Notes under the pieces: model-generated
What the model saw: only the letters and a program-made list of their open reading frames with translations
The model's database searches: none
What the model was told of the DNA's origin: nothing
Position numbers and translations under genes: made by a program
Part shown: piece after piece, positions 1 to 64,000 of the stretch
How the letters are laid out: every line of letters starts with the position of its first letter
Position numbering within the stretch: the stretch's first letter is position 1
Origin: Gammaproteobacteria bacterium
GTDB taxonomy: Bacteria; Pseudomonadota; Gammaproteobacteria; Steroidobacterales; Steroidobacteraceae
Direction: 5' to 3'
Length of the DNA: 64,000 bases
Assembly (NCBI GenBank): GCA_003132025.1
Contig: PKWJ01000018.1
Location: 353,341-417,340, forward strand

Positions 1-275
1 TTGATGCGCACGCCGTCGGCGATCTCGAGGGTGACGAAGGTATCGTTCACCTCGATGATGCGCCCCAGGATGCCGCCGGTGGTGACCACCTCGTCGCCGC
101 CAGCCAGGCGCGACAGCATCGCCTGTTGTTCCTTCATGCGCTTTTGTTGCGGCCGGATCAGCAGGAAATAGAACACCCCGACGAACACTACCAGGATGAC
201 GATCTGACCCATGCCGCCGCCGCCCAGGCCGCCTCCGGTGGATTGCGCGTACGCGTCGCTGATCAATAAGCTCAT
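1..275 (-). CDS. yajC: Sec translocon accessory subunit YajC (C-terminus cut by window edge)
   Basis: Small single-span inner-membrane protein that associates with SecDF in Sec-dependent export. The visible 91 codons start at an ATG (273-275), run through a Gly-rich segment, then one hydrophobic helix ending in IRPQQKRMKEQQ, the usual YajC helix plus basic stretch. A small beta-rich domain follows (GGDEVVTTGGILGRI). The reading frame leaves the window at base 1, so roughly the last 15-20 residues are missing. It lies downstream of tgt on the same strand; queA-tgt-yajC is a common order in gammaproteobacteria and secD/secF would be expected next. Identification is firm. Confidence 0.93.
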   Translation of the reverse strand, partial: MSLLISDAYAQSTGGGLGGGGMGQIVILVVFVGVFYFLLIRPQQKRMKEQQAMLSRLAGGDEVVTTGGILGRIIEVNDTFVTLEIADGVRI

Positions 276-377
276 GCTTGCCTCTGTATTATTTGACCCG
301 AGCCCCCTGTACGGGCGCTGTCTTAGACCCTCGCCCCGCTCGGGCCGTCGCCCCGGCAGCGCCGCAAAGGGCCGGCA

Positions 378-2623
<2,246 letters not shown>

Positions 2624-2652
2624 GCGCCCGCTCGGTGTGGTAGCAATGACAA

Positions 2653-2737
2653 TGGTGGCCTCGCTCGGAGTCGAACCGAGATGGGCAAGCCCGGTCGATT
2701 TTGAGTCGACTGCGTCTACCAGTTCCGCCACGAGGCC
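2653..2737 (-). tRNA. tRNA-Leu (anticodon CAA)
   Basis: An 85-base cloverleaf read on the minus strand, including an encoded CCA. The acceptor stem GGCCTCG pairs with CGAGGCC, followed by discriminator A and CCA. The D-arm contains GGCGGAACTGGTAGACGC, the anticodon stem GTCGA/TCGAC holds loop CTCAAAA with anticodon CAA, and a long class II variable arm (CGGGCTTGCCCAT) follows. The T-arm is CTCGG-TTCGACT-CCGAG. It reads UUG leucine codons. It lies only about 30 bases upstream of the queA start, so the two are probably on one transcript. Confidence 0.97.
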
Positions 2738-2806
2738 GTCGGACGGACTGCGCGCGCTTCGCGGTGCAGGGCGTCCCTCGGTGCGAGTACGATACCTCAA
2801 TCGTTT

Positions 2807-3349
2807 ATGAAATTCTGTCCAGCGTGCGGTCAACCGGTGGAGATGCGCATTCCACCCGGCGACAATCTGCCGCGTGCGGTGTGCACCGCCTGCGGCGCCA
2901 TTCATTACCAGAATCCGCGCGTCGTGGTCGGCTGCGTGCCGGAATGGCAAGGCCGCATCCTGCTGTGCCAGCGGGCGATCGCGCCCCGTCGCGGCTACTG
3001 GACCACACCGGCCGGATTCCTGGAAAATGGCGAAACCCTGCAGGCCGCGGCCGCGCGCGAGTCGCTGGAGGAGGCCCAGGCGCAGGTCCAGATCGGCTCA
3101 CTGCTGTCGATCACCCACGTTCTGCACGCTGCGCAGGTACACGTGAATTTCCGCGCCAGGCTGCTGGCGGGCAAATTCGGCGTCGGCGCCGAGAGCCTGC
3201 AGGTCGGGCTGTACCAGGAGGCGGAAATTCCCTGGGAGCAGATCGCCTTTCCGAGCATCGAGTTTGCGCTGCGCAGCTACTTCGAGGACCGCCGCCTGGC
3301 GCGCGAATCACTGCATTTCAGCGACATCACCCGGCCACTGCAGCACTAA
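2807..3349 (+). CDS. Nudix hydrolase with N-terminal zinc ribbon
   Basis: Hydrolyses a nucleoside diphosphate linked to another group; the exact substrate is unknown. The 180-residue protein starts with a zinc ribbon, FCPACG and VCTACG (two Cys pairs). The Nudix box follows as [20 protein letters not shown], matching GX5EX7REUXEE, with Gln at the usual following Gly. The architecture resembles the NudC/ADP-ribose pyrophosphatase-like group of short zinc-ribbon Nudix enzymes. It is transcribed divergently from the tRNA-Leu/queA unit and is followed by fdxA on the same strand. Family is certain; the physiological substrate is not. Confidence 0.9.
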
Positions 3350-3500
3350 AGCGCCAGCCGCAGGCAGCGCGGGCGTGGCCCGGCGCTCCGCCTCGCTTTC
3401 GGCCGCGGTGCGGGTTTGGCACAATAGGCGGCCCGCCGCGAGAGCGCCGCATGACCCTTGGCTTAAGCCGGCGCCACTGCCAGTATCGATCGGAGCAGAA

Positions 3501-3824
3501 ATGACCTTTGTCGTGACCGAAAACTGTATCAAGTGCAAGTACATGGACTGTGTGGAGGTCTGCCCGGTTGACTGTTTCCACGTCGGTCCAAATTTCCTGG
3601 TCATCGACCCGGACGAGTGCATCGACTGCACGCTGTGCGAGCCCGAGTGCCCGGTGGAGGCTATTTTTTCCGAGGAGGAATTGCCGGCGGGGCAGGAACC
3701 GTTCAAGCAGATCAATGCGGAACTGGCCAAAAAGTGGCCCGTCATCACCGAAAAAGGTGTTGCCCCGACCGACGCCAAGGAGTGGGAGGACAAACCCGAC
3801 AAGCTCGCGCTGCTGGAGCGCTGA
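3501..3824 (+). CDS. fdxA: Seven-iron ferredoxin FdxA
   Basis: Cytoplasmic low-potential electron carrier of 107 residues with one [3Fe-4S] and one [4Fe-4S] cluster. Cysteines are at 9, 12, 17, 21, 40, 43, 46 and 50. The first motif, spaced CxxCxxxxCxxxCP, and the second, CxxCxxCxxxCP, are the classical FdxA pattern. The acidic C-terminal tail ([13 protein letters not shown]) is also typical of proteobacterial FdxA. A GGAGCAGAA ribosome-binding stretch precedes the ATG. A GC-rich hairpin with a short T-run follows the stop. Its electron-transfer partners are not indicated by the neighbours. Confidence 0.95.
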
Positions 3825-3848
3825 GCGCCCAGCGCGGCACCGGCCCGT

Positions 3849-3871
3849 GGCGCGCGCCGCCGCGCCGTTTT
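3849..3871 (+). terminator. Possible intrinsic terminator after fdxA
   Basis: GGCGCG (3849-3854) can pair with CGCGCC (3861-3866) across a six-base loop, followed by G and a run of four T. The T-run is short, and the element abuts the stop codon of the convergent dsbC gene, so it may be a weak terminator. Confidence 0.4.
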
Positions 3872-4697
3872 AGGGCTTCAGCTGCTTGAGCTGTTCGACC
3901 AGCGCATCGGGCGCCAGATAGCCGCCGACCATGGCGCCGTTTGCGGCCACGATCCCGGGCGTGCCTTCCAGGCCGATCGCCTTGCCGAGTTCATATTCCT
4001 GCGCCACCGGCGTATTGGCGCACACCGGTGCGTCCAGCGGCTCGCCGAGTTTTGCCCGTGTCAGCGCAGCCTTGCGGTCGGCCGAGCACCATACCTGCTC
4101 CGCCTTGTGCCAGGACTCGGTGTCCGGACCGGTACGCGGATAAAATACGTAACGCACCCGCACGCCGAGCCGGTTGTATTCGGCAATCTGCCGATGCAAC
4201 GCGCGGCAGTAGCCGCAGTCGACGTCGGTAAACACGGTGACGGTGTACTTGGGCTGCGGCGGGGAGAACACCACCATCCTGGATTCGGGCACGGCGTCGA
4301 TCAGCTTGCGCCGCATCTCGCGCCGGTGCACTTCGGTCAGGTTGGCGCGGGTCGGTACCTGGTACAGGTCACCGGTAAAGGCGTACTGCCCGTCGCGCGT
4401 CATGTAGAGGATGTCGGATCCGCGCAGCACCTCGAAAATTCCGGGCACCGGAGTGGTCTGCACGTTCTCCGGCTTCACGCCCGCAGACACCGCCACGGCG
4501 TGCAGCGTTTCCGGCGACGCGCTCAGGGGCTGCGGGGCGGCAGCATGGGCCGTGCCCACGGCCGCCTCCGGCGAGTCGGTGACCACGCCGGCGGCTGGGG
4601 AAGTGTCCTGCTGCGGCGCATTATTCGCCGCCCACAGAGCGCCGGCCATAAGACTGGCCGATGCCATTACTGCGCACTGGAAACCGAGGTGTTTCAT
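3870..4697 (-). CDS. dsbC: Thiol:disulfide interchange protein DsbC
   Basis: Periplasmic disulfide isomerase that reshuffles wrong disulfides and is kept reduced by DsbD. I start at the ATG giving [19 protein letters not shown], a clear signal peptide ending near ALWA; an ATG four codons upstream is also possible. A low-complexity linker is followed by the dimerisation domain and a thioredoxin-like domain. The active site is CGYC at Cys161/Cys164, and the cis-Pro loop region is [11 protein letters not shown]. Its 3' end meets fdxA convergently, with xerD upstream on the same strand. Confidence 0.93.
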
Positions 4698-4750
4698 GAG
4701 CCCAAGCATATCATGGGGCGGCCCCGGCGACCGCCGTCGCTGCGGTGCGA

Positions 4751-5683
4751 CTAGCCGCGCGGGTGATGATGGGAGTGCAGTTCTTTCATGCGCTCCCGGG
4801 CCACGTGGGTATAGATCTGGGTGGTCGAAAGATCGCTGTGACCGAGCAGCATCTGCACCACGCGCAGGTCGGCGCCGTGATTGAGCAGATGAGTGGCAAA
4901 CGCATGCCGCAGGGTATGGGGCGAGAGTTCACGATCCACTCCGGCCTTGCGCGCGTAGCGCTTGATGATGTGCCAGAACGCCTGGCGCGTCATCCGGTCG
5001 CCGCGGCGCGTGGGGAACAGATAGTCGGTACTGCGGTCCAGCAGGATGTCGTTGCGGGCCCCGCCGATGAAGCCCCTGAGCCAGCGCACGGCTTCCTCGC
5101 CCAGCGGAATCAGGCGTTCCCGATTGCCCTTGCCAAGTACGCGCGTCACTCCCTGGTTCAGGTTCACCTGGCCGAGCTTCAGGCTCACCAGCTCCGACAC
5201 CCGCAGGCCGGTTGCGTACAGCACCTCCAGCATCGTACGGTCGCGATATCCGAGCGGGTCCGCGACCACCGGCGCATTCAGCAGCGATTCGACTTCCGCC
5301 TCGGACAGCGAGCGCGGCAGCGAGCGTCCGATCTTCGGCATCGCGATCTGCGCCGTCGGATCCTCGCGCACGCCGCCCTCGCGCATCAGGTAGCGAAAGA
5401 AGCGCCTGAACGATGACAGCTGGCGTGCGGTCGAACGCGGCCGGGCGCCGGCCTGCACCCGCGCGGCGATGAAATCCATGAGGTCGGCGCGTCCGGTCTG
5501 CGCCAGGCTGAGCTTGCGCTCGCATAACCAGCGGTGCAGCGCCACCAGATCGGCGCGATAGGCCGCAAGCGTATTGGTCGACAGACCACGCTCCATCCAG
5601 ACCGCATCGAGAAAGCGAGCGATGAGCGGATCGGTCGATTCGGTGCCGGCTCTCTCCACTGTGGCTGTCGACTGGCTTGTCAA
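4751..5683 (-). CDS. xerD: Site-specific tyrosine recombinase XerD
   Basis: Resolves chromosome dimers at dif together with XerC and FtsK. The N-terminal SAM-like core-binding domain ([19 protein letters not shown]) is followed by the catalytic domain. Catalytic residues are visible: Arg in ATGLRVSEL, Lys in [17 protein letters not shown] with HxxR, His in [16 protein letters not shown] and its nucleophilic Tyr. I chose a TTG start (310 residues) because AAGG sits seven bases before it and the length fits the family. A longer in-frame reading to 5767 adds residues unlike XerD. It is transcribed divergently from the acyltransferase gene. Confidence 0.92.
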
Positions 5684-5810
5684 TGCAATACCTTGATGTG
5701 GGTTCTTCTCGCCGCCGCAGTATGCTGAGGGCGGCCCGCGGTTCGATGTGATCACCCTCACAGCCACGCGGGGCCGTTAACATAAAGAGAACTGCATCAC
5801 ATGCCAAACC

Positions 5811-6629
5811 ATGGGTAGTGAGAACCCCGCCGGTAAAGTGGCCGATGGCAGCGACCTGGCCGACGGCCGCCTCCCGGGGCCTCCAGGGGCGCCGCGGCGC
5901 CTGAGCCTGCTGGGCCTGATGTACGGCGTCGGCACCTGGCTGCAGTTCCTGCTGGCGACCGCGCTGGTGCTGCCGGTGTTGCTGCTCACGCCGGGACTGT
6001 CGCGCCGGCGCGCCCAGGTGAGCAGACTGGCCCGGCTGGCACTGCGCCTGGCCGGCATGCGGCTGGAACTGCGCGGACTCGATCAGCTGCCGCAGCCCTG
6101 TATCGTGGTGGCGAACCACAGCAGCTACCTCGACGGCGTGGTGCTGGCGGCAACGCTGCCGCCCTGCTTCAGCTTCGTGATCAAGCGCGAAATGTCAGCG
6201 GTACCACTGGCCGGAACATTACTGCGTCGTATCGGTGCCGAGTTCGTCGCGCGCGGGGATCGCCTCCGCGGTGCGCGCGACGCGCGCCGGCTGTTGCGCA
6301 ACGCCGCCACCGGCCACTCGCTGGTTTTTTTCCCCGAGGGCACATTCGAAACTAGCGTCGGACTGCTGCGCTTTCATATCGGCGCCTTTGCCGCCGCGGT
6401 GCGCGCCAATCTGCCGGTGGTGCCGGTGGCCATCCGCGGCACCCGCCACTGCCTGCCGCCGGGAAGCCCCTGGCCGCGGCCCGGCACCATTCGAATCGAA
6501 GCCCTGGCGGCGCTGCCCTCGCAGGCGTCGGTGCCAGGCACCGATGCCGGCGATCGTGCCGTAGTGCTGCGCGATGCCGCGCGCAACGCGCTGCTTACCG
6601 CGCTGGGCGAGGCGGACCTGGCGCCATGA
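5811..6629 (+). CDS. 1-acyl-glycerol-3-phosphate acyltransferase-like protein (PlsC family)
   Basis: Membrane acyltransferase of the PlsC/LPLAT family, likely acylating a lysophospholipid. A hydrophobic segment (about residues 40-62) precedes the catalytic HX4D motif NHSSYLD with His103 and Asp108. The second conserved block FFPEGTFE and the later VPVAIRGTR block complete the acyltransferase signature. Length is 272 residues. Only one predicted membrane span is evident before the catalytic domain. The 3' end is 13 bases from the GTG chosen for zapE, so the two may be co-transcribed. Confidence 0.87.
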   Translation: MGSENPAGKVADGSDLADGRLPGPPGAPRRLSLLGLMYGVGTWLQFLLATALVLPVLLLTPGLSRRRAQVSRLARLALRLAGMRLELRGLDQLPQPCIVVANHSSYLDGVVLAATLPPCFSFVIKREMSAVPLAGTLLRRIGAEFVARGDRLRGARDARRLLRNAATGHSLVFFPEGTFETSVGLLRFHIGAFAAAVRANLPVVPVAIRGTRHCLPPGSPWPRPGTIRIEALAALPSQASVPGTDAGDRAVVLRDAARNALLTALGEADLAP

Positions 6630-6642
6630 GCCAGCAGCGCCC

Positions 6643-7755
6643 GTGGTGGCTGCCCTGAATCTGCGCGAGCGCTATGAGCGCGAGCTTGCAGCGCGCGGCT
6701 ACACGCCTGATGCGGCCCAGGGTGCCGCGATCGAGCCTCTGGAGCGGCTACGCGATCGGCTGCTGGCGGACAACGACACCGGGTTCTGGAACCGGCTGCG
6801 GCAGCACCTGGCGCCGCGGCGCGACACTGTGCGCGCGACCCGCGGTGTGTATCTGTGGGGTGGCGTCGGCCGCGGCAAGACCTGGCTGATGGACCTGTTC
6901 TACGACAGCCTGCCGATTCGGGCGCGCCGCCGCAGCCATTTCCATCATTTCATGCGCGACATGCACGAACAGCTGCGCGAGTCGGGCGCGCGCCGCGAGC
7001 CGCTGCAGCTGCTCGCGCGCCGCATCGCGCGGCACACGCGTCTGCTGTGCCTGGATGAACTGTATGTCGACGACATCGTGGATGCGATGCTTCTAGGAGG
7101 ACTGTTCCAGGCGCTGCTGCGATATGACGTGCTGCTGGTCATCACCTCGAACGTACCGCCCGGCGAGTTGTATCGCGACGGGCTGCAGCGCAGCCGTTTT
7201 CTGCCGGCAATCGCCCTGCTCGAGCGTGAGCTTACGGTGGTGGCGGTCGATGGCGGCGTCGATTATCGTTTGCGCCGACTGCAAAGCCGTCCGATCTACC
7301 TCGACAGCCATGCCGCGGACAGCGGCGCGCAGCTGCAGGCGCTGTTCGATGAACTCGCCGGCGAGTACGGCGAGACCGCGGTCGAGCTGCGCATTTCCGG
7401 CCGCAGGCTGCGCGCGTTGCGCCGCCGCGCTGATGTGGTCTGGTTCAGCTTCGCCACTTTGTGCGAGGAGGCGCGTGGCCCGAACGATTACGCGGATGTC
7501 GCACGTGAGTTCTCGACCGTACTGCTGTCCGATGTGCCGGTCTTCACGGCCGAGCAACAGGACAATGCGGCACGCCGCTTCATCGCGCTGATCGACGAGT
7601 TCTACGACCAGGGCGTGAAGCTGGTGCTGTCGGCGGGCGCCGCCCCGGCGCAGTTGTATCGCGGCGAGTTGTTGCAGTTCGAATTTCGCCGCACCGCCAG
7701 CCGTCTGATCGAGATGCAGACCGAAAGCTACCTGGCGCGACCGCGCCGCGGTTGA
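6643..7755 (+). CDS. zapE: Cell-division ATPase ZapE (AFG1/LACE1 family)
   Basis: AFG1-type ATPase; in E. coli ZapE acts on the Z-ring. The protein has a P-loop GGVGRGKTWLMD, Walker B LLCLDELYVDD, and the typical HFHHFMRDMHEQL block after the P-loop. The C-terminal half contains the WFSFATLCEEARGPNDYADVA region and YDQGVKLVLSA, both conserved in ZapE. I use the GTG at 6643, just after the stop of the acyltransferase gene, giving about 370 residues; an ATG at 6574 lies inside the upstream gene. Confidence in family is high; the exact start is uncertain. Confidence 0.9.
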   Translation: MVAALNLRERYERELAARGYTPDAAQGAAIEPLERLRDRLLADNDTGFWNRLRQHLAPRRDTVRATRGVYLWGGVGRGKTWLMDLFYDSLPIRARRRSHFHHFMRDMHEQLRESGARREPLQLLARRIARHTRLLCLDELYVDDIVDAMLLGGLFQALLRYDVLLVITSNVPPGELYRDGLQRSRFLPAIALLERELTVVAVDGGVDYRLRRLQSRPIYLDSHAADSGAQLQALFDELAGEYGETAVELRISGRRLRALRRRADVVWFSFATLCEEARGPNDYADVAREFSTVLLSDVPVFTAEQQDNAARRFIALIDEFYDQGVKLVLSAGAAPAQLYRGELLQFEFRRTASRLIEMQTESYLARPRRG

Positions 7756-7860
7756 GTCCCCTGGCGGTTCCGGCCGCGCAGCGGCCGCGCCGTGCCGGCT
7801 GCCCCGCTCCGCGCACGGGCCCGGCCCTCCCGATCGGGGCGAAGTGCTACGATTCCATCT

Positions 7861-8946
7861 ATGAGCGGACAACGGATCGTGGCGCAGTTCGAGATTCCCT
7901 ACCGTGCCTGCCTCGACGGCGACGGGGTGCCGCTCGGGGCCCTGCCGGCATGGGTGGACGATGCCGAGCTGCTGCGCCACATGTACCGCATGATGGTGCG
8001 CGCGCGGACCTTCGACACCAAGGCGGTCAACCTGCAGCGCACCGGCAAGCTCGGCACCTATCCGTCATGCCTGGGACACGAAGCCGCGCATGTCGGGGTC
8101 GGCGCCGCCATGCATGCCGACGACGTGCTGTTCACCGTCTATCGGGAGATCGGCACCAAGTTCTGGCGCGGCGTCGACATGCTCGACATCCTGCTGTACT
8201 GGGGTGGCGACGAGCGCGGCACGCGCTACCAGCGCTCGCCGCAGGATTTTCCTTTCTGCGTACCGATAGGATCGCAAATGCCGCACGCGGCAGGCGCGGC
8301 GCTGGCGATACAGATCCGCGATCAACGCCGCTGTGCGGTGGCTTTCATCGGCGACGGCGGTACCTCACAGGGCGCGTTCTACGAGGCGATCAATTTTGCC
8401 GGCGTCAGGTCGCTGCCGCTGGTGTGCGTCATCGTCAATAACCGCTGGGCGATATCGGTGCCTGTGGTCGCGCAGACCGCGGCCCAGACCCTGGCGCAGA
8501 AAGCGATCGCGGCGGGCATTCCGGCGCTGCAGGTCGACGGCAACGACCTGCTGGTGGTGCGCGACGCGGTCGGCGATGCGGTCGAGCGGGCGCGCGCCGG
8601 TGGCGGTCCGACCATCATCGAAGCGCTCACCTACCGCCTGAGCGATCACACCACCTCGGATGATGCCACGCGCTACCGTAGTGCCGAAGAGCTCGCCGCC
8701 GCGCACCGGCTCGAGCCGATCGCGCGCATGCGCAAATTCCTGCAATCGCGCGGGCTGTGGGCCCAGGCCGACGAGGACGGCCTCCGGGCCGCCTGCAGCG
8801 AAGAGGTCGAAGCCGCGGTAAAGCAGTACCTGGCGACGCCCAAGCAGTCCACCGATGCGATGTTCGATTATGTTTACGCGCAGCTGACACCGGCTCTGCG
8901 CGCTCAGCGCGATGAAGCGCGCCGCTATGCGGCGCTGGCGCATTAG
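7861..8946 (+). CDS. pdhA: 2-oxoacid (pyruvate-type) dehydrogenase E1 component, alpha subunit
   Basis: Thiamine-diphosphate decarboxylase subunit of a heterotetrameric (alpha2beta2) E1. The ThDP/Mg motif GDGGTSQGAFYEAINFAG ending in VIVNN is present, as is the phosphorylation-loop region SDHTTSDDATRYRS, which resembles Gram-positive PdhA and branched-chain E1 alpha. Length is 361 residues from an ATG at 7861. E1 beta and E2 genes follow, so this is a complete E1-E2 operon, but no dihydrolipoamide dehydrogenase is seen in the window. Pyruvate versus branched-chain 2-oxoacid specificity cannot be settled from sequence; pdhA is the closer look-alike. Confidence 0.88.
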   Translation: MSGQRIVAQFEIPYRACLDGDGVPLGALPAWVDDAELLRHMYRMMVRARTFDTKAVNLQRTGKLGTYPSCLGHEAAHVGVGAAMHADDVLFTVYREIGTKFWRGVDMLDILLYWGGDERGTRYQRSPQDFPFCVPIGSQMPHAAGAALAIQIRDQRRCAVAFIGDGGTSQGAFYEAINFAGVRSLPLVCVIVNNRWAISVPVVAQTAAQTLAQKAIAAGIPALQVDGNDLLVVRDAVGDAVERARAGGGPTIIEALTYRLSDHTTSDDATRYRSAEELAAAHRLEPIARMRKFLQSRGLWAQADEDGLRAACSEEVEAAVKQYLATPKQSTDAMFDYVYAQLTPALRAQRDEARRYAALAH

Positions 8947-8993
8947 GCAGCACTGCACCGGCACGATCAAACAAGAACAAAGGACGGTTTTCG

Positions 8994-9971
8994 ATGGCGA
9001 AGATGACGATGGTCGAGGCCATCAACATGGCGCACGCCTGGGAGATGGCTCACGACTCGTCGGTCGTCGTGTTGGGGGAGGACGTCGGCACCAATGGCGG
9101 CGTGTTTCGCGCGACGGTCGGGCTGCAACAGCGCTTCGGGAAGGCGCGGGTGCAGGATACGCCGCTGGCCGAGGGCCTGATCGCCGGCACCGCGATCGGC
9201 ATGGCGGCGCAGGGGTTGAAGCCGGTGGCCGAGATTCAGTTCATGGGATTCATCTATCCGGCGCTGGACCAGATAGCCAGTCACATGGCGCGCCTGCGAA
9301 ACCGCACCCGCGGGCGATTGACCTGCCCGGTAGTGCTGCGCATGCCGCATGGCGGCGGTATTCACGCGCCCGAGCACCACTCCGAGAGTCTCGAGGCGCT
9401 GCTGTGCCATCACCCCGGGTTGCGGGTGGTGTGCCCGTCGTCGCCGGCGCGCGCCTACGGGCTGCTGCTGGCGGCAATCCGCGACCCCGACCCGGTGATG
9501 TTTCTGGAACCGGTGCGGCTGTACCGTTTTGCCAAGCAGGAAGTGGCGGACGATGGTCAGGCGCTGCCGCTCGGCTGCTGCTTCGTGCTGCGCGAAGGCA
9601 CCGACGTGACGATCCTGACCTGGGGCGCCATGACGGTGGACAGCCTGAAGGCTGCCGAGCAGCTGGCGGCTGACGGTGTGAGCTGCGAAGTGATCGACGC
9701 CGGCACGCTGGCGCCGCTCGACTTCGATACCATCCTCGACTCGGTAGTCAAGACCGGGCGGCTGGTGATCGTGCACGAAGCGCCGCGCAGCTGCGGCCTG
9801 GGTGCCGAGATCGCCGCGACGGTGGCCGAACAGGCGCTGTACGATTTGTTGGCGCCGATCCGGCGTGTCACCGGCTACGACACCATCATGCCGCTGTACC
9901 GGCTCGAGCATGACTACATCCCGGGCGTCGCGCGCATCGTCGATTCAATTCGTACTACGCTGGCGGAATAA
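8994..9971 (+). CDS. pdhB: 2-oxoacid (pyruvate-type) dehydrogenase E1 component, beta subunit
   Basis: Partner of the E1 alpha subunit encoded 47 bases upstream. It has the transketolase-type N-terminal domain (VLGEDVGTNGGVFRAT, RVQDTPLAEGLIAGTAIG, EIQFMGFIYPALDQI) and the C-terminal transketolase domain (TDVTILTWGAMTVDSL, EVIDAGTLAPLDFDT). Length is 325 residues, normal for the family. The glutamate of DTPLAEG corresponds to the residue that activates ThDP in this family. It is followed after 23 bases by the E2 gene. Confidence 0.9.
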   Translation: MAKMTMVEAINMAHAWEMAHDSSVVVLGEDVGTNGGVFRATVGLQQRFGKARVQDTPLAEGLIAGTAIGMAAQGLKPVAEIQFMGFIYPALDQIASHMARLRNRTRGRLTCPVVLRMPHGGGIHAPEHHSESLEALLCHHPGLRVVCPSSPARAYGLLLAAIRDPDPVMFLEPVRLYRFAKQEVADDGQALPLGCCFVLREGTDVTILTWGAMTVDSLKAAEQLAADGVSCEVIDAGTLAPLDFDTILDSVVKTGRLVIVHEAPRSCGLGAEIAATVAEQALYDLLAPIRRVTGYDTIMPLYRLEHDYIPGVARIVDSIRTTLAE

Positions 9972-9994
9972 ATGCAGCCATCAGGGGTACCGGC

Positions 9995-11188
9995 ATGACA
10001 GTCTTCAAACTACCCGATCTCGGCGAAGGATTGTCCGAGGCGGAGATTCTGCGCTGGCACGTCAAGGTCGGCGATCAGATCGAAGTCGACGCACCGATGC
10101 TGTCGGTCGAGACCGCCAAGGCGGTGGTGGAGGTGCCCTCACCCGTGAGCGGCACGGTCACTGCGCTGCATGCGCAGCCCGGCGATCGCATCGAGATCGG
10201 CGCACCGCTGATCGAATTCGCGGCCGACGCCGCCGCGTCGCAGGCCGCTGCGCGCGCCACGCTTTCGGCAGCCAGTGAAGATTCCGGCACCGTGGTCGGC
10301 CACATGCCGGGCCTGAGCGATGCCGACGCCGCAGCGCTCGAAGCGGCCAACGCGGTGACCGGGCCGCGCGTGCGGGCGGTACCGGCGGCGCGAGCGCTGG
10401 CGCGCAGCCTGGGCGTCGAGGTCGGGACCGTGACCGGAACCGGGCGCGGCGGCCTGATCACGCTCGATGACGTGATGGCGGTGGGAATGCCAGGAGCCAA
10501 CGCAGCCAGCAAGATGCATCCGGCGACAGCGACGCGGCCGCCGGCCGCCGGCGGCGACGTCGAGGTGCTGCGCAGCCTGCGTCGCGCCATGGCGCAAAGC
10601 ATGGCGCTGTCGCGCGATTCGGTGATGGCGTGCTCGGTGTTCGATGACGCCGATCTGCACTCCTGGGGCACCGGCCGCGACTACACCACCCGGGTGCTGC
10701 GCGCGATCACGACCGGCGTACGCACCGAGCCGGGGCTGAACGCCTGGTTCGATGGCAAATCGCAGAGCCGCACGCTGTTCGAGCAGATCGACGTCGGCAT
10801 CGCGGTGGACACCATCGATGGCCTGCTGGTACCGGTGATCCGTCACGTGGAGAAGCGCAGCGCGGCGCAGCTGCGCGTCGAACTCGACCGCCTCAAGCGC
10901 GCCGCGCGCGATCGCACCGTCGGCAGCGAGGAGCTGCGTAATTTCACCTTCATGCTGTCCAACTTCGGCAGCATGGCCGGTCGCTATGCCACCCCGATCG
11001 TGGTGCCGCCCGCGGTCGCCATCCTCGGCACCGGCCGCGTGCGGCGCGATGTGATCGCGGCCGGGGAACGGGTCGAAATCCACACGCGCATGCCGCTGTC
11101 GCTGACCTTCGATCATCGCGTCATCACTGGCGGCGAAGCGGTGCGCTTTCTCGGCGCCGTGATCGCGGATCTGGAACTGCCCGAGTGA
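9995..11188 (+). CDS. Dihydrolipoamide acyltransferase (E2) of the 2-oxoacid dehydrogenase complex
   Basis: Core of the complex: accepts the acyl group on lipoate and passes it to CoA. One lipoyl domain lies at residues 1-80, with lipoyl-lysine Lys42 in VETAKA. An E3-binding domain follows (VRAVPAARALARSLGVEV with GTGRGGLITLDDV). The catalytic domain ends with SLTFDHRVITGGEAVRF, the DHRxxxGG active site. Total length is 397 residues with a single lipoyl domain. Its stop codon overlaps the GTG start of the glutamate dehydrogenase gene as GTGA, so these two genes are translationally coupled. Confidence 0.92.
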   Translation: MTVFKLPDLGEGLSEAEILRWHVKVGDQIEVDAPMLSVETAKAVVEVPSPVSGTVTALHAQPGDRIEIGAPLIEFAADAAASQAAARATLSAASEDSGTVVGHMPGLSDADAAALEAANAVTGPRVRAVPAARALARSLGVEVGTVTGTGRGGLITLDDVMAVGMPGANAASKMHPATATRPPAAGGDVEVLRSLRRAMAQSMALSRDSVMACSVFDDADLHSWGTGRDYTTRVLRAITTGVRTEPGLNAWFDGKSQSRTLFEQIDVGIAVDTIDGLLVPVIRHVEKRSAAQLRVELDRLKRAARDRTVGSEELRNFTFMLSNFGSMAGRYATPIVVPPAVAILGTGRVRRDVIAAGERVEIHTRMPLSLTFDHRVITGGEAVRFLGAVIADLELPE

Positions 11189-14100
11189 GCAGGCGCGGCA
11201 CGCAGACGGGCTCTGCGCGCCGGCAACTCATGGCCGCGCTGCTGCGGGCCTGGCGCACGTCGGTGCCGAGCGAGGAATGGCGCGGCTTCGATGAAGCCGC
11301 GCTGCGCCGTGGCTGCGCCGCGCAGGTGCAGTTCGGGGCCCGCCGGCGCCGCCGTCAGACCCTGCTGCGCGTCAGCAGTACCGCGCCGTCGGCAGCCGCT
11401 TCCAGTGCCGGTGCGGCCTCGTATTCGGTGGTGGAACTCATCATCGACGACATGCCGTTCCTGGTCGACACCCTGAGCATGACGCTGGCGCAACTGGGTC
11501 TATCGGTTCAGTTGATCATCCATCCGATCCTGCGCGTGGGGCGCGACGGCGCCGGCGTCCTCAAATCGCTGCATGCCGAGATCGAAACCGGGCCCGGCGC
11601 CGAAAACGAGGTGCGCGAATCCTGGCAGTACTGGCGCATCGATCGCGTCGGCGACGCGGCCGAATGTGAACAGCTGCGGCGGCGGCTGCTGGCGGCCCTG
11701 GCGGACGTGCGGCGCGCCTGCTCCGACTGGATGCGCATGCGCAATACCGTCCTCAAGCTGTGTGCCGACATCAGCCGCCACCCGCCGCCACTGGCTGCCG
11801 ACGTGATCGCCGAGAGCCGGGCGCTGCTGCAGTACATGGAGGCGCACCACTTCACGTTTCTCGGCATGCGCGAGAACCGCCTGCGCCGCGGGCCCAACGG
11901 CCCGACGCTGGTTCCGGTCGCGGGCACCGGGCTCGGACTGCTGCGCCGCCGCCTGTCCGGCACTCACGACGCCATCGCTACGGCCAATATCCGCCGCGCG
12001 CTGCGCTCCCCGGGCATGCTCATCATCACCAAGGCCAATCATCGGTCGAGCGTACATCGGCCCGGATACCTCGATTACGTGGGGGTCAAACGCTACGACG
12101 CGCGCGGCCGGGTGATCGGCGAGACCCGGATTCTGGGGCTCTGGACTTCGCACGCCTACGCCGCCGATCCGCGCCAGGTGCCGTGGCTGCGCCTCAAGCT
12201 CAAGAGCGTGCTGGAATACTTTCCGTTCGCCGCCAACAGCCATGACGGCAAGCGCCTGTCGCAGATCGTGCAGACGCTGCCGCGCGATGAACTGTTCCAG
12301 GCCAGCGTGCCGGACCTGATCCGATGCGCGCGCGCGGTGCTGGTGCTGCAGGATCGCGCACGCGTGCGACTGATCATGCGCCGCGATGAGTTCCGGCGCT
12401 TCTGGTCATGCCTGGTCTTCATGCCGCGCGAGCGCTGCGACACCGCTGCGCAAGCCCGGGTCGAGGGCCTGCTAAAGGCCGCCTGCCGCGGCCTGGAGCT
12501 CGAATCCAGCCTGTCTATCGGTGAGGCACCGTTGGCTCAGCTGCACATCGTGGTGCGGGTCGACCCGACGGCCAACACGCGCGTGGACACCGCGCGGCTC
12601 GAGCGTGATATCGCCGCTGCCATCATCTCGTGGCGCGATCGGCTGCGTACCGCGCTGCTCAGCAGGTTTGGCGAGTCGCACGGCCTGGCTCTCGATCGCC
12701 GCTACGCGGTCGCATTCCCGGCGTCGTACCAGCAGGACGTCGATGCGGCGCAGGCGGTCGAGGACATTATCGATCTGGAGGGCCTGGACGCCGCCGTCGA
12801 TACGATGCAGCTGCGACTCTACCGCCCGCCGCGCCAGCCGCACCAGCGCGTGCACCTGCGCATCATCCGTCGCGGCGAAGCGCTGTCGATCTCGGAGGTA
12901 CTGCCGACCTTCGAGCACTTTGGTCTGCGCGTGATTGCCGAGCGGCCCTATCGGCTGGACTGGCCGGATGGCAGCTGGGCGTGGCTGCAGGATTTCGAGC
13001 TGGAACATTACAATCTTCATGGCGTAGCGGTACCGCGCGTGGCACAGGAGCTGATCGCCGCGTTTCGCGCCGTGCGCGCCGGCGCGCTCGATGATGATGG
13101 CTTCAACCGCCTGCTGATCGCGGCTGAGCTGAGCATGCGCCAGGTGACGGTGCTGCGAGCCTGCTGCCGCTACCTGCTGCAGACCGGAATTCCGTTCAGC
13201 CAAAGCTACATGGAGCGCGTGCTGGGCACGCACTCCACGGCGGCACGCGACCTGTGCGAATTATTCCAACACCGCCTGTCGCCGCATTCCACGCGCGGTG
13301 CGCGGACACGCGCGACGCTGCTGGAGCAGCGCCTGCGCCGCGCGATCGCCGCGGTGGTCAGCCCGGACGAGGATCGCATCCTGCGCGCCTTTCTGGCGGT
13401 GATACTGGCGACTTTGCGCACCAATTACTTTCGTCGCGATGCGGACGGTAACCCGCGACCGTGGCTGGCGCTGAAATTCGATCCCGCCAGGATCCCCGGT
13501 CTGCCGCAGCCGCGGCCGGCGTACGAGATCTTTCTGCACAGTCCGCGGGTCGAGGGCGTGCATCTGCGGGCCGGGCCGATCGCCCGCGGCGGCATTCGCT
13601 GGTCGGAGCGACCCGAGGATTTCCGCACCGAAGTCCTCGGGCTGATGAAAGCGCAGCACGTCAAGAACACACTGATCGTGCCGGTGGGCGCCAAGGGCGG
13701 CTTCGTGGTGCGCCGGCTGCCGCCGCGCAGTGTGCCGCTGGGCCAGCAGCAGGAAGTGGTCGAATGCTACCGCAGTTTCATTCGCGGCCTGCTCGACGTC
13801 ACCGACAACATCGTCGCCGGCCGGGTAGTTCCGCCGCCGGAGGTGCGGCGCCTGGATGGCGATGACCCCTACCTGGTGGTAGCGGCCGACAAGGGCACGG
13901 CTACTTTCTCCGACATCGCCAACGCCATCTCGGCCGAATACGGCTTCTGGCTGGGCGATGCGTTTGCCTCCGGCGGTTCCACCGGTTATGACCACAAGAA
14001 AATGGCGATCACGGCCCGGGGTGCCTGGGAGTGCATCAAGCGCCACTTCCGCGAACTCGGCAGCGACATCCAGCGCGAGCCGTTCACCGTGGCCGGTATT

Positions 14101-15993
14101 GGCGACATGTCCGGTGACGTGTTCGGCAACGGCATGCTGCTGTCGCGGCAGATACGCCTGCTGGCAGCGTTCAACCATCAGCACGTGTTCCTCGATCCGA
14201 AGCCCGACGCCGAGCGCAGCTTCCGCGAACGCGAGCGCCTGTTCCGCCTGCCGCGCTCGGGCTGGAATGACTACGATACCCGGCTGCTGTCACGCGGCGG
14301 CGACATCTTCGAGCGCAGCGCCAAGAGCGTCACCCTGTCGCGCGAAGCGCAGGTACTGCTGGACTTGCCGCAGCGGCGCGCCAGTCCGGTGGAGATCATC
14401 CGCGCCATCCTGTGCATGCGGGTCGACCTGCTGTGGAATGGCGGCATCGGCACCTACGTCAAGGCCTCGAACGAGCCGCACGGCGAAATCGGCGATCGGG
14501 CCAACGACGCGGTACGGGTGGACGGCCGCCAGGTACGCGCCCGCGTGGTCGGCGAGGGCGGTAATCTCGGGTTCTCGCAGCGTGGACGCATCGAATATGC
14601 CGCAGGCGGCGGGCGCATCAACACCGACTTCATCGACAATTCCGCCGGCGTCAACACCTCGGATGTCGAAGTCAATCTGAAGATCCTGCTCGATGCCCCC
14701 GACGGCAAACCGCTGACGCGAGCTCTTCGCAATCGCCTGCTCGCCAATGCCACCGATGAAGTCGCGGCGCTGGTACTGCGCAACAATTACCTGCAGAGCG
14801 AAGCCCTGAGCCTGATGGAACGGCGTGCGATCGAGGACCTGGGCGAGCATCAGCAGCTGCTGCGCTGGCTCGAGCGCCATGGCGAGATCGATCGCGCGGT
14901 CGAATTCCTGCCGACCGACGAGGAGATGGAACAGCGCCGACGCGAGGGGCGCGGCCTGACGCGACCGGAGCTGGCACTACTGTTCGCCTACGGCAAGATC
15001 GCGCTCAATCATGCGCTCACCGAAAGCGGCAGCGCTTCCGATCCGTACCTGGCGCGCGAACTGCAGCGTTATTTTCCGCAGGCGATGCAACGCCGGTTCC
15101 CGGAACGCATCAAGCGCCATCGCCTGCGCAAGCAGATCATCATCACCGCGACCACCAACAGCATCGTCAATCGCGTCGGTCCGACGCTGCTGATCCAGAG
15201 CAGCGAAGCCAGCGACGCCAACGCGGCCGCGATGGCCCGCGCCTACACCATCGCACGCGACAGCGCCGATCTGCGCACGCTGTGGTCGCAGATCGAGGCG
15301 CTCGACGGACGCACCAAGCCGGCCGACCAGTACGATGCGCTGCTCGAGACCAGCCGCTACCTGTCGCACTTCACGCTCTGGCTGCTGCAGCAGCGGCGCG
15401 AGTACGACGCGGTAGGGGCGGCGGTGGCGCGGCTGCAGCCGGCGCTGCGCGAACTGGCCCAGGTGACGCCGGCTGCGCTGGAGGGCATGGACCGCGAACG
15501 CTACCTGGCGCGTTGCCGCCGCTACGTCAGCCAGGGATTTCCGGCTCGCCTGGCTGGAAGCCTGGCCGCGCTCGAGCCGCTGCGCAGTGCGCCCGACATG
15601 GTGGCACTGATGGCGAGTTCGCGCGCCCGTGCCCGGGCCGTGGCACGAGCGCATTTCGGACTGGGCGCGAGACTCGGCCTGGACTGGCTGCACGGCGCGA
15701 TCGAACAGCTGCCCGCCACCGACAGCTGGCAGCGCGCCGCGACGCTGCGGCTGCGGGAGGCAGCACTGGCGGCGCACCTGCGCATCAGTGCCGCCGCGCT
15801 GCGTCACGATCGCACGCACCGCAGCGCACCGGCCTCAGGGCCGACGCGCGATCCGGCACTCGAGCGCTGGCAGCAGCTGCAGCGTGACCTGCGCGCACTG
15901 GCGGTACCGGACCTCGCCGCCCTCACGGTTGCAGTCGAAGCGTTGGAAAACCTGGCCACCGGGCGCACGCACGATCTGGCGCGTCTGCTATAA
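11185..15993 (+). CDS. NAD-dependent glutamate dehydrogenase, large (GDH_180-like) type
   Basis: Oxidises glutamate to 2-oxoglutarate and ammonium with NAD. The 1602-residue protein has the long N-terminal regulatory region with ACT-like segments typical of this type and a central catalytic dehydrogenase core. Recognisable core blocks are RAGPIARGGIRWSERPEDFR, VKNTLIVPVGAKGGFV, GDMSGDVFGNGMLLS and VVGEGGNLGFSQRGRIEYA. A helical C-terminal region follows. The GTG start overlaps the E2 stop codon, linking 2-oxoglutarate formation with a 2-oxoacid dehydrogenase operon. The length is as expected for this family (about 1600 residues). Confidence 0.95.
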   Translation: MSRRGTQTGSARRQLMAALLRAWRTSVPSEEWRGFDEAALRRGCAAQVQFGARRRRRQTLLRVSSTAPSAAASSAGAASYSVVELIIDDMPFLVDTLSMTLAQLGLSVQLIIHPILRVGRDGAGVLKSLHAEIETGPGAENEVRESWQYWRIDRVGDAAECEQLRRRLLAALADVRRACSDWMRMRNTVLKLCADISRHPPPLAADVIAESRALLQYMEAHHFTFLGMRENRLRRGPNGPTLVPVAGTGLGLLRRRLSGTHDAIATANIRRALRSPGMLIITKANHRSSVHRPGYLDYVGVKRYDARGRVIGETRILGLWTSHAYAADPRQVPWLRLKLKSVLEYFPFAANSHDGKRLSQIVQTLPRDELFQASVPDLIRCARAVLVLQDRARVRLIMRRDEFRRFWSCLVFMPRERCDTAAQARVEGLLKAACRGLELESSLSIGEAPLAQLHIVVRVDPTANTRVDTARLERDIAAAIISWRDRLRTALLSRFGESHGLALDRRYAVAFPASYQQDVDAAQAVEDIIDLEGLDAAVDTMQLRLYRPPRQPHQRVHLRIIRRGEALSISEVLPTFEHFGLRVIAERPYRLDWPDGSWAWLQDFELEHYNLHGVAVPRVAQELIAAFRAVRAGALDDDGFNRLLIAAELSMRQVTVLRACCRYLLQTGIPFSQSYMERVLGTHSTAARDLCELFQHRLSPHSTRGARTRATLLEQRLRRAIAAVVSPDEDRILRAFLAVILATLRTNYFRRDADGNPRPWLALKFDPARIPGLPQPRPAYEIFLHSPRVEGVHLRAGPIARGGIRWSERPEDFRTEVLGLMKAQHVKNTLIVPVGAKGGFVVRRLPPRSVPLGQQQEVVECYRSFIRGLLDVTDNIVAGRVVPPPEVRRLDGDDPYLVVAADKGTATFSDIANAISAEYGFWLGDAFASGGSTGYDHKKMAITARGAWECIKRHFRELGSDIQREPFTVAGIGDMSGDVFGNGMLLSRQIRLLAAFNHQHVFLDPKPDAERSFRERERLFRLPRSGWNDYDTRLLSRGGDIFERSAKSVTLSREAQVLLDLPQRRASPVEIIRAILCMRVDLLWNGGIGTYVKASNEPHGEIGDRANDAVRVDGRQVRARVVGEGGNLGFSQRGRIEYAAGGGRINTDFIDNSAGVNTSDVEVNLKILLDAPDGKPLTRALRNRLLANATDEVAALVLRNNYLQSEALSLMERRAIEDLGEHQQLLRWLERHGEIDRAVEFLPTDEEMEQRRREGRGLTRPELALLFAYGKIALNHALTESGSASDPYLARELQRYFPQAMQRRFPERIKRHRLRKQIIITATTNSIVNRVGPTLLIQSSEASDANAAAMARAYTIARDSADLRTLWSQIEALDGRTKPADQYDALLETSRYLSHFTLWLLQQRREYDAVGAAVARLQPALRELAQVTPAALEGMDRERYLARCRRYVSQGFPARLAGSLAALEPLRSAPDMVALMASSRARARAVARAHFGLGARLGLDWLHGAIEQLPATDSWQRAATLRLREAALAAHLRISAAALRHDRTHRSAPASGPTRDPALERWQQLQRDLRALAVPDLAALTVAVEALENLATGRTHDLARLL

Positions 15994-16035
15994 AGCAGCG
16001 CCGCTCGGCAATCATTGACAGCGCAGGAGCCCGCC

Positions 16036-16794
16036 GTGCCCGTACCCATAAGACTCGTGCTGGTGCGCCACGGCCAGAGTATCTGGAACCTGGAAAATCT
16101 GTTTACCGGCTGGACCGATGTCGACCTGACGGCGCAGGGCTGCGAGGAGGCGCGACAGGCCGGCCGCGAGCTGACGCGCGAAGGCATACAACCCGATGTG
16201 GTGTTCACCTCGGTGCTCAAACGTGCCATCCGCACCCAGTGGCTGATGCTCGACGAGCTTGACCTGCTGTGGCTGCCGGTGCTGCGCAGCTGGCGGCTCA
16301 ATGAGCGCCACTACGGGGCGCTGCAGGGCCTGAACAAGGCGCAGACCGTCGAGCGCCACGGCGAGGCGCAGGTCAAGATCTGGCGGCGCAGCTACGACAT
16401 CGCCCCGCCGCCGCTGGACTCCGATGATCAGCGCCATCCGCGCTTCGACCGTCGCTACGCCGATGTCGCGCCCGGTGAACTGCCTGCTACCGAGTCGCTC
16501 AAGGATACGCTGGCCCGGGTACTGCCCTACTGGGAACAGGTTATCGTGCCGGAACTGAAGCGCGGCCGGCAGGTGCTGGTGGTCGCACACGGCAACAGCC
16601 TGCGCGCCCTGGTGAAGATGCTGGACGGATTGTCGGAGCAGGCGGTGGTCGAACTGAATATTCCAACCGGCGTGCCGCTGCTGTACGAGTTCGACGACGC
16701 GCTGCGGCCGCGTGCCAGCCGCTACCTCGGAGATCCGGAAGCCATCCGCGCCGCCGCCGAGGCGGTCCGCCGGCAGACGGAAAAGAAGCCCTAA
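16036..16794 (+). CDS. gpmA: 2,3-bisphosphoglycerate-dependent phosphoglycerate mutase
   Basis: Interconverts 3- and 2-phosphoglycerate in glycolysis and gluconeogenesis through a phosphohistidine. The RHGQSIWN motif places the phosphorylated residue at His12. Other GpmA blocks are [47 protein letters not shown] and the second active-site His in [13 protein letters not shown] use GTG at 16036 because AGGAG lies seven bases upstream; a TTG 21 bases earlier is possible but has no such site. Length is 252 residues. Confidence 0.94.
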
Positions 16795-16816
16795 TGGCGC
16801 TGTTATTTAGCCGCTG

Positions 16817-17233
16817 TTATTTACGCGACGGGTCGGTCATCCAGCCGTCGTAATAGCCGCCGAACTTCTGCGCCAGCGCACGAAAACGCTGCGAGAAGTC
16901 CTGCATCTCGGTCACTGATATTCGCAGGTGCTTGCGTGCGTGCAGCGAATAACCGCTGGCGCCTTCGCCGCTCATGATGCGGGTATCGATGGCAAAGCCC
17001 TCCGGCTCCAGCGTGCTGCGCACCGACGCACAGGCGGCCTCGTCCGGCAGATTGAAGAAGAAATCGACCTCGTAGGGGGTGAAGGAATTGCCGCCCGCCG
17101 CGCGCAGATTCTTCACCAGCCGCGCGTCCCAATCGTCGTGCGTGGCTTGCGCACGGGCGGTGCGCAGCACCATCACGATGCGCGCTAACGCCAGCAACGC
17201 CGCCAGCACCAATACTATGTATACCCATTGCAT
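16817..17233 (-). CDS. RraB-like protein with N-terminal membrane anchor
   Basis: Resembles the ribonuclease E inhibitor RraB (PF06877). The 138-residue protein begins MQWVYIVLVLAALLALARIV, a single transmembrane helix, then the conserved body: EVDFFFNLPDEAACASVR, GFAIDTR, SGYSLHARKHLRIS and the C-terminal FGGYYDGW. E. coli RraB has no membrane helix, so this is a membrane-tethered version of the fold. It might act near membrane-bound RNase E, but that is inference. It is convergent with gpmA. An ATG eight codons upstream is possible; the start at 17233 gives a cleaner membrane anchor. Confidence 0.72.
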   Translation of the reverse strand: MQWVYIVLVLAALLALARIVMVLRTARAQATHDDWDARLVKNLRAAGGNSFTPYEVDFFFNLPDEAACASVRSTLEPEGFAIDTRIMSGEGASGYSLHARKHLRISVTEMQDFSQRFRALAQKFGGYYDGWMTDPSRK

Positions 17234-17293
17234 GATCGATATGTATCCACAACACAAGCGCGCACCGCACAGCGCGGCCGCCAGGGGAGCGCC

Positions 17294-17614
17294 CTACTCT
17301 TCCGGCGCGATGCTGACCTTGACACCCGAGAGCGCGTCATTGAGCACGATCTGACACGACAGGCGCGAATTGCCGCGGCGACTGATCAGGTCACCGAGCA
17401 TATCGGTCTCATCCGACATCGGCGCCGGCAGCTTCGCCACCCACTCGTCATCGACATAGACGTGGCAGGTCGCGCACGAGCACATGCCGCCGCAGATCGC
17501 CGCCACGCCATCGTCCATGTCTCTGAGCGGCTCCATCAGCGTGGCGCCATTGGGCGCCTCCAGCTCGCGCTCGGTTCCATCCCGGTCAATCACTCGCACC
17601 AGCGGCATCACCAT
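17294..17614 (-). CDS. [2Fe-2S] ferredoxin, adrenodoxin/putidaredoxin type
   Basis: Small soluble electron carrier of 106 residues. The cluster ligands are in CGGMCSCATC, read as Cys-x5-Cys-x2-Cys, plus a distant Cys in RLSCQIVL. The sequence MSDETDMLGD before the last ligand is characteristic of adrenodoxin/putidaredoxin-like ferredoxins, which serve oxygenases and P450s. No ferredoxin reductase or P450 lies beside it, so its partner is unknown. It lies 57 bases downstream of the thiamine operon on the same strand and may be read from it. Confidence 0.9.
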   Translation of the reverse strand: MVMPLVRVIDRDGTERELEAPNGATLMEPLRDMDDGVAAICGGMCSCATCHVYVDDEWVAKLPAPMSDETDMLGDLISRRGNSRLSCQIVLNDALSGVKVSIAPEE

Positions 17615-17671
17615 TCCTCGCAGCTCCAGGGCGCGCTAGTTTGCCGGCCGGACCAGCGGGAAGCCAGCCCC

Positions 17672-18481
17672 TCACGGCGGCTCGGCCTGCTCGCCGCGCG
17701 CCAGGTGCCACAGCCAGCTCAGCGCGCGGTAGATGAATACGCGGGCCGAGAGGGCCGCTGCCAGCGCCTGGGCATCGAAGCCCGCGGCCGCCGCCAACTC
17801 GGCGCGGTAGCGCTCGGCGGCGGGGTAGTAGGCGAGCACACAGGCCACGTCCATCAGCGGATCGCTGAGCTGCGCGTATTCCCAGTCGAGCAGCCACAAG
17901 CGCGAGCGCGATCCCTGCAGTACGTTGCCCTGCCACAAATCCCCATGCACCACCGTCATGGCCGCCTGACCGGTGTGCAGCTCCGCGCTCAACGCCTGCA
18001 GGCGCTGCAGCGGCCGCTCGAGCGCACCGGTGTGCGCGGCATCAATCTGCCGCAGGTAGGCCTGCGCCACGCGCCAGGGATCAAACGCCTCGATGGCGGG
18101 AGGCGGCAGCCGATGCAGCGCATACAGCCGCTCGCCAAGGCGCCGCAGCGCGTCGACGTCGTCGTAGTCGGCGCTGTTCCAGAGCCGGCCCGGAACAAAT
18201 TCCATCACCAGCAGGCCGCGCTTTTGCGGCTCCGCAGCCACCAGCGCTGGCGCGATACCGACAGCCGCGGCGGCACGATGCAGTATCAGCTCGCGCGCGC
18301 GATCGACCCCCGGCCGGCGCCAGGCCGCCCCGTCGAGGCGCAGCACGAAGCGGCCGGCGGCGCTGTCGACCCGGTAAACCTCGTTGACCGTGCCGCCGCC
18401 GAGGCGCTCGATGTAGCGTGCGGTCGCGCCCGCCGTAAGACCTGGCACGCGCGCCAGGGCCCAGTCGGGTGGCCCGCTCAA
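17672..18481 (-). CDS. Thiamine kinase-like phosphotransferase (APH/choline kinase fold)
   Basis: Probable kinase that phosphorylates imported thiamine. The 269-residue protein has the aminoglycoside phosphotransferase/choline-kinase fold: a glycine-rich loop (RLGGGTVNEVYRV), the catalytic HGDLWQGNVL, and the metal-binding LLDWEYAQLSDPLMD. LLDWEYA is close to the LIDWEYA seen in ThiK. The start is a TTG overlapping the stop of the pnuT-type gene as TTGA. Position as the last gene of a TPP-riboswitch operon with a thiamine transporter supports thiamine over choline as the substrate, but biochemistry is needed to prove it. Confidence 0.75.
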   Translation of the reverse strand: MSGPPDWALARVPGLTAGATARYIERLGGGTVNEVYRVDSAAGRFVLRLDGAAWRRPGVDRARELILHRAAAAVGIAPALVAAEPQKRGLLVMEFVPGRLWNSADYDDVDALRRLGERLYALHRLPPPAIEAFDPWRVAQAYLRQIDAAHTGALERPLQRLQALSAELHTGQAAMTVVHGDLWQGNVLQGSRSRLWLLDWEYAQLSDPLMDVACVLAYYPAAERYRAELAAAAGFDAQALAAALSARVFIYRALSWLWHLARGEQAEPP

Positions 18482-19074
18482 GGCTGCTGCTGGCGGTACT
18501 GGCGCAGCCATGCCCGAAAGCCGAAGGCGGCGATGATGAGGTAGGTAAGGAACAGTCCGGCGGTGGCCGGATAGCCCTGGGCCGCAAACAGGTAAGCCGT
18601 GACCAGGTCCGCAGTCATCCAGTACAGCCAGTTCTCGAGCTTGATGCGCGCCACCATCCAGGTCGCCAGCAGACTGATCCAGGTGGTCAACGAATCCAGG
18701 TGCGGCCAGGCGGCGTGGGTCTCGAGCGCCAGCCAGCGCGCCGTCACGATGCTCAGCAGCACGATCGCGACGATCGCCACCAGATGGTAGCGCAACGGCC
18801 AACGCGTGATGCGGCCGCCCTCGAGCTGCTGGGCGCGCGTCCAGCTGTACCAGCCGTAGAACGCCATCACCACGTAGTAGCCCTGCAACGTCGATTGCAT
18901 CGGCAGATGCGCGCGCGCGGAGAGGTAAACATAAATCGCGGAGCTCAGGCCCCCGGCGATCCAACCCAGCCGCTGGCGCTTGAGGATCAGCAGCACGTAG
19001 GCCACCCCCAGCACCACTGCCAGGGCTTCAGGCAGGCTGGTGATGGCGAGCCCGCGCAGCAGCGAGTCGATCAC
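18478..19074 (-). CDS. pnuT: PnuT-type thiamine permease (PnuC/PnuT family)
   Basis: Seven-to-eight helix inner-membrane carrier of the PnuC family, 198 residues, hydrophobic throughout. PnuC itself transports nicotinamide riboside, whereas homologues in TPP-riboswitch operons (PnuT) carry thiamine. Family features include LGWIAGGLSSAIYVYL and FYGWYSW. The GTG start overlaps the stop of the YkoF-like gene as GTGA, and its stop overlaps the kinase start as TTGA. Such close coupling and the riboswitch upstream make the thiamine assignment likely. Confidence 0.82.
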   Translation of the reverse strand: MIDSLLRGLAITSLPEALAVVLGVAYVLLILKRQRLGWIAGGLSSAIYVYLSARAHLPMQSTLQGYYVVMAFYGWYSWTRAQQLEGGRITRWPLRYHLVAIVAIVLLSIVTARWLALETHAAWPHLDSLTTWISLLATWMVARIKLENWLYWMTADLVTAYLFAAQGYPATAGLFLTYLIIAAFGFRAWLRQYRQQQP

Positions 19075-19316
19075 GTGCTCAACGGCCCGAGCACTTTCAT
19101 GACGAACACCGCCTTGTCGTTGCCTTCGAGGGTCGCGCGCAGCTCGCGCACCAGCGTGTCCATCACGGCATCGTAATCGCCGAACACCTGCGTGCTCATG
19201 CTGTTGGTGACAATGCGCAGCCGCGCATCGGTATTCAGACGGACGATGAAATCCCGGATCGGGGGAATGAAGTCCTGGTGCAGCGGGTACAGGCTGATCT
19301 CAACACCAATGTCCAT
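19071..19316 (-). CDS. YkoF-like thiamine/HMP-binding protein
   Basis: Short 81-residue protein, MDIGVEISLYPLHQDFIPPI at the start, matching the ferredoxin-like fold of YkoF and the YqgV/thiamine-binding family that bind thiamine or its pyrimidine part. It lies two bases after the receptor gene stop and its own stop overlaps the permease start. It is too short to be a transporter; a role as an intracellular binding protein or in directing thiamine to the kinase fits the operon. Function is inferred from family and context. Confidence 0.72.
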   Translation of the reverse strand: MDIGVEISLYPLHQDFIPPIRDFIVRLNTDARLRIVTNSMSTQVFGDYDAVMDTLVRELRATLEGNDKAVFVMKVLGPLST

Positions 19317-19318
19317 AG

Positions 19319-21463
19319 TCAGTCCTCGTTGTGTCCAAACAGGTAGCGAACGGTTACGCCCACGGTGCGCGGATCGCCGTTCTGGATGAAACGCTGGTTC
19401 GGAAAATTGGGCGGCACGTCGCCGAAATAGAAGCCCTGCACGGCATAGCGCTGGTCGAGCAGATTGCGCGACCAGACACTGGCCTGCCAGCCGCCGCGCT
19501 GGTAGCCGAGGCGCAGGTTCACCAGTTGATAGGCCTGCGCGACCTGGTCCTGACCGGCCGCGAAATAGAACCCATCGGTGGCCGAGGTGTCGATGCGCGC
19601 GAACAGGCCGTTCGGGTGCAGGTAGGACAGCGCGGCCGAGAATTGATACTCGGGCGCGAACGACTGCGCGCGACCGTCCAGCGCCAGGAGCGCCTGGCCG
19701 GGGCAGGCGATCGCCTGCGAGTCGTAGCCCAGATAACGGGTGTGCAGCAGCGCGGCGCTGCCGGAGAGCTGCCAGCGCGCACTGACCTGCCATTGACCCT
19801 GGCTCTCCAGGCCGTAGTTTTCGCCATGTGAGGCATTTTGCGTGAAGAACACGAACGTGGCCGGATTGTCCTGCTGCAGCTGGCAGGAGCTGTAGACCTG
19901 CATGTTCTCGCGCCGCATGTAGAACACATCACCCTGCCATTGCAGCGCCTTGTCGGCCGACTCGCGCTTCACGCCGCTCTCCAGGCTCCACAGGTACTCG
20001 GGCGCAAAGCGACGCTCGTCAGGCGGGATCTGGCTGCCGATGTTGAAGCCGCCGCCCTTGTAACCGCGCGCCAGGGTGGCGTAGAGACTCTGCTGCTGGC
20101 TGGTGCGCAGCGACCAGGACAGGTTGCCGCCGTACATCGTGTTGCGCTCGTCGGTAAACGGCCGCTCGACGTCGGCGCTGTCCTGATAATGAGCCAGGCG
20201 CTGCTCGACGCGCACCCCCAGCGTCAGGCTCGCCCGCTCACCGATGGCCGCGTCGAGCGAGCCATACAGGGCGGCGTTGCTGGCCTGGTAATCGCTATGC
20301 AGCAGGTTGAACCCGGTGCCGAGGACCTCGTCGTCCCAGGTGTCGAGCAGATTGTCGGACTCAGTCAGGCGCATGAAATACGCCCCGGCCAGCCAGCGCA
20401 TCCGTCCGAACAGCAGGTGATCCGCATCGCCGATCAGACGCAGGTCCTCGGCGATGGTGCTGCGCTCGCGCCGGTCCTGCTCGAAGTAGTCGTAGGGCGA
20501 GTAGCCGCAGCACGCCGCCCAGAACGCATCGTTGCCCCAATCCGCATCGAAGGAATAGACGATGTGCGAGTCGGCCGTGCTCGACACGCTGCGCAGCTCG
20601 CCGAAGCTGTCGCTGGTGAGCGTCAGCCGCAGCGACGCGCCGAGCGACTGCTGCGCATCGCGTCCCGGCTGATTCGACTGCGTCGTGAAGCTGTTGTCGA
20701 TCGACCAGGCGTCGTAGCCGTTGTTCAGATCCACGTCCATCAGCGCCAGGTCGGCCCGCAGCGCCGGGGTCAGCTGCCAGAAGAACTTGCCGCGCAGTGT
20801 GCCTTCATCGTAGCCGTTGGTGTTGTCGCGCTGCAGGTAAGCATTGAAGCGATAGCCATCGCTGCGGTACTGCTGGGCGGCCAGGCGCCAGCCGGCCTGA
20901 CCGTCGTCCAGGCTGTCCCCGAGCGCCACGCCGCCGGCGCGGGTGCCGTAGTCGCCGACCGTGGCCTCGCCCAGCAGCGAGAACTCCGGCGTCGGGTCCT
21001 CGGTCCGCACGTTGATCAGACCGGCCAGCGCATTGGCGCCGTAGATCGTGCCCTGCGGACCGCGCAGCACCTCGATCTGCCGGGTATCGAACAGCGTCGC
21101 CGGCATGCCGACTCCCGAGAAGTCGATGTCGTCGATCAGGAATCCGACGGAAGGGTTGGGTGCGCCCTGGTATTGCTCCACCTCACCGATGCCGCGCATC
21201 AGGAAAAACCGCGGCCTCGAGCTGCCGCTGGCCCAGCTCAGATTCGGGATCATCGCCAGCACATCCTCGAAATGCTGCACCCCCGCGGCCTGCAGCGTCG
21301 CGGCATCCAGCACCGTCACACTCTGCGGCAGGTCGGCCGCGCTGCTGTCGCGCAGACTTGCGGTAATGACGATTTCCTGCAGCGAGTCGTCGGCCGCCGC
21401 GATGCCCGATAGGACGGCACACACGGCCGCCAGCGGCCACCAGCCAGTGCGATGCGATTTCAT
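19319..21463 (-). CDS. TonB-dependent outer-membrane receptor, TPP-riboswitch controlled
   Basis: Outer-membrane active transporter of 714 residues. An N-terminal signal peptide (MKSHRTGWWPLAAVCAVLSG) leads to a TonB-box-like QEIVITA and a plug domain (LPQSVTVLDAATL, LRGPQGTIYGANALAGLINV), then a beta-barrel ending in a terminal strand VGVTVRYLFG. The TPP riboswitch in its leader and the pnuT-type permease downstream indicate thiamine or a thiamine precursor as the substrate. This is the first gene of the operon, starting at an ATG 8 bases after the riboswitch end. Confidence 0.9.
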   Translation of the reverse strand: MKSHRTGWWPLAAVCAVLSGIAAADDSLQEIVITASLRDSSAADLPQSVTVLDAATLQAAGVQHFEDVLAMIPNLSWASGSSRPRFFLMRGIGEVEQYQGAPNPSVGFLIDDIDFSGVGMPATLFDTRQIEVLRGPQGTIYGANALAGLINVRTEDPTPEFSLLGEATVGDYGTRAGGVALGDSLDDGQAGWRLAAQQYRSDGYRFNAYLQRDNTNGYDEGTLRGKFFWQLTPALRADLALMDVDLNNGYDAWSIDNSFTTQSNQPGRDAQQSLGASLRLTLTSDSFGELRSVSSTADSHIVYSFDADWGNDAFWAACCGYSPYDYFEQDRRERSTIAEDLRLIGDADHLLFGRMRWLAGAYFMRLTESDNLLDTWDDEVLGTGFNLLHSDYQASNAALYGSLDAAIGERASLTLGVRVEQRLAHYQDSADVERPFTDERNTMYGGNLSWSLRTSQQQSLYATLARGYKGGGFNIGSQIPPDERRFAPEYLWSLESGVKRESADKALQWQGDVFYMRRENMQVYSSCQLQQDNPATFVFFTQNASHGENYGLESQGQWQVSARWQLSGSAALLHTRYLGYDSQAIACPGQALLALDGRAQSFAPEYQFSAALSYLHPNGLFARIDTSATDGFYFAAGQDQVAQAYQLVNLRLGYQRGGWQASVWSRNLLDQRYAVQGFYFGDVPPNFPNQRFIQNGDPRTVGVTVRYLFGHNED

Positions 21464-21470
21464 TCCTGCT

Positions 21471-21548
21471 CCCTACGCCGGTACTAACCGGATCAGGTTC
21501 AACGGGTTCGCCGACAGTCGGCATCTCAGGTCCGTTCCGGACCACCCC
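21471..21548 (-). promoter_or_regulatory. TPP (thi-box) riboswitch
   Basis: Read on the minus strand, the leader has GGGGTG at its 5' end, then ACCTGAGA, a short variable stem, GAACCTGATCCGGTTAGTAC and CGGCGTAGGGA. The ACCTGAGA box, the ACCTGATCCGGTTAGTAC box and the closing GGGGTG/GTAGGGA region are the conserved parts of the THI element. The end of the element abuts the ribosome-binding region and ATG of the receptor gene, so it probably blocks translation when TPP is bound. Confidence 0.93.
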
Positions 21549-21564
21549 AAGGTTTGCGCGGCAA

Positions 21565-21593
21565 ACTATCGAAGAAACCCCGGACGATTGCAA
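21565..21593 (-). promoter_or_regulatory. Probable sigma-70 promoter of the thiamine operon
   Basis: On the minus strand TTGCAA (21588-21593) is followed by 17 bases and GATAGT (21565-21570). The spacing is ideal and a start point a few bases later would fall just before the riboswitch. The -10 is only a moderate match. Confidence 0.5.
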
Positions 21594-21642
21594 GCGGCCG
21601 GCGACGCGGCGCCGTTACAATCGACCCACCAGGAGTCACACC

Positions 21643-22575
21643 ATGGGCAACGGCGTCCGCGTTTTCCAGGTCGATGCGTTCACGGCACGGCGCTTCAGCG
21701 GCAATCCGGCCGGGGTGGTACTCGACGCCGACGCGCTGTCCGCCGACGACATGCAGGCGTTGGCACGCGAGCTGAACAATGGCGATACGGCGTTTGTGTT
21801 GCGGCCGGACGCAGACGACCACGACCTGAGGCTGCGCTTCTTTACCCCGCGCCGTGAGGTGGCTTTCGTGGGTCATGCAACGCTCGCCGCCCATGCCGTG
21901 CTCGCGACTCTGAAGCTCGAACCTAAACGCCGCCAGAAGCAGAGCAACGGCATCATCGAAGTCGATTCGATCGCCGGCGCTTCACCGCCGCGGATCGCGA
22001 TTCATCTGCCGCCGCCGACACTGCGGCGCACTCTCAACGAGCCTGAGCTGTCGGCCGTGCTCGAGGCGCTGGGCCTGACGCGTGCCGAGCTGGATGCGCG
22101 CTGTCCGCCGACGCTGGGCGGGGAAAGCGGTACCCGGCTGCTGCTCGGAGTCGAACACGGCACAACGCTGGCACGCCTGCGGCCCGATCTGGCGCGCTTG
22201 ACCGCGTTGTCGGAGCAGCTCGGCGCGCCGGGGTATTTTCTATTCTCGTGCCAGCCGACACTTGCCGACGTCTACACCGAGGCGCGCATGTTCTGCCCGG
22301 CGCTTGGATTCCCCGAGGACCCGGTGAGCGGTAACGCCCATGCGATGCTCGGCGTCTACCTGCTGCATCAGGGCATCATCGGTCCGCCGCGGGCGCCGCC
22401 GTCGCGGACCGCCGCGCCGCATGTCAGTACGATCGAGTTCAGCGGCGCCCAGGGCCACCATCTGGGCCGTCCCGGCCGTGTCACCGTGGCACTGAACCTG
22501 GAGCGGCAATTATTGCAATCGGTCACCGTGGTCGGCGAGGCGGTGGTGGTGTTTGAGGCAGCGCTGGAGTTTTAA
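21643..22575 (+). CDS. PhzF family epimerase/isomerase-like protein
   Basis: Protein of the PhzF/diaminopimelate epimerase-like fold, 310 residues, two similar halves. The N-terminal VFQVDAFTARRFSGNPAGVV and the middle CPALGFPEDPVSGNAHAML are the family signatures. The residue usually Glu in the active-site NxxETAFV position is Asp here (NNGDTAFVL), which may alter or weaken the reaction. No phenazine genes are nearby, so this is one of the many PhzF-like proteins of unknown role. It lies divergent from the thiamine operon. Confidence 0.85.
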   Translation: MGNGVRVFQVDAFTARRFSGNPAGVVLDADALSADDMQALARELNNGDTAFVLRPDADDHDLRLRFFTPRREVAFVGHATLAAHAVLATLKLEPKRRQKQSNGIIEVDSIAGASPPRIAIHLPPPTLRRTLNEPELSAVLEALGLTRAELDARCPPTLGGESGTRLLLGVEHGTTLARLRPDLARLTALSEQLGAPGYFLFSCQPTLADVYTEARMFCPALGFPEDPVSGNAHAMLGVYLLHQGIIGPPRAPPSRTAAPHVSTIEFSGAQGHHLGRPGRVTVALNLERQLLQSVTVVGEAVVVFEAALEF

Positions 22576-22627
22576 GCGCGGTGCACGCTGCCTGGATCGT
22601 CCGCGACATTCTCTTTAGCATTGCGCC

Positions 22628-23608
22628 ATGGCCAAGAGTGAACAATGGGAGCTGCCCGAGGCGCTGCGGCCGCAGCAGAGCCGATTCGGTTTCGACCTGA
22701 GCGCGACTTACGGTTCGGTGGTGCTGGTACACACCGAAGCCAGCGAAGACGGCTATACCGCTCAGTTTCTCGGCACCGAGCGGCTGGGCTCTGGCGTGGT
22801 CATCCGCAGTGCAGAACGCAAGCTGGTGCTGACGATCGGCTACCTGATCACCGAGGCCGAGTCGATCTGGCTCACGACCCTCGACGGCAAGGTGGTTGAG
22901 GCCTGCCCGCTGGCGTACGACCAGGTCAGCGGTTTCGGACTGGTGCTGCCGCTCGGCACGCTCGAGGCCCCGGCCATCGAGCGCGGGTCGGCCGCTTCGC
23001 TCGCGCTCGGCGACCGCGTGCTGGTGGTGGGCCAGGGCGGGGAACGCCATTCGCTCGAAGCGCAATTGATCGCGCGCCGCGAGTTCGCCGGCTACTGGGA
23101 GTACCTGCTGGACGAGGCTTTGTTCACCGCCCCGCCGCATCCGCAGTGGGGCGGCACGGCGCTGATCGGCACCGACGGCCTGCTGCTGGGCATCGGTTCG
23201 CTGTTCGTGCAGGAATCCCTGGCGCAGGAAGGTTTCGATGCCAACATGTTCGTGCCGATCGATCTGCTCGAACCGGTGCTCGAGGACATGATCGAGCTCG
23301 GCCGGCCGCGGCGCACCCCGCGTCCCTGGCTGGGTCTGTACACCGCCGAACAGGCCGATCACATCCTGGTTGCCGGCCTCACGCGCGATGGGCCGGCGCA
23401 CCGCGCCGGGGTGCGCCTCGGCGACATCATCGTCGAGGCCGCCGGACATCGTGTCACTTCATTGCCGCATTTTTTCCGCAGCGTCTGGAACAGCGGGGCC
23501 GCCGGCGTCGAGGTGGCTCTAAAACTCATGCGTAGCGGCGAAGCCGTGCACGCGCTGCTGCGATCGGCCAATCGCGACGACTTTCTGAAGAAACCGCCCA
23601 GGCACTAG
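22628..23608 (+). CDS. HtrA/S1C-like protein with PDZ domain, catalytic residues lost
   Basis: A trypsin-like S1C fold (about residues 20-215) followed by a PDZ domain (about 235-320, DGPAHRAGVRLGDIIVEAAG). 326 residues with no signal peptide, so probably cytoplasmic. The triad is missing: the block usually LTNAHVV reads LTIGYLI (no His), the Asp region reads VSGFGLVLPL, and the GNSGGP-type nucleophile site reads PQWGGTALIG (no Ser). It therefore looks like a pseudoprotease that may bind but not cut its target. Its stop shares a CTAG with the convergent downstream gene. Confidence 0.82.
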   Translation: MAKSEQWELPEALRPQQSRFGFDLSATYGSVVLVHTEASEDGYTAQFLGTERLGSGVVIRSAERKLVLTIGYLITEAESIWLTTLDGKVVEACPLAYDQVSGFGLVLPLGTLEAPAIERGSAASLALGDRVLVVGQGGERHSLEAQLIARREFAGYWEYLLDEALFTAPPHPQWGGTALIGTDGLLLGIGSLFVQESLAQEGFDANMFVPIDLLEPVLEDMIELGRPRRTPRPWLGLYTAEQADHILVAGLTRDGPAHRAGVRLGDIIVEAAGHRVTSLPHFFRSVWNSGAAGVEVALKLMRSGEAVHALLRSANRDDFLKKPPRH

Positions 23609-24156
23609 CTGGTCGCCGGACCCGGCGGGTGCGGACGCAGCAATGCGCGGTAGGACTGCATGCGTGCACGGTAATGCGCCGCAGCCTGGGCGATCATCGC
23701 CAGGTCATCGGTAGTCGCCCGGCGCACCAGCGTGGCCGGCGCGCCCATCATTACCGAGCCGTCGGGGATTGCGCGATCCGGCGGCACCAGTGAACCGGCG
23801 GCGATGATGCAGTGGCTGCCGATGCGGGCCCGATCGAGCACGATCGCGCCATTGCCGATCAGTGATTCATCACCGATCAGGCAGCTGTGCAGCATCACCA
23901 TGTGACCGACACTGACCTCACGCCCGACGATCGTGGGCGAACCGGCGTCGGCGTGGATGACGCTGCCGTCCTGCACGTTACTGCCGCTGCCGATATCGAT
24001 GCGCTCGTCGTCGGCGCGCAATACGCAGTTGAACCACAGGCTGGCACCTGCGCCAAGTACCACCGATCCGATCACCTGCGCGCCGGGAGCGATGTAGAAA
24101 TCATCACCGGCGGTCACCAGCCGCCGCTCGCCCAACGTGTAAATCCCTGAACTCAT
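23605..24156 (-). CDS. Gamma-carbonic-anhydrase-like hexapeptide repeat protein (YrdA/PaaY type)
   Basis: Left-handed beta-helix protein of 183 residues built from isoleucine-patch hexapeptide repeats (for example IGSVVLGAGASLWFNCVLRADD). Metal-ligand His residues are visible in VIHADAG and VGHMVMLHSC, as in gamma-class carbonic anhydrases. Whether it has carbonic anhydrase activity is not clear; many of these proteins have other or unknown roles. The ATG overlaps the stop codon of the upstream MFS gene as ATGA. Its stop codon TAG lies in the same CTAG as the stop of the convergent S1C-like gene. Confidence 0.85.
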   Translation of the reverse strand: MSSGIYTLGERRLVTAGDDFYIAPGAQVIGSVVLGAGASLWFNCVLRADDERIDIGSGSNVQDGSVIHADAGSPTIVGREVSVGHMVMLHSCLIGDESLIGNGAIVLDRARIGSHCIIAAGSLVPPDRAIPDGSVMMGAPATLVRRATTDDLAMIAQAAAHYRARMQSYRALLRPHPPGPATS

Positions 24157-25388
24157 CGTATCCCCCGTTGGCGGTCAGCGGGATCCCCTGCCCGCGCCTG
24201 TGCCGCGTGCGCTCGGCGCACCCCGAGAATGCACCACAGCGCCTGCAAGGTCACGAGGCCAGCGAGCAGGAACGGCGCGTTGACTCCCACGTGCATGTAG
24301 GTCGGACCGGACGCGAACGGCGCGATCACGCGCGCCAGCGAGGTGCCCGACTGGTAAGTACCCATGACCGCACCCCGGTTGTGTGGCTGCCCCTCGCGTG
24401 AGGCAAGTGCCGAAGCACTCGGGCCGAACAGGCCGACCCCGAGCCCGCAGGCCATCAAGCCGATGATCGCCACCGGCAGCGGGCCACCGAAGGCGACGCT
24501 GCTGATTCCGGCAGCCATAAAGAGAATCCCTCCGATCGCGAGCCGGATTTCGCCCAATCGCGGTGCCAGTATCCGCATCAATCCGCCCTGCATGCCGACC
24601 GCCACGATCGCGAGCGCGAACAGCGCCATGCCGACCGTGCGCGGTCCAACGTGATAGCGGTCCATGGCCCAGATCGCAAAGATCGATTCCAGGGTGGACT
24701 GCGAAAACGTCACCAGCAATGTGGCAAGCGTCAGCCAGCGCAGCGCCGGCAACATGCGCAGCAGCTGCCAGGCGTGCGCTCGCCGGGTGCTCGCGCTATG
24801 CGCCAGCCGGTGTTGCGCGGTGTTGCTCTCGGGCAGAATGAACAACACCAGCAGCATCGCCAGCACGCTCAGCGATGCCGACACCAGCGCCGGCCGAAGA
24901 AAACTTACCGTCTGCATCCGCTCGCCCGCCAGCGCGCCACCGATCGCCGGGCCGAGCATGAAACCGATACCGATGGCCGCACCCACCGCCCCCATGGTGG
25001 CGGCGCGATTCGCCGGCTTGCTGATGTCGGAGGCATAGGCCATGGCGGCCGACAGATTGCCAGCCATGGCGCCGGCCAGCGCTCGCGCAATGAACAGCGT
25101 CGCGAGGGAATGCGCGAACGCCAGCATCACGTAGGAAGCGCAGGCGCCGAGCATGCTGGTGAGCAGGATCGGCCGCCGGCCCCAGCGATCGCTCAGGCGC
25201 CCCCACAGCGGCGCGGCCAGCAGCTGGCTGGCCGAATAGATTCCGAGGATCCAGGTATTGAGGGTCGGCGTGGCCCCGAACTGCACCGCCATATATGGAA
25301 TCAGCGGGATCAGGATGCCGAATCCGAGCACATCGATCACACAGACGATGCACAGCGCCAGTAACGGCTTTAGCCTGCTGCCGGTCAT
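24153..25388 (-). CDS. MFS efflux transporter, tetracycline-resistance-like (DHA1)
   Basis: Twelve-helix major facilitator protein of 411 residues. The DHA1 motif A is seen in LWGRLSDRWGRRPILL after helix 2, and motif C-like glycine-rich sequence AAIGIGFMLGPAIGGAL lies in helix 5. It starts IVCVIDVLGFGILIPLIPYM, typical of TetA-like and multidrug exporters. The substrate is unknown. It is 13 bases downstream of the beta-lactamase-fold gene and overlaps the carbonic-anhydrase-like gene by four bases, forming a likely four-gene operon with the ABC protein. Confidence 0.87.
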   Translation of the reverse strand: MTGSRLKPLLALCIVCVIDVLGFGILIPLIPYMAVQFGATPTLNTWILGIYSASQLLAAPLWGRLSDRWGRRPILLTSMLGACASYVMLAFAHSLATLFIARALAGAMAGNLSAAMAYASDISKPANRAATMGAVGAAIGIGFMLGPAIGGALAGERMQTVSFLRPALVSASLSVLAMLLVLFILPESNTAQHRLAHSASTRRAHAWQLLRMLPALRWLTLATLLVTFSQSTLESIFAIWAMDRYHVGPRTVGMALFALAIVAVGMQGGLMRILAPRLGEIRLAIGGILFMAAGISSVAFGGPLPVAIIGLMACGLGVGLFGPSASALASREGQPHNRGAVMGTYQSGTSLARVIAPFASGPTYMHVGVNAPFLLAGLVTLQALWCILGVRRAHAAQARAGDPADRQRGIR

Positions 25389-25401
25389 CTGTCGTGGCGG
25401 A

Positions 25402-26340
25402 TCAATGTCCGGGCACCAGCTGCTGCAACTGCGAACCCACGCTGCGCTGCGCCGGCCGCTCCGACAGTGCTCGTATCACCAGATTGGGCAGGCGCGTCTC
25501 GTCCCACCAGGGCGACGCCGGGGATTTGGAACCGAACAGCAGCGCCAGCCGCAGTGTCGGAATCACCCACAGCCGCCAGCGTCCCGGCCCGCGAAGAAAC
25601 AACAGCCCTTCGGCCGCGAACGGCTCGGCGCCGTGCGCCGCGGCGGCGAGTTCGACACCGAAGCCGGCGGTGCCGTCGGCGGATGTCGGACGCCGCATGC
25701 GCTCCACCCAGCCCGATGGCACCACCGCCTTGCCCTCGAAATTTCCGTCATCCAGCAGCACCATGGCGACCCGCAGCCAATCCTGCACGCGCGCATGGAA
25801 GCAACAGTCGGCCGGCGCCGTGGCGCCGGCGGCGGGCAACGCGATCCAGGCCGCCGCGGCATTGAGCCGACGCCACAGGCGCAGCGACAGGTAGTCGGGA
25901 TAGCTCTGCCCGGTGCCGGCCTCGATCGCCGCGCGCAGCTGCGCCGCATCGAAACCGGTCAGCGATGGCATCGCCAGTCGTCCATCGTGCGCCGCGATTC
26001 CCGCGCTCAGCGCCAGCAGCGACTGCGCGAAGGCACCCGAGTCGATCATGGTGTTGGCATCAACGCCATGGCCATAGCGCTCATAGACGATGTAGTCATG
26101 GCGCACGACGATCATCACCTGCAGGCCCTCGGCCGCCGCATCGCTGCTGGCCGCCTCGAGCGCGGCGGCGTCGAGATGTTCCTGCTGCGGCGGCACGCGC
26201 GGCAGGCCGCCGGCATCGCCGCCGTTGACCACTACGCGCGGACCGGACCATTGTCGTGCCGCGTTGGCCCACCACAGCAGCGCAGCGGCCGCACCCAGCG
26301 CGACGACGACGCCGACGATCAACGCCGTTCGGAATTTCAT
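25402..26340 (-). CDS. Beta-lactamase-fold (serine hydrolase-like) protein, active site degenerate
   Basis: A 312-residue protein with an N-terminal membrane helix (ALIVGVVVALGAAAALLWW), then a domain resembling beta-lactamase/class C serine hydrolases (LQVMIVVRHDYIVYERYGHG, AQDWLR-like and PSGWVERMRRPTSADGTAGFGV blocks). The SxxK catalytic motif is not kept: the corresponding stretch reads DSGAFAQSL with no Lys. It is therefore likely a non-catalytic or altered member. The ATG overlaps the stop of the upstream ABC gene as ATGA, so the two are translationally coupled. Confidence 0.62.
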   Translation of the reverse strand: MKFRTALIVGVVVALGAAAALLWWANAARQWSGPRVVVNGGDAGGLPRVPPQQEHLDAAALEAASSDAAAEGLQVMIVVRHDYIVYERYGHGVDANTMIDSGAFAQSLLALSAGIAAHDGRLAMPSLTGFDAAQLRAAIEAGTGQSYPDYLSLRLWRRLNAAAAWIALPAAGATAPADCCFHARVQDWLRVAMVLLDDGNFEGKAVVPSGWVERMRRPTSADGTAGFGVELAAAAHGAEPFAAEGLLFLRGPGRWRLWVIPTLRLALLFGSKSPASPWWDETRLPNLVIRALSERPAQRSVGSQLQQLVPGH

Positions 26341-27875
26341 GCTCGACGCTTGGTGCGCGCGGCGCCCGACCGCCGGAGCGGGCCGCAATAAACCACCCGC
26401 GAGCCGGCAAGCTCGAGTTCGTGCGTGGCGCCGCGCGGCCATTCGTCACGATGATGCGTCGCTATCACTACGGTGACACCGCAATCCCAAGCTCGTTGCA
26501 CCAGCGTTCGCAAACTGGCGCGCGTAGCTGCGTCCACTCCCGCATGCGGCTCATCGAGCAACAGCATAGCAGGCCGCTGCACCAGTGCGCGCGCGAACAG
26601 CACGCGTCGCAGCTGTCCGTAGGACAACTCGCGTATTGGTCGCGCAGCCAGCGCGACGGCTGCCACCTGGCGCAGCGCGCGCGTGGCACGAGACCGTTGC
26701 GCGACGCTCAGCTTTGCATTCAAGCCAACGCTGGCATGCAGTCCCGAGGCCACCACCTCCTCGACGCGCAGATAGCGTGGCTGCAGCGTTTGCAGCTCCG
26801 GGGTCACCAACCCGACGCGACGCTTGAAAAGATGCAGCGGCACACCGCTGACAATGCCGGCACGGGCGATCGAGCCAGCGCTGGCCGGACTGAGATCGCC
26901 GTGCAGCAGCTGGATAAAGCTCGACTTGCCGCTGCCGTTGGCGCCGTGCACCACCCAGCAATCGCCACGGCGAATCTGCAGCGTGACGTCGCGCAGAGCC
27001 ACGACTCCGTCACGCCACACCGACGCATGGCGCAGCGCGACCAGCGTAGCGGCGGCGGTGCGGCGGCCCGCAGCAACAGCCGACGCCGTCATAGTGCGCG
27101 CCATGCGCGACGCGCGCAGCGCGCGCGGCACGCGGCGCGCACGCCGGTCGAGGCGGGTTTGCCTAGTGACACGCCCGGCCTGCAGGCGACACAGGTGGGT
27201 CGCGGACGGCGGAATGTCCTCGGCGCGATGCGACGCCAGCACCCATGGCAGCGAGGATCGACTCAGCACGGACAGACAATGCTGCACGCGTGCGCGATTG
27301 ACGGCATCCAGCCCGTTGAACGGTTCATCCAACAGCAGCAGCTTCGGCCGCCATGCGAGCGCACGCGCCAGCAGTACCAGGCGGCGCTGGCCGTACGACA
27401 ACGTCAGAAAGCGGCGACGCGCGAGCGCTTCGATCCGCAGCCGGCGCAGCAGGCGCCCGATGCGTTGCCGATCCGGCGGCGTGAGCGCAGCGAGCGGAAT
27501 GTCGGTGCGATACAGGCCGGTACCGACGATAGCCTCGACGCGATGATTCCATGCGTAGTGTTCATATCGGTCCTGCCGTTCCGCGCCCAGGTAGGCAATT
27601 TCCTGCTTGACACCGTACGGATCCTCGAAGCTCTCGCCACGCAGGTGGTAGCGCCGCGTCGGTGCGGCGGCGGGGCTCGGCCACACGTCACCGGCCAACA
27701 GCTTCAGCAGTTGGGTTTTGCCGGAACCGTTCGGGCCGATGAGCACCCAGCGCTGCCCGGGGCGGATGCGCCAGTCGATGCCGCGCAGCACCGGCTCGCC
27801 CCCCAGCGCCAGGCGCACGTTGCGCAGATCGACACTGATGAACCGCGCGCGCCGGCGCGGGCGCTTGGCAGGCAA
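26337..27875 (-). CDS. Double ABC ATPase, ModF-like
   Basis: A 512-residue soluble protein with two ABC domains in tandem. Domain 1 has Walker A GPNGSGKTQLLKLL, signature LSYGQRRLVLLARAL and Walker B LLLLDEPFNGLDAV. Domain 2 has GANGSGKSSFIQLL, LSYGQLRRVLFARAL and MLLLDEPHAGVDAA. There is no transmembrane part. The LSYGQ signatures and the tandem layout resemble ModF of the molybdate cluster, but no mod permease is nearby, so the substrate and partner are unknown. Confidence 0.85.
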   Translation of the reverse strand: MPAKRPRRRARFISVDLRNVRLALGGEPVLRGIDWRIRPGQRWVLIGPNGSGKTQLLKLLAGDVWPSPAAAPTRRYHLRGESFEDPYGVKQEIAYLGAERQDRYEHYAWNHRVEAIVGTGLYRTDIPLAALTPPDRQRIGRLLRRLRIEALARRRFLTLSYGQRRLVLLARALAWRPKLLLLDEPFNGLDAVNRARVQHCLSVLSRSSLPWVLASHRAEDIPPSATHLCRLQAGRVTRQTRLDRRARRVPRALRASRMARTMTASAVAAGRRTAAATLVALRHASVWRDGVVALRDVTLQIRRGDCWVVHGANGSGKSSFIQLLHGDLSPASAGSIARAGIVSGVPLHLFKRRVGLVTPELQTLQPRYLRVEEVVASGLHASVGLNAKLSVAQRSRATRALRQVAAVALAARPIRELSYGQLRRVLFARALVQRPAMLLLDEPHAGVDAATRASLRTLVQRAWDCGVTVVIATHHRDEWPRGATHELELAGSRVVYCGPLRRSGAARTKRRA

Positions 27876-27971
27876 AGCCGCGGCATCCCCTGGGGTCCTT
27901 TATTCGGACCTTCACTTTAGCATCGCAGGCGCAGGCGCAAGCTGAGGCGCCCAGCGCAGCGGCGTCAGGGC

Positions 27972-28040
27972 AAAAAAAAACGCTGCCGACATTCGGCGCT
28001 CACCGCGGGGGGTGTGAGATGAGCGCTACTGCCGGCAGCG
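27972..28040 (-). terminator. Strong intrinsic terminator, minus strand
   Basis: On the minus strand CGCTGCCG (complement of 28033-28040) pairs with CGGCAGCG at 27981-27988. An inner helix pairs AGCGCTCA with TGAGCGC, followed by a run of nine T (27972-27980). The T-tract lies after the stem only when read leftward, so it ends a transcript coming from the right, upstream of the ABC gene. Confidence 0.88.
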
Positions 28041-28150
28041 TTGCCGTTGGCCTAAATCAGGCCGCACTTGCAGACGAAACCGCCTGTTGCCTAGAGCAAT
28101 GCAACCCATATGCCAGCCCTTCGTCGGTCCGCATTGCCGCCAATCAAGGC
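27972..28150 (-). ncRNA. Candidate small RNA ended by the terminator
   Basis: The terminator needs a transcript to stop, but no convincing minus-strand gene lies just upstream of it. An AT-rich patch reading TTGATAATTATGGTAAAA on the minus strand (about 28156-28184) could hold a promoter, giving an RNA of roughly 170-180 bases. The -10 is poor, and I found no match to a known sRNA family by eye. A coding alternative exists: a minus-strand ATG reading MVKITNC that ends inside the terminator stem. Confidence 0.3.
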
Positions 28151-28406
28151 CGCCGCAATTCGTAATTTTTACCATAATTATCAAACAGTTGTGATGCACC
28201 TCGGGTGTCCTCCAGATCCGATCGGGGCCCCGGGGCGGCAGGTGTAGCATTGAACCTCCACGGCGCAATTGTTATGGCTGGCGCACCATTGCGGTGAATC
28301 GCAGTCGGCGGGCGCCGACAGCAGATAGCGCCCCCGGCGGCGATCGACCCGCGCGCTCCGCGCTCTATGCTGCATCGTTCCCCATCACAACATCGGCGGA
28401 GGCACC

Positions 28407-28697
28407 ATGAGCGGGCATAGTGACAAGCGTTCGCGCAAGGATCGCAAATCGGCGGGCAAGGATGCCGTCCAGGGCGAGGGTGATTACCAGGCCGCGCGCC
28501 GCTATCGGCGCGAAGTCAGCGACTTCGTGTCCAGGAGCGATGTCGATGCGCTGGCGCATGAAGCCGCGCCAACTTCAGCCAAAGAAGCCCGCGATCTGGC
28601 GCTGGCGGAAGAGCGTGGCCGCGACCGTTCCAAAGGCGACGACGCAGCTGACCCCGGGATCATGTATCCGGGACGCAAACCTGAGCCCGGCCGCTAA
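28407..28697 (+). CDS. Small hydrophilic protein of unknown function
   Basis: A 96-residue, highly charged protein with no membrane segment or signal peptide: MSGHSDKRSRKDRKSAGKDA at the start and a charged, low-complexity body. A Shine-Dalgarno GGCGGAGG sits six bases before the ATG, and codon use is like neighbouring genes, so it is probably real. I do not recognise a domain. It is convergent with the ferritin-like gene downstream and divergent from the possible sRNA. Confidence 0.55.
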   Translation: MSGHSDKRSRKDRKSAGKDAVQGEGDYQAARRYRREVSDFVSRSDVDALAHEAAPTSAKEARDLALAEERGRDRSKGDDAADPGIMYPGRKPEPGR

Positions 28698-28751
28698 CGC
28701 CGCCGGAACGCTGAATTCATCCGGATGAATCCTGCCGCGACCCCGTGCAGA

Positions 28752-29381
28752 TCAGTGCATGTCCTCGAGCGCAGCGCCGGCGTGACTCGCGGGGCCCGCC
28801 GCGGCACGGTCGCGGCGCAGCATCTCATCGCGCAGGCTTGCGACTTCTTCGGCGTGTCCCTGTTCGGCACTCATGATCTTCTCGATCAGCTGCCGCGTCG
28901 CGGGCTCGTGATCGGCCAGATAGCGGACGATGTCGCGATAGGTGTCGATCGCGATGCGCTCGGCGATCAGGTCCTCAGCCAGCATATCCGTGAATATTTC
29001 ATCATCGGCGAGCTCGATTTCGCGCCAGTCAGGCGCGCTCGCCGGATTGAGATTCGGCTGGCCGCCCAGTTCCACGATGTGCGCGGCGATCTGATCCGCG
29101 TGGCTCTGTTCTTCCTGTACGCGCTTCATGAACTCATTCTTGCGTGCATCGGGCACGGCGTCAGCGGTCATGAGGCAGTAGCGCCGATAGCGCACCACGC
29201 AGACAAGCTCGGTGGCGAGTGCTGCATTCAGTAATCGCAATACCGCGTTGCGGTCGATGGCACGATCCGCGCTCCCGACGCCCGCTTCTATTTGCGCTCG
29301 CGCGCGGCTGCGGATTTCCGCAACGCTACTCAGGAATGGGTGAATCCGGTCCCGCTGGGAACCAGCCAGATATGCTGACAT
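28752..29381 (-). CDS. Ferritin-like protein (bacterioferritin/DPS-related)
   Basis: A 209-residue four-helix ferritin-like protein. Di-iron type ligands are seen in order: ATELVCVVRY (Glu), EEQSHADQI (ExxH), AEDLIAERIAIDTYRD (Glu) and SAEQGHAEEV (ExxH). It may store iron or protect from peroxide. The start chosen (MSAYLAGSQ) is preceded by GAGGA about nine bases upstream, and the upstream ATG lacks such a site. It is divergent from the histidine kinase gene across about 130 bases. Confidence 0.82.
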   Translation of the reverse strand: MSAYLAGSQRDRIHPFLSSVAEIRSRARAQIEAGVGSADRAIDRNAVLRLLNAALATELVCVVRYRRYCLMTADAVPDARKNEFMKRVQEEQSHADQIAAHIVELGGQPNLNPASAPDWREIELADDEIFTDMLAEDLIAERIAIDTYRDIVRYLADHEPATRQLIEKIMSAEQGHAEEVASLRDEMLRRDRAAAGPASHAGAALEDMH

Positions 29382-29511
29382 CGCTGCGCTTCCTCGTTGC
29401 GGCAAACGTTGAATTGGATGACTTCACTATGAAGCATGGCATTGTGTATTGGGCTATATTGTCGGCAGTGCACGCCATGCATTGTAGGAACCAGCTCACA
29501 GCGTACGAATC

Positions 29512-30930
29512 ATGTTAGTTTCCGGTCGTGCATCGCGGGCCATCGCTCTCGCAATCGCTTTCCTGATGCTGGTGGCCCTGGTGGTCATCGCGGAAATCGG
29601 GCAAAGCGGACAGCGGCAGATCAACCGCATCATCAGTCTTTCGCAGCAGCGCCAGGTGTTGATGGCGGAATTGCTGACCGAGCTATCCGACGCGGAAGCC
29701 GACCAGCGCGGATTCCTGCTCACCAACGATGACAAGTACCTGCAGCCCTACCAGGCGGCGCGCGATCGAATTGAGCCGACACTCGATCAGCTTACCGATC
29801 TGTTCCGCGACAACGACCGGCTGCTGGTCAGTGTCGGGCAGCGCGATGTGGCGCGTAGTTTGCGCGTCCTGGTCGGCGCCAAGCTGGGCGAACTCGCGGC
29901 ATCCCTGGCGCTATACAACTCGCAGGGGCCGGAGCAGGCGCTGGGGCTGGTGCGTACCGACCTCGGTAGCCGCACTATGGCCGATATTCGCGATGCGGTC
30001 TCCAGGCTGCATACCACGGAACGCGATGCGATCAGCGTGGCACTGGACCGCGCCGCACGCCTGCAGCTGGTGTCGCGCGCGCTGATGGGCGGCGTGGTAC
30101 TGCTCAATATCGCTTTGCTGATCCTGGCGGCGGCGCTGTGGGCACGCCAGGCGCGCCGCCGCGCCGAGCTCACCGAACAGCTCGCGATCGAAAACGAGGA
30201 GCTGGAACGACGGGTGCGGCGCCGCACGGCCGAGCTGTCGGCGCTCTCAAGCCACCTGCAGCAGTTGTCGGAGAAGGAAAAAGCGTCACTGGCGCGCGAG
30301 CTGCACGATGAACTGGGTGGCCTGCTGATCGCGGTCAAGATGGACGTGTCCTGGCTGCAGAAGCGCCTTCCCAACACCAACGCCGATATCCAGTCGCGCT
30401 TTACCCGCGTCATCAAGGTGCTCGACGACGGTGTCGATTTCAAACGCCGCATCGTCGAAAACCTGCGCCCGACCCTGCTCGACAACATCGGCCTGCTGCC
30501 GGCGATCCGGTGGATCACGCAGGAAACCTGCGCGCGCGCCGGTCTGCGCTGCACGGAGGTGTATCCCGACTTTGACCTGCGCTTGATCGACGATGCGGCC
30601 ATCATGGCCTTTCGGCTGGTGCAGGAATCGCTGGTCAACGTCGTCAAGCACGCGCGGGCGACCGATGTGCACGTCGAGGTCGCGGTGCAGGGCGATGAGC
30701 TGATGATCCTGGTGCAGGACAACGGCGGCGGCATCGATGCCGATCGGCGTGAAGCGGTCGGCTCGCACGGACTGGCGACCATGCGCCATCGGGTGCGCAG
30801 CTTCGGCGGTACGTTCGAGATCGAGTGCCCGCCCGAGGGTGGCACCCGGGTGCGCGCTCGCCTGCCACTGGCTGCGATCGTGCAGCCTCCGGCTCCGCTC
30901 GCCATTCCATCACTGGCGAGTGCCCGTTAG
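29512..30930 (+). CDS. CHASE3-type sensor histidine kinase, NarX/DegS class
   Basis: Membrane sensor kinase of 472 residues. An N-terminal membrane helix (residues 9-28) is followed by a CHASE3 extracytoplasmic domain (for example SDAEADQRGFLLTNDDKYLQ), then a second membrane helix at about 190-212. The dimerisation/phosphoacceptor domain is HisKA_3 with His265 in ARELHDELGGLL. A HATPase_c domain with VQDNGGGID and GSHGLATMRHRV follows. This class pairs with NarL/FixJ response regulators, and one such regulator is encoded at 31492. The signal is unknown. Confidence 0.9.
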   Translation: MLVSGRASRAIALAIAFLMLVALVVIAEIGQSGQRQINRIISLSQQRQVLMAELLTELSDAEADQRGFLLTNDDKYLQPYQAARDRIEPTLDQLTDLFRDNDRLLVSVGQRDVARSLRVLVGAKLGELAASLALYNSQGPEQALGLVRTDLGSRTMADIRDAVSRLHTTERDAISVALDRAARLQLVSRALMGGVVLLNIALLILAAALWARQARRRAELTEQLAIENEELERRVRRRTAELSALSSHLQQLSEKEKASLARELHDELGGLLIAVKMDVSWLQKRLPNTNADIQSRFTRVIKVLDDGVDFKRRIVENLRPTLLDNIGLLPAIRWITQETCARAGLRCTEVYPDFDLRLIDDAAIMAFRLVQESLVNVVKHARATDVHVEVAVQGDELMILVQDNGGGIDADRREAVGSHGLATMRHRVRSFGGTFEIECPPEGGTRVRARLPLAAIVQPPAPLAIPSLASAR

Positions 30931-30951
30931 CACTGACCTTAAGGCAGCAAG

Positions 30952-31365
30952 TCAGTTCGGCGGACCTTCTTCCCCGGCGTCATTGATGTCGGCGCCAATC
31001 TGCTGCAATAGGGTCGGCAGGCGATCGAAGTCGCGCAACTTGTCGAGGAAGTGCCGCGCTCCGAGCGCAGCTGCAGCGCGCCGGTACTCGGCCAGGTCGT
31101 AATTGGTCAGCACAATGACGACCACCTTGCGCGCTGGACTGCCCGGAATCGCGCGTAGCACTCCGAAGCCTGTGCCCTGGCGCAGATGCAGGTCCAGTAA
31201 TAGTACATCGACCGGGTGGCGCTGCAGTGCGGCAACCGCATCCGCCTCGCTGTCCACCGTGCCCGCGAGATGCACTCCAGGCACGCTCAACACCGTCTCG
31301 CGCAGCCGCTCGGCCAGCACCCGTGAGTCCTCGACCAGTAGCACCGACAGGTTGCGCGAGCTCAT
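30952..31365 (-). CDS. Stand-alone response regulator receiver domain
   Basis: A 137-residue protein consisting of a single receiver domain, with no output domain. The DD pair is in LLVEDS, the phosphoacceptor Asp in VDVLLLDLHL, and the Thr/Lys positions in VIVLTN and FLDKL. The start at MSSRNLSV is used; an upstream ATG is also possible. It could act in a phosphorelay or as a sink for the kinase encoded at 29512. It lies convergent with the kinase gene. Confidence 0.82.
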   Translation of the reverse strand: MSSRNLSVLLVEDSRVLAERLRETVLSVPGVHLAGTVDSEADAVAALQRHPVDVLLLDLHLRQGTGFGVLRAIPGSPARKVVVIVLTNYDLAEYRRAAAALGARHFLDKLRDFDRLPTLLQQIGADINDAGEEGPPN

Positions 31366-31491
31366 ATGAGCGGATTCAAGAAATAATGCCTGTGCGTCCA
31401 TGGGCCAGCCAACTGTTAGTGGTGTACACGTTTCGAATTAGAAGCGCGTAACCAGGCCAGCGCCATCGGCATTGGCCTACAGCACCCCTCC

Positions 31492-32124
31492 CTATTGGAT
31501 GATTCCGTTGCGCAGGGCGTAGGTAGTGATGTCGGCGTTGGTGGTCAGACTCATCTTTTCCAGAATTCGGGTGCGGTAGGTGCTTACCGTCTTCACCGAC
31601 AGGCACAGCTCATCGGCGATCGACGACACCGCCCGTCCCGTGGCGAGCTTGCAGAATATCTGGAATTCGCGCTCCGACAGTCGACGATGCAGCGGCTGTT
31701 CGCTGTCGCCGTCCAGATCCGACAGCAGTAGTTCGGCCAGATTGGCGCTGACGTAGCGCCGCCCCTGCATCACGGTACGCGTCGCCTTCAGCAGCTCTTC
31801 CGGGGCGCATTCCTTGGGCAGGTATCCGCCGGCGCCGGCCTTCAGTACGTTGATGGCATATTGACGCTCCGGAAAGCCGCTCAGGACCAGCACCTTGGTG
31901 TCCGGATAGCTCGCGCGTATATAGCGCAGGATGTCCAGTCCGCTCCGGTCCGGCATGTTGATGTCCAGGATGACCAGGTCCCAGCTTCCGGCGCGCAGCT
32001 TATCCAGCGTCTCGTTACCCGATGCGGCTTCACCAATTTCGGTGATGGAGCGATCTTCCACCAGAAATTGGCGCAACCCGGCCCGTACCATCGCGTGGTC
32101 ATCGGCCAGCAATACTTTTGTCAT
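31492..32124 (-). CDS. NarL/FixJ-family response regulator
   Basis: A 210-residue two-domain transcription regulator. The receiver has KVLLADDHAMVRAG, the phosphoacceptor Asp in LVILDINMPDRSG and the Lys in YLPKE. The C-terminal LuxR-type HTH is LSEREFQIFCKLATGRAVSS followed by IADELCLSVKTVSTYRTRIL. The start at MTKVLLADD is used, although an ATG nine codons upstream exists. It is likely the partner of the CHASE3 kinase. It lies 33 bases downstream of the sigma-54 activator gene on the same strand. Confidence 0.88.
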   Translation of the reverse strand: MTKVLLADDHAMVRAGLRQFLVEDRSITEIGEAASGNETLDKLRAGSWDLVILDINMPDRSGLDILRYIRASYPDTKVLVLSGFPERQYAINVLKAGAGGYLPKECAPEELLKATRTVMQGRRYVSANLAELLLSDLDGDSEQPLHRRLSEREFQIFCKLATGRAVSSIADELCLSVKTVSTYRTRILEKMSLTTNADITTYALRNGIIQ

Positions 32125-32156
32125 TGAGTTAACCATCCTATGGAAGCTCACGCATT

Positions 32157-33134
32157 TCAGGCGTGGGTTTCCATGCCCTGATGTTGTTGTCCGTAGATAG
32201 CGAGTTTGTTATACAACGTTTTCAAGCTGCATCCCAGCGTCTTGGCCGCGCGATTCTTGTTGCCAGCCCAGTGCGCCAGCGTCGCCTCGATCAGCCACTG
32301 TTCCGCCTCCGCCAGCGATGATCCGATCGGCACGCAAATGCCATCGGTATCCTCGTGCGACACCACATCCGTGCTGGCTGCCGCATGCAGATTCATGGGC
32401 TGCAGCTTCAGCTCGTGCTCACACAGAATGTAGGCGCGCTCGACCGCATTCTTCAGCTCCCGGACGTTGCCGGGCCAGCGATATTCACGCAAGGTTTGCC
32501 TGGCGCCGCTGCTGAACACCTTCGCCGTGTCGTTGCGGGCGTTGATCTCGTTCAGGAAGTGCTCCGCGAGCAGCACCACATCATCGCCGCGCTCGCGCAG
32601 TGGCGCCAGCGCGATCGGAAATACAGCCAGCCGATACAGCAGGTCCTCGCGCAAGCTGCCGTCGCGCACCGCCTGTACCGGCGAGCGATTGGTCGCCGCC
32701 ACTACGCGAACGTCGGTCCTGATCTCCTGCGTGCCGCCGACCCGGAAGAAGCATCGTGTCTCGAGGAATCGCAGCAGCCGCGTCTGCATGTCGGCGCTCA
32801 TCTCGGTGACCTCATCGAGGAACAGCGTGCCGCCTGAGGCGCGCTCGACCATGCCGGCGTGACTGCGTCCCGCGCCGGTGAAACTGCCGCGTTCAAATCC
32901 GAACAGTTCCGATTCGATCAGCGTCGGCGGCAAAGCGCCGCAGTTGATGCCGAGAAACGGTCCCGAGCCGCGCGCGCTGCGCGCATGAATCGCCTGTGCA
33001 ACCAGTTCCTTGCCGGAGCCGCTCTCGCCGGATATCAGCACTGTGGCGTCGGTGGGCGCTACCTTGTCCACCAGGTCGCGGATGGCCTGCATAGCGGCCG
33101 AGCCACCAACCATCCAATTTGCCATGTCATTCAT
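32157..33134 (-). CDS. Sigma-54-dependent activator without receiver domain
   Basis: A 325-residue enhancer-binding protein of AAA+ type. It has Walker A GESGSGKE (residues 35-42), the sigma-54 contact loop GSFTGA instead of GAFTGA, Walker B GGTLFLDEV, and the Arg finger block REDLLYRLAVFPI. The C-terminal Fis-type HTH is NRAAKTLGCSLKTLYNKL. There is no receiver, PAS or GAF domain before the AAA+ part; the protein starts directly at MVGGSAAMQAIRDLV. Its input must therefore come from another protein or from its level. It lies next to the mttB homologue, a plausible but unproven target. Confidence 0.86.
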   Translation of the reverse strand: MNDMANWMVGGSAAMQAIRDLVDKVAPTDATVLISGESGSGKELVAQAIHARSARGSGPFLGINCGALPPTLIESELFGFERGSFTGAGRSHAGMVERASGGTLFLDEVTEMSADMQTRLLRFLETRCFFRVGGTQEIRTDVRVVAATNRSPVQAVRDGSLREDLLYRLAVFPIALAPLRERGDDVVLLAEHFLNEINARNDTAKVFSSGARQTLREYRWPGNVRELKNAVERAYILCEHELKLQPMNLHAAASTDVVSHEDTDGICVPIGSSLAEAEQWLIEATLAHWAGNKNRAAKTLGCSLKTLYNKLAIYGQQHQGMETHA

Positions 33135-33472
33135 GCAAGTCTCCAGCGAGTAGTCGGGCGAATAGTCAAGCGACGGTCAAATAGAACCGTAGCGCTACTT
33201 GTAACCACTGGCGCCGCTTGGCTGCACCAGCCCCGGACTATGATGCTGTGGGACCATGAAAAATTTTCTGTAAGTGTTTGTCCTACACCGAGGGTGGAAA
33301 CAGCGGAATGCCAGCCGCGCCCGCGTTGTTTCGCGCGCGCAACGCCGGGGACAATATCGGCGGTTGGCGCGCCTGGAATGTCGCGCCGGAACAAATCGAT
33401 GCCGCAAAATGGTCGGCCGCGCGCCCTAGCCTTAACCATACTTGTATATTGCGGCAGGAGGTCGAGCCCCCC
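33135..33472. other. Intergenic regulatory region between the sigma-54 activator and the mttB homologue
   Basis: The 338 bases between divergent genes. I see an imperfect dyad TGTAAG-N7-CCTACA at 33269-33287, and a TATATT hexamer near 33446 that could be a -10 without a good -35. A near-match to the sigma-54 promoter at 33209 has the wrong spacing. A Shine-Dalgarno AGGAGG lies 11 bases before the ATG of the mttB homologue. No gene is apparent in the region. Confidence 0.5.
33269..33287. promoter_or_regulatory. Candidate NarL/FixJ-type operator dyad
   Basis: TGTAAG (33269-33274) and CCTACA (33282-33287) form an imperfect inverted repeat around seven bases, resembling sites bound by NarL/FixJ-type regulators such as GacA. 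A NarL/FixJ regulator gene lies about 1.1 kb away. No direct evidence of binding. Confidence 0.3.
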
Positions 33473-35041
33473 ATGGATGACCAGCAAGCGCTATCGGCAC
33501 GTCGCAACCGCGGCGGCGGCCGCGAGGCCAAGCGCGCCGCGCGGGCGGCACGCTCAGCCGTCACCGTTCCGTACATCACGCGTAACCTGCCGTACTACGA
33601 AGTCCTCGACGAGCAGGGCCTGATCACCATCGAAAACAATGCCGACACGATCCTGGAGGAGATCGGCATCGACTTCCGTGACGACGCCGAGTCGCTCACG
33701 CTGTGGAAGGCGGCCGGGGCCCACGTCAAGGGCGAGCGCGTGCACTTCCCGCGTGGCCTGTGCCGCTCGCTGATCCGCAACACCGCACCGCGCGAGTTCG
33801 TGCAATACGCCCGCAATCCAGCACACAACGTGCCCATCGGCGGCAAGCACACCGTGTTTGCCCCGGCCTACGGCTCGCCGTTCATCCGCAATCTGGACGA
33901 GGGCCGTCGCTACGCGCGCATCGAGGATTTCCGGAACTTCGTCAAGCTCGCCTACATGGCGCCGTCGCTGCATCACTCGGGCGGCACCATCTGCGAGCCG
34001 GTGGATCTGCCGGTCAACAAACGGCATTTCGATATGGTCTACAGCCACATCAAGTACAGCGACAAGCCGTTCATGGGCTCGGTCACGCACCCCGAACGCG
34101 CTGCGGATACGGTCGAGATGGCGAAGATCCTGTTCGGTCCGGATTTCATCGACCCGGTCACCGGGCGCCCCCGCACCGTGCTGGTCAGTCTCATCAATGC
34201 CAACTCGCCGATGACGTTCGACTCGACCATGCTCGGCGCCCTGAAGGTCTACGCGCGTGCCAACCAGGCCACGATCGTGACGCCCTTCATCCTTGCCGGG
34301 GCGATGTCACCGGTGACGGTGGCCGGCACGGCAGCGCAGACGCTGGCCGAAGCGCTGGCCGGCATGGCGCTGACGCAGCTGGTGAATCCCGGCGCGCCGG
34401 TGATCTTCGGCAGCTTTGCCTCCTCGATCTCGATGCAATCCGGCGCGCCCACGTTCGGCACCCCCGAGCCGGCACTGGTGCTGTATATCATGGCCGCGCT
34501 GGCGCGCCGCCTCGGGGTACCGTTCCGTTCCGGCGGCAGCCTGTGCGCATCCAAGATCGCCGATGCGCAAGCGGCATTCGAATCGGCCAACACGCTGCTG
34601 CCGACCTGTCTTGCGGGAGTCAATTTCGTGCTGCACGTCGCGGGCTGGCTCGAGGGCGGCCTGGCCATGGGCTACGAGAAATTCGTCATGGACGTCGATC
34701 AGGCGGGCATGATGCAGACCTTCCTTAAGGGCGTGGACATGTCCGACAACGGCCAGGCCATGGATGCAATCCGCGAGGTCGGCCCCGGCAAGCATTTCCT
34801 CGGCTGTGCGCACACCCAGGCAAACTTTGAGACCGCGTTCTACCGCTCGGCGCTGGCCGACAACAACAGCTACGAGCAGTGGGAAGCCGAGGGTGCGAGC
34901 GACATGGCCAAGCGCGCTAATGTCCTGTGGAAAAAGCAGCTCGCGGAGTACCAGGCGCCGCCGCTGGATGCCGCGATCGACGAGGCGCTGCTCGATTTCA
35001 TGCAGCGCCGCAAGGCCTCGTTTCCGGACTCGAACGTGTGA
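33473..35041 (+). CDS. Non-pyrrolysine MttB-family methyltransferase (first copy)
   Basis: Trimethylamine methyltransferase-family enzyme (COG5598), 522 residues. In this family a methyl group is moved from a quaternary or tertiary amine to a corrinoid protein. The sequence reads through without an in-frame TAG, so it lacks pyrrolysine and belongs to the MtgB-like (glycine betaine) side of the family. Start at 33473 is supported by AGGAGG upstream. The N-terminus has a basic RNRGGGREAKRAARAARS segment, also seen in the second copy at 62491. It is convergent with the RACE gene of the corrinoid operon. Substrate may be glycine betaine, but carnitine, proline betaine and others are also possible. 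Confidence 0.88.
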   Translation: MDDQQALSARRNRGGGREAKRAARAARSAVTVPYITRNLPYYEVLDEQGLITIENNADTILEEIGIDFRDDAESLTLWKAAGAHVKGERVHFPRGLCRSLIRNTAPREFVQYARNPAHNVPIGGKHTVFAPAYGSPFIRNLDEGRRYARIEDFRNFVKLAYMAPSLHHSGGTICEPVDLPVNKRHFDMVYSHIKYSDKPFMGSVTHPERAADTVEMAKILFGPDFIDPVTGRPRTVLVSLINANSPMTFDSTMLGALKVYARANQATIVTPFILAGAMSPVTVAGTAAQTLAEALAGMALTQLVNPGAPVIFGSFASSISMQSGAPTFGTPEPALVLYIMAALARRLGVPFRSGGSLCASKIADAQAAFESANTLLPTCLAGVNFVLHVAGWLEGGLAMGYEKFVMDVDQAGMMQTFLKGVDMSDNGQAMDAIREVGPGKHFLGCAHTQANFETAFYRSALADNNSYEQWEAEGASDMAKRANVLWKKQLAEYQAPPLDAAIDEALLDFMQRRKASFPDSNV

Positions 35042-35064
35042 CTGCGGATGCGTCGCGCAGCGCG

Positions 35065-37080
35065 CTAACCCTGATGTATCACGCGGCGGTTGCGCCGCTC
35101 GCGGCCATCGCTCTGCACTACCGCTTTGGGCGCGGGCAGCTGCACCGCCGAGCGCAGATGGGGATAGGGCGCGGTCTTGTGCGGAATGGCCATGGCCTCG
35201 ACGAAATGAGTCTGAAAGCGCGGTTCCAATGCGGTCTCTATTTTCTCCACCTGCCGCACGATGGCTTCGATGATCGCGCGCGAGCGCGAGTCGAGCAGCG
35301 CGATGCGGGCGCCGGTGCCCGCGGCATTGCCGGCCGAGGCGACCTGCGACAGCTCGCAGTCGGGAATCATGCCGAGCACCATGGCGTACTTGACGTCGAT
35401 GTGGCTGCCGAACGCGCCGGCCAGCCGGATCCGATCCACCTGATCCACCCCCAGCCGCTCCATCAGTAATCGGATGCCGGCGTACAGCGCAGCCTTCGCC
35501 AACTGGATCGCACGCACGTCGTTTTGGGTGATCGATAGCGGGCGCTCACCCAACACCAGCTGGTAGGCAAACGTCCTGCCGTTGGCCACCAGCCGCGGGC
35601 TGCTGGCCGCCAGCGAGCCGTCGATAACGCCGTCCTGGTTGATGACACCGGCCAGGTAGAGTTCGGCGATCAGCTCGATGATGCCCGAGCCGCACACGCC
35701 GGTGACGCCGGTAACCCCAACCGCCTGAGCGAATGCCGGATCGTCCGACCACAGCTCAGAGCCGATTACCCGATAGCGCGGCTCGAGCGTGGTGCGATCG
35801 ATGCGCACCCGCTCGATTGCGCCCGGGGCGGCGCGCTGGCCGCAACTGATCTGCGCGCCCTCGAATGCCGGTCCGGTCGGGCTGGAGCAAGCCACAAGGC
35901 GCGCACGGTTGCCAAGCACGATTTCCGCGTTGGTGCCGACATCCACCAGCAACGTCAGCGGCTCGGCAAGGTCCGGCCGTTCCGCCAGGATCATGCCGGC
36001 GGCGTCGGCGCCCACATGACCGGCGATGCACGGCAGCACGTAGATGCGGGCGTTGGGATTCACGCTGATATCGAGCTCGGCCGCGGTGACGGTGACGGCG
36101 CTGTCCACCGCGAGCGCGAACGGCGCGCCGCCCAGTTCCACCGGGTCGAGGCCCAGCACCAGGTGGTGCATGATCGGGTTGCCCACCAGTGTCATCTCAA
36201 GGATCGCGTCCGGCGCGATGCCGGCCGCGCGCGCCACGTCCGCCGCCAGCTCGCTCAGCGCACCCCTCACGGCCGCGGTCATCTGCGCGGCGCCGCCCGG
36301 GTTCATCATCGCGTACGACACCCGGCTCATCAGGTCCTCGCCGAAGCGGATCTGTGGATTCATGATGCCGGCGGCCGCCACGATGTCGCCGCTGGTCAGG
36401 TCGCACAGGTGCGCGGCGATGGTGGTGGAGCCGACGTCCACGGCCAGCCCGTAGACCTTCTCGTGCAGGCCCGGCCACACCGACACGATCCGGGAGCGGT
36501 CGTGGATCGCGACCGTGACCTTCCATTTGCCGCTCCTAAGCGCCGCCTGCAGCCCCTGCAGCACTTTCAGGTCGCATACCAGCGCGCCCAGCTGCCACTC
36601 GCGCGCCAGCGCGTCGGACAGTCGCTTCAAGTCGCCCGACGGGTCATGCATGTCCGGCTCGGCGACCTCGACGTAGTGCAGCGTGATGAGCGGATAGAGT
36701 TCGATGTCATGCGCCTCGGCGGCCTTGCGCACTACCTGCCGGTGCACCTGGCTGCTGGCCGGGACGTCCACCACGACGTCACCCTGCAGGCGCGCCTGGC
36801 AGGACAGCCGGCGTCCGGCAGCGAGCAGCTTGCGATCGGCGAGCTTCTGTTCGGCTCCCGACATCGGCGACAGGTTGCCGGCCGCGGAGCGCACGTTGTG
36901 CTTGGCGAACTCGCCCTCTGCGATCAGCACCTGGCAGCGGGTGCACATGGCGCGCCCGCCACACACCGAATCAATGTCCACGCCCAGGGCGCGCGCGGCC
37001 GACAGTATCGGGGTACCGAGCTCGAAGCGGCCGCGTTTGCCCGACGGCGTGAAGACTACCAGCGCATCGGTCGCGGCCAC
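35065..37080 (-). CDS. Reductive activator of corrinoid proteins (RACE; RamA-like, DUF4445)
   Basis: Restores the Co(I) state of a corrinoid protein by ATP-dependent reduction. The 671-residue protein has an N-terminal [2Fe-2S] ferredoxin domain with Cys40, Cys46, Cys49 and Cys94 (VCGGRAMCTRC and LSCQA). The C-terminal ASKHA-type domain with DUF4445 carries GLAVDVGSTTIAAHL, LLVDVGTNAEIVLG and RLAGAFGSHID. It starts with GTG. It is the last gene of the operon starting with the corrinoid protein at 41183 and is convergent with the mttB homologue. RACE proteins are otherwise found next to methyltransferase systems. Confidence 0.88.
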   Translation of the reverse strand: MAATDALVVFTPSGKRGRFELGTPILSAARALGVDIDSVCGGRAMCTRCQVLIAEGEFAKHNVRSAAGNLSPMSGAEQKLADRKLLAAGRRLSCQARLQGDVVVDVPASSQVHRQVVRKAAEAHDIELYPLITLHYVEVAEPDMHDPSGDLKRLSDALAREWQLGALVCDLKVLQGLQAALRSGKWKVTVAIHDRSRIVSVWPGLHEKVYGLAVDVGSTTIAAHLCDLTSGDIVAAAGIMNPQIRFGEDLMSRVSYAMMNPGGAAQMTAAVRGALSELAADVARAAGIAPDAILEMTLVGNPIMHHLVLGLDPVELGGAPFALAVDSAVTVTAAELDISVNPNARIYVLPCIAGHVGADAAGMILAERPDLAEPLTLLVDVGTNAEIVLGNRARLVACSSPTGPAFEGAQISCGQRAAPGAIERVRIDRTTLEPRYRVIGSELWSDDPAFAQAVGVTGVTGVCGSGIIELIAELYLAGVINQDGVIDGSLAASSPRLVANGRTFAYQLVLGERPLSITQNDVRAIQLAKAALYAGIRLLMERLGVDQVDRIRLAGAFGSHIDVKYAMVLGMIPDCELSQVASAGNAAGTGARIALLDSRSRAIIEAIVRQVEKIETALEPRFQTHFVEAMAIPHKTAPYPHLRSAVQLPAPKAVVQSDGRERRNRRVIHQG

Positions 37081-37089
37081 GTGGACGCC

Positions 37090-38013
37090 CTAGGCGGCCG
37101 GCGTTGGGCGACGGCGGTGACCGCCCTCGCGCCGGCCGCGACCGGCCTCGCCGTCGGCGCCGGCCGGCGGCGGTTCGCGGAATTTCCTGATCCAGCGCGC
37201 GCAGTCCGGATCATGGCCCATCATGACGTCGGCACCGAGCACCGCCTCAACCACCTCCGGGTGCAGCGGATTGGTAATCGCGGAGGTCATCCCCGAGCCG
37301 ATCGCCATGGTCAGGAACGCCGCGTTGATGCCGTTACGGCGCGGCAGCCCGAAGCTGATGTTCGAGGCACCGCAGGTGGTATTGACCTTGAGTTCGGTCT
37401 TCAGGCGATGCACCAGGCGCATCACCTGCACCGCGGCGCGATTGATGGCACCGATCGGCATCACCAGCGGATCGACCACGATGTCGGATGCCGGAATGCC
37501 GTGATCGAGCGCGCGATGCACGATGCGCTTGGCAACCTCGAAGCGCACGTCGGGATCTTCGGAGATGCCGGTCTCATCGTTGGAGATCGCGACTACGGCG
37601 GCGCCATATTTTTTGATCAGCGGCAGCACACTCTCCAGCCGGTCCTCTTCGCCGGTGACCGAATTCACCAGCGCCTTGCCCTTGTAGACTGCCAGCCCCG
37701 CCTCCAGCGCCGCGACGATCGAGGAATCGATCGACAGCGGCACGTCGGTGATCGACTGCACCAGCCGGATGGCGCGGGCGAGGATCGCCGGCTCATCCGC
37801 CAGCGGGATGCCGGCGTTGACATCGAGCATGTGGGCGCCGGCTTCCACCTGGGCGCGGGCGTCCATCTCCACCCGGCTGAAGTCACCGGCCGACATTTCG
37901 GCCGCGAGTATCTTGCGTCCGGTCGGATTGATGCGTTCGCCGATGATGACGAACGGGCGATCGAAGCCGATCACCACCTCCTTGGTCGCGGAACTGAGAA
38001 CGGTGTCGGTCAT
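37090..38013 (-). CDS. Pterin-binding methyltransferase (MtgA/AcsE-like, DHPS fold)
   Basis: Transfers a methyl group between a corrinoid protein and tetrahydrofolate. The 307-residue TIM-barrel protein has the pterin-binding block FVIIGERINPTGRK, then DARAQVEAGAHMLDVNAG, PLSIDSS and NSVTGEE, all typical of the methyltetrahydrofolate methyltransferase (DHPS-like) family. The C-terminal tail (RRREGG and basic residues) is outside the usual family end. The ATG overlaps the stop of the metF gene by four bases, and AGGAA sits nearby. It is the natural second methyltransferase for the MttB-corrinoid pair. Confidence 0.87.
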   Translation of the reverse strand: MTDTVLSSATKEVVIGFDRPFVIIGERINPTGRKILAAEMSAGDFSRVEMDARAQVEAGAHMLDVNAGIPLADEPAILARAIRLVQSITDVPLSIDSSIVAALEAGLAVYKGKALVNSVTGEEDRLESVLPLIKKYGAAVVAISNDETGISEDPDVRFEVAKRIVHRALDHGIPASDIVVDPLVMPIGAINRAAVQVMRLVHRLKTELKVNTTCGASNISFGLPRRNGINAAFLTMAIGSGMTSAITNPLHPEVVEAVLGADVMMGHDPDCARWIRKFREPPPAGADGEAGRGRREGGHRRRPTPAA

Positions 38014-39026
38014 GATGCTTTCCTGTCGGCTGAATTCTGGTCGCGTCCCGGATGCCACGGCGTTCGTCCATCGAGCACGCCGGACCTGGTGATGATCTCG
38101 GCCACCGCCTCCTCCTGCCGGTACGCCATCACATGCACGCCGTGGACACCGCGCATGCTGCGGATCTCCTGGATCAGTTCGATACAGATGTTGCGCCCTT
38201 CGCGCGCCGGATCCTGCGCGCCCGCCAGACGGTCGACGATCGCATCGGGGATATGAACCCCGGGCACGTGCCGACGCATCCACTCGGCCGCCTTGGCGCT
38301 CCTGATCGGGCCCACGCCGATCAGCAGGAATACGCGGTCGAGCAGCCCCAGGTCCTCGACCCCGCGCATGAAAGCGCGCAGTCGCGGCAGGTCGTACACG
38401 TACTGCGTCTGGATGAACTGCGCCCCGGCCGCCACCTTCTTCGCCAGCCGCAGTGCGCGGTGTTCGAGCGGCGGCACCATCGGGTTCTCGCCGGCACCGA
38501 ACAATACCCGCGGCGAGAAGCTGAGCTTGCGCCCGCTCTGGAAATGATGCTCATCGCGCAGCGTGCGGCCGATTTCCAGCAGCGATATCGAATCCAGATC
38601 GAACACCGGCCTGGCCTGCGGGTGATCGCCCACCTGCACGCCATCGCCCGTCAGGCACAGCATGTTGCATACGCCCATGGCGGCGCCGCCGAGGATGTCG
38701 CCCTGAATGGCAATCCGGTTGCGGTCGCGGCAGGAGATCTGCATCACCGGGGCGTAGCCGACGCGCGTCAGCAGTGCGCATACCGCCAGGCTCGACATGT
38801 GACAGTTGGCTCCGGAGCCATCGGTGGCGTTGATCGCGTCGACGTAGCCATCGAGCATGCGCACGCGCTGGTACACCTCCTGCGGGTCGGCGGAATCCGG
38901 CGGTGCCAGTTCGGTCGTCACGGCAAAGGCGCCGGCGCGCAGCACGCGCTCGAAGCGGCCCGGGGATACGTGACCGGGCAGGATCGGTAATGGATAGCCT
39001 GGCACCGGCTCATCCTCGAACCTCAT
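38010..39026 (-). CDS. metF: Methylenetetrahydrofolate reductase (MetF-like)
   Basis: Flavin enzyme interconverting methyl- and methylene-THF; 338 residues. Visible blocks include AVTTELAPPDSADPQEVY, the central MSSLAVCALLTRVGYAPVMQ and AAGAQFIQTQYVYDLPRLRA. The start at MRFEDEPVPGY is used, because its ATG overlaps the stop of the metV-like gene as ATGA. Running towards methylene-THF in a demethylation pathway is inference from the genes around it. The C-terminal Cys-rich part of some MetF proteins is encoded separately as metV in this operon. Confidence 0.88.
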   Translation of the reverse strand: MRFEDEPVPGYPLPILPGHVSPGRFERVLRAGAFAVTTELAPPDSADPQEVYQRVRMLDGYVDAINATDGSGANCHMSSLAVCALLTRVGYAPVMQISCRDRNRIAIQGDILGGAAMGVCNMLCLTGDGVQVGDHPQARPVFDLDSISLLEIGRTLRDEHHFQSGRKLSFSPRVLFGAGENPMVPPLEHRALRLAKKVAAGAQFIQTQYVYDLPRLRAFMRGVEDLGLLDRVFLLIGVGPIRSAKAAEWMRRHVPGVHIPDAIVDRLAGAQDPAREGRNICIELIQEIRSMRGVHGVHVMAYRQEEAVAEIITRSGVLDGRTPWHPGRDQNSADRKAS

Positions 39027-39493
39027 GGCGCAGGCCGCGCTGTCGATCCGGTGCGCTCGCGCACCAACCGCAGCCATGAGGAATGGCCCTCGAGGCGCCG
39101 GTCGACCGGAGCCTGGATCTCGCGGATGCGCTCGATACCGCCCGGAATGCGCTCGGCGCCGGCGAATGCCAGCAGCCACACGCAGCGCATCTGGGAATTG
39201 ACCTCGCAGTAGCCGTCGGCGCGCACGCCGCCACAGGGGCCGTTGCGCAGACTCTTCGGGCAGTTCATCGGGCATGACATGCCGGTGGAGCTCAGCACGC
39301 ACTGCCCGCACATCTTGCAGTCGAACAGCAGGCCCTTGACACCGCGCTCGACGACGACGAACGGGCGTTCCAGGCGCTGATAGCCGATCGCACTGAATAA
39401 CGGGGCGAGGCGCATTAGCAAGCGTTCGAACATGCCATAGAACCGATCTATGCCGCGTGCATGGCGCACCGACCACAGACGTGCGCGGTACAT
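39023..39493 (-). CDS. metV: MetV-like zinc/iron-sulfur subunit of MetF (MTHFR_C, PF12225)
   Basis: A 156-residue protein with the Cys-rich block CKMCGQCVLSSTGMSCPMNC followed by NGPCGGVRADGYCEV. This is the PF12225 signature, known as MetV, which pairs with MetF in acetogens. It lies directly before metF and overlaps it, supporting a MetFV complex. The N-terminal ~50 residues have no recognisable motif. Its ATG overlaps the stop of the upstream PF13769 gene by one base (TGATG). Which electron donor or acceptor it uses is not visible here. Confidence 0.85.
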   Translation of the reverse strand: MYRARLWSVRHARGIDRFYGMFERLLMRLAPLFSAIGYQRLERPFVVVERGVKGLLFDCKMCGQCVLSSTGMSCPMNCPKSLRNGPCGGVRADGYCEVNSQMRCVWLLAFAGAERIPGGIERIREIQAPVDRRLEGHSSWLRLVRERTGSTARPAP

Positions 39494-39837
39494 CAGCGCG
39501 CTCCGGAGCTATCGGCCGCAGCGCCCTCGCCCGTCAGGCGATCGTCGACGCCCTTGGCGCGGATCATGCGTTCCAGATCCGCATCGCTGTAGCGGGCTTC
39601 TAGCACCGCGGCCGCGGCATCGGCCACCGCCTTGAGGTCATCGCCGCACAGGCGCGGCGGGCTGCGCTTCCAGTCGGCAAGGTAGGCGTCGGAGCTGCCC
39701 TTGCCGGCCCGCATCGCCGCGCGGTCGACCGCCTCCTGAAAGCGTTGCGACAGCTGCACCTTCGCCGTCTCGCGCCCACGCTTGACGATCACCTGGGCCG
39801 GAATGTCGCGCCACGAAATGATGATCAGCTGCGCCAC
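39493..39837 (-). CDS. Small PF13769-family protein (named virulence factor), function unknown
   Basis: A 114-residue protein starting MAQLIIISWRDIPAQVIVKR and resembling the PF13769 family. The family name, virulence factor, has no clear basis in function. In other bacteria it appears beside corrinoid methyl-transfer genes, and here it lies in the operon between DUF1638 and metV. It has a basic N-terminal half and no membrane segment. No catalytic motif is obvious; it may be an accessory of the pathway. Confidence 0.72.
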   Translation of the reverse strand: MAQLIIISWRDIPAQVIVKRGRETAKVQLSQRFQEAVDRAAMRAGKGSSDAYLADWKRSPPRLCGDDLKAVADAAAAVLEARYSDADLERMIRAKGVDDRLTGEGAAADSSGAR

Positions 39838-39849
39838 GCGGCTATGCTC

Positions 39850-40470
39850 TCAAGGCCCCGGGTGCGCGCCCGGCCCGCGCACCACGCGCGCCAGGCTGCG
39901 CGCCAGATCGCCGTAGCCGGTGGCGCGCTGCTCGTAGGCGAGCCCGAGCCGCGCGGCGATGGCGCGCGCTTGGCGCTCCAGCTGCGCATCCGCGACCTGC
40001 GCCAGATAGACCACGCGGCGGTAATGGCGGAAATATTCACCGGCGAGCTGTGGATGCCGGTCGATCCCGAGGCCGCCGATCACCAGCCGCTCGAAATGCC
40101 GCACCAGGAAATCGGTCAGATAGAAGGTGCCGGGCTCGGCATCCGCCAACGCCGCAAACCCGGCCGAGGTGGCGAACAATTCATAACAATGCGCACCCGG
40201 CAGCCGCTCGACACCCTCCTCGGCCAGCATCCGGTCGAGCGCCCCGCCGGTGCCGCAGTCGGCGTAGGCCACGAAGATACGCGTATAGCGCTCTCGCGCC
40301 TCGCGAATCGCCGCGCATACCGCCGCGGGAATCTTTTCCGGCCGGTTGTGCAGCTCCGGCGGCAGGCAGGTCACATCGAGCGCCGACCAGCCGCTGGCGC
40401 GCTTTACTGCCGTGATCTCGCGCGCCAGCGCCCCGCACGCGATCACCAGTACCCGGTCCGAAGACTGCAT
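39850..40470 (-). CDS. DUF1638 (PF07796) protein, function unknown
   Basis: A 206-residue soluble protein with the DUF1638 features VLVIACGALAREI, LPPELHNRPEKIPAAV and FVAYADCGTGGALDRML. Cys and His residues in these blocks (CG, HNRPEKIP, DCGTGG) may bind a metal or ligand. Members are found in genomes with methylamine or methanol corrinoid systems, and here it sits directly after the corrinoid protein gene. Its role may be in handling or delivering the corrinoid; this is inference. The stop is 12 bases before the PF13769 gene start. Confidence 0.78.
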   Translation of the reverse strand: MQSSDRVLVIACGALAREITAVKRASGWSALDVTCLPPELHNRPEKIPAAVCAAIREARERYTRIFVAYADCGTGGALDRMLAEEGVERLPGAHCYELFATSAGFAALADAEPGTFYLTDFLVRHFERLVIGGLGIDRHPQLAGEYFRHYRRVVYLAQVADAQLERQARAIAARLGLAYEQRATGYGDLARSLARVVRGPGAHPGP

Positions 40471-40484
40471 GGCAGTGCAACGCT

Positions 40485-41183
40485 TCAGCGCGCGGCCCGG
40501 CGCGCAGCCACCATCGATTTCGCGGTTTCCACCGCGATCGCGGCATCGCGGCAGTAGGCGTCGGCGCCGATGGCTTTGCCGAATTCCTCATTCAGCGGCG
40601 CGCCCCCGACCAGCACGATGTACTTGTCGCGGATGCCCTTTTCCTTGAGCGTATCGATGACCACTTTCATGTAAGGCATGGTGGTGGTCAGTAGCGCCGA
40701 CAGTCCCAGGATGTCGGGCTGGTGCTGCTCGATCGCAGCCAGGTACTTTTCCACCGGATTGTTGATGCCCAGATCGATGACTTCGAAGCCGGCGCCCTCG
40801 AGCATCATCGATACCAGGTTCTTGCCGATGTCGTGGATGTCGCCCTTGACGGTGCCGATGACGATCTTGCCGATCGGCTCGACTCCGGTCTCCGCCAGCA
40901 GCGGCCGCAGGATCTCCATGCCGCCTTTCATCGAGTTCGCCGCCAGCAGCACCTCGGGCACGAACAGGATGCCATCGCGGAAATCGATACCGACGATGCG
41001 CATGCCTTCGACCAGCGCCTCGTTCAGGACTTTCTCGGGCGACCAGCCGCGCCCAAGAAAGATCCGGGTCGCCTGCTCGACCTCCTCTTTGAGGCCGTTG
41101 TAGAGATCGTCGTGAACCTGTTCGGTCAGTTCCTGATCGTCCAGGCTGTCGAGATCGAATTCCTCATTCTGGCCATCGGCCAT
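40485..41183 (-). CDS. Corrinoid (B12-binding) methyl-carrier protein, MttC/MtgC-like
   Basis: A 232-residue methyl carrier that receives methyl groups from an MttB-type enzyme. It has an N-terminal helical cap domain (residues 1-100) and a Rossmann B12-binding domain with GTVKGDIHDIGKNL. Asp115, His117 and Gly120 make up DxHxxG, with His117 the likely lower ligand of cobalt. ILGLSALLTTTMPYM and VLVGGAPLNEEF complete the fold. The start MADGQNEEFD is preceded by GGGGAG. It is the first gene of the operon, and the mttB homologue of this locus sits apart, on the plus strand beyond RACE. Confidence 0.9.
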   Translation of the reverse strand: MADGQNEEFDLDSLDDQELTEQVHDDLYNGLKEEVEQATRIFLGRGWSPEKVLNEALVEGMRIVGIDFRDGILFVPEVLLAANSMKGGMEILRPLLAETGVEPIGKIVIGTVKGDIHDIGKNLVSMMLEGAGFEVIDLGINNPVEKYLAAIEQHQPDILGLSALLTTTMPYMKVVIDTLKEKGIRDKYIVLVGGAPLNEEFGKAIGADAYCRDAAIAVETAKSMVAARRAAR

Positions 41184-41372
41184 CGATGTTCTCCCCACTT
41201 AGGACGCACGGAGCCTTATTGTCATCGTACAGTCTGCAGCCGCGCCGCCATGCCGGTATAGCGACCGACGCATGCCTTGGCGCGACATCGCTTCCCGCGG
41301 CGCGCCATGCAGCCACTGGCGTACGCCGCCTGGTACGTTGTAAACCTTTGATTCATAAAGGGTAAGCATGTT

Positions 41373-42341
41373 ATGAAAATCGGCTTCATCGGTCTGGGCA
41401 ACGTCGGGGGCAAGCTTGCCGGCACGCTGCTGCGCAACGGCCATACGCTCATGGTGCGGGATCTCAACCCGCAGCTGCTGCAGTCGTTCGAGCAGCGCGG
41501 CGCCAGCCGGGCAGCATCGCCGCACGAGATGGCAGCAGCGGTGGATCTGATCATCACCTGCCTGCCCTCGCCGGCCGCGTCGGCGCAAGTGGTGGAAGGC
41601 GCGGACGGCTTTCTGCCCGCGCTGCGCGCCGGGCAGATCTGGCTCGAGATGAGCACCACGGATCACGCCGAGGTGCTGCGGCTGGGCGCACTGGTCGAAG
41701 CGCGCGGCGCCCTGGTGATGGACTGTCCGGTGTCGGGCGGTTGTCACCGCGCTGCCAGCGGCAACATCGCTATCTTTGCCGGCGGCCGGCGTGAGACTTT
41801 CGAGCGTGTGCTGCCGGTACTGGCCACGATGGGACGCCACATCCTGCACACCGGGGCGCTTGGCACGGCATCGCAGCTCAAGGTGGTGACCAACTATCTG
41901 TGCACGGTCCACCTGGCCGCCCTGGCCGAGGCGCTGACCACGTGCAAGGTGGCCGGCCTGGATCTGAATACCGCCTACGAGGCGATTCGCATCTCCTCCG
42001 GCAACTCGTTCGTCCACGAAACCGAATCCCAGGTGATCCTGAACGGCAGCCGCGATATCAACTTCACCATGGATCTGGTGATCAAGGACGTGGGTCTGTT
42101 CGACCAGCTGGCGCGCGACCTGAAGGTGCCACTGGAGATCTCGCCGCTGGTGCTCGGCATATTCAGGGATGGACAGCGGCGCTACGGGCCGCGCGAGTTT
42201 TCGCCCAACATCATCCGGCGTCTCGAGGATGCCTGCCAGGTGCAGGTCCTCGGTCAAGGCTTCCCGGCGCAGATTACCGATGACGAGCCTGAACAGCCTG
42301 GTTACGAAGTGCTGACCCGGCGCGCCGTGCCGAAGTCTTAG
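41373..42341 (+). CDS. 3-hydroxyisobutyrate dehydrogenase-like NAD(P) reductase
   Basis: Beta-hydroxyacid dehydrogenase family, 322 residues. N-terminal Rossmann motif is GFIGLGNVGGKLAG. The family substrate loop is CPVSGGCHRAASGN and the active-site Lys is in QLKVVTNYL. The true substrate may be a hydroxy acid or a tartronate semialdehyde-type compound. The gene runs divergently from the corrinoid operon and is convergent with the enolase-superfamily gene. A dyad ACCTTTGATTCATAAAGGGT lies just upstream and overlaps the ribosome-binding site. Confidence 0.85.
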   Translation: MKIGFIGLGNVGGKLAGTLLRNGHTLMVRDLNPQLLQSFEQRGASRAASPHEMAAAVDLIITCLPSPAASAQVVEGADGFLPALRAGQIWLEMSTTDHAEVLRLGALVEARGALVMDCPVSGGCHRAASGNIAIFAGGRRETFERVLPVLATMGRHILHTGALGTASQLKVVTNYLCTVHLAALAEALTTCKVAGLDLNTAYEAIRISSGNSFVHETESQVILNGSRDINFTMDLVIKDVGLFDQLARDLKVPLEISPLVLGIFRDGQRRYGPREFSPNIIRRLEDACQVQVLGQGFPAQITDDEPEQPGYEVLTRRAVPKS

Positions 42342-42362
42342 GAGCATCGCGCTCACCGCCGT

Positions 42363-43550
42363 TCAGGTGATCGGACCGGGGTGCATTTCCAGGTGCAGCT
42401 GCTCGCCCTGGTAGGGATGCCTGAGCGCGAATTCCTCATTGAGCTCCACACCAAGCCCGGGCGCGGTCGGCGGGATTACGTAGCCGTCCTGCCACTGGAT
42501 CGGCTTCATCAGGATGTCGCTGTGAAAACCCTGCCAGCGTTCGATGCTCTCCAGGATCAGGAAATTCGGGCTGCAGGTGGCCAGCTGGATATTGGCGGCG
42601 CCGACCACCGGACCGCAATACAGGTGCGGGGCGATCTGCACGTGCTGCGTCTCGGCCATGCCGGCGATCTTTTTGGCCTCGAGCAGGCCACCGACGCGCC
42701 CCAGGTTCATCTGAAAAATCGCGGCAGCGCCGGCGTGCAGCAGGCGCGCAAAATCGTACTTGGTGGTGAGCCGCTCGCCGGTCGCGATCGGTATTGTGGT
42801 CGCACGCGCCACCCGCGCCATCTCTTCCGGACTGTCGGGCGGCACCGGTTCCTCCAGCCACAGCGGATCGTAGGGTTCCAGGCGTCGCGCCAGGCGGATG
42901 GCCCCGGCCGCGGTCATCTGCCCGTGGGTGCCGAACAGCAGGTCGGCCTTCGATCCGACCGCTTCGCGCAGCACACGCGCAAACTGCTCGGAACGATCCA
43001 GCGCCGGTAGCGACAGCTGTCGGCCGTCAAAGGCGCTGTACGGGCCTACCGGATCGAACTTGAGCGCCGTGAAGCCCTGGCGCAGGTAATCGAGCGCGCG
43101 CTCGGCCGACAGCGTCGCGTCGTGATAGATATCGCTGCCCTGGTCCGGTCGGGGATAGATGTAGGTGTAGGAGCGCAGGCGCTCGTGCACCTGACCGCCC
43201 AGCAGTTTGTAGACCGGCTGGCCGGCCGCCTTGCCGATGATGTCCCAACAGGCCATTTCGAGTGCGCTGAGCACACCCATCATGCACAGGTCCGGATGCT
43301 GCGTGAAGCCACTGGAATACACGCGCCGCCACAGCGCTTCGATGTCATGCGGGTCCTTTCCCGCAAGGTAGCGGCCGAACACATCCTCCAGCATCCTGGC
43401 CACCAGCTGTGGATGAAATGGCACGCCATAGGACTCGCCGATCCCGGCGACATTGTCGTTGGTGGTCAGTTTGACGAACACGAACCAGCGGCCGCCGAAA
43501 TGCGGCGGCGGATTGCCGACCACGAAGGTCCTGATGTCCTTGAGCTGCAT
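42363..43550 (-). CDS. Enolase-superfamily enzyme (mandelate racemase/muconate lactonizing type)
   Basis: A 395-residue enolase-superfamily protein with a capping domain and a barrel. The KxD catalytic motif ALKFDP is visible, and the metal ligands are in LEEPVPP and ATGERL. The first metal ligand position is unusual, LFGTHGQMT without an Asp. His of APHLYCGP may be the other base. Likely a sugar-acid dehydratase or epimerase. Start at MQLKDIRTF is chosen; an upstream ATG (MPFYVYALACMQ) is possible. A sugar-acid catabolic role fits its neighbours (a dehydrogenase and an MFS carrier), but is not proven. Confidence 0.8.
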   Translation of the reverse strand: MQLKDIRTFVVGNPPPHFGGRWFVFVKLTTNDNVAGIGESYGVPFHPQLVARMLEDVFGRYLAGKDPHDIEALWRRVYSSGFTQHPDLCMMGVLSALEMACWDIIGKAAGQPVYKLLGGQVHERLRSYTYIYPRPDQGSDIYHDATLSAERALDYLRQGFTALKFDPVGPYSAFDGRQLSLPALDRSEQFARVLREAVGSKADLLFGTHGQMTAAGAIRLARRLEPYDPLWLEEPVPPDSPEEMARVARATTIPIATGERLTTKYDFARLLHAGAAAIFQMNLGRVGGLLEAKKIAGMAETQHVQIAPHLYCGPVVGAANIQLATCSPNFLILESIERWQGFHSDILMKPIQWQDGYVIPPTAPGLGVELNEEFALRHPYQGEQLHLEMHPGPIT

Positions 43551-43799
43551 GCAGGCCAAAGCATAGACGTAAAACGGCATGCGCAGGCGGCTGCCCGCAT
43601 ACGGAAAAGGCCCAGCGCTCAGCAAACAAAGGCATCTGCGCGCGTCATGGGCCTGCGGGTCCGGGGCAAAATCCAGTACCATGGTTCAGGCGCCGTGCGC
43701 CTTTAAGACCCGATCCCATAATCAGCAAGGGGGGCCAGCAAAATTTCAGTCCCTGCCGCCCTGGAACCGGTCTCAGTCGATGCCAGCCAGGCGTCGTTC

Positions 43800-45086
43800 G
43801 TGGCGCGTTGGTACGTGCTGCTGATGATGGTGACCGTCTATACGCTCAGCATCGCGGACCGCTATGCGATCTCGACCGTGCTGGAACCGATCCGGCTCGA
43901 GCTGCACCTGACGGATTCCGGGATCGCGTTCCTGACCGGTACCTCGCTCGCGCTGTTCTATGTGCTGTTTGGTTTTCCACTGTCGTGGCTCACCGACCGC
44001 TACAGCCGCCGCATTATTCTGACCTGCTCGGTGCTGGCCTGGTCGGCCATGACCATCTGCACCGGGCTGTCGCACAATTATCGCCAACTGCAACTGTCGC
44101 GGCTGGGCGTCGGGGTCGGTGAAGCCGGCGGCACCCCGGGCGCAAACTCGATCCTGTCGGATTATTTTCCCTGCGTACGTCGGCCAATGGCATTGACGAT
44201 CTTCGCGCTCGGCGCGCCGATCGGCGCCTGGATCGCGGCGGATTTCGCCGGTCGCATATCGGATCTGTATGGTTGGCGCACGGTATTTCTGTGGCTCGGT
44301 GCCGCCGGCGTGATCTTCGGCGTGTGGCTGTATGCGACGGTGCGCGAACCGCGTCGCGGCTGTCTCGACCACCGGCTGCAGGCGGACAGCCCATCGTTCC
44401 TGGTGACGATGAAATACCTGTGGAGCCAGCGCGCAGCGGTGCACGTGGTGCTGGCCACTTCAGTGTGTGCGCTGTGGGGCTGGGGCCTGATGTGGTGGAC
44501 GCCGACATTCCTGATGCGCACCTATTCACTCAGCGCCGGCCAGGCTGGAGCGATTACCGCGCCGATACACCTGTACGGCGGCATCGCCGCCTCGCTACTG
44601 ACTGCCTGGCTGCTGGCGCAGCCCTGGATGGCGAACCCAAAGCGCATCGTGTGGCTGCTGGGTAGCATCATCGGTGTGTCGACCATCATTTCGATCGTGA
44701 TCTACTGGAGCCACTCACTGAGCGTGGCCACGGCGCTGTTCTGGATATTTATCCCATCGATCTATTTCTATATCGGACCCGGCTTCGGACTGTTGAACAA
44801 TCTGGCCGAGCCGCGCATGCGCGCGATGTTTTGCTGCGTCGTGCTGTTCGTGGCCAATGTGTTCAACCTGGTGGTCGCGCCCCAGGCGGTCGGCTTGCTG
44901 AGCGACTGGTTCGCACCCGGCCACATCGCCAATGCGGCGTCGCTGCGTCTGGCATTGCTGTGCCTGGCGCCGACCGGGTTCTGGGCCACATTTCATTTCT
45001 TCTGGTCGGCCCGGCACCTGGTACAGGATCAGGAGCGCGCCACCGGCATCAAGGTGATGGGGCGGCCTGAACTGACCGCTCTTTAA
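43800..45086 (+). CDS. MFS transporter, spinster-like
   Basis: Twelve-helix major facilitator transporter, 428 residues. Motif A-like sequence FPLSWLTDRYSRRIIL is between helices 2 and 3, and GVGVGEAGGTPGANSILSDY is close to the spinster/hexuronate-type transporters. It starts with GTG; there is no upstream in-frame ATG in the divergent intergenic region with the enolase-superfamily gene. It may import the organic acid used by the adjacent enolase and dehydrogenase. The substrate is unknown. Confidence 0.85.
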   Translation: MARWYVLLMMVTVYTLSIADRYAISTVLEPIRLELHLTDSGIAFLTGTSLALFYVLFGFPLSWLTDRYSRRIILTCSVLAWSAMTICTGLSHNYRQLQLSRLGVGVGEAGGTPGANSILSDYFPCVRRPMALTIFALGAPIGAWIAADFAGRISDLYGWRTVFLWLGAAGVIFGVWLYATVREPRRGCLDHRLQADSPSFLVTMKYLWSQRAAVHVVLATSVCALWGWGLMWWTPTFLMRTYSLSAGQAGAITAPIHLYGGIAASLLTAWLLAQPWMANPKRIVWLLGSIIGVSTIISIVIYWSHSLSVATALFWIFIPSIYFYIGPGFGLLNNLAEPRMRAMFCCVVLFVANVFNLVVAPQAVGLLSDWFAPGHIANAASLRLALLCLAPTGFWATFHFFWSARHLVQDQERATGIKVMGRPELTAL

Positions 45087-45088
45087 GC

Positions 45089-45979
45089 CTACGCCGCGTC
45101 CGCCGCTGTCGCCGCGGTTCTTTCGGCGCCGCGACGCCCGGTGCGCATCAGCGCCAGCGCCAGCAGCGCCGAGGCCAGCATCAGGAACAGGCTCACGGCG
45201 TTCAACACCGGGCTCGCGCCCTCGCGCATGCGGCCGTACATCAGCACCGTCAATGGCGCGTCCTCGCCCACCAGCATCAGCGTGGTATTGAAGTTCTCGA
45301 ATGACATCAGGAACGAGATCGCCGCCGAGCCGATCAGCGCCGGGCGCAGATAGGGAAACGTGATGGTGCGCAACACCGCCGCCTGCGAGGCGCCCAGGTT
45401 GAGCGCGGCCTCCTCCAGCGTGCGGTCGAAGCGCTTCAGTCGCGCGCTGATCATCAGTGTGGCGATGGTGGCCACGAACGAGAACTGGCCGAGCACCACC
45501 AGCACCAGTCCTGGCCGCAGGAAGTCCAGATCGAGTCCCCACAGGCTGTCGGCAAGTTCCGCCAGTCGACTGCAGAACGCCAGGATCGAGATGCCGAGGA
45601 TGACGCCCGGAATCACCAGCGGCACCAGCATCAGCACCGACAGCAGCTGCTTGCCCGGAAAACGACAGCGCTCCATCAGGAACGCATTCGCGGTGCCCAC
45701 CAGCACCGACAGCGCGGTGACCCAGCTTGCGACCACGACGCTGGTCCAGATACTGCCGAGCAGCTCCGCATCGCGAAACAGCCCGACGCGGCCGGCGGCT
45801 GGATTGCCGAGGAACCAGTCGAGCGTGAAACCGTGCCACGGTGGCGCCGGATAGGGCGCGTTGTTGAACGCGAACACCGCCACCACGGTCAGCGGCACGA
45901 ACAGGAACAACAGGAACGCGCCCAGGTAGAGCGCGGTGGCGGCACGCAGCCAGGCCGGACGGGGTAGCGAGGCGATCAT
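45089..45979 (-). CDS. ABC transporter permease, PotC-like
   Basis: Inner-membrane permease of 296 residues of the spermidine/putrescine (PotC) type. Six hydrophobic segments are visible and the EAA-type loop EEAALNLGASQAAVLRTITF is present. Start at the ATG overlapping the stop of the PotB-like gene as ATGA. It is the last gene of a four-gene binding-protein, ATPase, permease, permease set (47956-45089). Polyamine versus another amine substrate cannot be told from sequence. Confidence 0.86.
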   Translation of the reverse strand: MIASLPRPAWLRAATALYLGAFLLFLFVPLTVVAVFAFNNAPYPAPPWHGFTLDWFLGNPAAGRVGLFRDAELLGSIWTSVVVASWVTALSVLVGTANAFLMERCRFPGKQLLSVLMLVPLVIPGVILGISILAFCSRLAELADSLWGLDLDFLRPGLVLVVLGQFSFVATIATLMISARLKRFDRTLEEAALNLGASQAAVLRTITFPYLRPALIGSAAISFLMSFENFNTTLMLVGEDAPLTVLMYGRMREGASPVLNAVSLFLMLASALLALALMRTGRRGAERTAATAADAA

Positions 45980-46860
45980 GCGCGGCGCATCACGTCGACG
46001 AAACGCTGGCCGCTGACCCGCAGACCGAGCGCGACCATGCCGGTGGACAGCGCCAGCAGCAGAAAGCCGAACGCCGCACCCTGCTCCCAGTTGAAGCGCA
46101 CGATGAACTGGGTGTAGATCAGCTCGGTGAACCACTGCGAGTTCTTGCCGCCGAGCAGGTTCGGGGTCAGGTAATTGCCGAGCGTCAGCATGAACACCAC
46201 GATGCAACCGGAGGTGATTCCTGGCGCCGCGTGCGGTATGACGATCTGCCGCAGGATCGCGGGTCCCTTGGCGCCAAGGTTATAGGCCGCTTCGATCAGC
46301 GAATTGTCCAGGCTCTCGAGACTGCTCACCAGCGGTACCACCATGAACAGCAGCGAGGTATAGACCAGTCCGACCAGGATCGTGGCATTGTGGTAGAGCA
46401 GCTCGACCGGCACCGCGGTGATGCCGAGGCGCACCAGCAGCGTCGGCAGCACGCCGGATTCGCGCAGCAGGATCAGCCAGCCGAGCGCCCGCACCGTTTC
46501 GCTGACCCAGAACGGAATCAGGCACAGTACGAACAGCAGCGAGCTGGCGCGGCCGCGCGCGACCTTGGCAATGATCCATGCCACCGGAAACGCCACCAGC
46601 AATGTCAGCGCGGTGGCGAGCGCTGACATGATCGCGGTACGGACGAACACCCCCCAGTACAGCGGCTCGGAAAAGAATGTCCGGTACTGCATCAGGCTCG
46701 CCGCGTAGGTATGCGGGGCGATACGCTCGCGAAAGGACAGCAGCGCCAGCTGCACGTGCGGCAGGATGATCAACGCAAACAGCCACAGCAGTGCCGGCGT
46801 CAGCAGCACCGCCAGCATCATGCGGCGCCGCCAGACCGCCGGGCTGGAAGTTTCAGACAT
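45976..46860 (-). CDS. ABC transporter permease, PotB-like
   Basis: Six-helix permease of 294 residues, PotB type, paired with the PotC-like protein. The EAA loop is EAAYNLGAKGPAILRQIVIP. The PotA-like gene ends within its 5' end (overlap of eight bases) and its stop overlaps the PotC-like start. All four genes of the transporter are on the minus strand and tightly packed, so they are probably one operon downstream of the dimethylglycine dehydrogenase gene. Confidence 0.87.
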   Translation of the reverse strand: MSETSSPAVWRRRMMLAVLLTPALLWLFALIILPHVQLALLSFRERIAPHTYAASLMQYRTFFSEPLYWGVFVRTAIMSALATALTLLVAFPVAWIIAKVARGRASSLLFVLCLIPFWVSETVRALGWLILLRESGVLPTLLVRLGITAVPVELLYHNATILVGLVYTSLLFMVVPLVSSLESLDNSLIEAAYNLGAKGPAILRQIVIPHAAPGITSGCIVVFMLTLGNYLTPNLLGGKNSQWFTELIYTQFIVRFNWEQGAAFGFLLLALSTGMVALGLRVSGQRFVDVMRRA

Positions 46861-47959
46861 GGACGCTGCCCGCGGTGAAGCAGATCGCGCGCTGCGGATC
46901 GAAGCCGAAGAACACCTGGGCGCCCGGTTTCAGATCCGCCAGGCGGCCGGTCTGCGGCAGCGCGACGCGAAACTCGAAACGCGTCTGCTGCTCCACGATC
47001 AGCACCGCGGAGTTGGCGCCGTCGAACAGCAGGCTCTGGACTTCGCCCGCGTAGCGCGCCATTTGCGGCGGCAGCTGCGCGGCCTCGAGCTCGATGCTGG
47101 CGACTTCCGGGCGGACGAACGCCGCGACCGGATCGCCCGCGGAAACCGAGCCACTGCGACGGGCGCGCACCGACCAGCCCTGCGCCGTGTGCAGCTCGAC
47201 CAGCTCGCCGTCGACGCGCTCGGCGCGCCCGGGAATGCGATTGTTGGCGCCGACGAAGCCGGCAACGAACGCGGTGGCCGGTTCGTAGTACAGCTGTTGC
47301 GGCGTGCCGACCTGCTCGAAATGGCCGCGGTTCATCACCGCCACATGATCCGACAGCACCAATGCCTCGGACTGGTCGTGCGTGATGTAGACGAAGGTGG
47401 TGCCGAAGGCCGCCTGCAGCTGCTTGAGTTCGATCTTCATGTGCTCGCGCAATTTCAGATCGAGCGCACCCAGGGGCTCATCGAGCAGCAATAGCGTGGG
47501 TTCGAGCACCAGGCTGCGGGCGATCGCGACCCGCTGGCGCTGGCCGCCCGACAGCTCCTCGACCCGTTTGCTGGCCGCACCGGCCAGACCCACGCGCTCG
47601 AGCATGGCGGCGGCGCGGCGCGCGCGCTCGGCCTTGTTCACGCCGCGGCGCGCCAACCCGAAGCCGACGTTCTCGCCCACCGACATCATCGGAAACAGCG
47701 CCAGGTGCTGGAACACCATGTTGACCGGTCGGCGGTTAGGCGCCACCTCGCGCATGCTGCGCCCGCCGATGCGAATGTCACCGCTGTCGGGCAGCGTGAA
47801 TCCGGCAATCATCCGCAGCAGCGTGGTCTTACCGCAGCCGGACGGTCCGAGAATGGAGAAAAAACTGCCACGCTCGACCGCGAACGACAGCCGGTCGACC
47901 GCCACGTGATCAGCGAAGCGCTTGTCGAGCTGCTCGACGCTGAGATCCGGGGTGCTCAA
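46853..47959 (-). CDS. ABC transporter ATP-binding protein, PotA-like
   Basis: ATPase of 368 residues with Walker A GPSGCGKTTLLRM, signature LSGGQRQRVAIARSL and Walker B LLLLDEPLGALDL, followed by a C-terminal TOBE domain (residues about 280-365). The start is a TTG overlapping the stop of the binding-protein gene as TTGA, giving MSTPDLSVEQLD. It powers the PotB/C-like pair. The PotABCD type imports polyamines, but in this locus the substrate could be a related amine such as a betaine. Confidence 0.88.
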   Translation of the reverse strand: MSTPDLSVEQLDKRFADHVAVDRLSFAVERGSFFSILGPSGCGKTTLLRMIAGFTLPDSGDIRIGGRSMREVAPNRRPVNMVFQHLALFPMMSVGENVGFGLARRGVNKAERARRAAAMLERVGLAGAASKRVEELSGGQRQRVAIARSLVLEPTLLLLDEPLGALDLKLREHMKIELKQLQAAFGTTFVYITHDQSEALVLSDHVAVMNRGHFEQVGTPQQLYYEPATAFVAGFVGANNRIPGRAERVDGELVELHTAQGWSVRARRSGSVSAGDPVAAFVRPEVASIELEAAQLPPQMARYAGEVQSLLFDGANSAVLIVEQQTRFEFRVALPQTGRLADLKPGAQVFFGFDPQRAICFTAGSVHV

Positions 47960-49020
47960 TTGGCGGCCTTGATGCGATCCAGGATCCGCCCTTCGGTTTC
48001 CTCCACGCCCGACGGGATCGCCGGATACCAGTGAATGTCCTTGAAAGCGCCACCCGGAAAGCTGGCGTTGAACTGCGCGCGGAATTTCTGGTTGACCAGG
48101 TTTTCAGTACCGCGTGCGGCAGTCCAGTTGCCGACCGAATTGGTGATCTTGGCCGCCACGTCCGGTCGCATGGTGAAATTGATCCAGGCGTAGGCCGCGG
48201 CGTCGTTGCGGCCGCGCGCCGGCAGCGCGAAGGTATCCAGCCAGCCCATGGCGCCGGACTTGGGTACGATGAACTGGATATTCGGGTCCTGGCGATTGAG
48301 CGTCCAGCCGCCGGTATCCCACATCATCGCGGCAACGATCTCACCCGAGCGCATGCCGTTGAGCAGCTGGTCCTTGTTGTCGTAGAAGAACCGGACGATC
48401 GACTTGCAGGCCGAGAGGGTCGCGCCGACGCTCTCCATCAGCGCCGCGTACGCCTTGGGATCGCCATAGAGCGCAAACGGATCCTTGCCGGCCGCGAACG
48501 CAAACGCCATCAATACCGGCCGGCGCAGCCGCAGCGAGGTCTTGCCCTTGAGGTCCTGCCGGCATAGGTCCGGATAGTCGGCGACCTTGGCGTACTTGGT
48601 GTTGACCACCAGCCCATCGGCGCCCCACAGGTAGGGCAGTCCGTACAGCTTGCCGTCCAGCGTGGTGTTCCTGCGCGTGACCTCGAGTATCTCCGGGGTG
48701 AATTGTTCGATCTTGACCTGGCTCAGGTCGATCGGCTTGTAGATGCCGAATTCGCGCTGCACGCCGGTGATGCGATCCTGCGACGGCTGCGCGAGATCGA
48801 AGCCGGCGCCGCCGGTGGCGCGCAGCTTGGAGATGATTTCCTCGTTGTTCGACAGCGTCACCTCCACCTGGATGCCGGTCTCCTGCTTGAACTGCGCGAT
48901 CACGTCGGCCGGTGCGTAGTCGGCCCAGGTGATCAGGCGCAGTTTCTTGGCATCGTCGGCCACGGCAGTTCCGTGCGCCACGAGGGCCAGCAGCAACACA
49001 ATGCCGAACAGGGCTTTCAT
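47956..49020 (-). CDS. Periplasmic binding protein, PotD/PotF-like
   Basis: Secreted 354-residue binding protein. The signal peptide is MKALFGIVLLLALVAHGTAV; the mature part begins DDAKKLRLITWADYAPADVI, which is very typical of PotD/PotF polyamine-binding proteins. The middle contains GLPYLWGADGLVVN and WDTGGWTL blocks. The ligand cannot be read from the sequence. It is preceded by a 113-base gap to the dimethylglycine dehydrogenase gene and may be on the same transcript. Confidence 0.87.
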   Translation of the reverse strand: MKALFGIVLLLALVAHGTAVADDAKKLRLITWADYAPADVIAQFKQETGIQVEVTLSNNEEIISKLRATGGAGFDLAQPSQDRITGVQREFGIYKPIDLSQVKIEQFTPEILEVTRRNTTLDGKLYGLPYLWGADGLVVNTKYAKVADYPDLCRQDLKGKTSLRLRRPVLMAFAFAAGKDPFALYGDPKAYAALMESVGATLSACKSIVRFFYDNKDQLLNGMRSGEIVAAMMWDTGGWTLNRQDPNIQFIVPKSGAMGWLDTFALPARGRNDAAAYAWINFTMRPDVAAKITNSVGNWTAARGTENLVNQKFRAQFNASFPGGAFKDIHWYPAIPSGVEETEGRILDRIKAAN

Positions 49021-49134
49021 ACTTTCTCCGTTCCGAAGCGCGCGCGTTTATTGATGATAAGGCCGGCGTGTGACGCCGCACGCCACGCCAAGCTTCTCCG
49101 TTCGTCCGGGCGTCGTCAATTTACCGCCCTTAAT

Positions 49135-51549
49135 CTATGCGCGCAGCCGCAGCCCCTGCGGATCGTACAGCGGCTGCAGCCGCACCGTGGCGGTGCGTAT
49201 CTCGCCCAGAATATCGATCTCGAAGCGTTCGCCGTCGCACGCCAGGCCGGCGGGCACATAGCCGGCGGCAAGGCTCTTGGCGACGCAATGCCCGAACGCG
49301 CCCGAGGTCACGTAGCCCACGGCCGCACCGTCCTTGATAATCGACTCGTAGCCGATCACGTCGGCATCGCCAGCCGCGATCTCCATGACCACGAAGCGGC
49401 GCGCCGGCCCTGCCGCACGCTCGGCGCTGGCGGCCGCGCGCCCGGTGAAATCGGCCTTGCCGAAGTCGATGAAGCGGTCGAGCCCGGTTTCGGCTGCGGT
49501 GTAGTCGGGGCGAAAGTCCTTGTTGAACGAGCCATAGGCCTTCTCCAGCCGCAGCGACGACAGCGCACGGCCGCCGAAATGCTTGAGGCCGAGCGAGCGC
49601 CCCGCATCCCACAGCTCATCATAGAGCGTGGCGAAATAGTCCGGCGTGGTCCAGATCTCGTAGCCGAGTTCGCCGGTGAAGCCGGCACGCGTCAGGAGCG
49701 CCGGCGCCAGTCCCACCGCGGTTTGCCTGAGCTGGAACAGCTTGAACGCCGCTGCCGACAGATCCGCGCGCACCAGCGGTTGCAGCAGTGCGCGCGCCTG
49801 CGGACCTGCGATCGACACGCCGCACAGGCTCGAGGCCGCCGAGCGTACGAAGACATCGGCCGGGGGTTCGCTGGTCCAGAACCAGCGCAGGTGGAATTCC
49901 TCGGCGAAGCCGGAGCCCACGATCATGAAGCGGTCGTCGGCCAGGCAGGCAATCGTCAGGTCGCCGATGATGCGGCCGGCGGGGCTGAGCATCGGCGCCA
50001 GGGCGAGTCGTCCGGGTACGGGTATGCGGCTGGCAAACACCCGATCAAGCCAGGCGCGCGCGCCGCGGCCGGTGACCTCGTATTTTCCATAGTTCGTGGT
50101 TTCGTACAGGCCCACGGTAGCGCGCACCGCCTGGCATTCGGCGCGCACGTGGGCAAAGGCCTCCGAGCGCCGATAGGTCGGGGTCTCGGTCGGCGGCACA
50201 CCGCTCGGTGCGAACCAGAGCGCATGCTCGAGTCCGAAGTTCGCCCCCATGACCGCGCCGGCGGCCCGCAACCGATCGTAGATCGGCGACCGGCGCACCG
50301 GACGGGCGGCGGCCAACTCCTCGTTCGGATAGGCCAGGCGGAAGCGGCGCGAGTAATTCTCCGGCACCTTGAGCGACGTGTACCTGGGCGTGGCAAAGGC
50401 ACCAAAGCGCGCCACATCCATCGACAGAATGTCCTGGCCGGGGTCGTTGTGCGCCATCCAGCGCGACAGCACCAGGCCGATGCCGCCGCCCTGGCTGAAA
50501 CCCGCCATCACGGCGCAGGCTACCCAGTAGTTGGTGAGGCCGCGCACCGGACCGACCAGCGGATTACCGTCGGGCGCAAAGGTGAACGGACCGTTGATTG
50601 CCTTCCTGATGCCAACGCGCCCGAGCGCCGGAAAATGCTGGAACCCGACCTCGAAATACGGCGCCAGGCGCTCGAAATCATCCGGCAGCAGCTGCATCGA
50701 AAAGTCATCCGGAGTTTTCACCGCCGACCAGATCACCCCCTGCGGTTCGTAGGTTCCGATCAACGCACCGCCGCGCTCCTGGCGCATGTAGATCTCGCCC
50801 GCATAGTCGGTGGTGTTGACGATCTCGTGATCGCGACCGGCCAGCTCCGGAATGTCTTCGGTGATCAGGTAGTGGTGCTCCATCGCCAGCACCGGCAGCT
50901 CGATGCCGACCATGTGGCCGACCTCGCGCGCCCACAAGCCGGCGCAGTTGACCACATGCTCGGCGTGCACCGTGCCCTTGTCGGTCACCACGTCCCACGA
51001 GCCGTCGGCGCGCTGCGCCAGCGAGCGCACACGCGTGAAGCGCTCCACCGAGGCTCCGAGCTGACGCGCCGCCTTGACGTAGGCGTGCGTGGTTCCGGAC
51101 GGATCGCAATGCCCGCCGTCCGCGCGCCACAGCGCGCCGATGAAGTGGCTGGTATCGATCAGCGGATTGAGGTGCCGGGCCTGCTCGAGCGAGATCATTT
51201 CGGTTTCCATGCCGAGATAGCGCGCGCGCGAACATATGAGTTTCAGGCTATCGAGCTCGCCGGCGGTCGCCGCCAGCATCAGGCCGCCGTTGGGATGCAG
51301 GCCGCAGGATTGGCCCGACAGTGCCTCGATCTCGCGATACAGATCGATGGTGTATTTCTGCAGCCGCGAGATATTGGCTTCGCCGTTGAAGGTGTGCATG
51401 CCGCCCGCGGCGTGCCAGGTCGAACCGGCCGCCAGCTCGCTCTGCTCGATCAGCAGCACGTCGGTCCAGCCGATCTTCGCCAGGTGATAGAGCGTACTGG
51501 CGCCGACCACGCCGCCGCCGATGATCACCACGCGTGCGCTGCCCTTCAT
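49135..51549 (-). CDS. Dimethylglycine dehydrogenase-like flavoprotein
   Basis: Demethylates N,N-dimethylglycine to sarcosine; the one-carbon unit goes to THF as methylene-THF. The 804-residue protein has an N-terminal FAD domain with VVIIGGGVVGASTLYHLAKI and the STWHAAGGMH block whose His matches the residue that carries covalent FAD in the family. The C-terminal half is a GcvT-type folate-binding domain (VGLYETTNYGKYEVTGRGA to the ARTATVR end). The ATG overlaps the soxG stop as ATGA. The choice of dimethylglycine over sarcosine rests on the sarcosine oxidase genes next to it. Confidence 0.85.
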   Translation of the reverse strand: MKGSARVVIIGGGVVGASTLYHLAKIGWTDVLLIEQSELAAGSTWHAAGGMHTFNGEANISRLQKYTIDLYREIEALSGQSCGLHPNGGLMLAATAGELDSLKLICSRARYLGMETEMISLEQARHLNPLIDTSHFIGALWRADGGHCDPSGTTHAYVKAARQLGASVERFTRVRSLAQRADGSWDVVTDKGTVHAEHVVNCAGLWAREVGHMVGIELPVLAMEHHYLITEDIPELAGRDHEIVNTTDYAGEIYMRQERGGALIGTYEPQGVIWSAVKTPDDFSMQLLPDDFERLAPYFEVGFQHFPALGRVGIRKAINGPFTFAPDGNPLVGPVRGLTNYWVACAVMAGFSQGGGIGLVLSRWMAHNDPGQDILSMDVARFGAFATPRYTSLKVPENYSRRFRLAYPNEELAAARPVRRSPIYDRLRAAGAVMGANFGLEHALWFAPSGVPPTETPTYRRSEAFAHVRAECQAVRATVGLYETTNYGKYEVTGRGARAWLDRVFASRIPVPGRLALAPMLSPAGRIIGDLTIACLADDRFMIVGSGFAEEFHLRWFWTSEPPADVFVRSAASSLCGVSIAGPQARALLQPLVRADLSAAAFKLFQLRQTAVGLAPALLTRAGFTGELGYEIWTTPDYFATLYDELWDAGRSLGLKHFGGRALSSLRLEKAYGSFNKDFRPDYTAAETGLDRFIDFGKADFTGRAAASAERAAGPARRFVVMEIAAGDADVIGYESIIKDGAAVGYVTSGAFGHCVAKSLAAGYVPAGLACDGERFEIDILGEIRTATVRLQPLYDPQGLRLRA

Positions 51550-52133
51550 GACGGTTTGTCTCCGCACCCGACGGCGTCATCGGACGCAGCGGCGTCATTC
51601 CGCTGCGATGGCGGCTCGAAGCCCAACGGTCGTGCAGCGGCCAACAGCCATTCGTGAAAATGCCGTGCCGTGCTCGCAGGCGTCAGCAGCAGCAGGCCCG
51701 AGCCCAGCGCCACCAGGATCACCGCTACCTGCGCCATGATCGTGGCGCAGGCCGTACCCACAGGGAATGCCTGCGCATCAAGATCGATGCGGCAGGAGCG
51801 GACCAGCACCTCGCGCGCCTGGGAGCCGGAAAATTCCAGCGTACTGAGGGCCGAGGACAGGTCGAGCACGGCGCCGAGGCCGACGCATGCGCTTTGCCAG
51901 GCGGCCGCGCTCGCCCCGACGGACGCCGGCGGCGTCAGGATCAGCCAGCGCTCCGGACGCACGCACAGCGCCAGGTGATCGGCCGCGGCCACGGCGCGGC
52001 CGAGTGCCGGCAGTTGCACGCCCCGTTCGAGCGCGATCCTGGCAACGTCGGGCGCGCGCCCGCGCAGCGCCGCGATCTCGACGATATCGCTGGCGCTGGT
52101 ATCAAGATGCAGGCCGGAAGCGTTGCCGGGCAT
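51546..52133 (-). CDS. soxG: Sarcosine oxidase gamma subunit
   Basis: Small subunit of heterotetrameric sarcosine oxidase (195 residues). It has the GcvT-like SoxG features LCVRPERWLILTP, LDLSSALSTLEFSGSQAREV and a C-terminal HEWLLAAARPLGF. The start MPGNASGLHLD is used; an upstream GTG six codons earlier is possible. It follows soxA by ten bases and its stop overlaps the dimethylglycine dehydrogenase start. The SoxG family is divergent and variable in length, which lowers the certainty of the start. Confidence 0.82.
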   Translation of the reverse strand: MPGNASGLHLDTSASDIVEIAALRGRAPDVARIALERGVQLPALGRAVAAADHLALCVRPERWLILTPPASVGASAAAWQSACVGLGAVLDLSSALSTLEFSGSQAREVLVRSCRIDLDAQAFPVGTACATIMAQVAVILVALGSGLLLLTPASTARHFHEWLLAAARPLGFEPPSQRNDAAASDDAVGCGDKPS

Positions 52134-52143
52134 CGACCCTGAC

Positions 52144-55086
52144 TCAGGCACGGACACGAACGTTCTCCGGATCAATCATGTGCGGGCTGACGATCTCGAC
52201 CTCCGTGGCCTCATTGTGGACCGGGGAGCTGGCGAGCAGCCGCTGCACGCGGCAATGCCGGCCGCCTTCGAGCAACGCCAGGCCGACCCAACCTTCAAGC
52301 TCTGTCGAAGGTGTCGAGGAAGTCACGTAACCCAGACTGACGGTGCGCGCCTTGGCCGCAACCAGGTGCGCGCCGTTGCGCAGGCGCCGTTTGCGATTCA
52401 CTGGCCGCACTCCCACCAGCTGCAATCGATCGGGCGCATGCAGGCCCGCGCGCTGCGACAGCTCGCGGCCGATGAAGTCGGCCTGCGGCTTGAGCATGCG
52501 TCCAAAACCGAGATCGTCGGCGCTGGTGTTGCCATTCATCTCGGCGCCGGTCACGTGGCCCTTCTCGATACGCAGCGTGTTGAGTGCATCAAGACCGTAC
52601 GGCCTGATGCCGAACGGCCGGCCGGCCGCAAGCACAGCCAGCCACACCTGCAGCCCGTGGCGCGCCGGCACTGCCAGCTCATAGGCCAGCTCGCCGGAGA
52701 ACGAGATGCGAAACACCCGCCCCGCGACTCCAGCGATCGTTGCGGCGCTGGCCGCCATGAACGGGAATGCCTGGCCCGACAGATCCAGATCCGCGACCAG
52801 CGCCGTCACGACCTCGCGTGAGCGCGGCCCGGCGATCGCGAACTGCGCCCACTGGTCCCCGACATCGCTCAGCAGTACATCAAATTGCGGGCACACCGCC
52901 TGCAGGTGAAACTCGATGTGCTCGAGCACCGCCGCCGCGTTGGCGGTGGTGGTGGTCACCAGGAAGTGCTGCTGCGCGAGCCTCGAGGTCGTACCGTCAT
53001 CGAGCAGCATGCCATCCTCGCGCAGCATAATGCCGTAGCGCGAGCGTCCGACGGCCAGTGTCGAGAAGGTATTGGCGTAAATGAAATCCAGGAACTTCGC
53101 GGCATCCGGCCCCTGGACGTCGATCTTGCCCAGGGTCGACACATCCGTGACGCCGACCGAAGTGCGCACCGCGCGTGCTTCGCGCAGCACCGGTTGCCAG
53201 CCGGATTGGCGCGAATAAACCAGCGGCCGCAACCACAGGCCGGTGGTCACGAAGCTTGCGCCGGCGGCTTCATGCCAGTCGTGCAACGGCAGGCGACGCT
53301 TGGGCTTGAGGTGCTGCCGCACTTCGCTGCCTGCCAGGGCGGCCAGCGGCACCGGCTGCGCATACGGACGGGCCTTCGGTTGCCCGACCTCCGCCAGCGG
53401 CAACCCGCGCGCCTGCGCCAGCACCGCGCTGCCGACCAGACCGCCAATGCGGCCCTGGTCGGTGGCCATCCCATGGGTCGTGTAGCGCTTCATGTGCTCG
53501 ACGTGCTCGTAGCCCTCGAGTTGGGCGAGCCGTACGTCCGCGGCGGTCACGTCGTTCTGCAGATCGACGAATGCCTTGCCGCGAGCCTGCACTTCCCACA
53601 GGGCACCGATCGGTGTCGCTTCCGCGTCGGGCGGCAGCGCAAGCTCCAGCCCGGCCGCGAGGCTCGCATGACCGAGTTCCGCGCCGATGACGCGCGCCGC
53701 CGCCTCGCCATTGCGGGCAGCGGCCGCAAGCCCGAACACGCCGCGCGCAGCGCCCGCTACCCGGCCGGCCGCCGGCGCAAGTTCCGGCGTGAAAGCCGCG
53801 ATTGCATCCTGCCATTTGAGTGCGGCCCCGAGTTGGCTGGCGAGTGCCGTCGCCGGGCAATAGCCGCCAGAGATCAGCAGGCTATCGGCTTCGAACTCGC
53901 GCCGCTGGCTGCCATCCCGGTTCGCGACCCTGACGCCGCCCACCGCGCCGCGTCCGATGACCGCCTCCACCACCACGCCCTCATGCACTTCGATGCCCAG
54001 CACCCGGGCGCGCTCGGCCGCCAGCGACCCGCTGCGCACGTCGATCACGCCTACGCGTTCGATACCTGCGCCGGCTAACGCAAACACGCTCTCATACGCC
54101 TGGTCGGTGTTGAGGAAAAACGCCGGCTGGCGGCCGACCGCGACCCCGTAACGGCGCAGGTAACCGAGCGCTGCCCCGGCCAGCATCACGCCTGGCAGGT
54201 CGTTGCCGGGGAAGGCGATCAGCCGCTCGATCGCCCCGGTGGCGAATATCACGCGCCGGGCGCGGATGATGCGCAGCCGCTCGCGTAGCCGACCGAGATT
54301 GGCCGCGTCAGCGCCTGCCAGCGTCTCCAGAGCAGCGAACACACCATGGCCGTAGGCCCCGAGCACCGTGGTGCGCGCCAGGCAGTGCACGCGCGGCAGG
54401 CCCGCGAGCGCGTCGCACGTGGTCTCGCGCCATTCGGCCCAGCGCGCATCGAGCAGCGCGCCGCCACCCAGCACCGTGTCCTGTTCCGCCAGCACCACGC
54501 GCAGGCCGCTCGCGCCCAGCCGATGCGCGGCGGTGAGGCCGGCGACCCCGGCACCGACCACGAGCACATCGGCATGATCGTGCACTGTCTCGGCCAGCGC
54601 CGCGTGCTCGCCCACGATCGCGTCGAGCCGGCCGAGTCCCGCGGCGTGGCGGATCAGCGGCTCGTATAGCGGCTCCCAAGCCCAGCCCGGCGCCATAAAG
54701 GTCTTGTAATAAAAGCCCGCGGGAATGAACCGCGCGATGCGATCGTTGAGCGCCATCACATCGAATCCGAGCGACGGCCAGCGGTTCTGGCTCTCGGCCA
54801 CCAGGTCCTGGTACAGCGCAAGCGTCGTGGCGAGATGGTTCGGCTCGCGGCCGCCGGCACCGATCACATCGACCAATGCACACGGCTCTTCCGGTCCGGC
54901 CGTCACGATGCCGCGCGGCCGATGGTACTTGAAGCTGCGCCCGACCAGGCGCCTGCCGTTGGCGAGCAGCGCCGATGCCAGCGTATCGCCCGCCACGCCC
55001 TGCATGCGCTGCCCGTCGAAGCGAAAGCCGAGCGGCCGCGCAGCGTCGGTGAGCAGCCCCTCGGCGATACGAGCAGGCCCCTGCAT
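52144..55086 (-). CDS. soxA: Sarcosine oxidase alpha subunit
   Basis: Large subunit (980 residues) binding NAD and folate. N-terminal 2Fe-2S-like fold domain with GRSFKYHRPRGIVTAGPEEP; Rossmann fold DVLVVGAGVAGLTAAHRLG; ends in a GcvT-like aminomethyltransferase domain (DVSTLGKIDVQGPDAAKFLD; FSGELAYELAVPA). The alpha subunit directs methylene transfer to THF. The ATG overlaps the soxD stop as TGATG. The sox order B-D-A-G is the usual one, and all four are on the minus strand. Confidence 0.94.
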   Translation of the reverse strand: MQGPARIAEGLLTDAARPLGFRFDGQRMQGVAGDTLASALLANGRRLVGRSFKYHRPRGIVTAGPEEPCALVDVIGAGGREPNHLATTLALYQDLVAESQNRWPSLGFDVMALNDRIARFIPAGFYYKTFMAPGWAWEPLYEPLIRHAAGLGRLDAIVGEHAALAETVHDHADVLVVGAGVAGLTAAHRLGASGLRVVLAEQDTVLGGGALLDARWAEWRETTCDALAGLPRVHCLARTTVLGAYGHGVFAALETLAGADAANLGRLRERLRIIRARRVIFATGAIERLIAFPGNDLPGVMLAGAALGYLRRYGVAVGRQPAFFLNTDQAYESVFALAGAGIERVGVIDVRSGSLAAERARVLGIEVHEGVVVEAVIGRGAVGGVRVANRDGSQRREFEADSLLISGGYCPATALASQLGAALKWQDAIAAFTPELAPAAGRVAGAARGVFGLAAAARNGEAAARVIGAELGHASLAAGLELALPPDAEATPIGALWEVQARGKAFVDLQNDVTAADVRLAQLEGYEHVEHMKRYTTHGMATDQGRIGGLVGSAVLAQARGLPLAEVGQPKARPYAQPVPLAALAGSEVRQHLKPKRRLPLHDWHEAAGASFVTTGLWLRPLVYSRQSGWQPVLREARAVRTSVGVTDVSTLGKIDVQGPDAAKFLDFIYANTFSTLAVGRSRYGIMLREDGMLLDDGTTSRLAQQHFLVTTTTANAAAVLEHIEFHLQAVCPQFDVLLSDVGDQWAQFAIAGPRSREVVTALVADLDLSGQAFPFMAASAATIAGVAGRVFRISFSGELAYELAVPARHGLQVWLAVLAAGRPFGIRPYGLDALNTLRIEKGHVTGAEMNGNTSADDLGFGRMLKPQADFIGRELSQRAGLHAPDRLQLVGVRPVNRKRRLRNGAHLVAAKARTVSLGYVTSSTPSTELEGWVGLALLEGGRHCRVQRLLASSPVHNEATEVEIVSPHMIDPENVRVRA

Positions 55087-55370
55087 CAGCGCCCCGGTTC
55101 CCGCGGCAGCGATGCCTGATCCTCGGCGTTGCCGACCCAGCGGATCTCGTGCGTCAGTGTGTGGCGCACCAGTTTCAGCAGCCGGCGGCAGCCACCCACG
55201 TGCAGCCACCACTCCAGGTGCCAGCCGCGCGGATTTTTGCGCTCATAGACATAGGCGCTGAATGCCTCCAGCCCGGCATCAGCCGCCGGGCGGGACTGGC
55301 TGGCGTCGCCGCGGTAGCGAAACTCGGTTTCGTCGCGCTCGCCACACCACGGACATCTGATTCGCAGCAT
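55086..55370 (-). CDS. soxD: Sarcosine oxidase delta subunit
   Basis: Small zinc-binding subunit (94 residues) of heterotetrameric sarcosine oxidase. The CPWCGERDETEFRYRGDA start and HLEWWLHVGGCRRLLKLVRHT are the family signature; the Cys pair and later Cys/His may bind zinc. It starts at MLRIRCPWCG, 13 bases after soxB, and its stop overlaps the soxA start by one base. Its size is normal for SoxD. Confidence 0.93.
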   Translation of the reverse strand: MLRIRCPWCGERDETEFRYRGDASQSRPAADAGLEAFSAYVYERKNPRGWHLEWWLHVGGCRRLLKLVRHTLTHEIRWVGNAEDQASLPREPGR

Positions 55371-55382
55371 CGGACGACGTGA

Positions 55383-56690
55383 TCAGTGCGCGTACGGAAA
55401 CGGCCCGGCGCCGCGCTCGTCCAGCGTGCGGCCGGCCGCGAAGCGGCCCAGGTCCAGGTGCGCCGCCAACGGATGGGCCGCGTCACGCGCAATCAGGTGC
55501 GCGGTGCACATGCCGCCGGCCGGAATGGCCTTGAAGCCACCGTAACACCAGCCGCCGTTGAGGATCAGCCCGTCGATCGGCGTCTTCGAAATAATAGGCG
55601 AGCCGTCCATGCTCATGTCCATGACGCCGCCCCATTGCCGCAGCACCTTCACCCGCGCCAGCCCCGGCATCAGCGTCACCGCCTCCATCGCCACTTCTTC
55701 GGCGACCGGCAGCGTACCGCGCTGAGCGTAGGTGTTATAGCCGTCGATCGCGCCGCCGAACACCAGGCCGCCCTTGTCCGACTGGCTGATGTAGAAATGT
55801 CCGGCGCCGTAGGTGACCACCACGTCGAGCACCGGCTTGATGGCTTCGCTGACGAACGCCTGCAGCACGTGGGTCTCGATCGGCAGCGTCAGTCCAGCCA
55901 TTGCGGCGAGTTGCGAGGAATGACCGGCCACCGCAAGGCAGATCGTATCGGCCTCGATCAGCCCGCGCGTGGTGTCGACGCCGGTCACGCGCCGTGCGTC
56001 GCGTCGCATGCCGGTGACTTCGCAGTGTTCGATAATGTCCACGCCGGCCTGCGATGCCGCGCGCGCATAGCCCCACGCCACCGCGTCGTGGCGCACGGTG
56101 CCGCCGCGCGGCTGCAGGAAGCCGCCGAGCACCGGGTAGCGGCCGTTATCCAGGTCGACCAGCGGCACCATCCCCTTCACGGCCTCGCGGCTCAGCCGCA
56201 CCGCGCCCACGCCGAGCAGCCGCATCAGGTTGGCGCGCCGGGTAAACAGGTCGCGCTGAGCTTCGGTGTGGAACAGGTTGAGCGTGCCGCGCTGGCTGAC
56301 CATGGCGTTGAAATTCAGCCGGCGCTCGAGCCCTTCCCACAGCTGCAGCGAGTAGTCGTAGAAGCGGATATTGTCCGGCAGGAAATAGTTCGAGCGGATG
56401 ATGGTGGTATTGCGGCCGACGTTACCCAGTCCGATCGGACCCTTCTCCAGCACCGCCACATCGCGGATGCCGTACTCGCTGGCGAGGTAATAAGCGGTCG
56501 CCAGTCCGTGTCCACCACCGCCGACGATCACCACCCGGTAGCGCGGGCGCGGCGTCGCCTTGGCCCAGGCGCGCCGCCAGCCGCGCTGGCCCGCCAGACC
56601 TTCGGTCAGCAGCCGCCAGCCCGAATAGCGGCCGCTGGATTCACCATCGGCGCGCGCGGGCACCGGCTCAGGGTTAGGCACGGCAGTCAT
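55383..56690 (-). CDS. soxB: Sarcosine oxidase beta subunit
   Basis: Catalytic subunit (435 residues) binding FAD and covalent FMN. The Rossmann motif is VVIVGGGGHGLATAYYLASE, followed by NVGRNTTIIRSNYFLPDNI typical of SoxB. The PIISKTPIDGLILNGGWCYG block near the C-terminus is also family-specific. It oxidises sarcosine to glycine. It is the first gene of the soxBDAG-dimethylglycine dehydrogenase set and runs divergently from the quaternary-amine transporter operon across about 115 bases. Length is normal (about 405-435). Confidence 0.94.
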   Translation of the reverse strand: MTAVPNPEPVPARADGESSGRYSGWRLLTEGLAGQRGWRRAWAKATPRPRYRVVIVGGGGHGLATAYYLASEYGIRDVAVLEKGPIGLGNVGRNTTIIRSNYFLPDNIRFYDYSLQLWEGLERRLNFNAMVSQRGTLNLFHTEAQRDLFTRRANLMRLLGVGAVRLSREAVKGMVPLVDLDNGRYPVLGGFLQPRGGTVRHDAVAWGYARAASQAGVDIIEHCEVTGMRRDARRVTGVDTTRGLIEADTICLAVAGHSSQLAAMAGLTLPIETHVLQAFVSEAIKPVLDVVVTYGAGHFYISQSDKGGLVFGGAIDGYNTYAQRGTLPVAEEVAMEAVTLMPGLARVKVLRQWGGVMDMSMDGSPIISKTPIDGLILNGGWCYGGFKAIPAGGMCTAHLIARDAAHPLAAHLDLGRFAAGRTLDERGAGPFPYAH

Positions 56691-56806
56691 CTTCGCTGGC
56701 CATCATAAAGCGCTGGCGCGGCCATGAGTGCATTTTGCGCGATCAATGGCGCTCTTGACGCGCACCACGACAACCGACACCGTGGCGGTCGGCATGGAGG
56801 TGGCCG

Positions 56807-57718
56807 ATGGCCAACATTCTTAAGTCGCTGTGTGTGGCCGCGGTGCTGGCGCTCGGCGCGTCGCCGCAGTTGCAGGCGGCGGTGATCGTGTCTTCGAAGC
56901 TGTCGAGCGAGTCGGCCATGATCGGCCACATGATCCGCCTGCTGCTGAATGCGGATGGGATCGCAACGATTGATCGCATGACGCTCGGCGCGACTCCGGT
57001 CGTGCGCAAAGCGCTGCTGTCCGGCGAGATCGACATCTACGTCGAGTACACCGGCAACGCCGGTTTCTTTTTCAATGTCGCATCCGATCCCGCCTGGAAG
57101 GATCTGCAGCAGGGTTATCAGCTCGGTTCGCGGCTCGATTACGCCGCCAACCACATCGTGTGGCTCACGCCCGCCAATGCCAGCAACTCCTGGGCGCTGG
57201 CGGTGCGCCGCGACGTCGCCCGTGCCAATAACCTGAAGACAATGAGTGATTTCGGCCGCTGGGTGGCCGGCGGCGGCAAGGTGGTGCTGGCCTGTTCGGC
57301 CGAGTTCGCCAATGCCGGTACGCTGCGCTCACTCGAGAAGACTTATGGCTTTACGATGCGATCCGCGCAGCTGATCGTGCTCGCCGGCGGGGAGACCTCG
57401 GCGACCATCGGCGCGGCGGCCGCGCGCACCAACGGCACCAATACCGCCATGGTGTACGGCACCGACGGCGGCATCGATGCGGCGAACCTGCAGGTCATGG
57501 AGGATGATCGCCACGACCAGCCGATCTATGCGCCGGTGCCGATCATCCGCGAGTCGGTGCTGGCGGCAAACCCGCAGATTGCGCAGCTGGTCAAGCCGCT
57601 GATGCAGAGCTTCACGCGCGAGACGCTGCAGCGCCTGAATGAGCGGGTGCAGATCGACGGCGAATCGGCGCAGTCGGTGGCCGAAGACTATCTGCGCACG
57701 CGCGGCCTGCTGAAATGA
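56807..57718 (+). CDS. Quaternary-amine binding protein, OsmF/YehZ/OpuCC-like
   Basis: Periplasmic binding protein of the OpuAC type (303 residues). The signal peptide is MANILKSLCVAAVLALGA, then VIVSSKLSSESAMIGHMIRL and the EIDIYVEYTGNAG block, typical for glycine-betaine/choline binding proteins of the YehZ/OpuC group. The WALAVRRDVARANNLKTMSD segment also fits. First gene of the operon binding protein-permease-ATPase-permease. The likely ligand is a betaine, choline or a related quaternary amine. Confidence 0.88.
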   Translation: MANILKSLCVAAVLALGASPQLQAAVIVSSKLSSESAMIGHMIRLLLNADGIATIDRMTLGATPVVRKALLSGEIDIYVEYTGNAGFFFNVASDPAWKDLQQGYQLGSRLDYAANHIVWLTPANASNSWALAVRRDVARANNLKTMSDFGRWVAGGGKVVLACSAEFANAGTLRSLEKTYGFTMRSAQLIVLAGGETSATIGAAAARTNGTNTAMVYGTDGGIDAANLQVMEDDRHDQPIYAPVPIIRESVLAANPQIAQLVKPLMQSFTRETLQRLNERVQIDGESAQSVAEDYLRTRGLLK

Positions 57719-58869
57719 CGCAGCATCGGATCGATCCGCTCGGTGCGCTGGTCACGGCCGTGGGCGCCGCGGCGCTGCTGTGGCTGCCGTTCGTGGTGCT
57801 GAAGCCGAACCGCATCCTGCCGGGCGATGCGCGCAGTCTGATCGCGGTGCTGCCGCCATCCACAACGATCGCCTGTCTGGCGTGCCTGATCCTGGTGGCG
57901 CTGGCGGCACTGGCCATGTCCAAGCCCCCGGTGCGGCTGGCCGCGGCCCTGCTCGGCGTGATCGTGGTGGCAGCGGCGATCTCTACGGCGGGCGATGTGC
58001 TGACACCGCCCGGCAACCGGGTGGTGCGCGTTGCGCCCGGCTCGGGTTTCTGGGTGCTGCTGGTGGCGGTCGGCCTGATGGCTACCGACGCCATCACACG
58101 CCTGCGGCCGCGGCCCGCCGCACGGGTACTGATGCTGGCGCTGTTCGCCGCGGTGACTTTGTTCGCACTCGCGCACGGCACCTTCGACCATCTGTCGGTG
58201 ATGCGCGAATACGCGGTCAACGCCGGTCGCTTCGCGCACGAGGTGCGCCAGCACGTGTGGCTGGCGCTTGGCTCGCTGGGCACCGCGGTCATCGTGGCGC
58301 TGCCGCTGGGCATCCTGTGCCACCGCGTACCACGGCTGCGCGGCGGCGTTCTGGGCACGCTCAACGTGATCCAGACGATCCCTGCGATCGCGCTGTTCGG
58401 TATCCTGATGGCGCCGCTCGGAGCCCTGGCAGCGGCCGTGCCGCTGGCAGCGCAGCTCGGAATCCGCGGCATCGGCGCCGCACCCGCGGTCGTGGCGCTG
58501 TTCCTGTATTCGCTGCTGCCGGTGGTGGCCAATACGGTCGCCGGCCTCAAACGGGTGTCGCCCGCCGCCGTGGAAGCCGCACGCGGCATGGGCATGACCA
58601 GCTGGCAGGTCCTGACTGGAGTCGAACTGTCGCTGGCGCTGCCGACGATCCTCACCGGTATCCGTATCGTGCTGGTGCAGAACATCGGCCTCGTGACTGT
58701 CGCCGCGCTGATCGGCGGCGGTGGCCTCGGCGTGTTCGTGTTTCAGGGCATCGGCCAGACGGCGATCGACCTGGTGCTGCTCGGAGCGATTCCCACGGTG
58801 GCGCTGGCCTTCTCGGCCGCGGTGCTGCTGGATGCGGTGGTGGAAACGATGAATCGGGCGCGGCAATGA
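57715..58869 (+). CDS. Quaternary-amine ABC permease, YehY-like
   Basis: Permease of 384 residues, with extra hydrophobic N-terminal helices (about 130 residues) before the core permease domain (VWLALGSLGTAVIVALPLGI). The EAA-type loop AARGMGMTSWQVLTGVELSL is present. Its ATG overlaps the stop of the binding-protein gene as ATGA, and its stop overlaps the ATPase start as ATGA. Extended N-terminal helices are known in YehY-type permeases. Works with the YehW-like permease. Confidence 0.88.
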   Translation: MTQHRIDPLGALVTAVGAAALLWLPFVVLKPNRILPGDARSLIAVLPPSTTIACLACLILVALAALAMSKPPVRLAAALLGVIVVAAAISTAGDVLTPPGNRVVRVAPGSGFWVLLVAVGLMATDAITRLRPRPAARVLMLALFAAVTLFALAHGTFDHLSVMREYAVNAGRFAHEVRQHVWLALGSLGTAVIVALPLGILCHRVPRLRGGVLGTLNVIQTIPAIALFGILMAPLGALAAAVPLAAQLGIRGIGAAPAVVALFLYSLLPVVANTVAGLKRVSPAAVEAARGMGMTSWQVLTGVELSLALPTILTGIRIVLVQNIGLVTVAALIGGGGLGVFVFQGIGQTAIDLVLLGAIPTVALAFSAAVLLDAVVETMNRARQ

Positions 58870-59801
58870 TTACCGTCGACAAGCTCAGCAAGCGCTACGG
58901 CACCACCACGGTGGTCGATCAGGCCTCGATGGTGATCGAACGCAACTCCATCACGGTGATCGTAGGCACTTCCGGCTCCGGCAAGTCGACGCTGCTGCGC
59001 ATGATCAATCGCCTGGTGGAGCCGAGCAGCGGCCGGGTGCTGATCGACGGCAACGACACCGCGCGCGAACCCGCCCATCTGCTGCGGCGCCGGATCGGCT
59101 ATGCGATCCAGGGCCACGGGCTGTTCCCACACCGCACCGTGGCCGAAAACATCGCCACCGTGCCGCGCCTGCTCGGCTGGGATCAGGCCCGGGTGCGCGC
59201 CCGGGTCGACGAACTGCTGGGCGTGTTCCAGCTCGATCCGGCGGAATTTGCCGGAAAATTTCCACATCAGCTATCCGGGGGGCAGCAGCAACGCGTCGGC
59301 GTGGCGCGAGCGCTGGCCGCCGAACCGGCGGTGCTGCTGATGGACGAACCGTTCGGAGCGCTCGACCCGATCATCCGCGCCAAGGCGCAGGACGATCTGC
59401 TCGACATCCAGCGACGTTTCGCGACCACGATCGTGCTGGTGACGCACGATATGGATGAAGCGTTCCGCCTCGGCAGTCGCGTCGCGGTGATGAGCCAGGG
59501 CCGGGTACTGCAGTACGACCGCCCGGCGGCGCTGCTCACGCGCCCGGCGGACCCGTTCGTGTCGCGCATGACCGGCAGCGCCGATCGCGCCATGAAGCTG
59601 CTGTCGCTGACCACGGCAGGTGAAGTGGCGGTGCCGGGAAGCTCCAACGGCCCGACAGTGGCGGCATCCGCCTCGCTGCGCGACGCGCTGTCGGAACTGG
59701 TGTGGCGCGGCGCCGAATCCGCCGCCGTGGTCGACGCCAACGGCATGCCGTGCGGGTGCCTGACGGTGGCCGCGATTCTTGCGCACGGACGGCCGGGTTG
59801 A
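58866..59801 (+). CDS. Quaternary-amine ABC ATPase, YehX/OpuCA-like
   Basis: ATPase of 311 residues with Walker A GTSGSGKSTLLRM, signature LSGGQQQRVGVARAL and Walker B VLLMDEPFGALDP. The MINRLVEPSSGRVLIDG block is close to glycine-betaine importers. A short C-terminal CBS-like region (EVAVPGS, ASLRDALSELVWRGAESAAV) follows the ATPase core. Its start overlaps the upstream permease stop, and its stop overlaps the downstream permease start as TGATG. The CBS part may sense ionic strength, as in OpuA, but is short. Confidence 0.89.
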   Translation: MITVDKLSKRYGTTTVVDQASMVIERNSITVIVGTSGSGKSTLLRMINRLVEPSSGRVLIDGNDTAREPAHLLRRRIGYAIQGHGLFPHRTVAENIATVPRLLGWDQARVRARVDELLGVFQLDPAEFAGKFPHQLSGGQQQRVGVARALAAEPAVLLMDEPFGALDPIIRAKAQDDLLDIQRRFATTIVLVTHDMDEAFRLGSRVAVMSQGRVLQYDRPAALLTRPADPFVSRMTGSADRAMKLLSLTTAGEVAVPGSSNGPTVAASASLRDALSELVWRGAESAAVVDANGMPCGCLTVAAILAHGRPG

Positions 59802-60541
59802 TGCCGGGCAGCGCTGCGCTGCTGCGCCTGGCGGCGCTGGCGCTGCTGGTGGCATTCCTGCTGACACCGTACAGCTTCGCCCCGTTGTTCGAACCGCTGA
59901 CGCAGTACGGAGCGCCGGCGATCTACGATCAGGGCAATCTGCTGACACTGGCGCTGGCGCAGATCGGGACCGTGCTGTGCGCAACGGCGGCCAGTACGCT
60001 GGTGGCCGTCGGTCTCGGCATCGCGGTGACGCGCCCCAGCGGCGCGCAGTTCCTGCCCCTGTCGCGCACGCTGGTCAATATCGGACAGACCTTCCCGCCG
60101 GTGGCGGTGCTGGCGATCGCGGTGCCACTGGTTGGGTTTGGCCTGAAGCCAACCCTGATCGCACTGTTCTGTTACGGCCTGCTGCCGATCTTCGAGAACA
60201 CCATCGGCGGACTGCGCGCCTGTCCGCCGGCGGTGCTGGAGGCCGCCAGCGGCATGGGGATGAGCCCCGGCCAGCGCCTGCTTTCGATTGAGCTCCCGCT
60301 TGCTATGCCGTTGATTCTAGAGGGAATTAGAATTTCACTGGTCATCAACGTGGGTACCGCTGCGATCGGCTCCACGGTTGGCGCCAAGGGCCTGGGCGAG
60401 GTAATCATCGCCGGACTTCTGTCAAATAACGCCGCGTTCATTTTGCAGGGCGGCCTGCTGACCGGACTGATCGCGATCCTGCTTTATGACACGATGGTAG
60501 CGGTCGAACGTCGTCTGTTCGGCAACGTGCGCATCGAATAA
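59801..60541 (+). CDS. Quaternary-amine ABC permease, YehW-like
   Basis: Second permease of the system (246 residues), with six predicted helices. EAA-type loop: AASGMGMSPGQRLLSIELPL. Start at ATG overlapping the ATPase stop by one base. The four-gene set binding protein-YehY-YehX-YehW resembles the E. coli yehZYXW osmoprotectant system by content, though the order differs. It is followed by a gap with a MerR-type operator before the desaturase gene. Confidence 0.89.
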   Translation: MPGSAALLRLAALALLVAFLLTPYSFAPLFEPLTQYGAPAIYDQGNLLTLALAQIGTVLCATAASTLVAVGLGIAVTRPSGAQFLPLSRTLVNIGQTFPPVAVLAIAVPLVGFGLKPTLIALFCYGLLPIFENTIGGLRACPPAVLEAASGMGMSPGQRLLSIELPLAMPLILEGIRISLVINVGTAAIGSTVGAKGLGEVIIAGLLSNNAAFILQGGLLTGLIAILLYDTMVAVERRLFGNVRIE

Positions 60542-60598
60542 TCAAATAGTCCTAGCCAATTCCTGCATCACGTTATGCGATCCATTCGACGGCGCCGC

Positions 60599-60629
60599 TT
60601 GACGTTTACGCTTACAATAAACGTAAGAA
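60599..60629 (+). promoter_or_regulatory. MerR-type promoter/operator upstream of the desaturase
   Basis: TTGACG (60599-60604) and TAAGAA (60624-60629) are separated by 19 bases instead of 17, and a dyad TTACG-N-TTA-N3-TAA-N-CGTAA fills the spacer (60606-60626). A long spacer with a central dyad is the hallmark of promoters controlled by MerR-family activators, such as LiuR-like regulators. Coupled to the desaturase start about 25 bases later. Confidence 0.6.
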
Positions 60630-60653
60630 GTTTCCGACATTGGCTGGCGGTCC

Positions 60654-61634
60654 ATGGCTGTACCGACCTTCGAGCTGGATGCGAGCGGCGCAGGTATAAC
60701 GCGCGGCGAGCGGCGGCCCATGGTCGAAATTCCGACGCTGCTGGTCATCGTTGCCGCCTATGGCGGCTGGCTGGCGATCACCCTTGCCTATCGGCATTGG
60801 CCGCTGGCGCTGGTGGCACCGATCGCGGTGCTGCTGATCACGCTACACAGTTCGCTGCAGCACGAGATCGTGCACGGTCACCCGACCCGCTGGCATCGCA
60901 TCAACTGGATACTCGGCATGGTGCCACTGTCCTTGTGGTTGCCGTTCGAGCGCTACCGGCAGACTCACCTGGCGCACCACATCGACCGGCGGCTCACCGA
61001 CCCGCTCGATGATCCGGAATCCTTCTATTGGACACCGGATCAGTGGTCCGAACTCAGCCCCATCACGCGTGCGCTGCTGCACGCCCAGCAGACACTCGCC
61101 GGGCGGATCCTGATCGGCCCATTCTGGAGCATCGGCCGATTCATGCGCTTCGAATGGCACGCGGTGCGGCGTAACGAGCACGCGGCGCGCACCGTCTGGC
61201 TCAAACACCTGCTGTGGTGTGTGCCAGTGATCGTATGGGTGAAGCTGGTGTGCGGTATTCCGCTGTCGCTCTATTTCTTGGTGATGGTGATGCCGGCACA
61301 TTCCATCCAGCTGATCCGCTCCTTTGCCGAGCATCGGGCGCGCCTGGAGACACGGCAGCGCATCGCGATCGTCGAAGGTTCGTGGTTCTTAGGCCCGCTG
61401 TTCCTGTTCAACAATCTGCACTCGCTGCATCACGAGGCGCCGAAGATCCCCTGGTATCAGTACAACGCGCGCTACCGCGAGGTGCGCGACCGCCTGATCG
61501 CGGAAAACGGCGGCTTGGTGTACTGGACCTATTTCGATGTGGCGCGCCGCTTCCTGTTTCGCCGGCACGACGCGCCGCTGCATCCGCTGCCGAAGGGCCG
61601 CGTACCCGCCCGCCGCTCCGCCGCCTTGAGCTGA
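60654..61634 (+). CDS. Membrane fatty acid desaturase-family protein
   Basis: Di-iron membrane enzyme of 326 residues. Three His boxes are visible: HEIVHGH, HLAHH and LHSLHHE, with hydrophobic helices between them. The family comprises fatty acid desaturases and hydroxylases acting on various lipids or small molecules; the substrate here is unknown. It starts with ATG at 60654, and has a candidate MerR-type promoter just upstream. It is not coupled to the transporter operon. Confidence 0.83.
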   Translation: MAVPTFELDASGAGITRGERRPMVEIPTLLVIVAAYGGWLAITLAYRHWPLALVAPIAVLLITLHSSLQHEIVHGHPTRWHRINWILGMVPLSLWLPFERYRQTHLAHHIDRRLTDPLDDPESFYWTPDQWSELSPITRALLHAQQTLAGRILIGPFWSIGRFMRFEWHAVRRNEHAARTVWLKHLLWCVPVIVWVKLVCGIPLSLYFLVMVMPAHSIQLIRSFAEHRARLETRQRIAIVEGSWFLGPLFLFNNLHSLHHEAPKIPWYQYNARYREVRDRLIAENGGLVYWTYFDVARRFLFRRHDAPLHPLPKGRVPARRSAALS

Positions 61635-61650
61635 TCTTCGCTGCCGGCTG

Positions 61651-62466
61651 TTACGCCGGGCGCTCAAAGCCGGCCACTGTCGCGGCCCGATCCCATTCCA
61701 GCAGCGTCGCATACGACGCCTCGCTGACTTCGGCGAAACCGTCCAGCAGCAGAACATCCCCCAGCGGACCGAACCACGGGCGCGTTGCGGCATCGGCAAA
61801 GGCGGCGCGCAAGCCGGCGATCATCGGCGCGGGCGCACCGGCGGCGGCTACGAAAGCCGGCATCGGCGTTGTGGCGGTGGAGGTCAGCACCCGAATGCCC
61901 GCCGTGAGCTGCGGCGCGTGGCGGGCGATCAGCATGTGCCAGTAGGCGTCGAGCGGACCGACGTCGATGCGCCCGTCCCGCACGCTGTCGAGTACGTTGC
62001 GCGCGGTCACGAGGTTGGCCGCCATCTCGCCATACAGCGCCGGGCGCTCGGGCGTGCGGTAAGCGAGCAGATGGTGGCGAAACGCATTGAATCCGGATTG
62101 CGAGTGCGCCACGGTCCAGCCGGCGCGAGCGCCGAAGGTGTCCTCCAATGTCACGTAGGGCGCATCGCACCGCACGATCAGGTCGGTGCGATAGAGCGCG
62201 CGGCCAGCAGCCCACGGCGCCCGCGGAATCGGCGCCGCCAGCGGTATCACCGCCGCGAGCTTGAGTGCTATCGGAAAGCCGCACATGAATACCGATCCCA
62301 GATCGGCTCGCGACCATAGTTGCTCGAGCGGCTGCGGCGCCGGATAGCGCAGGTACCTGAACTCGACTCCGGCCTCGCCGCTGATGTGCTCGAGCAGCGC
62401 CCGCCAGGCCGCCTCCACCTCGGGCGTCACCGCATACATGCGCGCGTTCATGATCCAGTCGTTCAT
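61651..62466 (-). CDS. PhnD-like phosphonate/phosphate-binding protein without signal peptide
   Basis: A 271-residue protein of the PhnD/SsuA-like binding fold (PF12974): MNARMYAVTPEVEAAWRALL at the start, GSVFMCGFPIAL, SQSGFNAFRHHLLAY and DVGPLDAYWHMLI. There is no signal peptide or lipoprotein motif, so it is probably cytoplasmic, and there are no phosphonate permease genes beside it. It lies 24 bases downstream of the second mttB homologue on the same strand, suggesting a joint role in that enzyme's pathway. An alternative is a periplasmic protein whose true start is further upstream, but no such start is visible. Confidence 0.78.
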   Translation of the reverse strand: MNDWIMNARMYAVTPEVEAAWRALLEHISGEAGVEFRYLRYPAPQPLEQLWSRADLGSVFMCGFPIALKLAAVIPLAAPIPRAPWAAGRALYRTDLIVRCDAPYVTLEDTFGARAGWTVAHSQSGFNAFRHHLLAYRTPERPALYGEMAANLVTARNVLDSVRDGRIDVGPLDAYWHMLIARHAPQLTAGIRVLTSTATTPMPAFVAAAGAPAPMIAGLRAAFADAATRPWFGPLGDVLLLDGFAEVSEASYATLLEWDRAATVAGFERPA

Positions 62467-62490
62467 GTACGGCCCTCAGCCGGCCGGATG

Positions 62491-64000
62491 TCAGGCCGCG
62501 GCGACCAGTTCGGCGCTCCTGCGGGCCACGTAGGCGGCGATCGCCTCTCTTATAGCCGGGTCGAGCGGCGGCGGAACGTAATCGGCCAGGGTCTTCTTCC
62601 AGATGATCGTCGCCCGCTCGGTCGCATTGCGCGCGCCGGCATCGGTCCAGTTCTCGAAATTCGACCAGTCCGACAGCAGCGGCCGATAGAACGCGGACTC
62701 GTAGCGCGCCAGGGTGTGCGACTCGCCGAAGAAATGTCCGCCGGCGGCGACGCCCTTGATGGCGTCGACGGCCAGGTCATCGTCGCTGAAGCTGACCGGC
62801 CTGAGGATCTCGGCCCAGCTGCGCAGCAGTTCGGCGTCGACGATGATCTTCTCCAGCGACGCCGACATGCCGCCCTCGAGCCAGCCGGCGGCGTGATTGA
62901 TCAGGTGACTGTGGCTGAGTATTGCCGCCTGCAGCGAGAAGGCCGTCTCGTACGTGGATTGCGCGTCCACCACCGGCGAGGCGTTCACTGCGCTGGTGCG
63001 AACCGGAAGCTTGAGGCGCCGCCCGATCTGCGCGCTGGCCATGATCGCATTGACGTATTCCGGCGTGCCGAACGCCGGCGAACCGGTGCGCATATCGACG
63101 TTGGAGGTAAAGCCGCCCATCACGCACGGAGTGCCGGGGCGCAGCATCTGGCACAGCGCGACGATGCCCATGGCCTCCGCGGTCTGCTGCACCAGCGCAC
63201 CGGCCAGCGTCACCGGAGCCATCGCCCCCATAAGCGTGAACGGCGTGATGACCACGCACTGGCCATGGCGCGCCATTACCATGATGTTGTCGAGGATCTC
63301 GGCGTCGACGCGCCGCGGCGAATTGACGTTGGTGACCGTCATCAGCGTCGGGCGCGACGCCAGCTGCTCGATCGTGCAGCCGTGCTCGATGGCCGACATC
63401 GCCAGCGCGTCTTCCGCCTGCACCCCGCCGACGCCGCGTGCCGCCCAGACGATGTCGGCGCATTCGATGTGCGCCTGGTAGGTCGCCAGGTGACGAGTCA
63501 CCACCGGCACGTCGACCGGCTCGACCACGATACCGCCCTGCCAGTGCAGGATGCCGAGCGTGTGGGTGAGGCGCAGGATGTTGCGAAAACCCTCGATATC
63601 GCCGTAGCGGCGACCGCCCTCGCGGTCGCTGATGTTGGGTGCGCCGTGCACCGGTCCGAAATTCACCACGCTGCCGCCGACGTGCAGGTGCCGTTGCGGG
63701 TCGCGGGCATGCAGCACGAAGCGCTCGGGCGCGCGCGCCAGATGCGCCTCGACGATGTCACGCCCGAGACGCACCAGCTGCGTCTCTTCGTCCACCAGCG
63801 CACCGGCGCTGCGATACACCTCGCGCGCGGCGCTGCTGCGGATCTCCAGTCCCGCTTCTTCCAGGATGCGATATGCGGCGACCAGAATGCGCTCCACCTG
63901 CTCGGCGGTCAGGATTTCCAGCGGCGGAAAGTGGTTCGTGAGTCGCGGCAGCGGTGCCAGCGAGGGGCCGGTGGAGCGCGCAGCGCGCCCTCCTCCACGT
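62491..64000 (-). CDS. Non-pyrrolysine MttB-family methyltransferase (second copy, N-terminus cut by window edge)
   Basis: Second member of the MttB family in the window. The visible 503 codons run without a stop to the right edge, so the true start is outside. A GTG at 63895 could start a shorter form, but the sequence before it (RGGGRAARST and NHFPPLEILTAEQVERILVA) matches the N-terminal RGGGR pattern of the first copy, so the longer form is more likely. Family blocks include GGFTSNVDMRTGSPAFGTPE and HAAGWLEGGMSASLEKIIVD. It also lacks an in-frame TAG. The substrate is unknown and need not be that of the first copy. Confidence 0.85.
   Translation of the reverse strand, partial: RGGGRAARSTGPSLAPLPRLTNHFPPLEILTAEQVERILVAAYRILEEAGLEIRSSAAREVYRSAGALVDEETQLVRLGRDIVEAHLARAPERFVLHARDPQRHLHVGGSVVNFGPVHGAPNISDREGGRRYGDIEGFRNILRLTHTLGILHWQGGIVVEPVDVPVVTRHLATYQAHIECADIVWAARGVGGVQAEDALAMSAIEHGCTIEQLASRPTLMTVTNVNSPRRVDAEILDNIMVMARHGQCVVITPFTLMGAMAPVTLAGALVQQTAEAMGIVALCQMLRPGTPCVMGGFTSNVDMRTGSPAFGTPEYVNAIMASAQIGRRLKLPVRTSAVNASPVVDAQSTYETAFSLQAAILSHSHLINHAAGWLEGGMSASLEKIIVDAELLRSWAEILRPVSFSDDDLAVDAIKGVAAGGHFFGESHTLARYESAFYRPLLSDWSNFENWTDAGARNATERATIIWKKTLADYVPPPLDPAIREAIAAYVARRSAELVAAA

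What the first reader, a model, noticed from the sequence alone, without database searches (positions are those of the whole stretch)
33473..41183. Complete corrinoid-dependent methyl-transfer module in an apparently aerobic-type gammaproteobacterium
Seen: MttB homologue, corrinoid protein with DxHxxG, pterin methyltransferase, MetF, MetV and RACE activator lie together. All but mttB are packed on one strand, mostly with start/stop overlaps or gaps of a few to about 15 bases. Known: such sets demethylate amines in methanogens and acetogens. Inference: here the methyl group is passed to THF and oxidised to methylene-THF, so the whole C1 route from substrate to folate is encoded in 8 kb.
Basis: partly seen in the sequence, partly recalled or inferred. 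Interest (0 to 1): 0.85.

Follow-up and report, generated by a model that had tools for sequence, protein, structure and literature searches.

The report
B12-dependent glycine betaine demethylation gene cluster
This stretch carries a compact set of genes that probably strips a methyl group off glycine betaine with vitamin B12 and feeds it into folate metabolism; the pathway was recently described in air-breathing marine bacteria, so it is largely ordinary, but one small conserved part of it belongs to a protein family that databases name a virulence factor.

Summary
The cluster is real. It holds a non-pyrrolysine MttB homologue (33473-35041, +) convergent with a tight seven-gene run on the other strand (35065-41183): corrinoid protein, DUF1638, PF13769, MetV, MetF, pterin methyltransferase and RACo/RamA-like activator. 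Nearby lie a dimethylglycine-dehydrogenase-like gene, soxBDAG, an OsmF-type glycine betaine transporter and two more MttB genes. Best reading: aerobic glycine betaine to glycine demethylation, the first methyl going MttB to corrinoid to THF to methylene-THF. The kind is in print: MtgBCD of Ruegeria pomeroyi (PMC12478193, 2025), reported there for Alpha-, Gamma- and Deltaproteobacteria; RamA-like and DUF1638 reactivation in PMC5764234. So: a new member of a known kind. Here a MetF-MetH fusion is encoded separately, and B12 seems to be scavenged. The extra result: PF13769, named 'Virulence factor' by Pfam, is a constant companion. In 398 Pseudomonadota genomes it occurs in exactly the 41 that have a full-length MttB match, and it sits just upstream of MetV/MetF, a MetF-like gene or the pterin methyltransferase in nearly all loci read. 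Its function is untested. Substrate, direction and activity are inferred, not shown.

The parts
33473..35041 (+). MttB/MtgB-like methyltransferase (MttB1), no in-frame stop (not pyrrolysine)
   Evidence: PF06253 771 bits; no stops inside; PDB relatives 4yyc, 2qne, 9yce; Y, N, R, H of the proposed GB site kept
35065..37080 (-). RACo/RamA-like reductive activator of the corrinoid protein (2Fe-2S + ASKHA)
   Evidence: PF14574, PF17651, PF17650, PF00111; AcsV and RamA models below their cut-offs
37090..38013 (-). pterin methyltransferase, MtgD-like (methylcorrinoid to THF)
   Evidence: PF00809; PRK07535 362.5 bits, cut-off 259; start
38010..39026 (-). MetF (methylene-THF reductase, here thought to run as methyl-THF oxidation); alternative start 39077
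   Evidence: PF02219 116 bits; start chosen for its 4-base overlap with metV
39023..39493 (-). MetV-like Cys-rich protein (DUF5981, MTHFR C-terminal type), 8 Cys
   Evidence: PF12225 91 bits; Cys positions
39493..39837 (-). PF13769 protein (Pfam name 'Virulence factor'); conserved module component of unknown function, motif WRDxPAQ
   Evidence: PF13769 91 bits; co-distribution; neighbourhoods; model pLDDT 86, no significant fold match
39850..40470 (-). DUF1638 protein, probable partner in corrinoid reactivation; C12, H41, C72, H94, C95 among its invariant residues
   Evidence: PF07796 108 bits; invariants in 56 aligned sequences; model pLDDT 93
40485..41183 (-). corrinoid protein, MtgC-like, DIHDIG cobalamin motif (alternative start 41198)
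   Evidence: PF02607 + PF02310; best NCBIfam model MtgC 212 bits, below its cut-off 370
49135..51549 (-). dimethylglycine/sarcosine dehydrogenase-like (FAD DAO + GCV_T), probable second demethylation
   Evidence: PF01266, PF16350, PF01571, PF08669
51546..56663 (-). soxG, soxA, soxD, soxB: heterotetrameric sarcosine oxidase, probable third demethylation
   Evidence: SoxB 622.5 (cut-off 529); SoxA 1116 (1164), SoxD 104.5 (116.5), SoxG 77.5 (144) are below cut-off
56807..60541 (+). OsmF-type glycine betaine ABC transporter (binding protein, permease, ATPase; fourth gene 59801-60541 by position only)
   Evidence: NF049931 404.1 bits, cut-off 400; PF00528, PF00005
45089..49020 (-). PotD/PotF-type ABC importer, possible second substrate transporter
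   Evidence: binding protein matches PotF/PotD far below cut-offs; other subunits by sequence look and position only
62491..64000 (-). second MttB homologue (MttB2; runs to 64029, past the window)
   Evidence: PF06253 590 bits; 38% identical to MttB1
32157..33134 (-). sigma-54-type activator divergent from mttB, possible regulator (no -24/-12 site found between it and mttB)
   Evidence: PF00158, HTH_8

Best explanation
A dedicated, B12-dependent glycine betaine (or close carboxylated betaine) demethylase module of an aerobic-type proteobacterium, the MtgBCD kind. MttB1 (MtgB) moves one methyl of the betaine to Co(I) of the corrinoid protein (MtgC); MtgD moves it to THF; MetV-MetF oxidises methyl-THF to methylene-THF; RACo (with DUF1638) re-reduces corrinoid that has slipped to Co(II). 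Dimethylglycine then goes through the DAO/GCV_T enzyme and SoxBDAG to glycine. PF13769 is a conserved small subunit or assembly factor of the MtgD-MetF end. Family membership, gene order and conservation are shown here; every reaction, the substrate and the direction are inferred.
For: Families. Conserved operon: full order in 41 of 80 loci; DUF1638 is the previous recognised gene in 76 of 80, MtgD lies downstream in 59 of 62 and RACo in 59 of 61 with enough flank. Glycine betaine transporter, DMGDH-like and Sox genes close by. In Azoarcus KH32C the same operon sits beside glycine betaine ABC transporter genes, purU and an ETF-beta gene. Four of five residues proposed for GB binding in D. hafniense MtgB (Y94, N199, R309, H345; PMC6855144, passages) are kept in MttB1 and in all 35 MttB1-type proteins, this one included, whose frame covers them. 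MttB1 is closer to 2qne and 9yce, the latter named glycine betaine methyltransferase (429 and 428 bits), than to the TMA methyltransferase 7xcl (123 bits). The own genome has FTHFS, a separate MTHFR-MetH-type fusion, and a TonB receptor plus cobalamin adenosyltransferase after a cobalamin riboswitch.
Against: The fifth GB-site residue (F353) is Gly here and a nearby aliphatic residue is Trp, so another betaine is possible. The GB residues come from docking, not from a ligand-bound structure that I read. N, R and H (not Y) are also kept in MttB2 and MttB3, so they do not single out glycine betaine. NCBIfam MtgC models are below cut-off, as are the GMC and aldehyde dehydrogenase genes for the choline route. 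Only 13 of 51 loci with at least 8 kb on both sides showed Sox/DMGDH-type genes. No expression data.
Confidence: 0.8

Rival explanations
1. Same chemistry, other substrate: MttB1 demethylates another quaternary amine (for example proline betaine, carnitine or gamma-butyrobetaine).
For: MttB superfamily members in Eubacterium use these substrates (PMC12478193 Discussion); F353 to Gly and a Trp in the pocket; the PotD-type importer is the nearest ABC importer to the module.
Against: Four GB-site residues kept, OsmF-type betaine transporter and DMG/sarcosine enzymes close by; betaine transporter genes beside the Azoarcus operon.
Confidence: 0.25
2. The corrinoid/pterin pair also serves methionine synthesis (split methionine synthase), as shown in Ruegeria and Phaeobacter, and this may be its main role.
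For: MtgC/MtgD are dual-function in R. pomeroyi (PMC12478193); a separate PF02574 protein of 358 residues is present on another contig.
Against: The genome has a MTHFR-Hcy-pterin-B12 fusion, i.e. its own MetF-MetH, though its frame is cut at a contig end and crosses masked bases; mttB, metV and metF sit with the module; no mtgE in the cluster.
Confidence: 0.15
3. Pyrrolysine-dependent trimethylamine methyltransferase system.
For: PF06253 is the MttB family.
Against: No in-frame stop in any of the three MttB genes; TIGR02369 264 bits against cut-off 525.
Confidence: 0.02

Closest known systems
MtgBCD/MetF2 glycine betaine demethylase of Ruegeria pomeroyi DSS-3 (PMC12478193; abstract, Results and Discussion read)
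   Same: MttB-family MtgB, corrinoid MtgC, pterin MtgD, extra MetF, RamA-like and DUF1638 proteins; aerobic; linked to DMG and sarcosine demethylation; reported also in Gammaproteobacteria
   Different: here all in one cluster with MetV and PF13769; MetF is a recognisable MTHFR, whereas the corresponding gene in the family that I take for Rhodobacter-like is very divergent; a separate MetF-MetH is present
Split methionine synthase with RamA-like and DUF1638 reactivation proteins of Phaeobacter inhibens (PMC5764234; passages read)
   Same: corrinoid, pterin, DUF4445 and DUF1638 parts of the same families
   Different: shown to serve methionine synthesis; 'virulence factor' does not occur in its text
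Operons on Sinorhizobium meliloti Ak57 pSymB (CP090106) and Azoarcus sp. KH32C plasmid pAZKH (NC_020548)
   Same: corrinoid protein, DUF1638, 'virulence factor', MetV type, MetF, pterin methyltransferase, ASKHA protein in this order
   Different: S. meliloti has mttB divergent from the corrinoid gene and extra genes between; Azoarcus has transporter, purU and ETF-beta genes beside it
Glycine betaine methyltransferase MtgB of Desulfitobacterium hafniense (2qne; 9yce bears that name)
   Same: same family, four of five proposed GB residues
   Different: anaerobe; F353 pocket residue differs; 429 bits against 781 for 4yyc, a putative methyltransferase

Membership tests
Aerobic MtgBCD glycine betaine demethylase module | MttB-family protein without pyrrolysine | tested here: met
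Aerobic MtgBCD glycine betaine demethylase module | separate corrinoid protein with B12 cap/domain and DxHxxG | tested here: met
Aerobic MtgBCD glycine betaine demethylase module | separate pterin-binding corrinoid methyltransferase | tested here: met
Aerobic MtgBCD glycine betaine demethylase module | extra MetF besides the housekeeping one | tested here: met
   module MetF; MTHFR-MetH-type fusion on C19
Aerobic MtgBCD glycine betaine demethylase module | RamA-like and DUF1638 reactivation genes | tested here: met
Aerobic MtgBCD glycine betaine demethylase module | glycine betaine binding residues (Y94, N199, R309, H345, F353 of DhMtgB) | tested here: inconclusive
   4 of 5 kept; F353 is Gly; numbering carried over by me from the printed alignment
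Aerobic MtgBCD glycine betaine demethylase module | demethylates glycine betaine; needed for growth on it | not testable with these tools
   needs enzyme assay or knockout
Split methionine synthase (MtgCDE) | module C/D proteins needed for methionine synthesis, with a separate Hcy-binding MtgE | tested here: inconclusive
   a PF02574 protein on C59 and a MetH-type fusion on C19 are both present; need not testable
Pyrrolysine TMA methyltransferase MttB | in-frame UAG read as pyrrolysine | tested here: not met
   no stop inside any of 3 genes
Acetogen-type MetVF methylene-THF reductase | MetF with MetV partner | tested here: met
   PF02219 and PF12225 adjacent
Acetogen-type MetVF methylene-THF reductase | further electron-transfer subunit with MetVF (RnfC2 or Hdr type; recalled) | tested here: inconclusive
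   none among the eight genes of 33473-41183; the rest of the genome was not searched
PF13769 as a virulence factor | role in virulence | not testable with these tools
   distribution and neighbours in Pseudomonadota point to C1 metabolism

The most novel reading that the evidence does not exclude
PF13769 ('Virulence factor') is a so far unrecognised, obligatory part of the aerobic corrinoid methyl-transfer machine of Proteobacteria: a small protein, with no significant match to a solved fold, that works with MtgD and, where present, MetF/MetV, for example by docking them so that methyl-THF is oxidised as it forms.
Probability: 0.5. Interest if true: 0.5.

Novelty: new member of a known kind. 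Interest (0 to 1): 0.33.

Why it matters
It puts a likely complete betaine-to-glycine route, with transporters, in about 30 kb of one genome that seems to import its B12, and shows the recently described marine pathway's operon in further Beta-, Gamma- and Alphaproteobacteria. If PF13769 is part of the machine, a family whose Pfam name is 'Virulence factor' (and 3 of 8 plasmid records with a match carry that name) is misnamed in Proteobacteria, and a missing component of the pathway becomes testable by knockout in Ruegeria, Phaeobacter or Sinorhizobium.

Tried and rejected
Pyrrolysine MttB: rejected, no in-frame stop. Sigma-54 promoter for mttB: 4 matches in the window against 7.1 expected by chance, none between the activator gene and mttB. 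Rfam: only a TPP riboswitch and a tRNA in the window, no RNA element at the module. Solved-structure searches for PF13769, DUF1638 and MetV found no credible relative. Foldseek of the PF13769 model: 0 matches at E <= 0.001, best 0.41; of the DUF1638 model: 0 at E <= 0.001, best 0.0019 with TM about 0.23. I recalled that S. aureus CvfC and B. subtilis YpgR carry PF13769 and that CvfC has been tied to thyA; the search for cvfC with thyA listed 3 papers, none opened, so nothing is built on it. The B. subtilis control genome does match PF13769 and not PF06253, so outside Pseudomonadota the family is not tied to MttB. PF13769 as a MetF-only partner: weakened, since in 9 of 80 loci MtgD follows it directly. 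PF13769 as a DUF1638/MtgC partner: weakened, since in all 23 genomes of unnamed family f56 it lies at least 11 kb from DUF1638 or on another contig (coordinates) yet, in the 18 of them read, is followed by the MetF-like gene and in 16 of these 18 by MtgD within the 1.5 kb flank. Papers seen as passages that did not change the reading: PMC9842639, PMC11306105 ('virulence' not in it), PMC12542648. Other papers in the listings were not opened.

Full report
WHAT IS THERE. The interval 33473-41183 holds eight genes, not six. On the plus strand is an MttB-family gene (33473-35041). Convergent with it, on the minus strand and in transcription order, are a corrinoid protein (41183-40485), DUF1638 (40470-39850), PF13769 (39837-39493), a MetV-type protein (39493-39023), MetF (39026-38010), a pterin methyltransferase (38013-37090) and a RACo/RamA-like activator (37080-35065). 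Family assignments are (Pfam; NCBIfam); gene starts (my own gene caller). Of the NCBIfam models only PRK07535 (methyl-THF:corrinoid methyltransferase) passes its curated cut-off among module proteins; the MtgC, AcsV, RamA, MTHFR and TMA-MttB models match below theirs. The corrinoid protein has the DxHxxG motif as DIHDIG. No stop lies inside any of the three MttB genes of this genome, so pyrrolysine is not involved.

SURROUNDINGS. A second MttB (62491-64029) and, past the window, a GMC choline-dehydrogenase-like gene, an aldehyde dehydrogenase, a third MttB and a second DMGDH-like gene follow. Only SoxB of the four Sox subunits passes its NCBIfam cut-off, and the GMC and ALDH genes do not pass the choline or betaine-aldehyde dehydrogenase models, so choline as entry substrate is a guess.

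REST OF THE GENOME. The window lies in a 4.2 Mb draft of 61 contigs, 97% complete and 4.7% contaminated. It has a MTHFR-homocysteine-pterin-B12 fusion on another contig, cut at the contig end; a second PF02574 protein of 358 residues; formate-THF ligase; one cobalamin riboswitch followed by a TonB receptor and a cobalamin adenosyltransferase; and no CbiC (7 of 14 control genomes ring). From this one marker and the receptor I infer that B12 is taken up, not made. FolD, PurU, terminal oxidases and the rest of the B12 pathway were not searched.

CONSERVATION. Neighbours were found by tblastn with the window's proteins and one MetF2-like protein, so divergent genes can be missed. The full order corrinoid-DUF1638-PF13769-MetV-MetF-MtgD-RACo is seen in 41 of 80; of 57 loci with at least 4.5 kb upstream and 5.5 kb downstream, 31 have it and 48 have it or a variant with a MetF2-like gene or nothing in place of MetV-MetF. 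The preceding recognised gene is DUF1638 in 76 of 80; the next recognised gene within 1.5 kb is MetV in 54, a MetF2-like gene in 12, MetF in 1, MtgD in 9, RACo in 1, none in 3, one of these at a contig end. With enough flank, MtgD lies within 4.5 kb downstream in 59 of 62, RACo within 5 kb in 59 of 61, MtgC within 6 kb upstream in 56 of 65, MetV within 3 kb in 45 of 67. An MttB lies in the locus in 31 of 51 with at least 8 kb on both sides, Sox/DMGDH-type genes in 13 of 51. By their titles the records include Alpha-, Beta- and Gammaproteobacteria, several named only Proteobacteria, and one Thermoleophilia MAG. Annotated examples are S. meliloti pSymB and Azoarcus KH32C pAZKH, where betaine transporter genes, purU and an ETF-beta gene flank the operon.

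PF13769. In an even draw of 398 Pseudomonadota genomes, PF13769 occurs in 41 and PF06253 in 42, one of the latter a 73-position fragment; the 41 are the same genomes (Fisher 3e-55, not corrected for relatedness: 34 of the 41 belong to two families, the rest to seven others). DUF1638 is in all 41 and in 16 more; MetV is in 15 of the 41, one of them under the family cut-off, and in 4 others. In 60 relatives of the window's genome PF13769 is in 20 and PF06253 in 23; all 20 overlap, and two of the three exceptions are under 85% complete. Within the genus it is patchy, 7 of 15 genomes including this one. Of the 41 phylum matches, 30 loci with 1.5 kb flanks were read: in 10, this one included, MetV and MetF follow; in 20 a gene of about 300-340 residues follows. 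The family has an invariant W-R-D-x-P-A-Q motif in 64 aligned sequences (63 of the 80 loci and this window); its model (pLDDT 86, pTM 0.73) has no significant PDB match. No paper in the library holds 'PF13769', and combined searches for the 'virulence factor' label with DUF1638, MTHFR or corrinoid terms found none; it may be described under other words or in papers not held. 'Virulence factor' does not occur in PMC12478193 or PMC5764234.

SUBSTRATE. Against D. hafniense MtgB (2qne) MttB1 keeps Y94, N199, R309 and H345, proposed from docking to hold glycine betaine (PMC6855144, passages); F353 is Gly and a nearby aliphatic residue is Trp. I carried the published numbers to the printed chain by an offset of 19. 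The pattern YNRHWG is the same in 35 of 36 MttB1-type proteins, this one included; the other (L081, which has masked bases inside the gene) has a short frame that does not reach the last four places. MttB2 and MttB3 keep N, R, H but have His and Ser at the Y94 place and are 38 and 40% identical to MttB1. Of the other 8 MttB2/3-type proteins in the loci, 5 keep N, R, H and three distant ones in L126 and L150 have none of them. Glycine betaine is the best single guess for MttB1, other betaines for MttB2 and MttB3.

KNOWN OR NEW. PMC12478193 (outline, Results and Discussion read) shows by mutants in Ruegeria pomeroyi that MtgC and MtgD are needed for glycine betaine use and methionine synthesis, gives proteomic support for MtgB, MetF2, RamA and DUF1638, and reports MtgC homologues in Gammaproteobacteria. 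What I add is the likely full betaine-to-glycine route in one region, the separate MetF-MetH, the likely dependence on imported B12, and the PF13769 association.

WHAT IS SHOWN AND WHAT IS NOT. Shown: genes, order, conservation, co-distribution. Inferred: all reactions, the direction of MetVF, the substrate, aerobic growth, and any role of PF13769.

Noticed in passing
21451-21559 (-), genes 18478-21463: TPP riboswitch ahead of a TonB-receptor-like and a PnuT-like gene (by look): may be a thiamine uptake set.
   Followed up: no
59821-59908 (+): ARAGORN calls a tRNA-Arg at the border of two transporter genes that the Rfam scan does not report; probably a false call.
   Followed up: no
41373-45086: A 3-hydroxyisobutyrate-dehydrogenase-like gene, an enolase-superfamily sugar-acid dehydratase-like gene and an MFS transporter lie between the module and the other betaine genes; may be an unrelated sugar-acid island.
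   Followed up: partly
L004:4667-5719 (-): Reverse transcriptase (RVT_1) gene, possibly of a group II intron, between the alcohol dehydrogenase and LysR/third MttB genes.
   Followed up: partly
29566-32124: Histidine-kinase-like and two response-regulator-like genes (by look) beside the sigma-54-type activator next to mttB; their link to the module is untested.
   Followed up: no
relatives: Genomes of the same genus hold up to 8 PF06253 matches each (some are fragments), suggesting a range of methylated substrates.
   Followed up: no
L115: A Thermoleophilia MAG contig carries the corrinoid-DUF1638-PF13769-pterin methyltransferase order; horizontal transfer or binning error.
   Followed up: no
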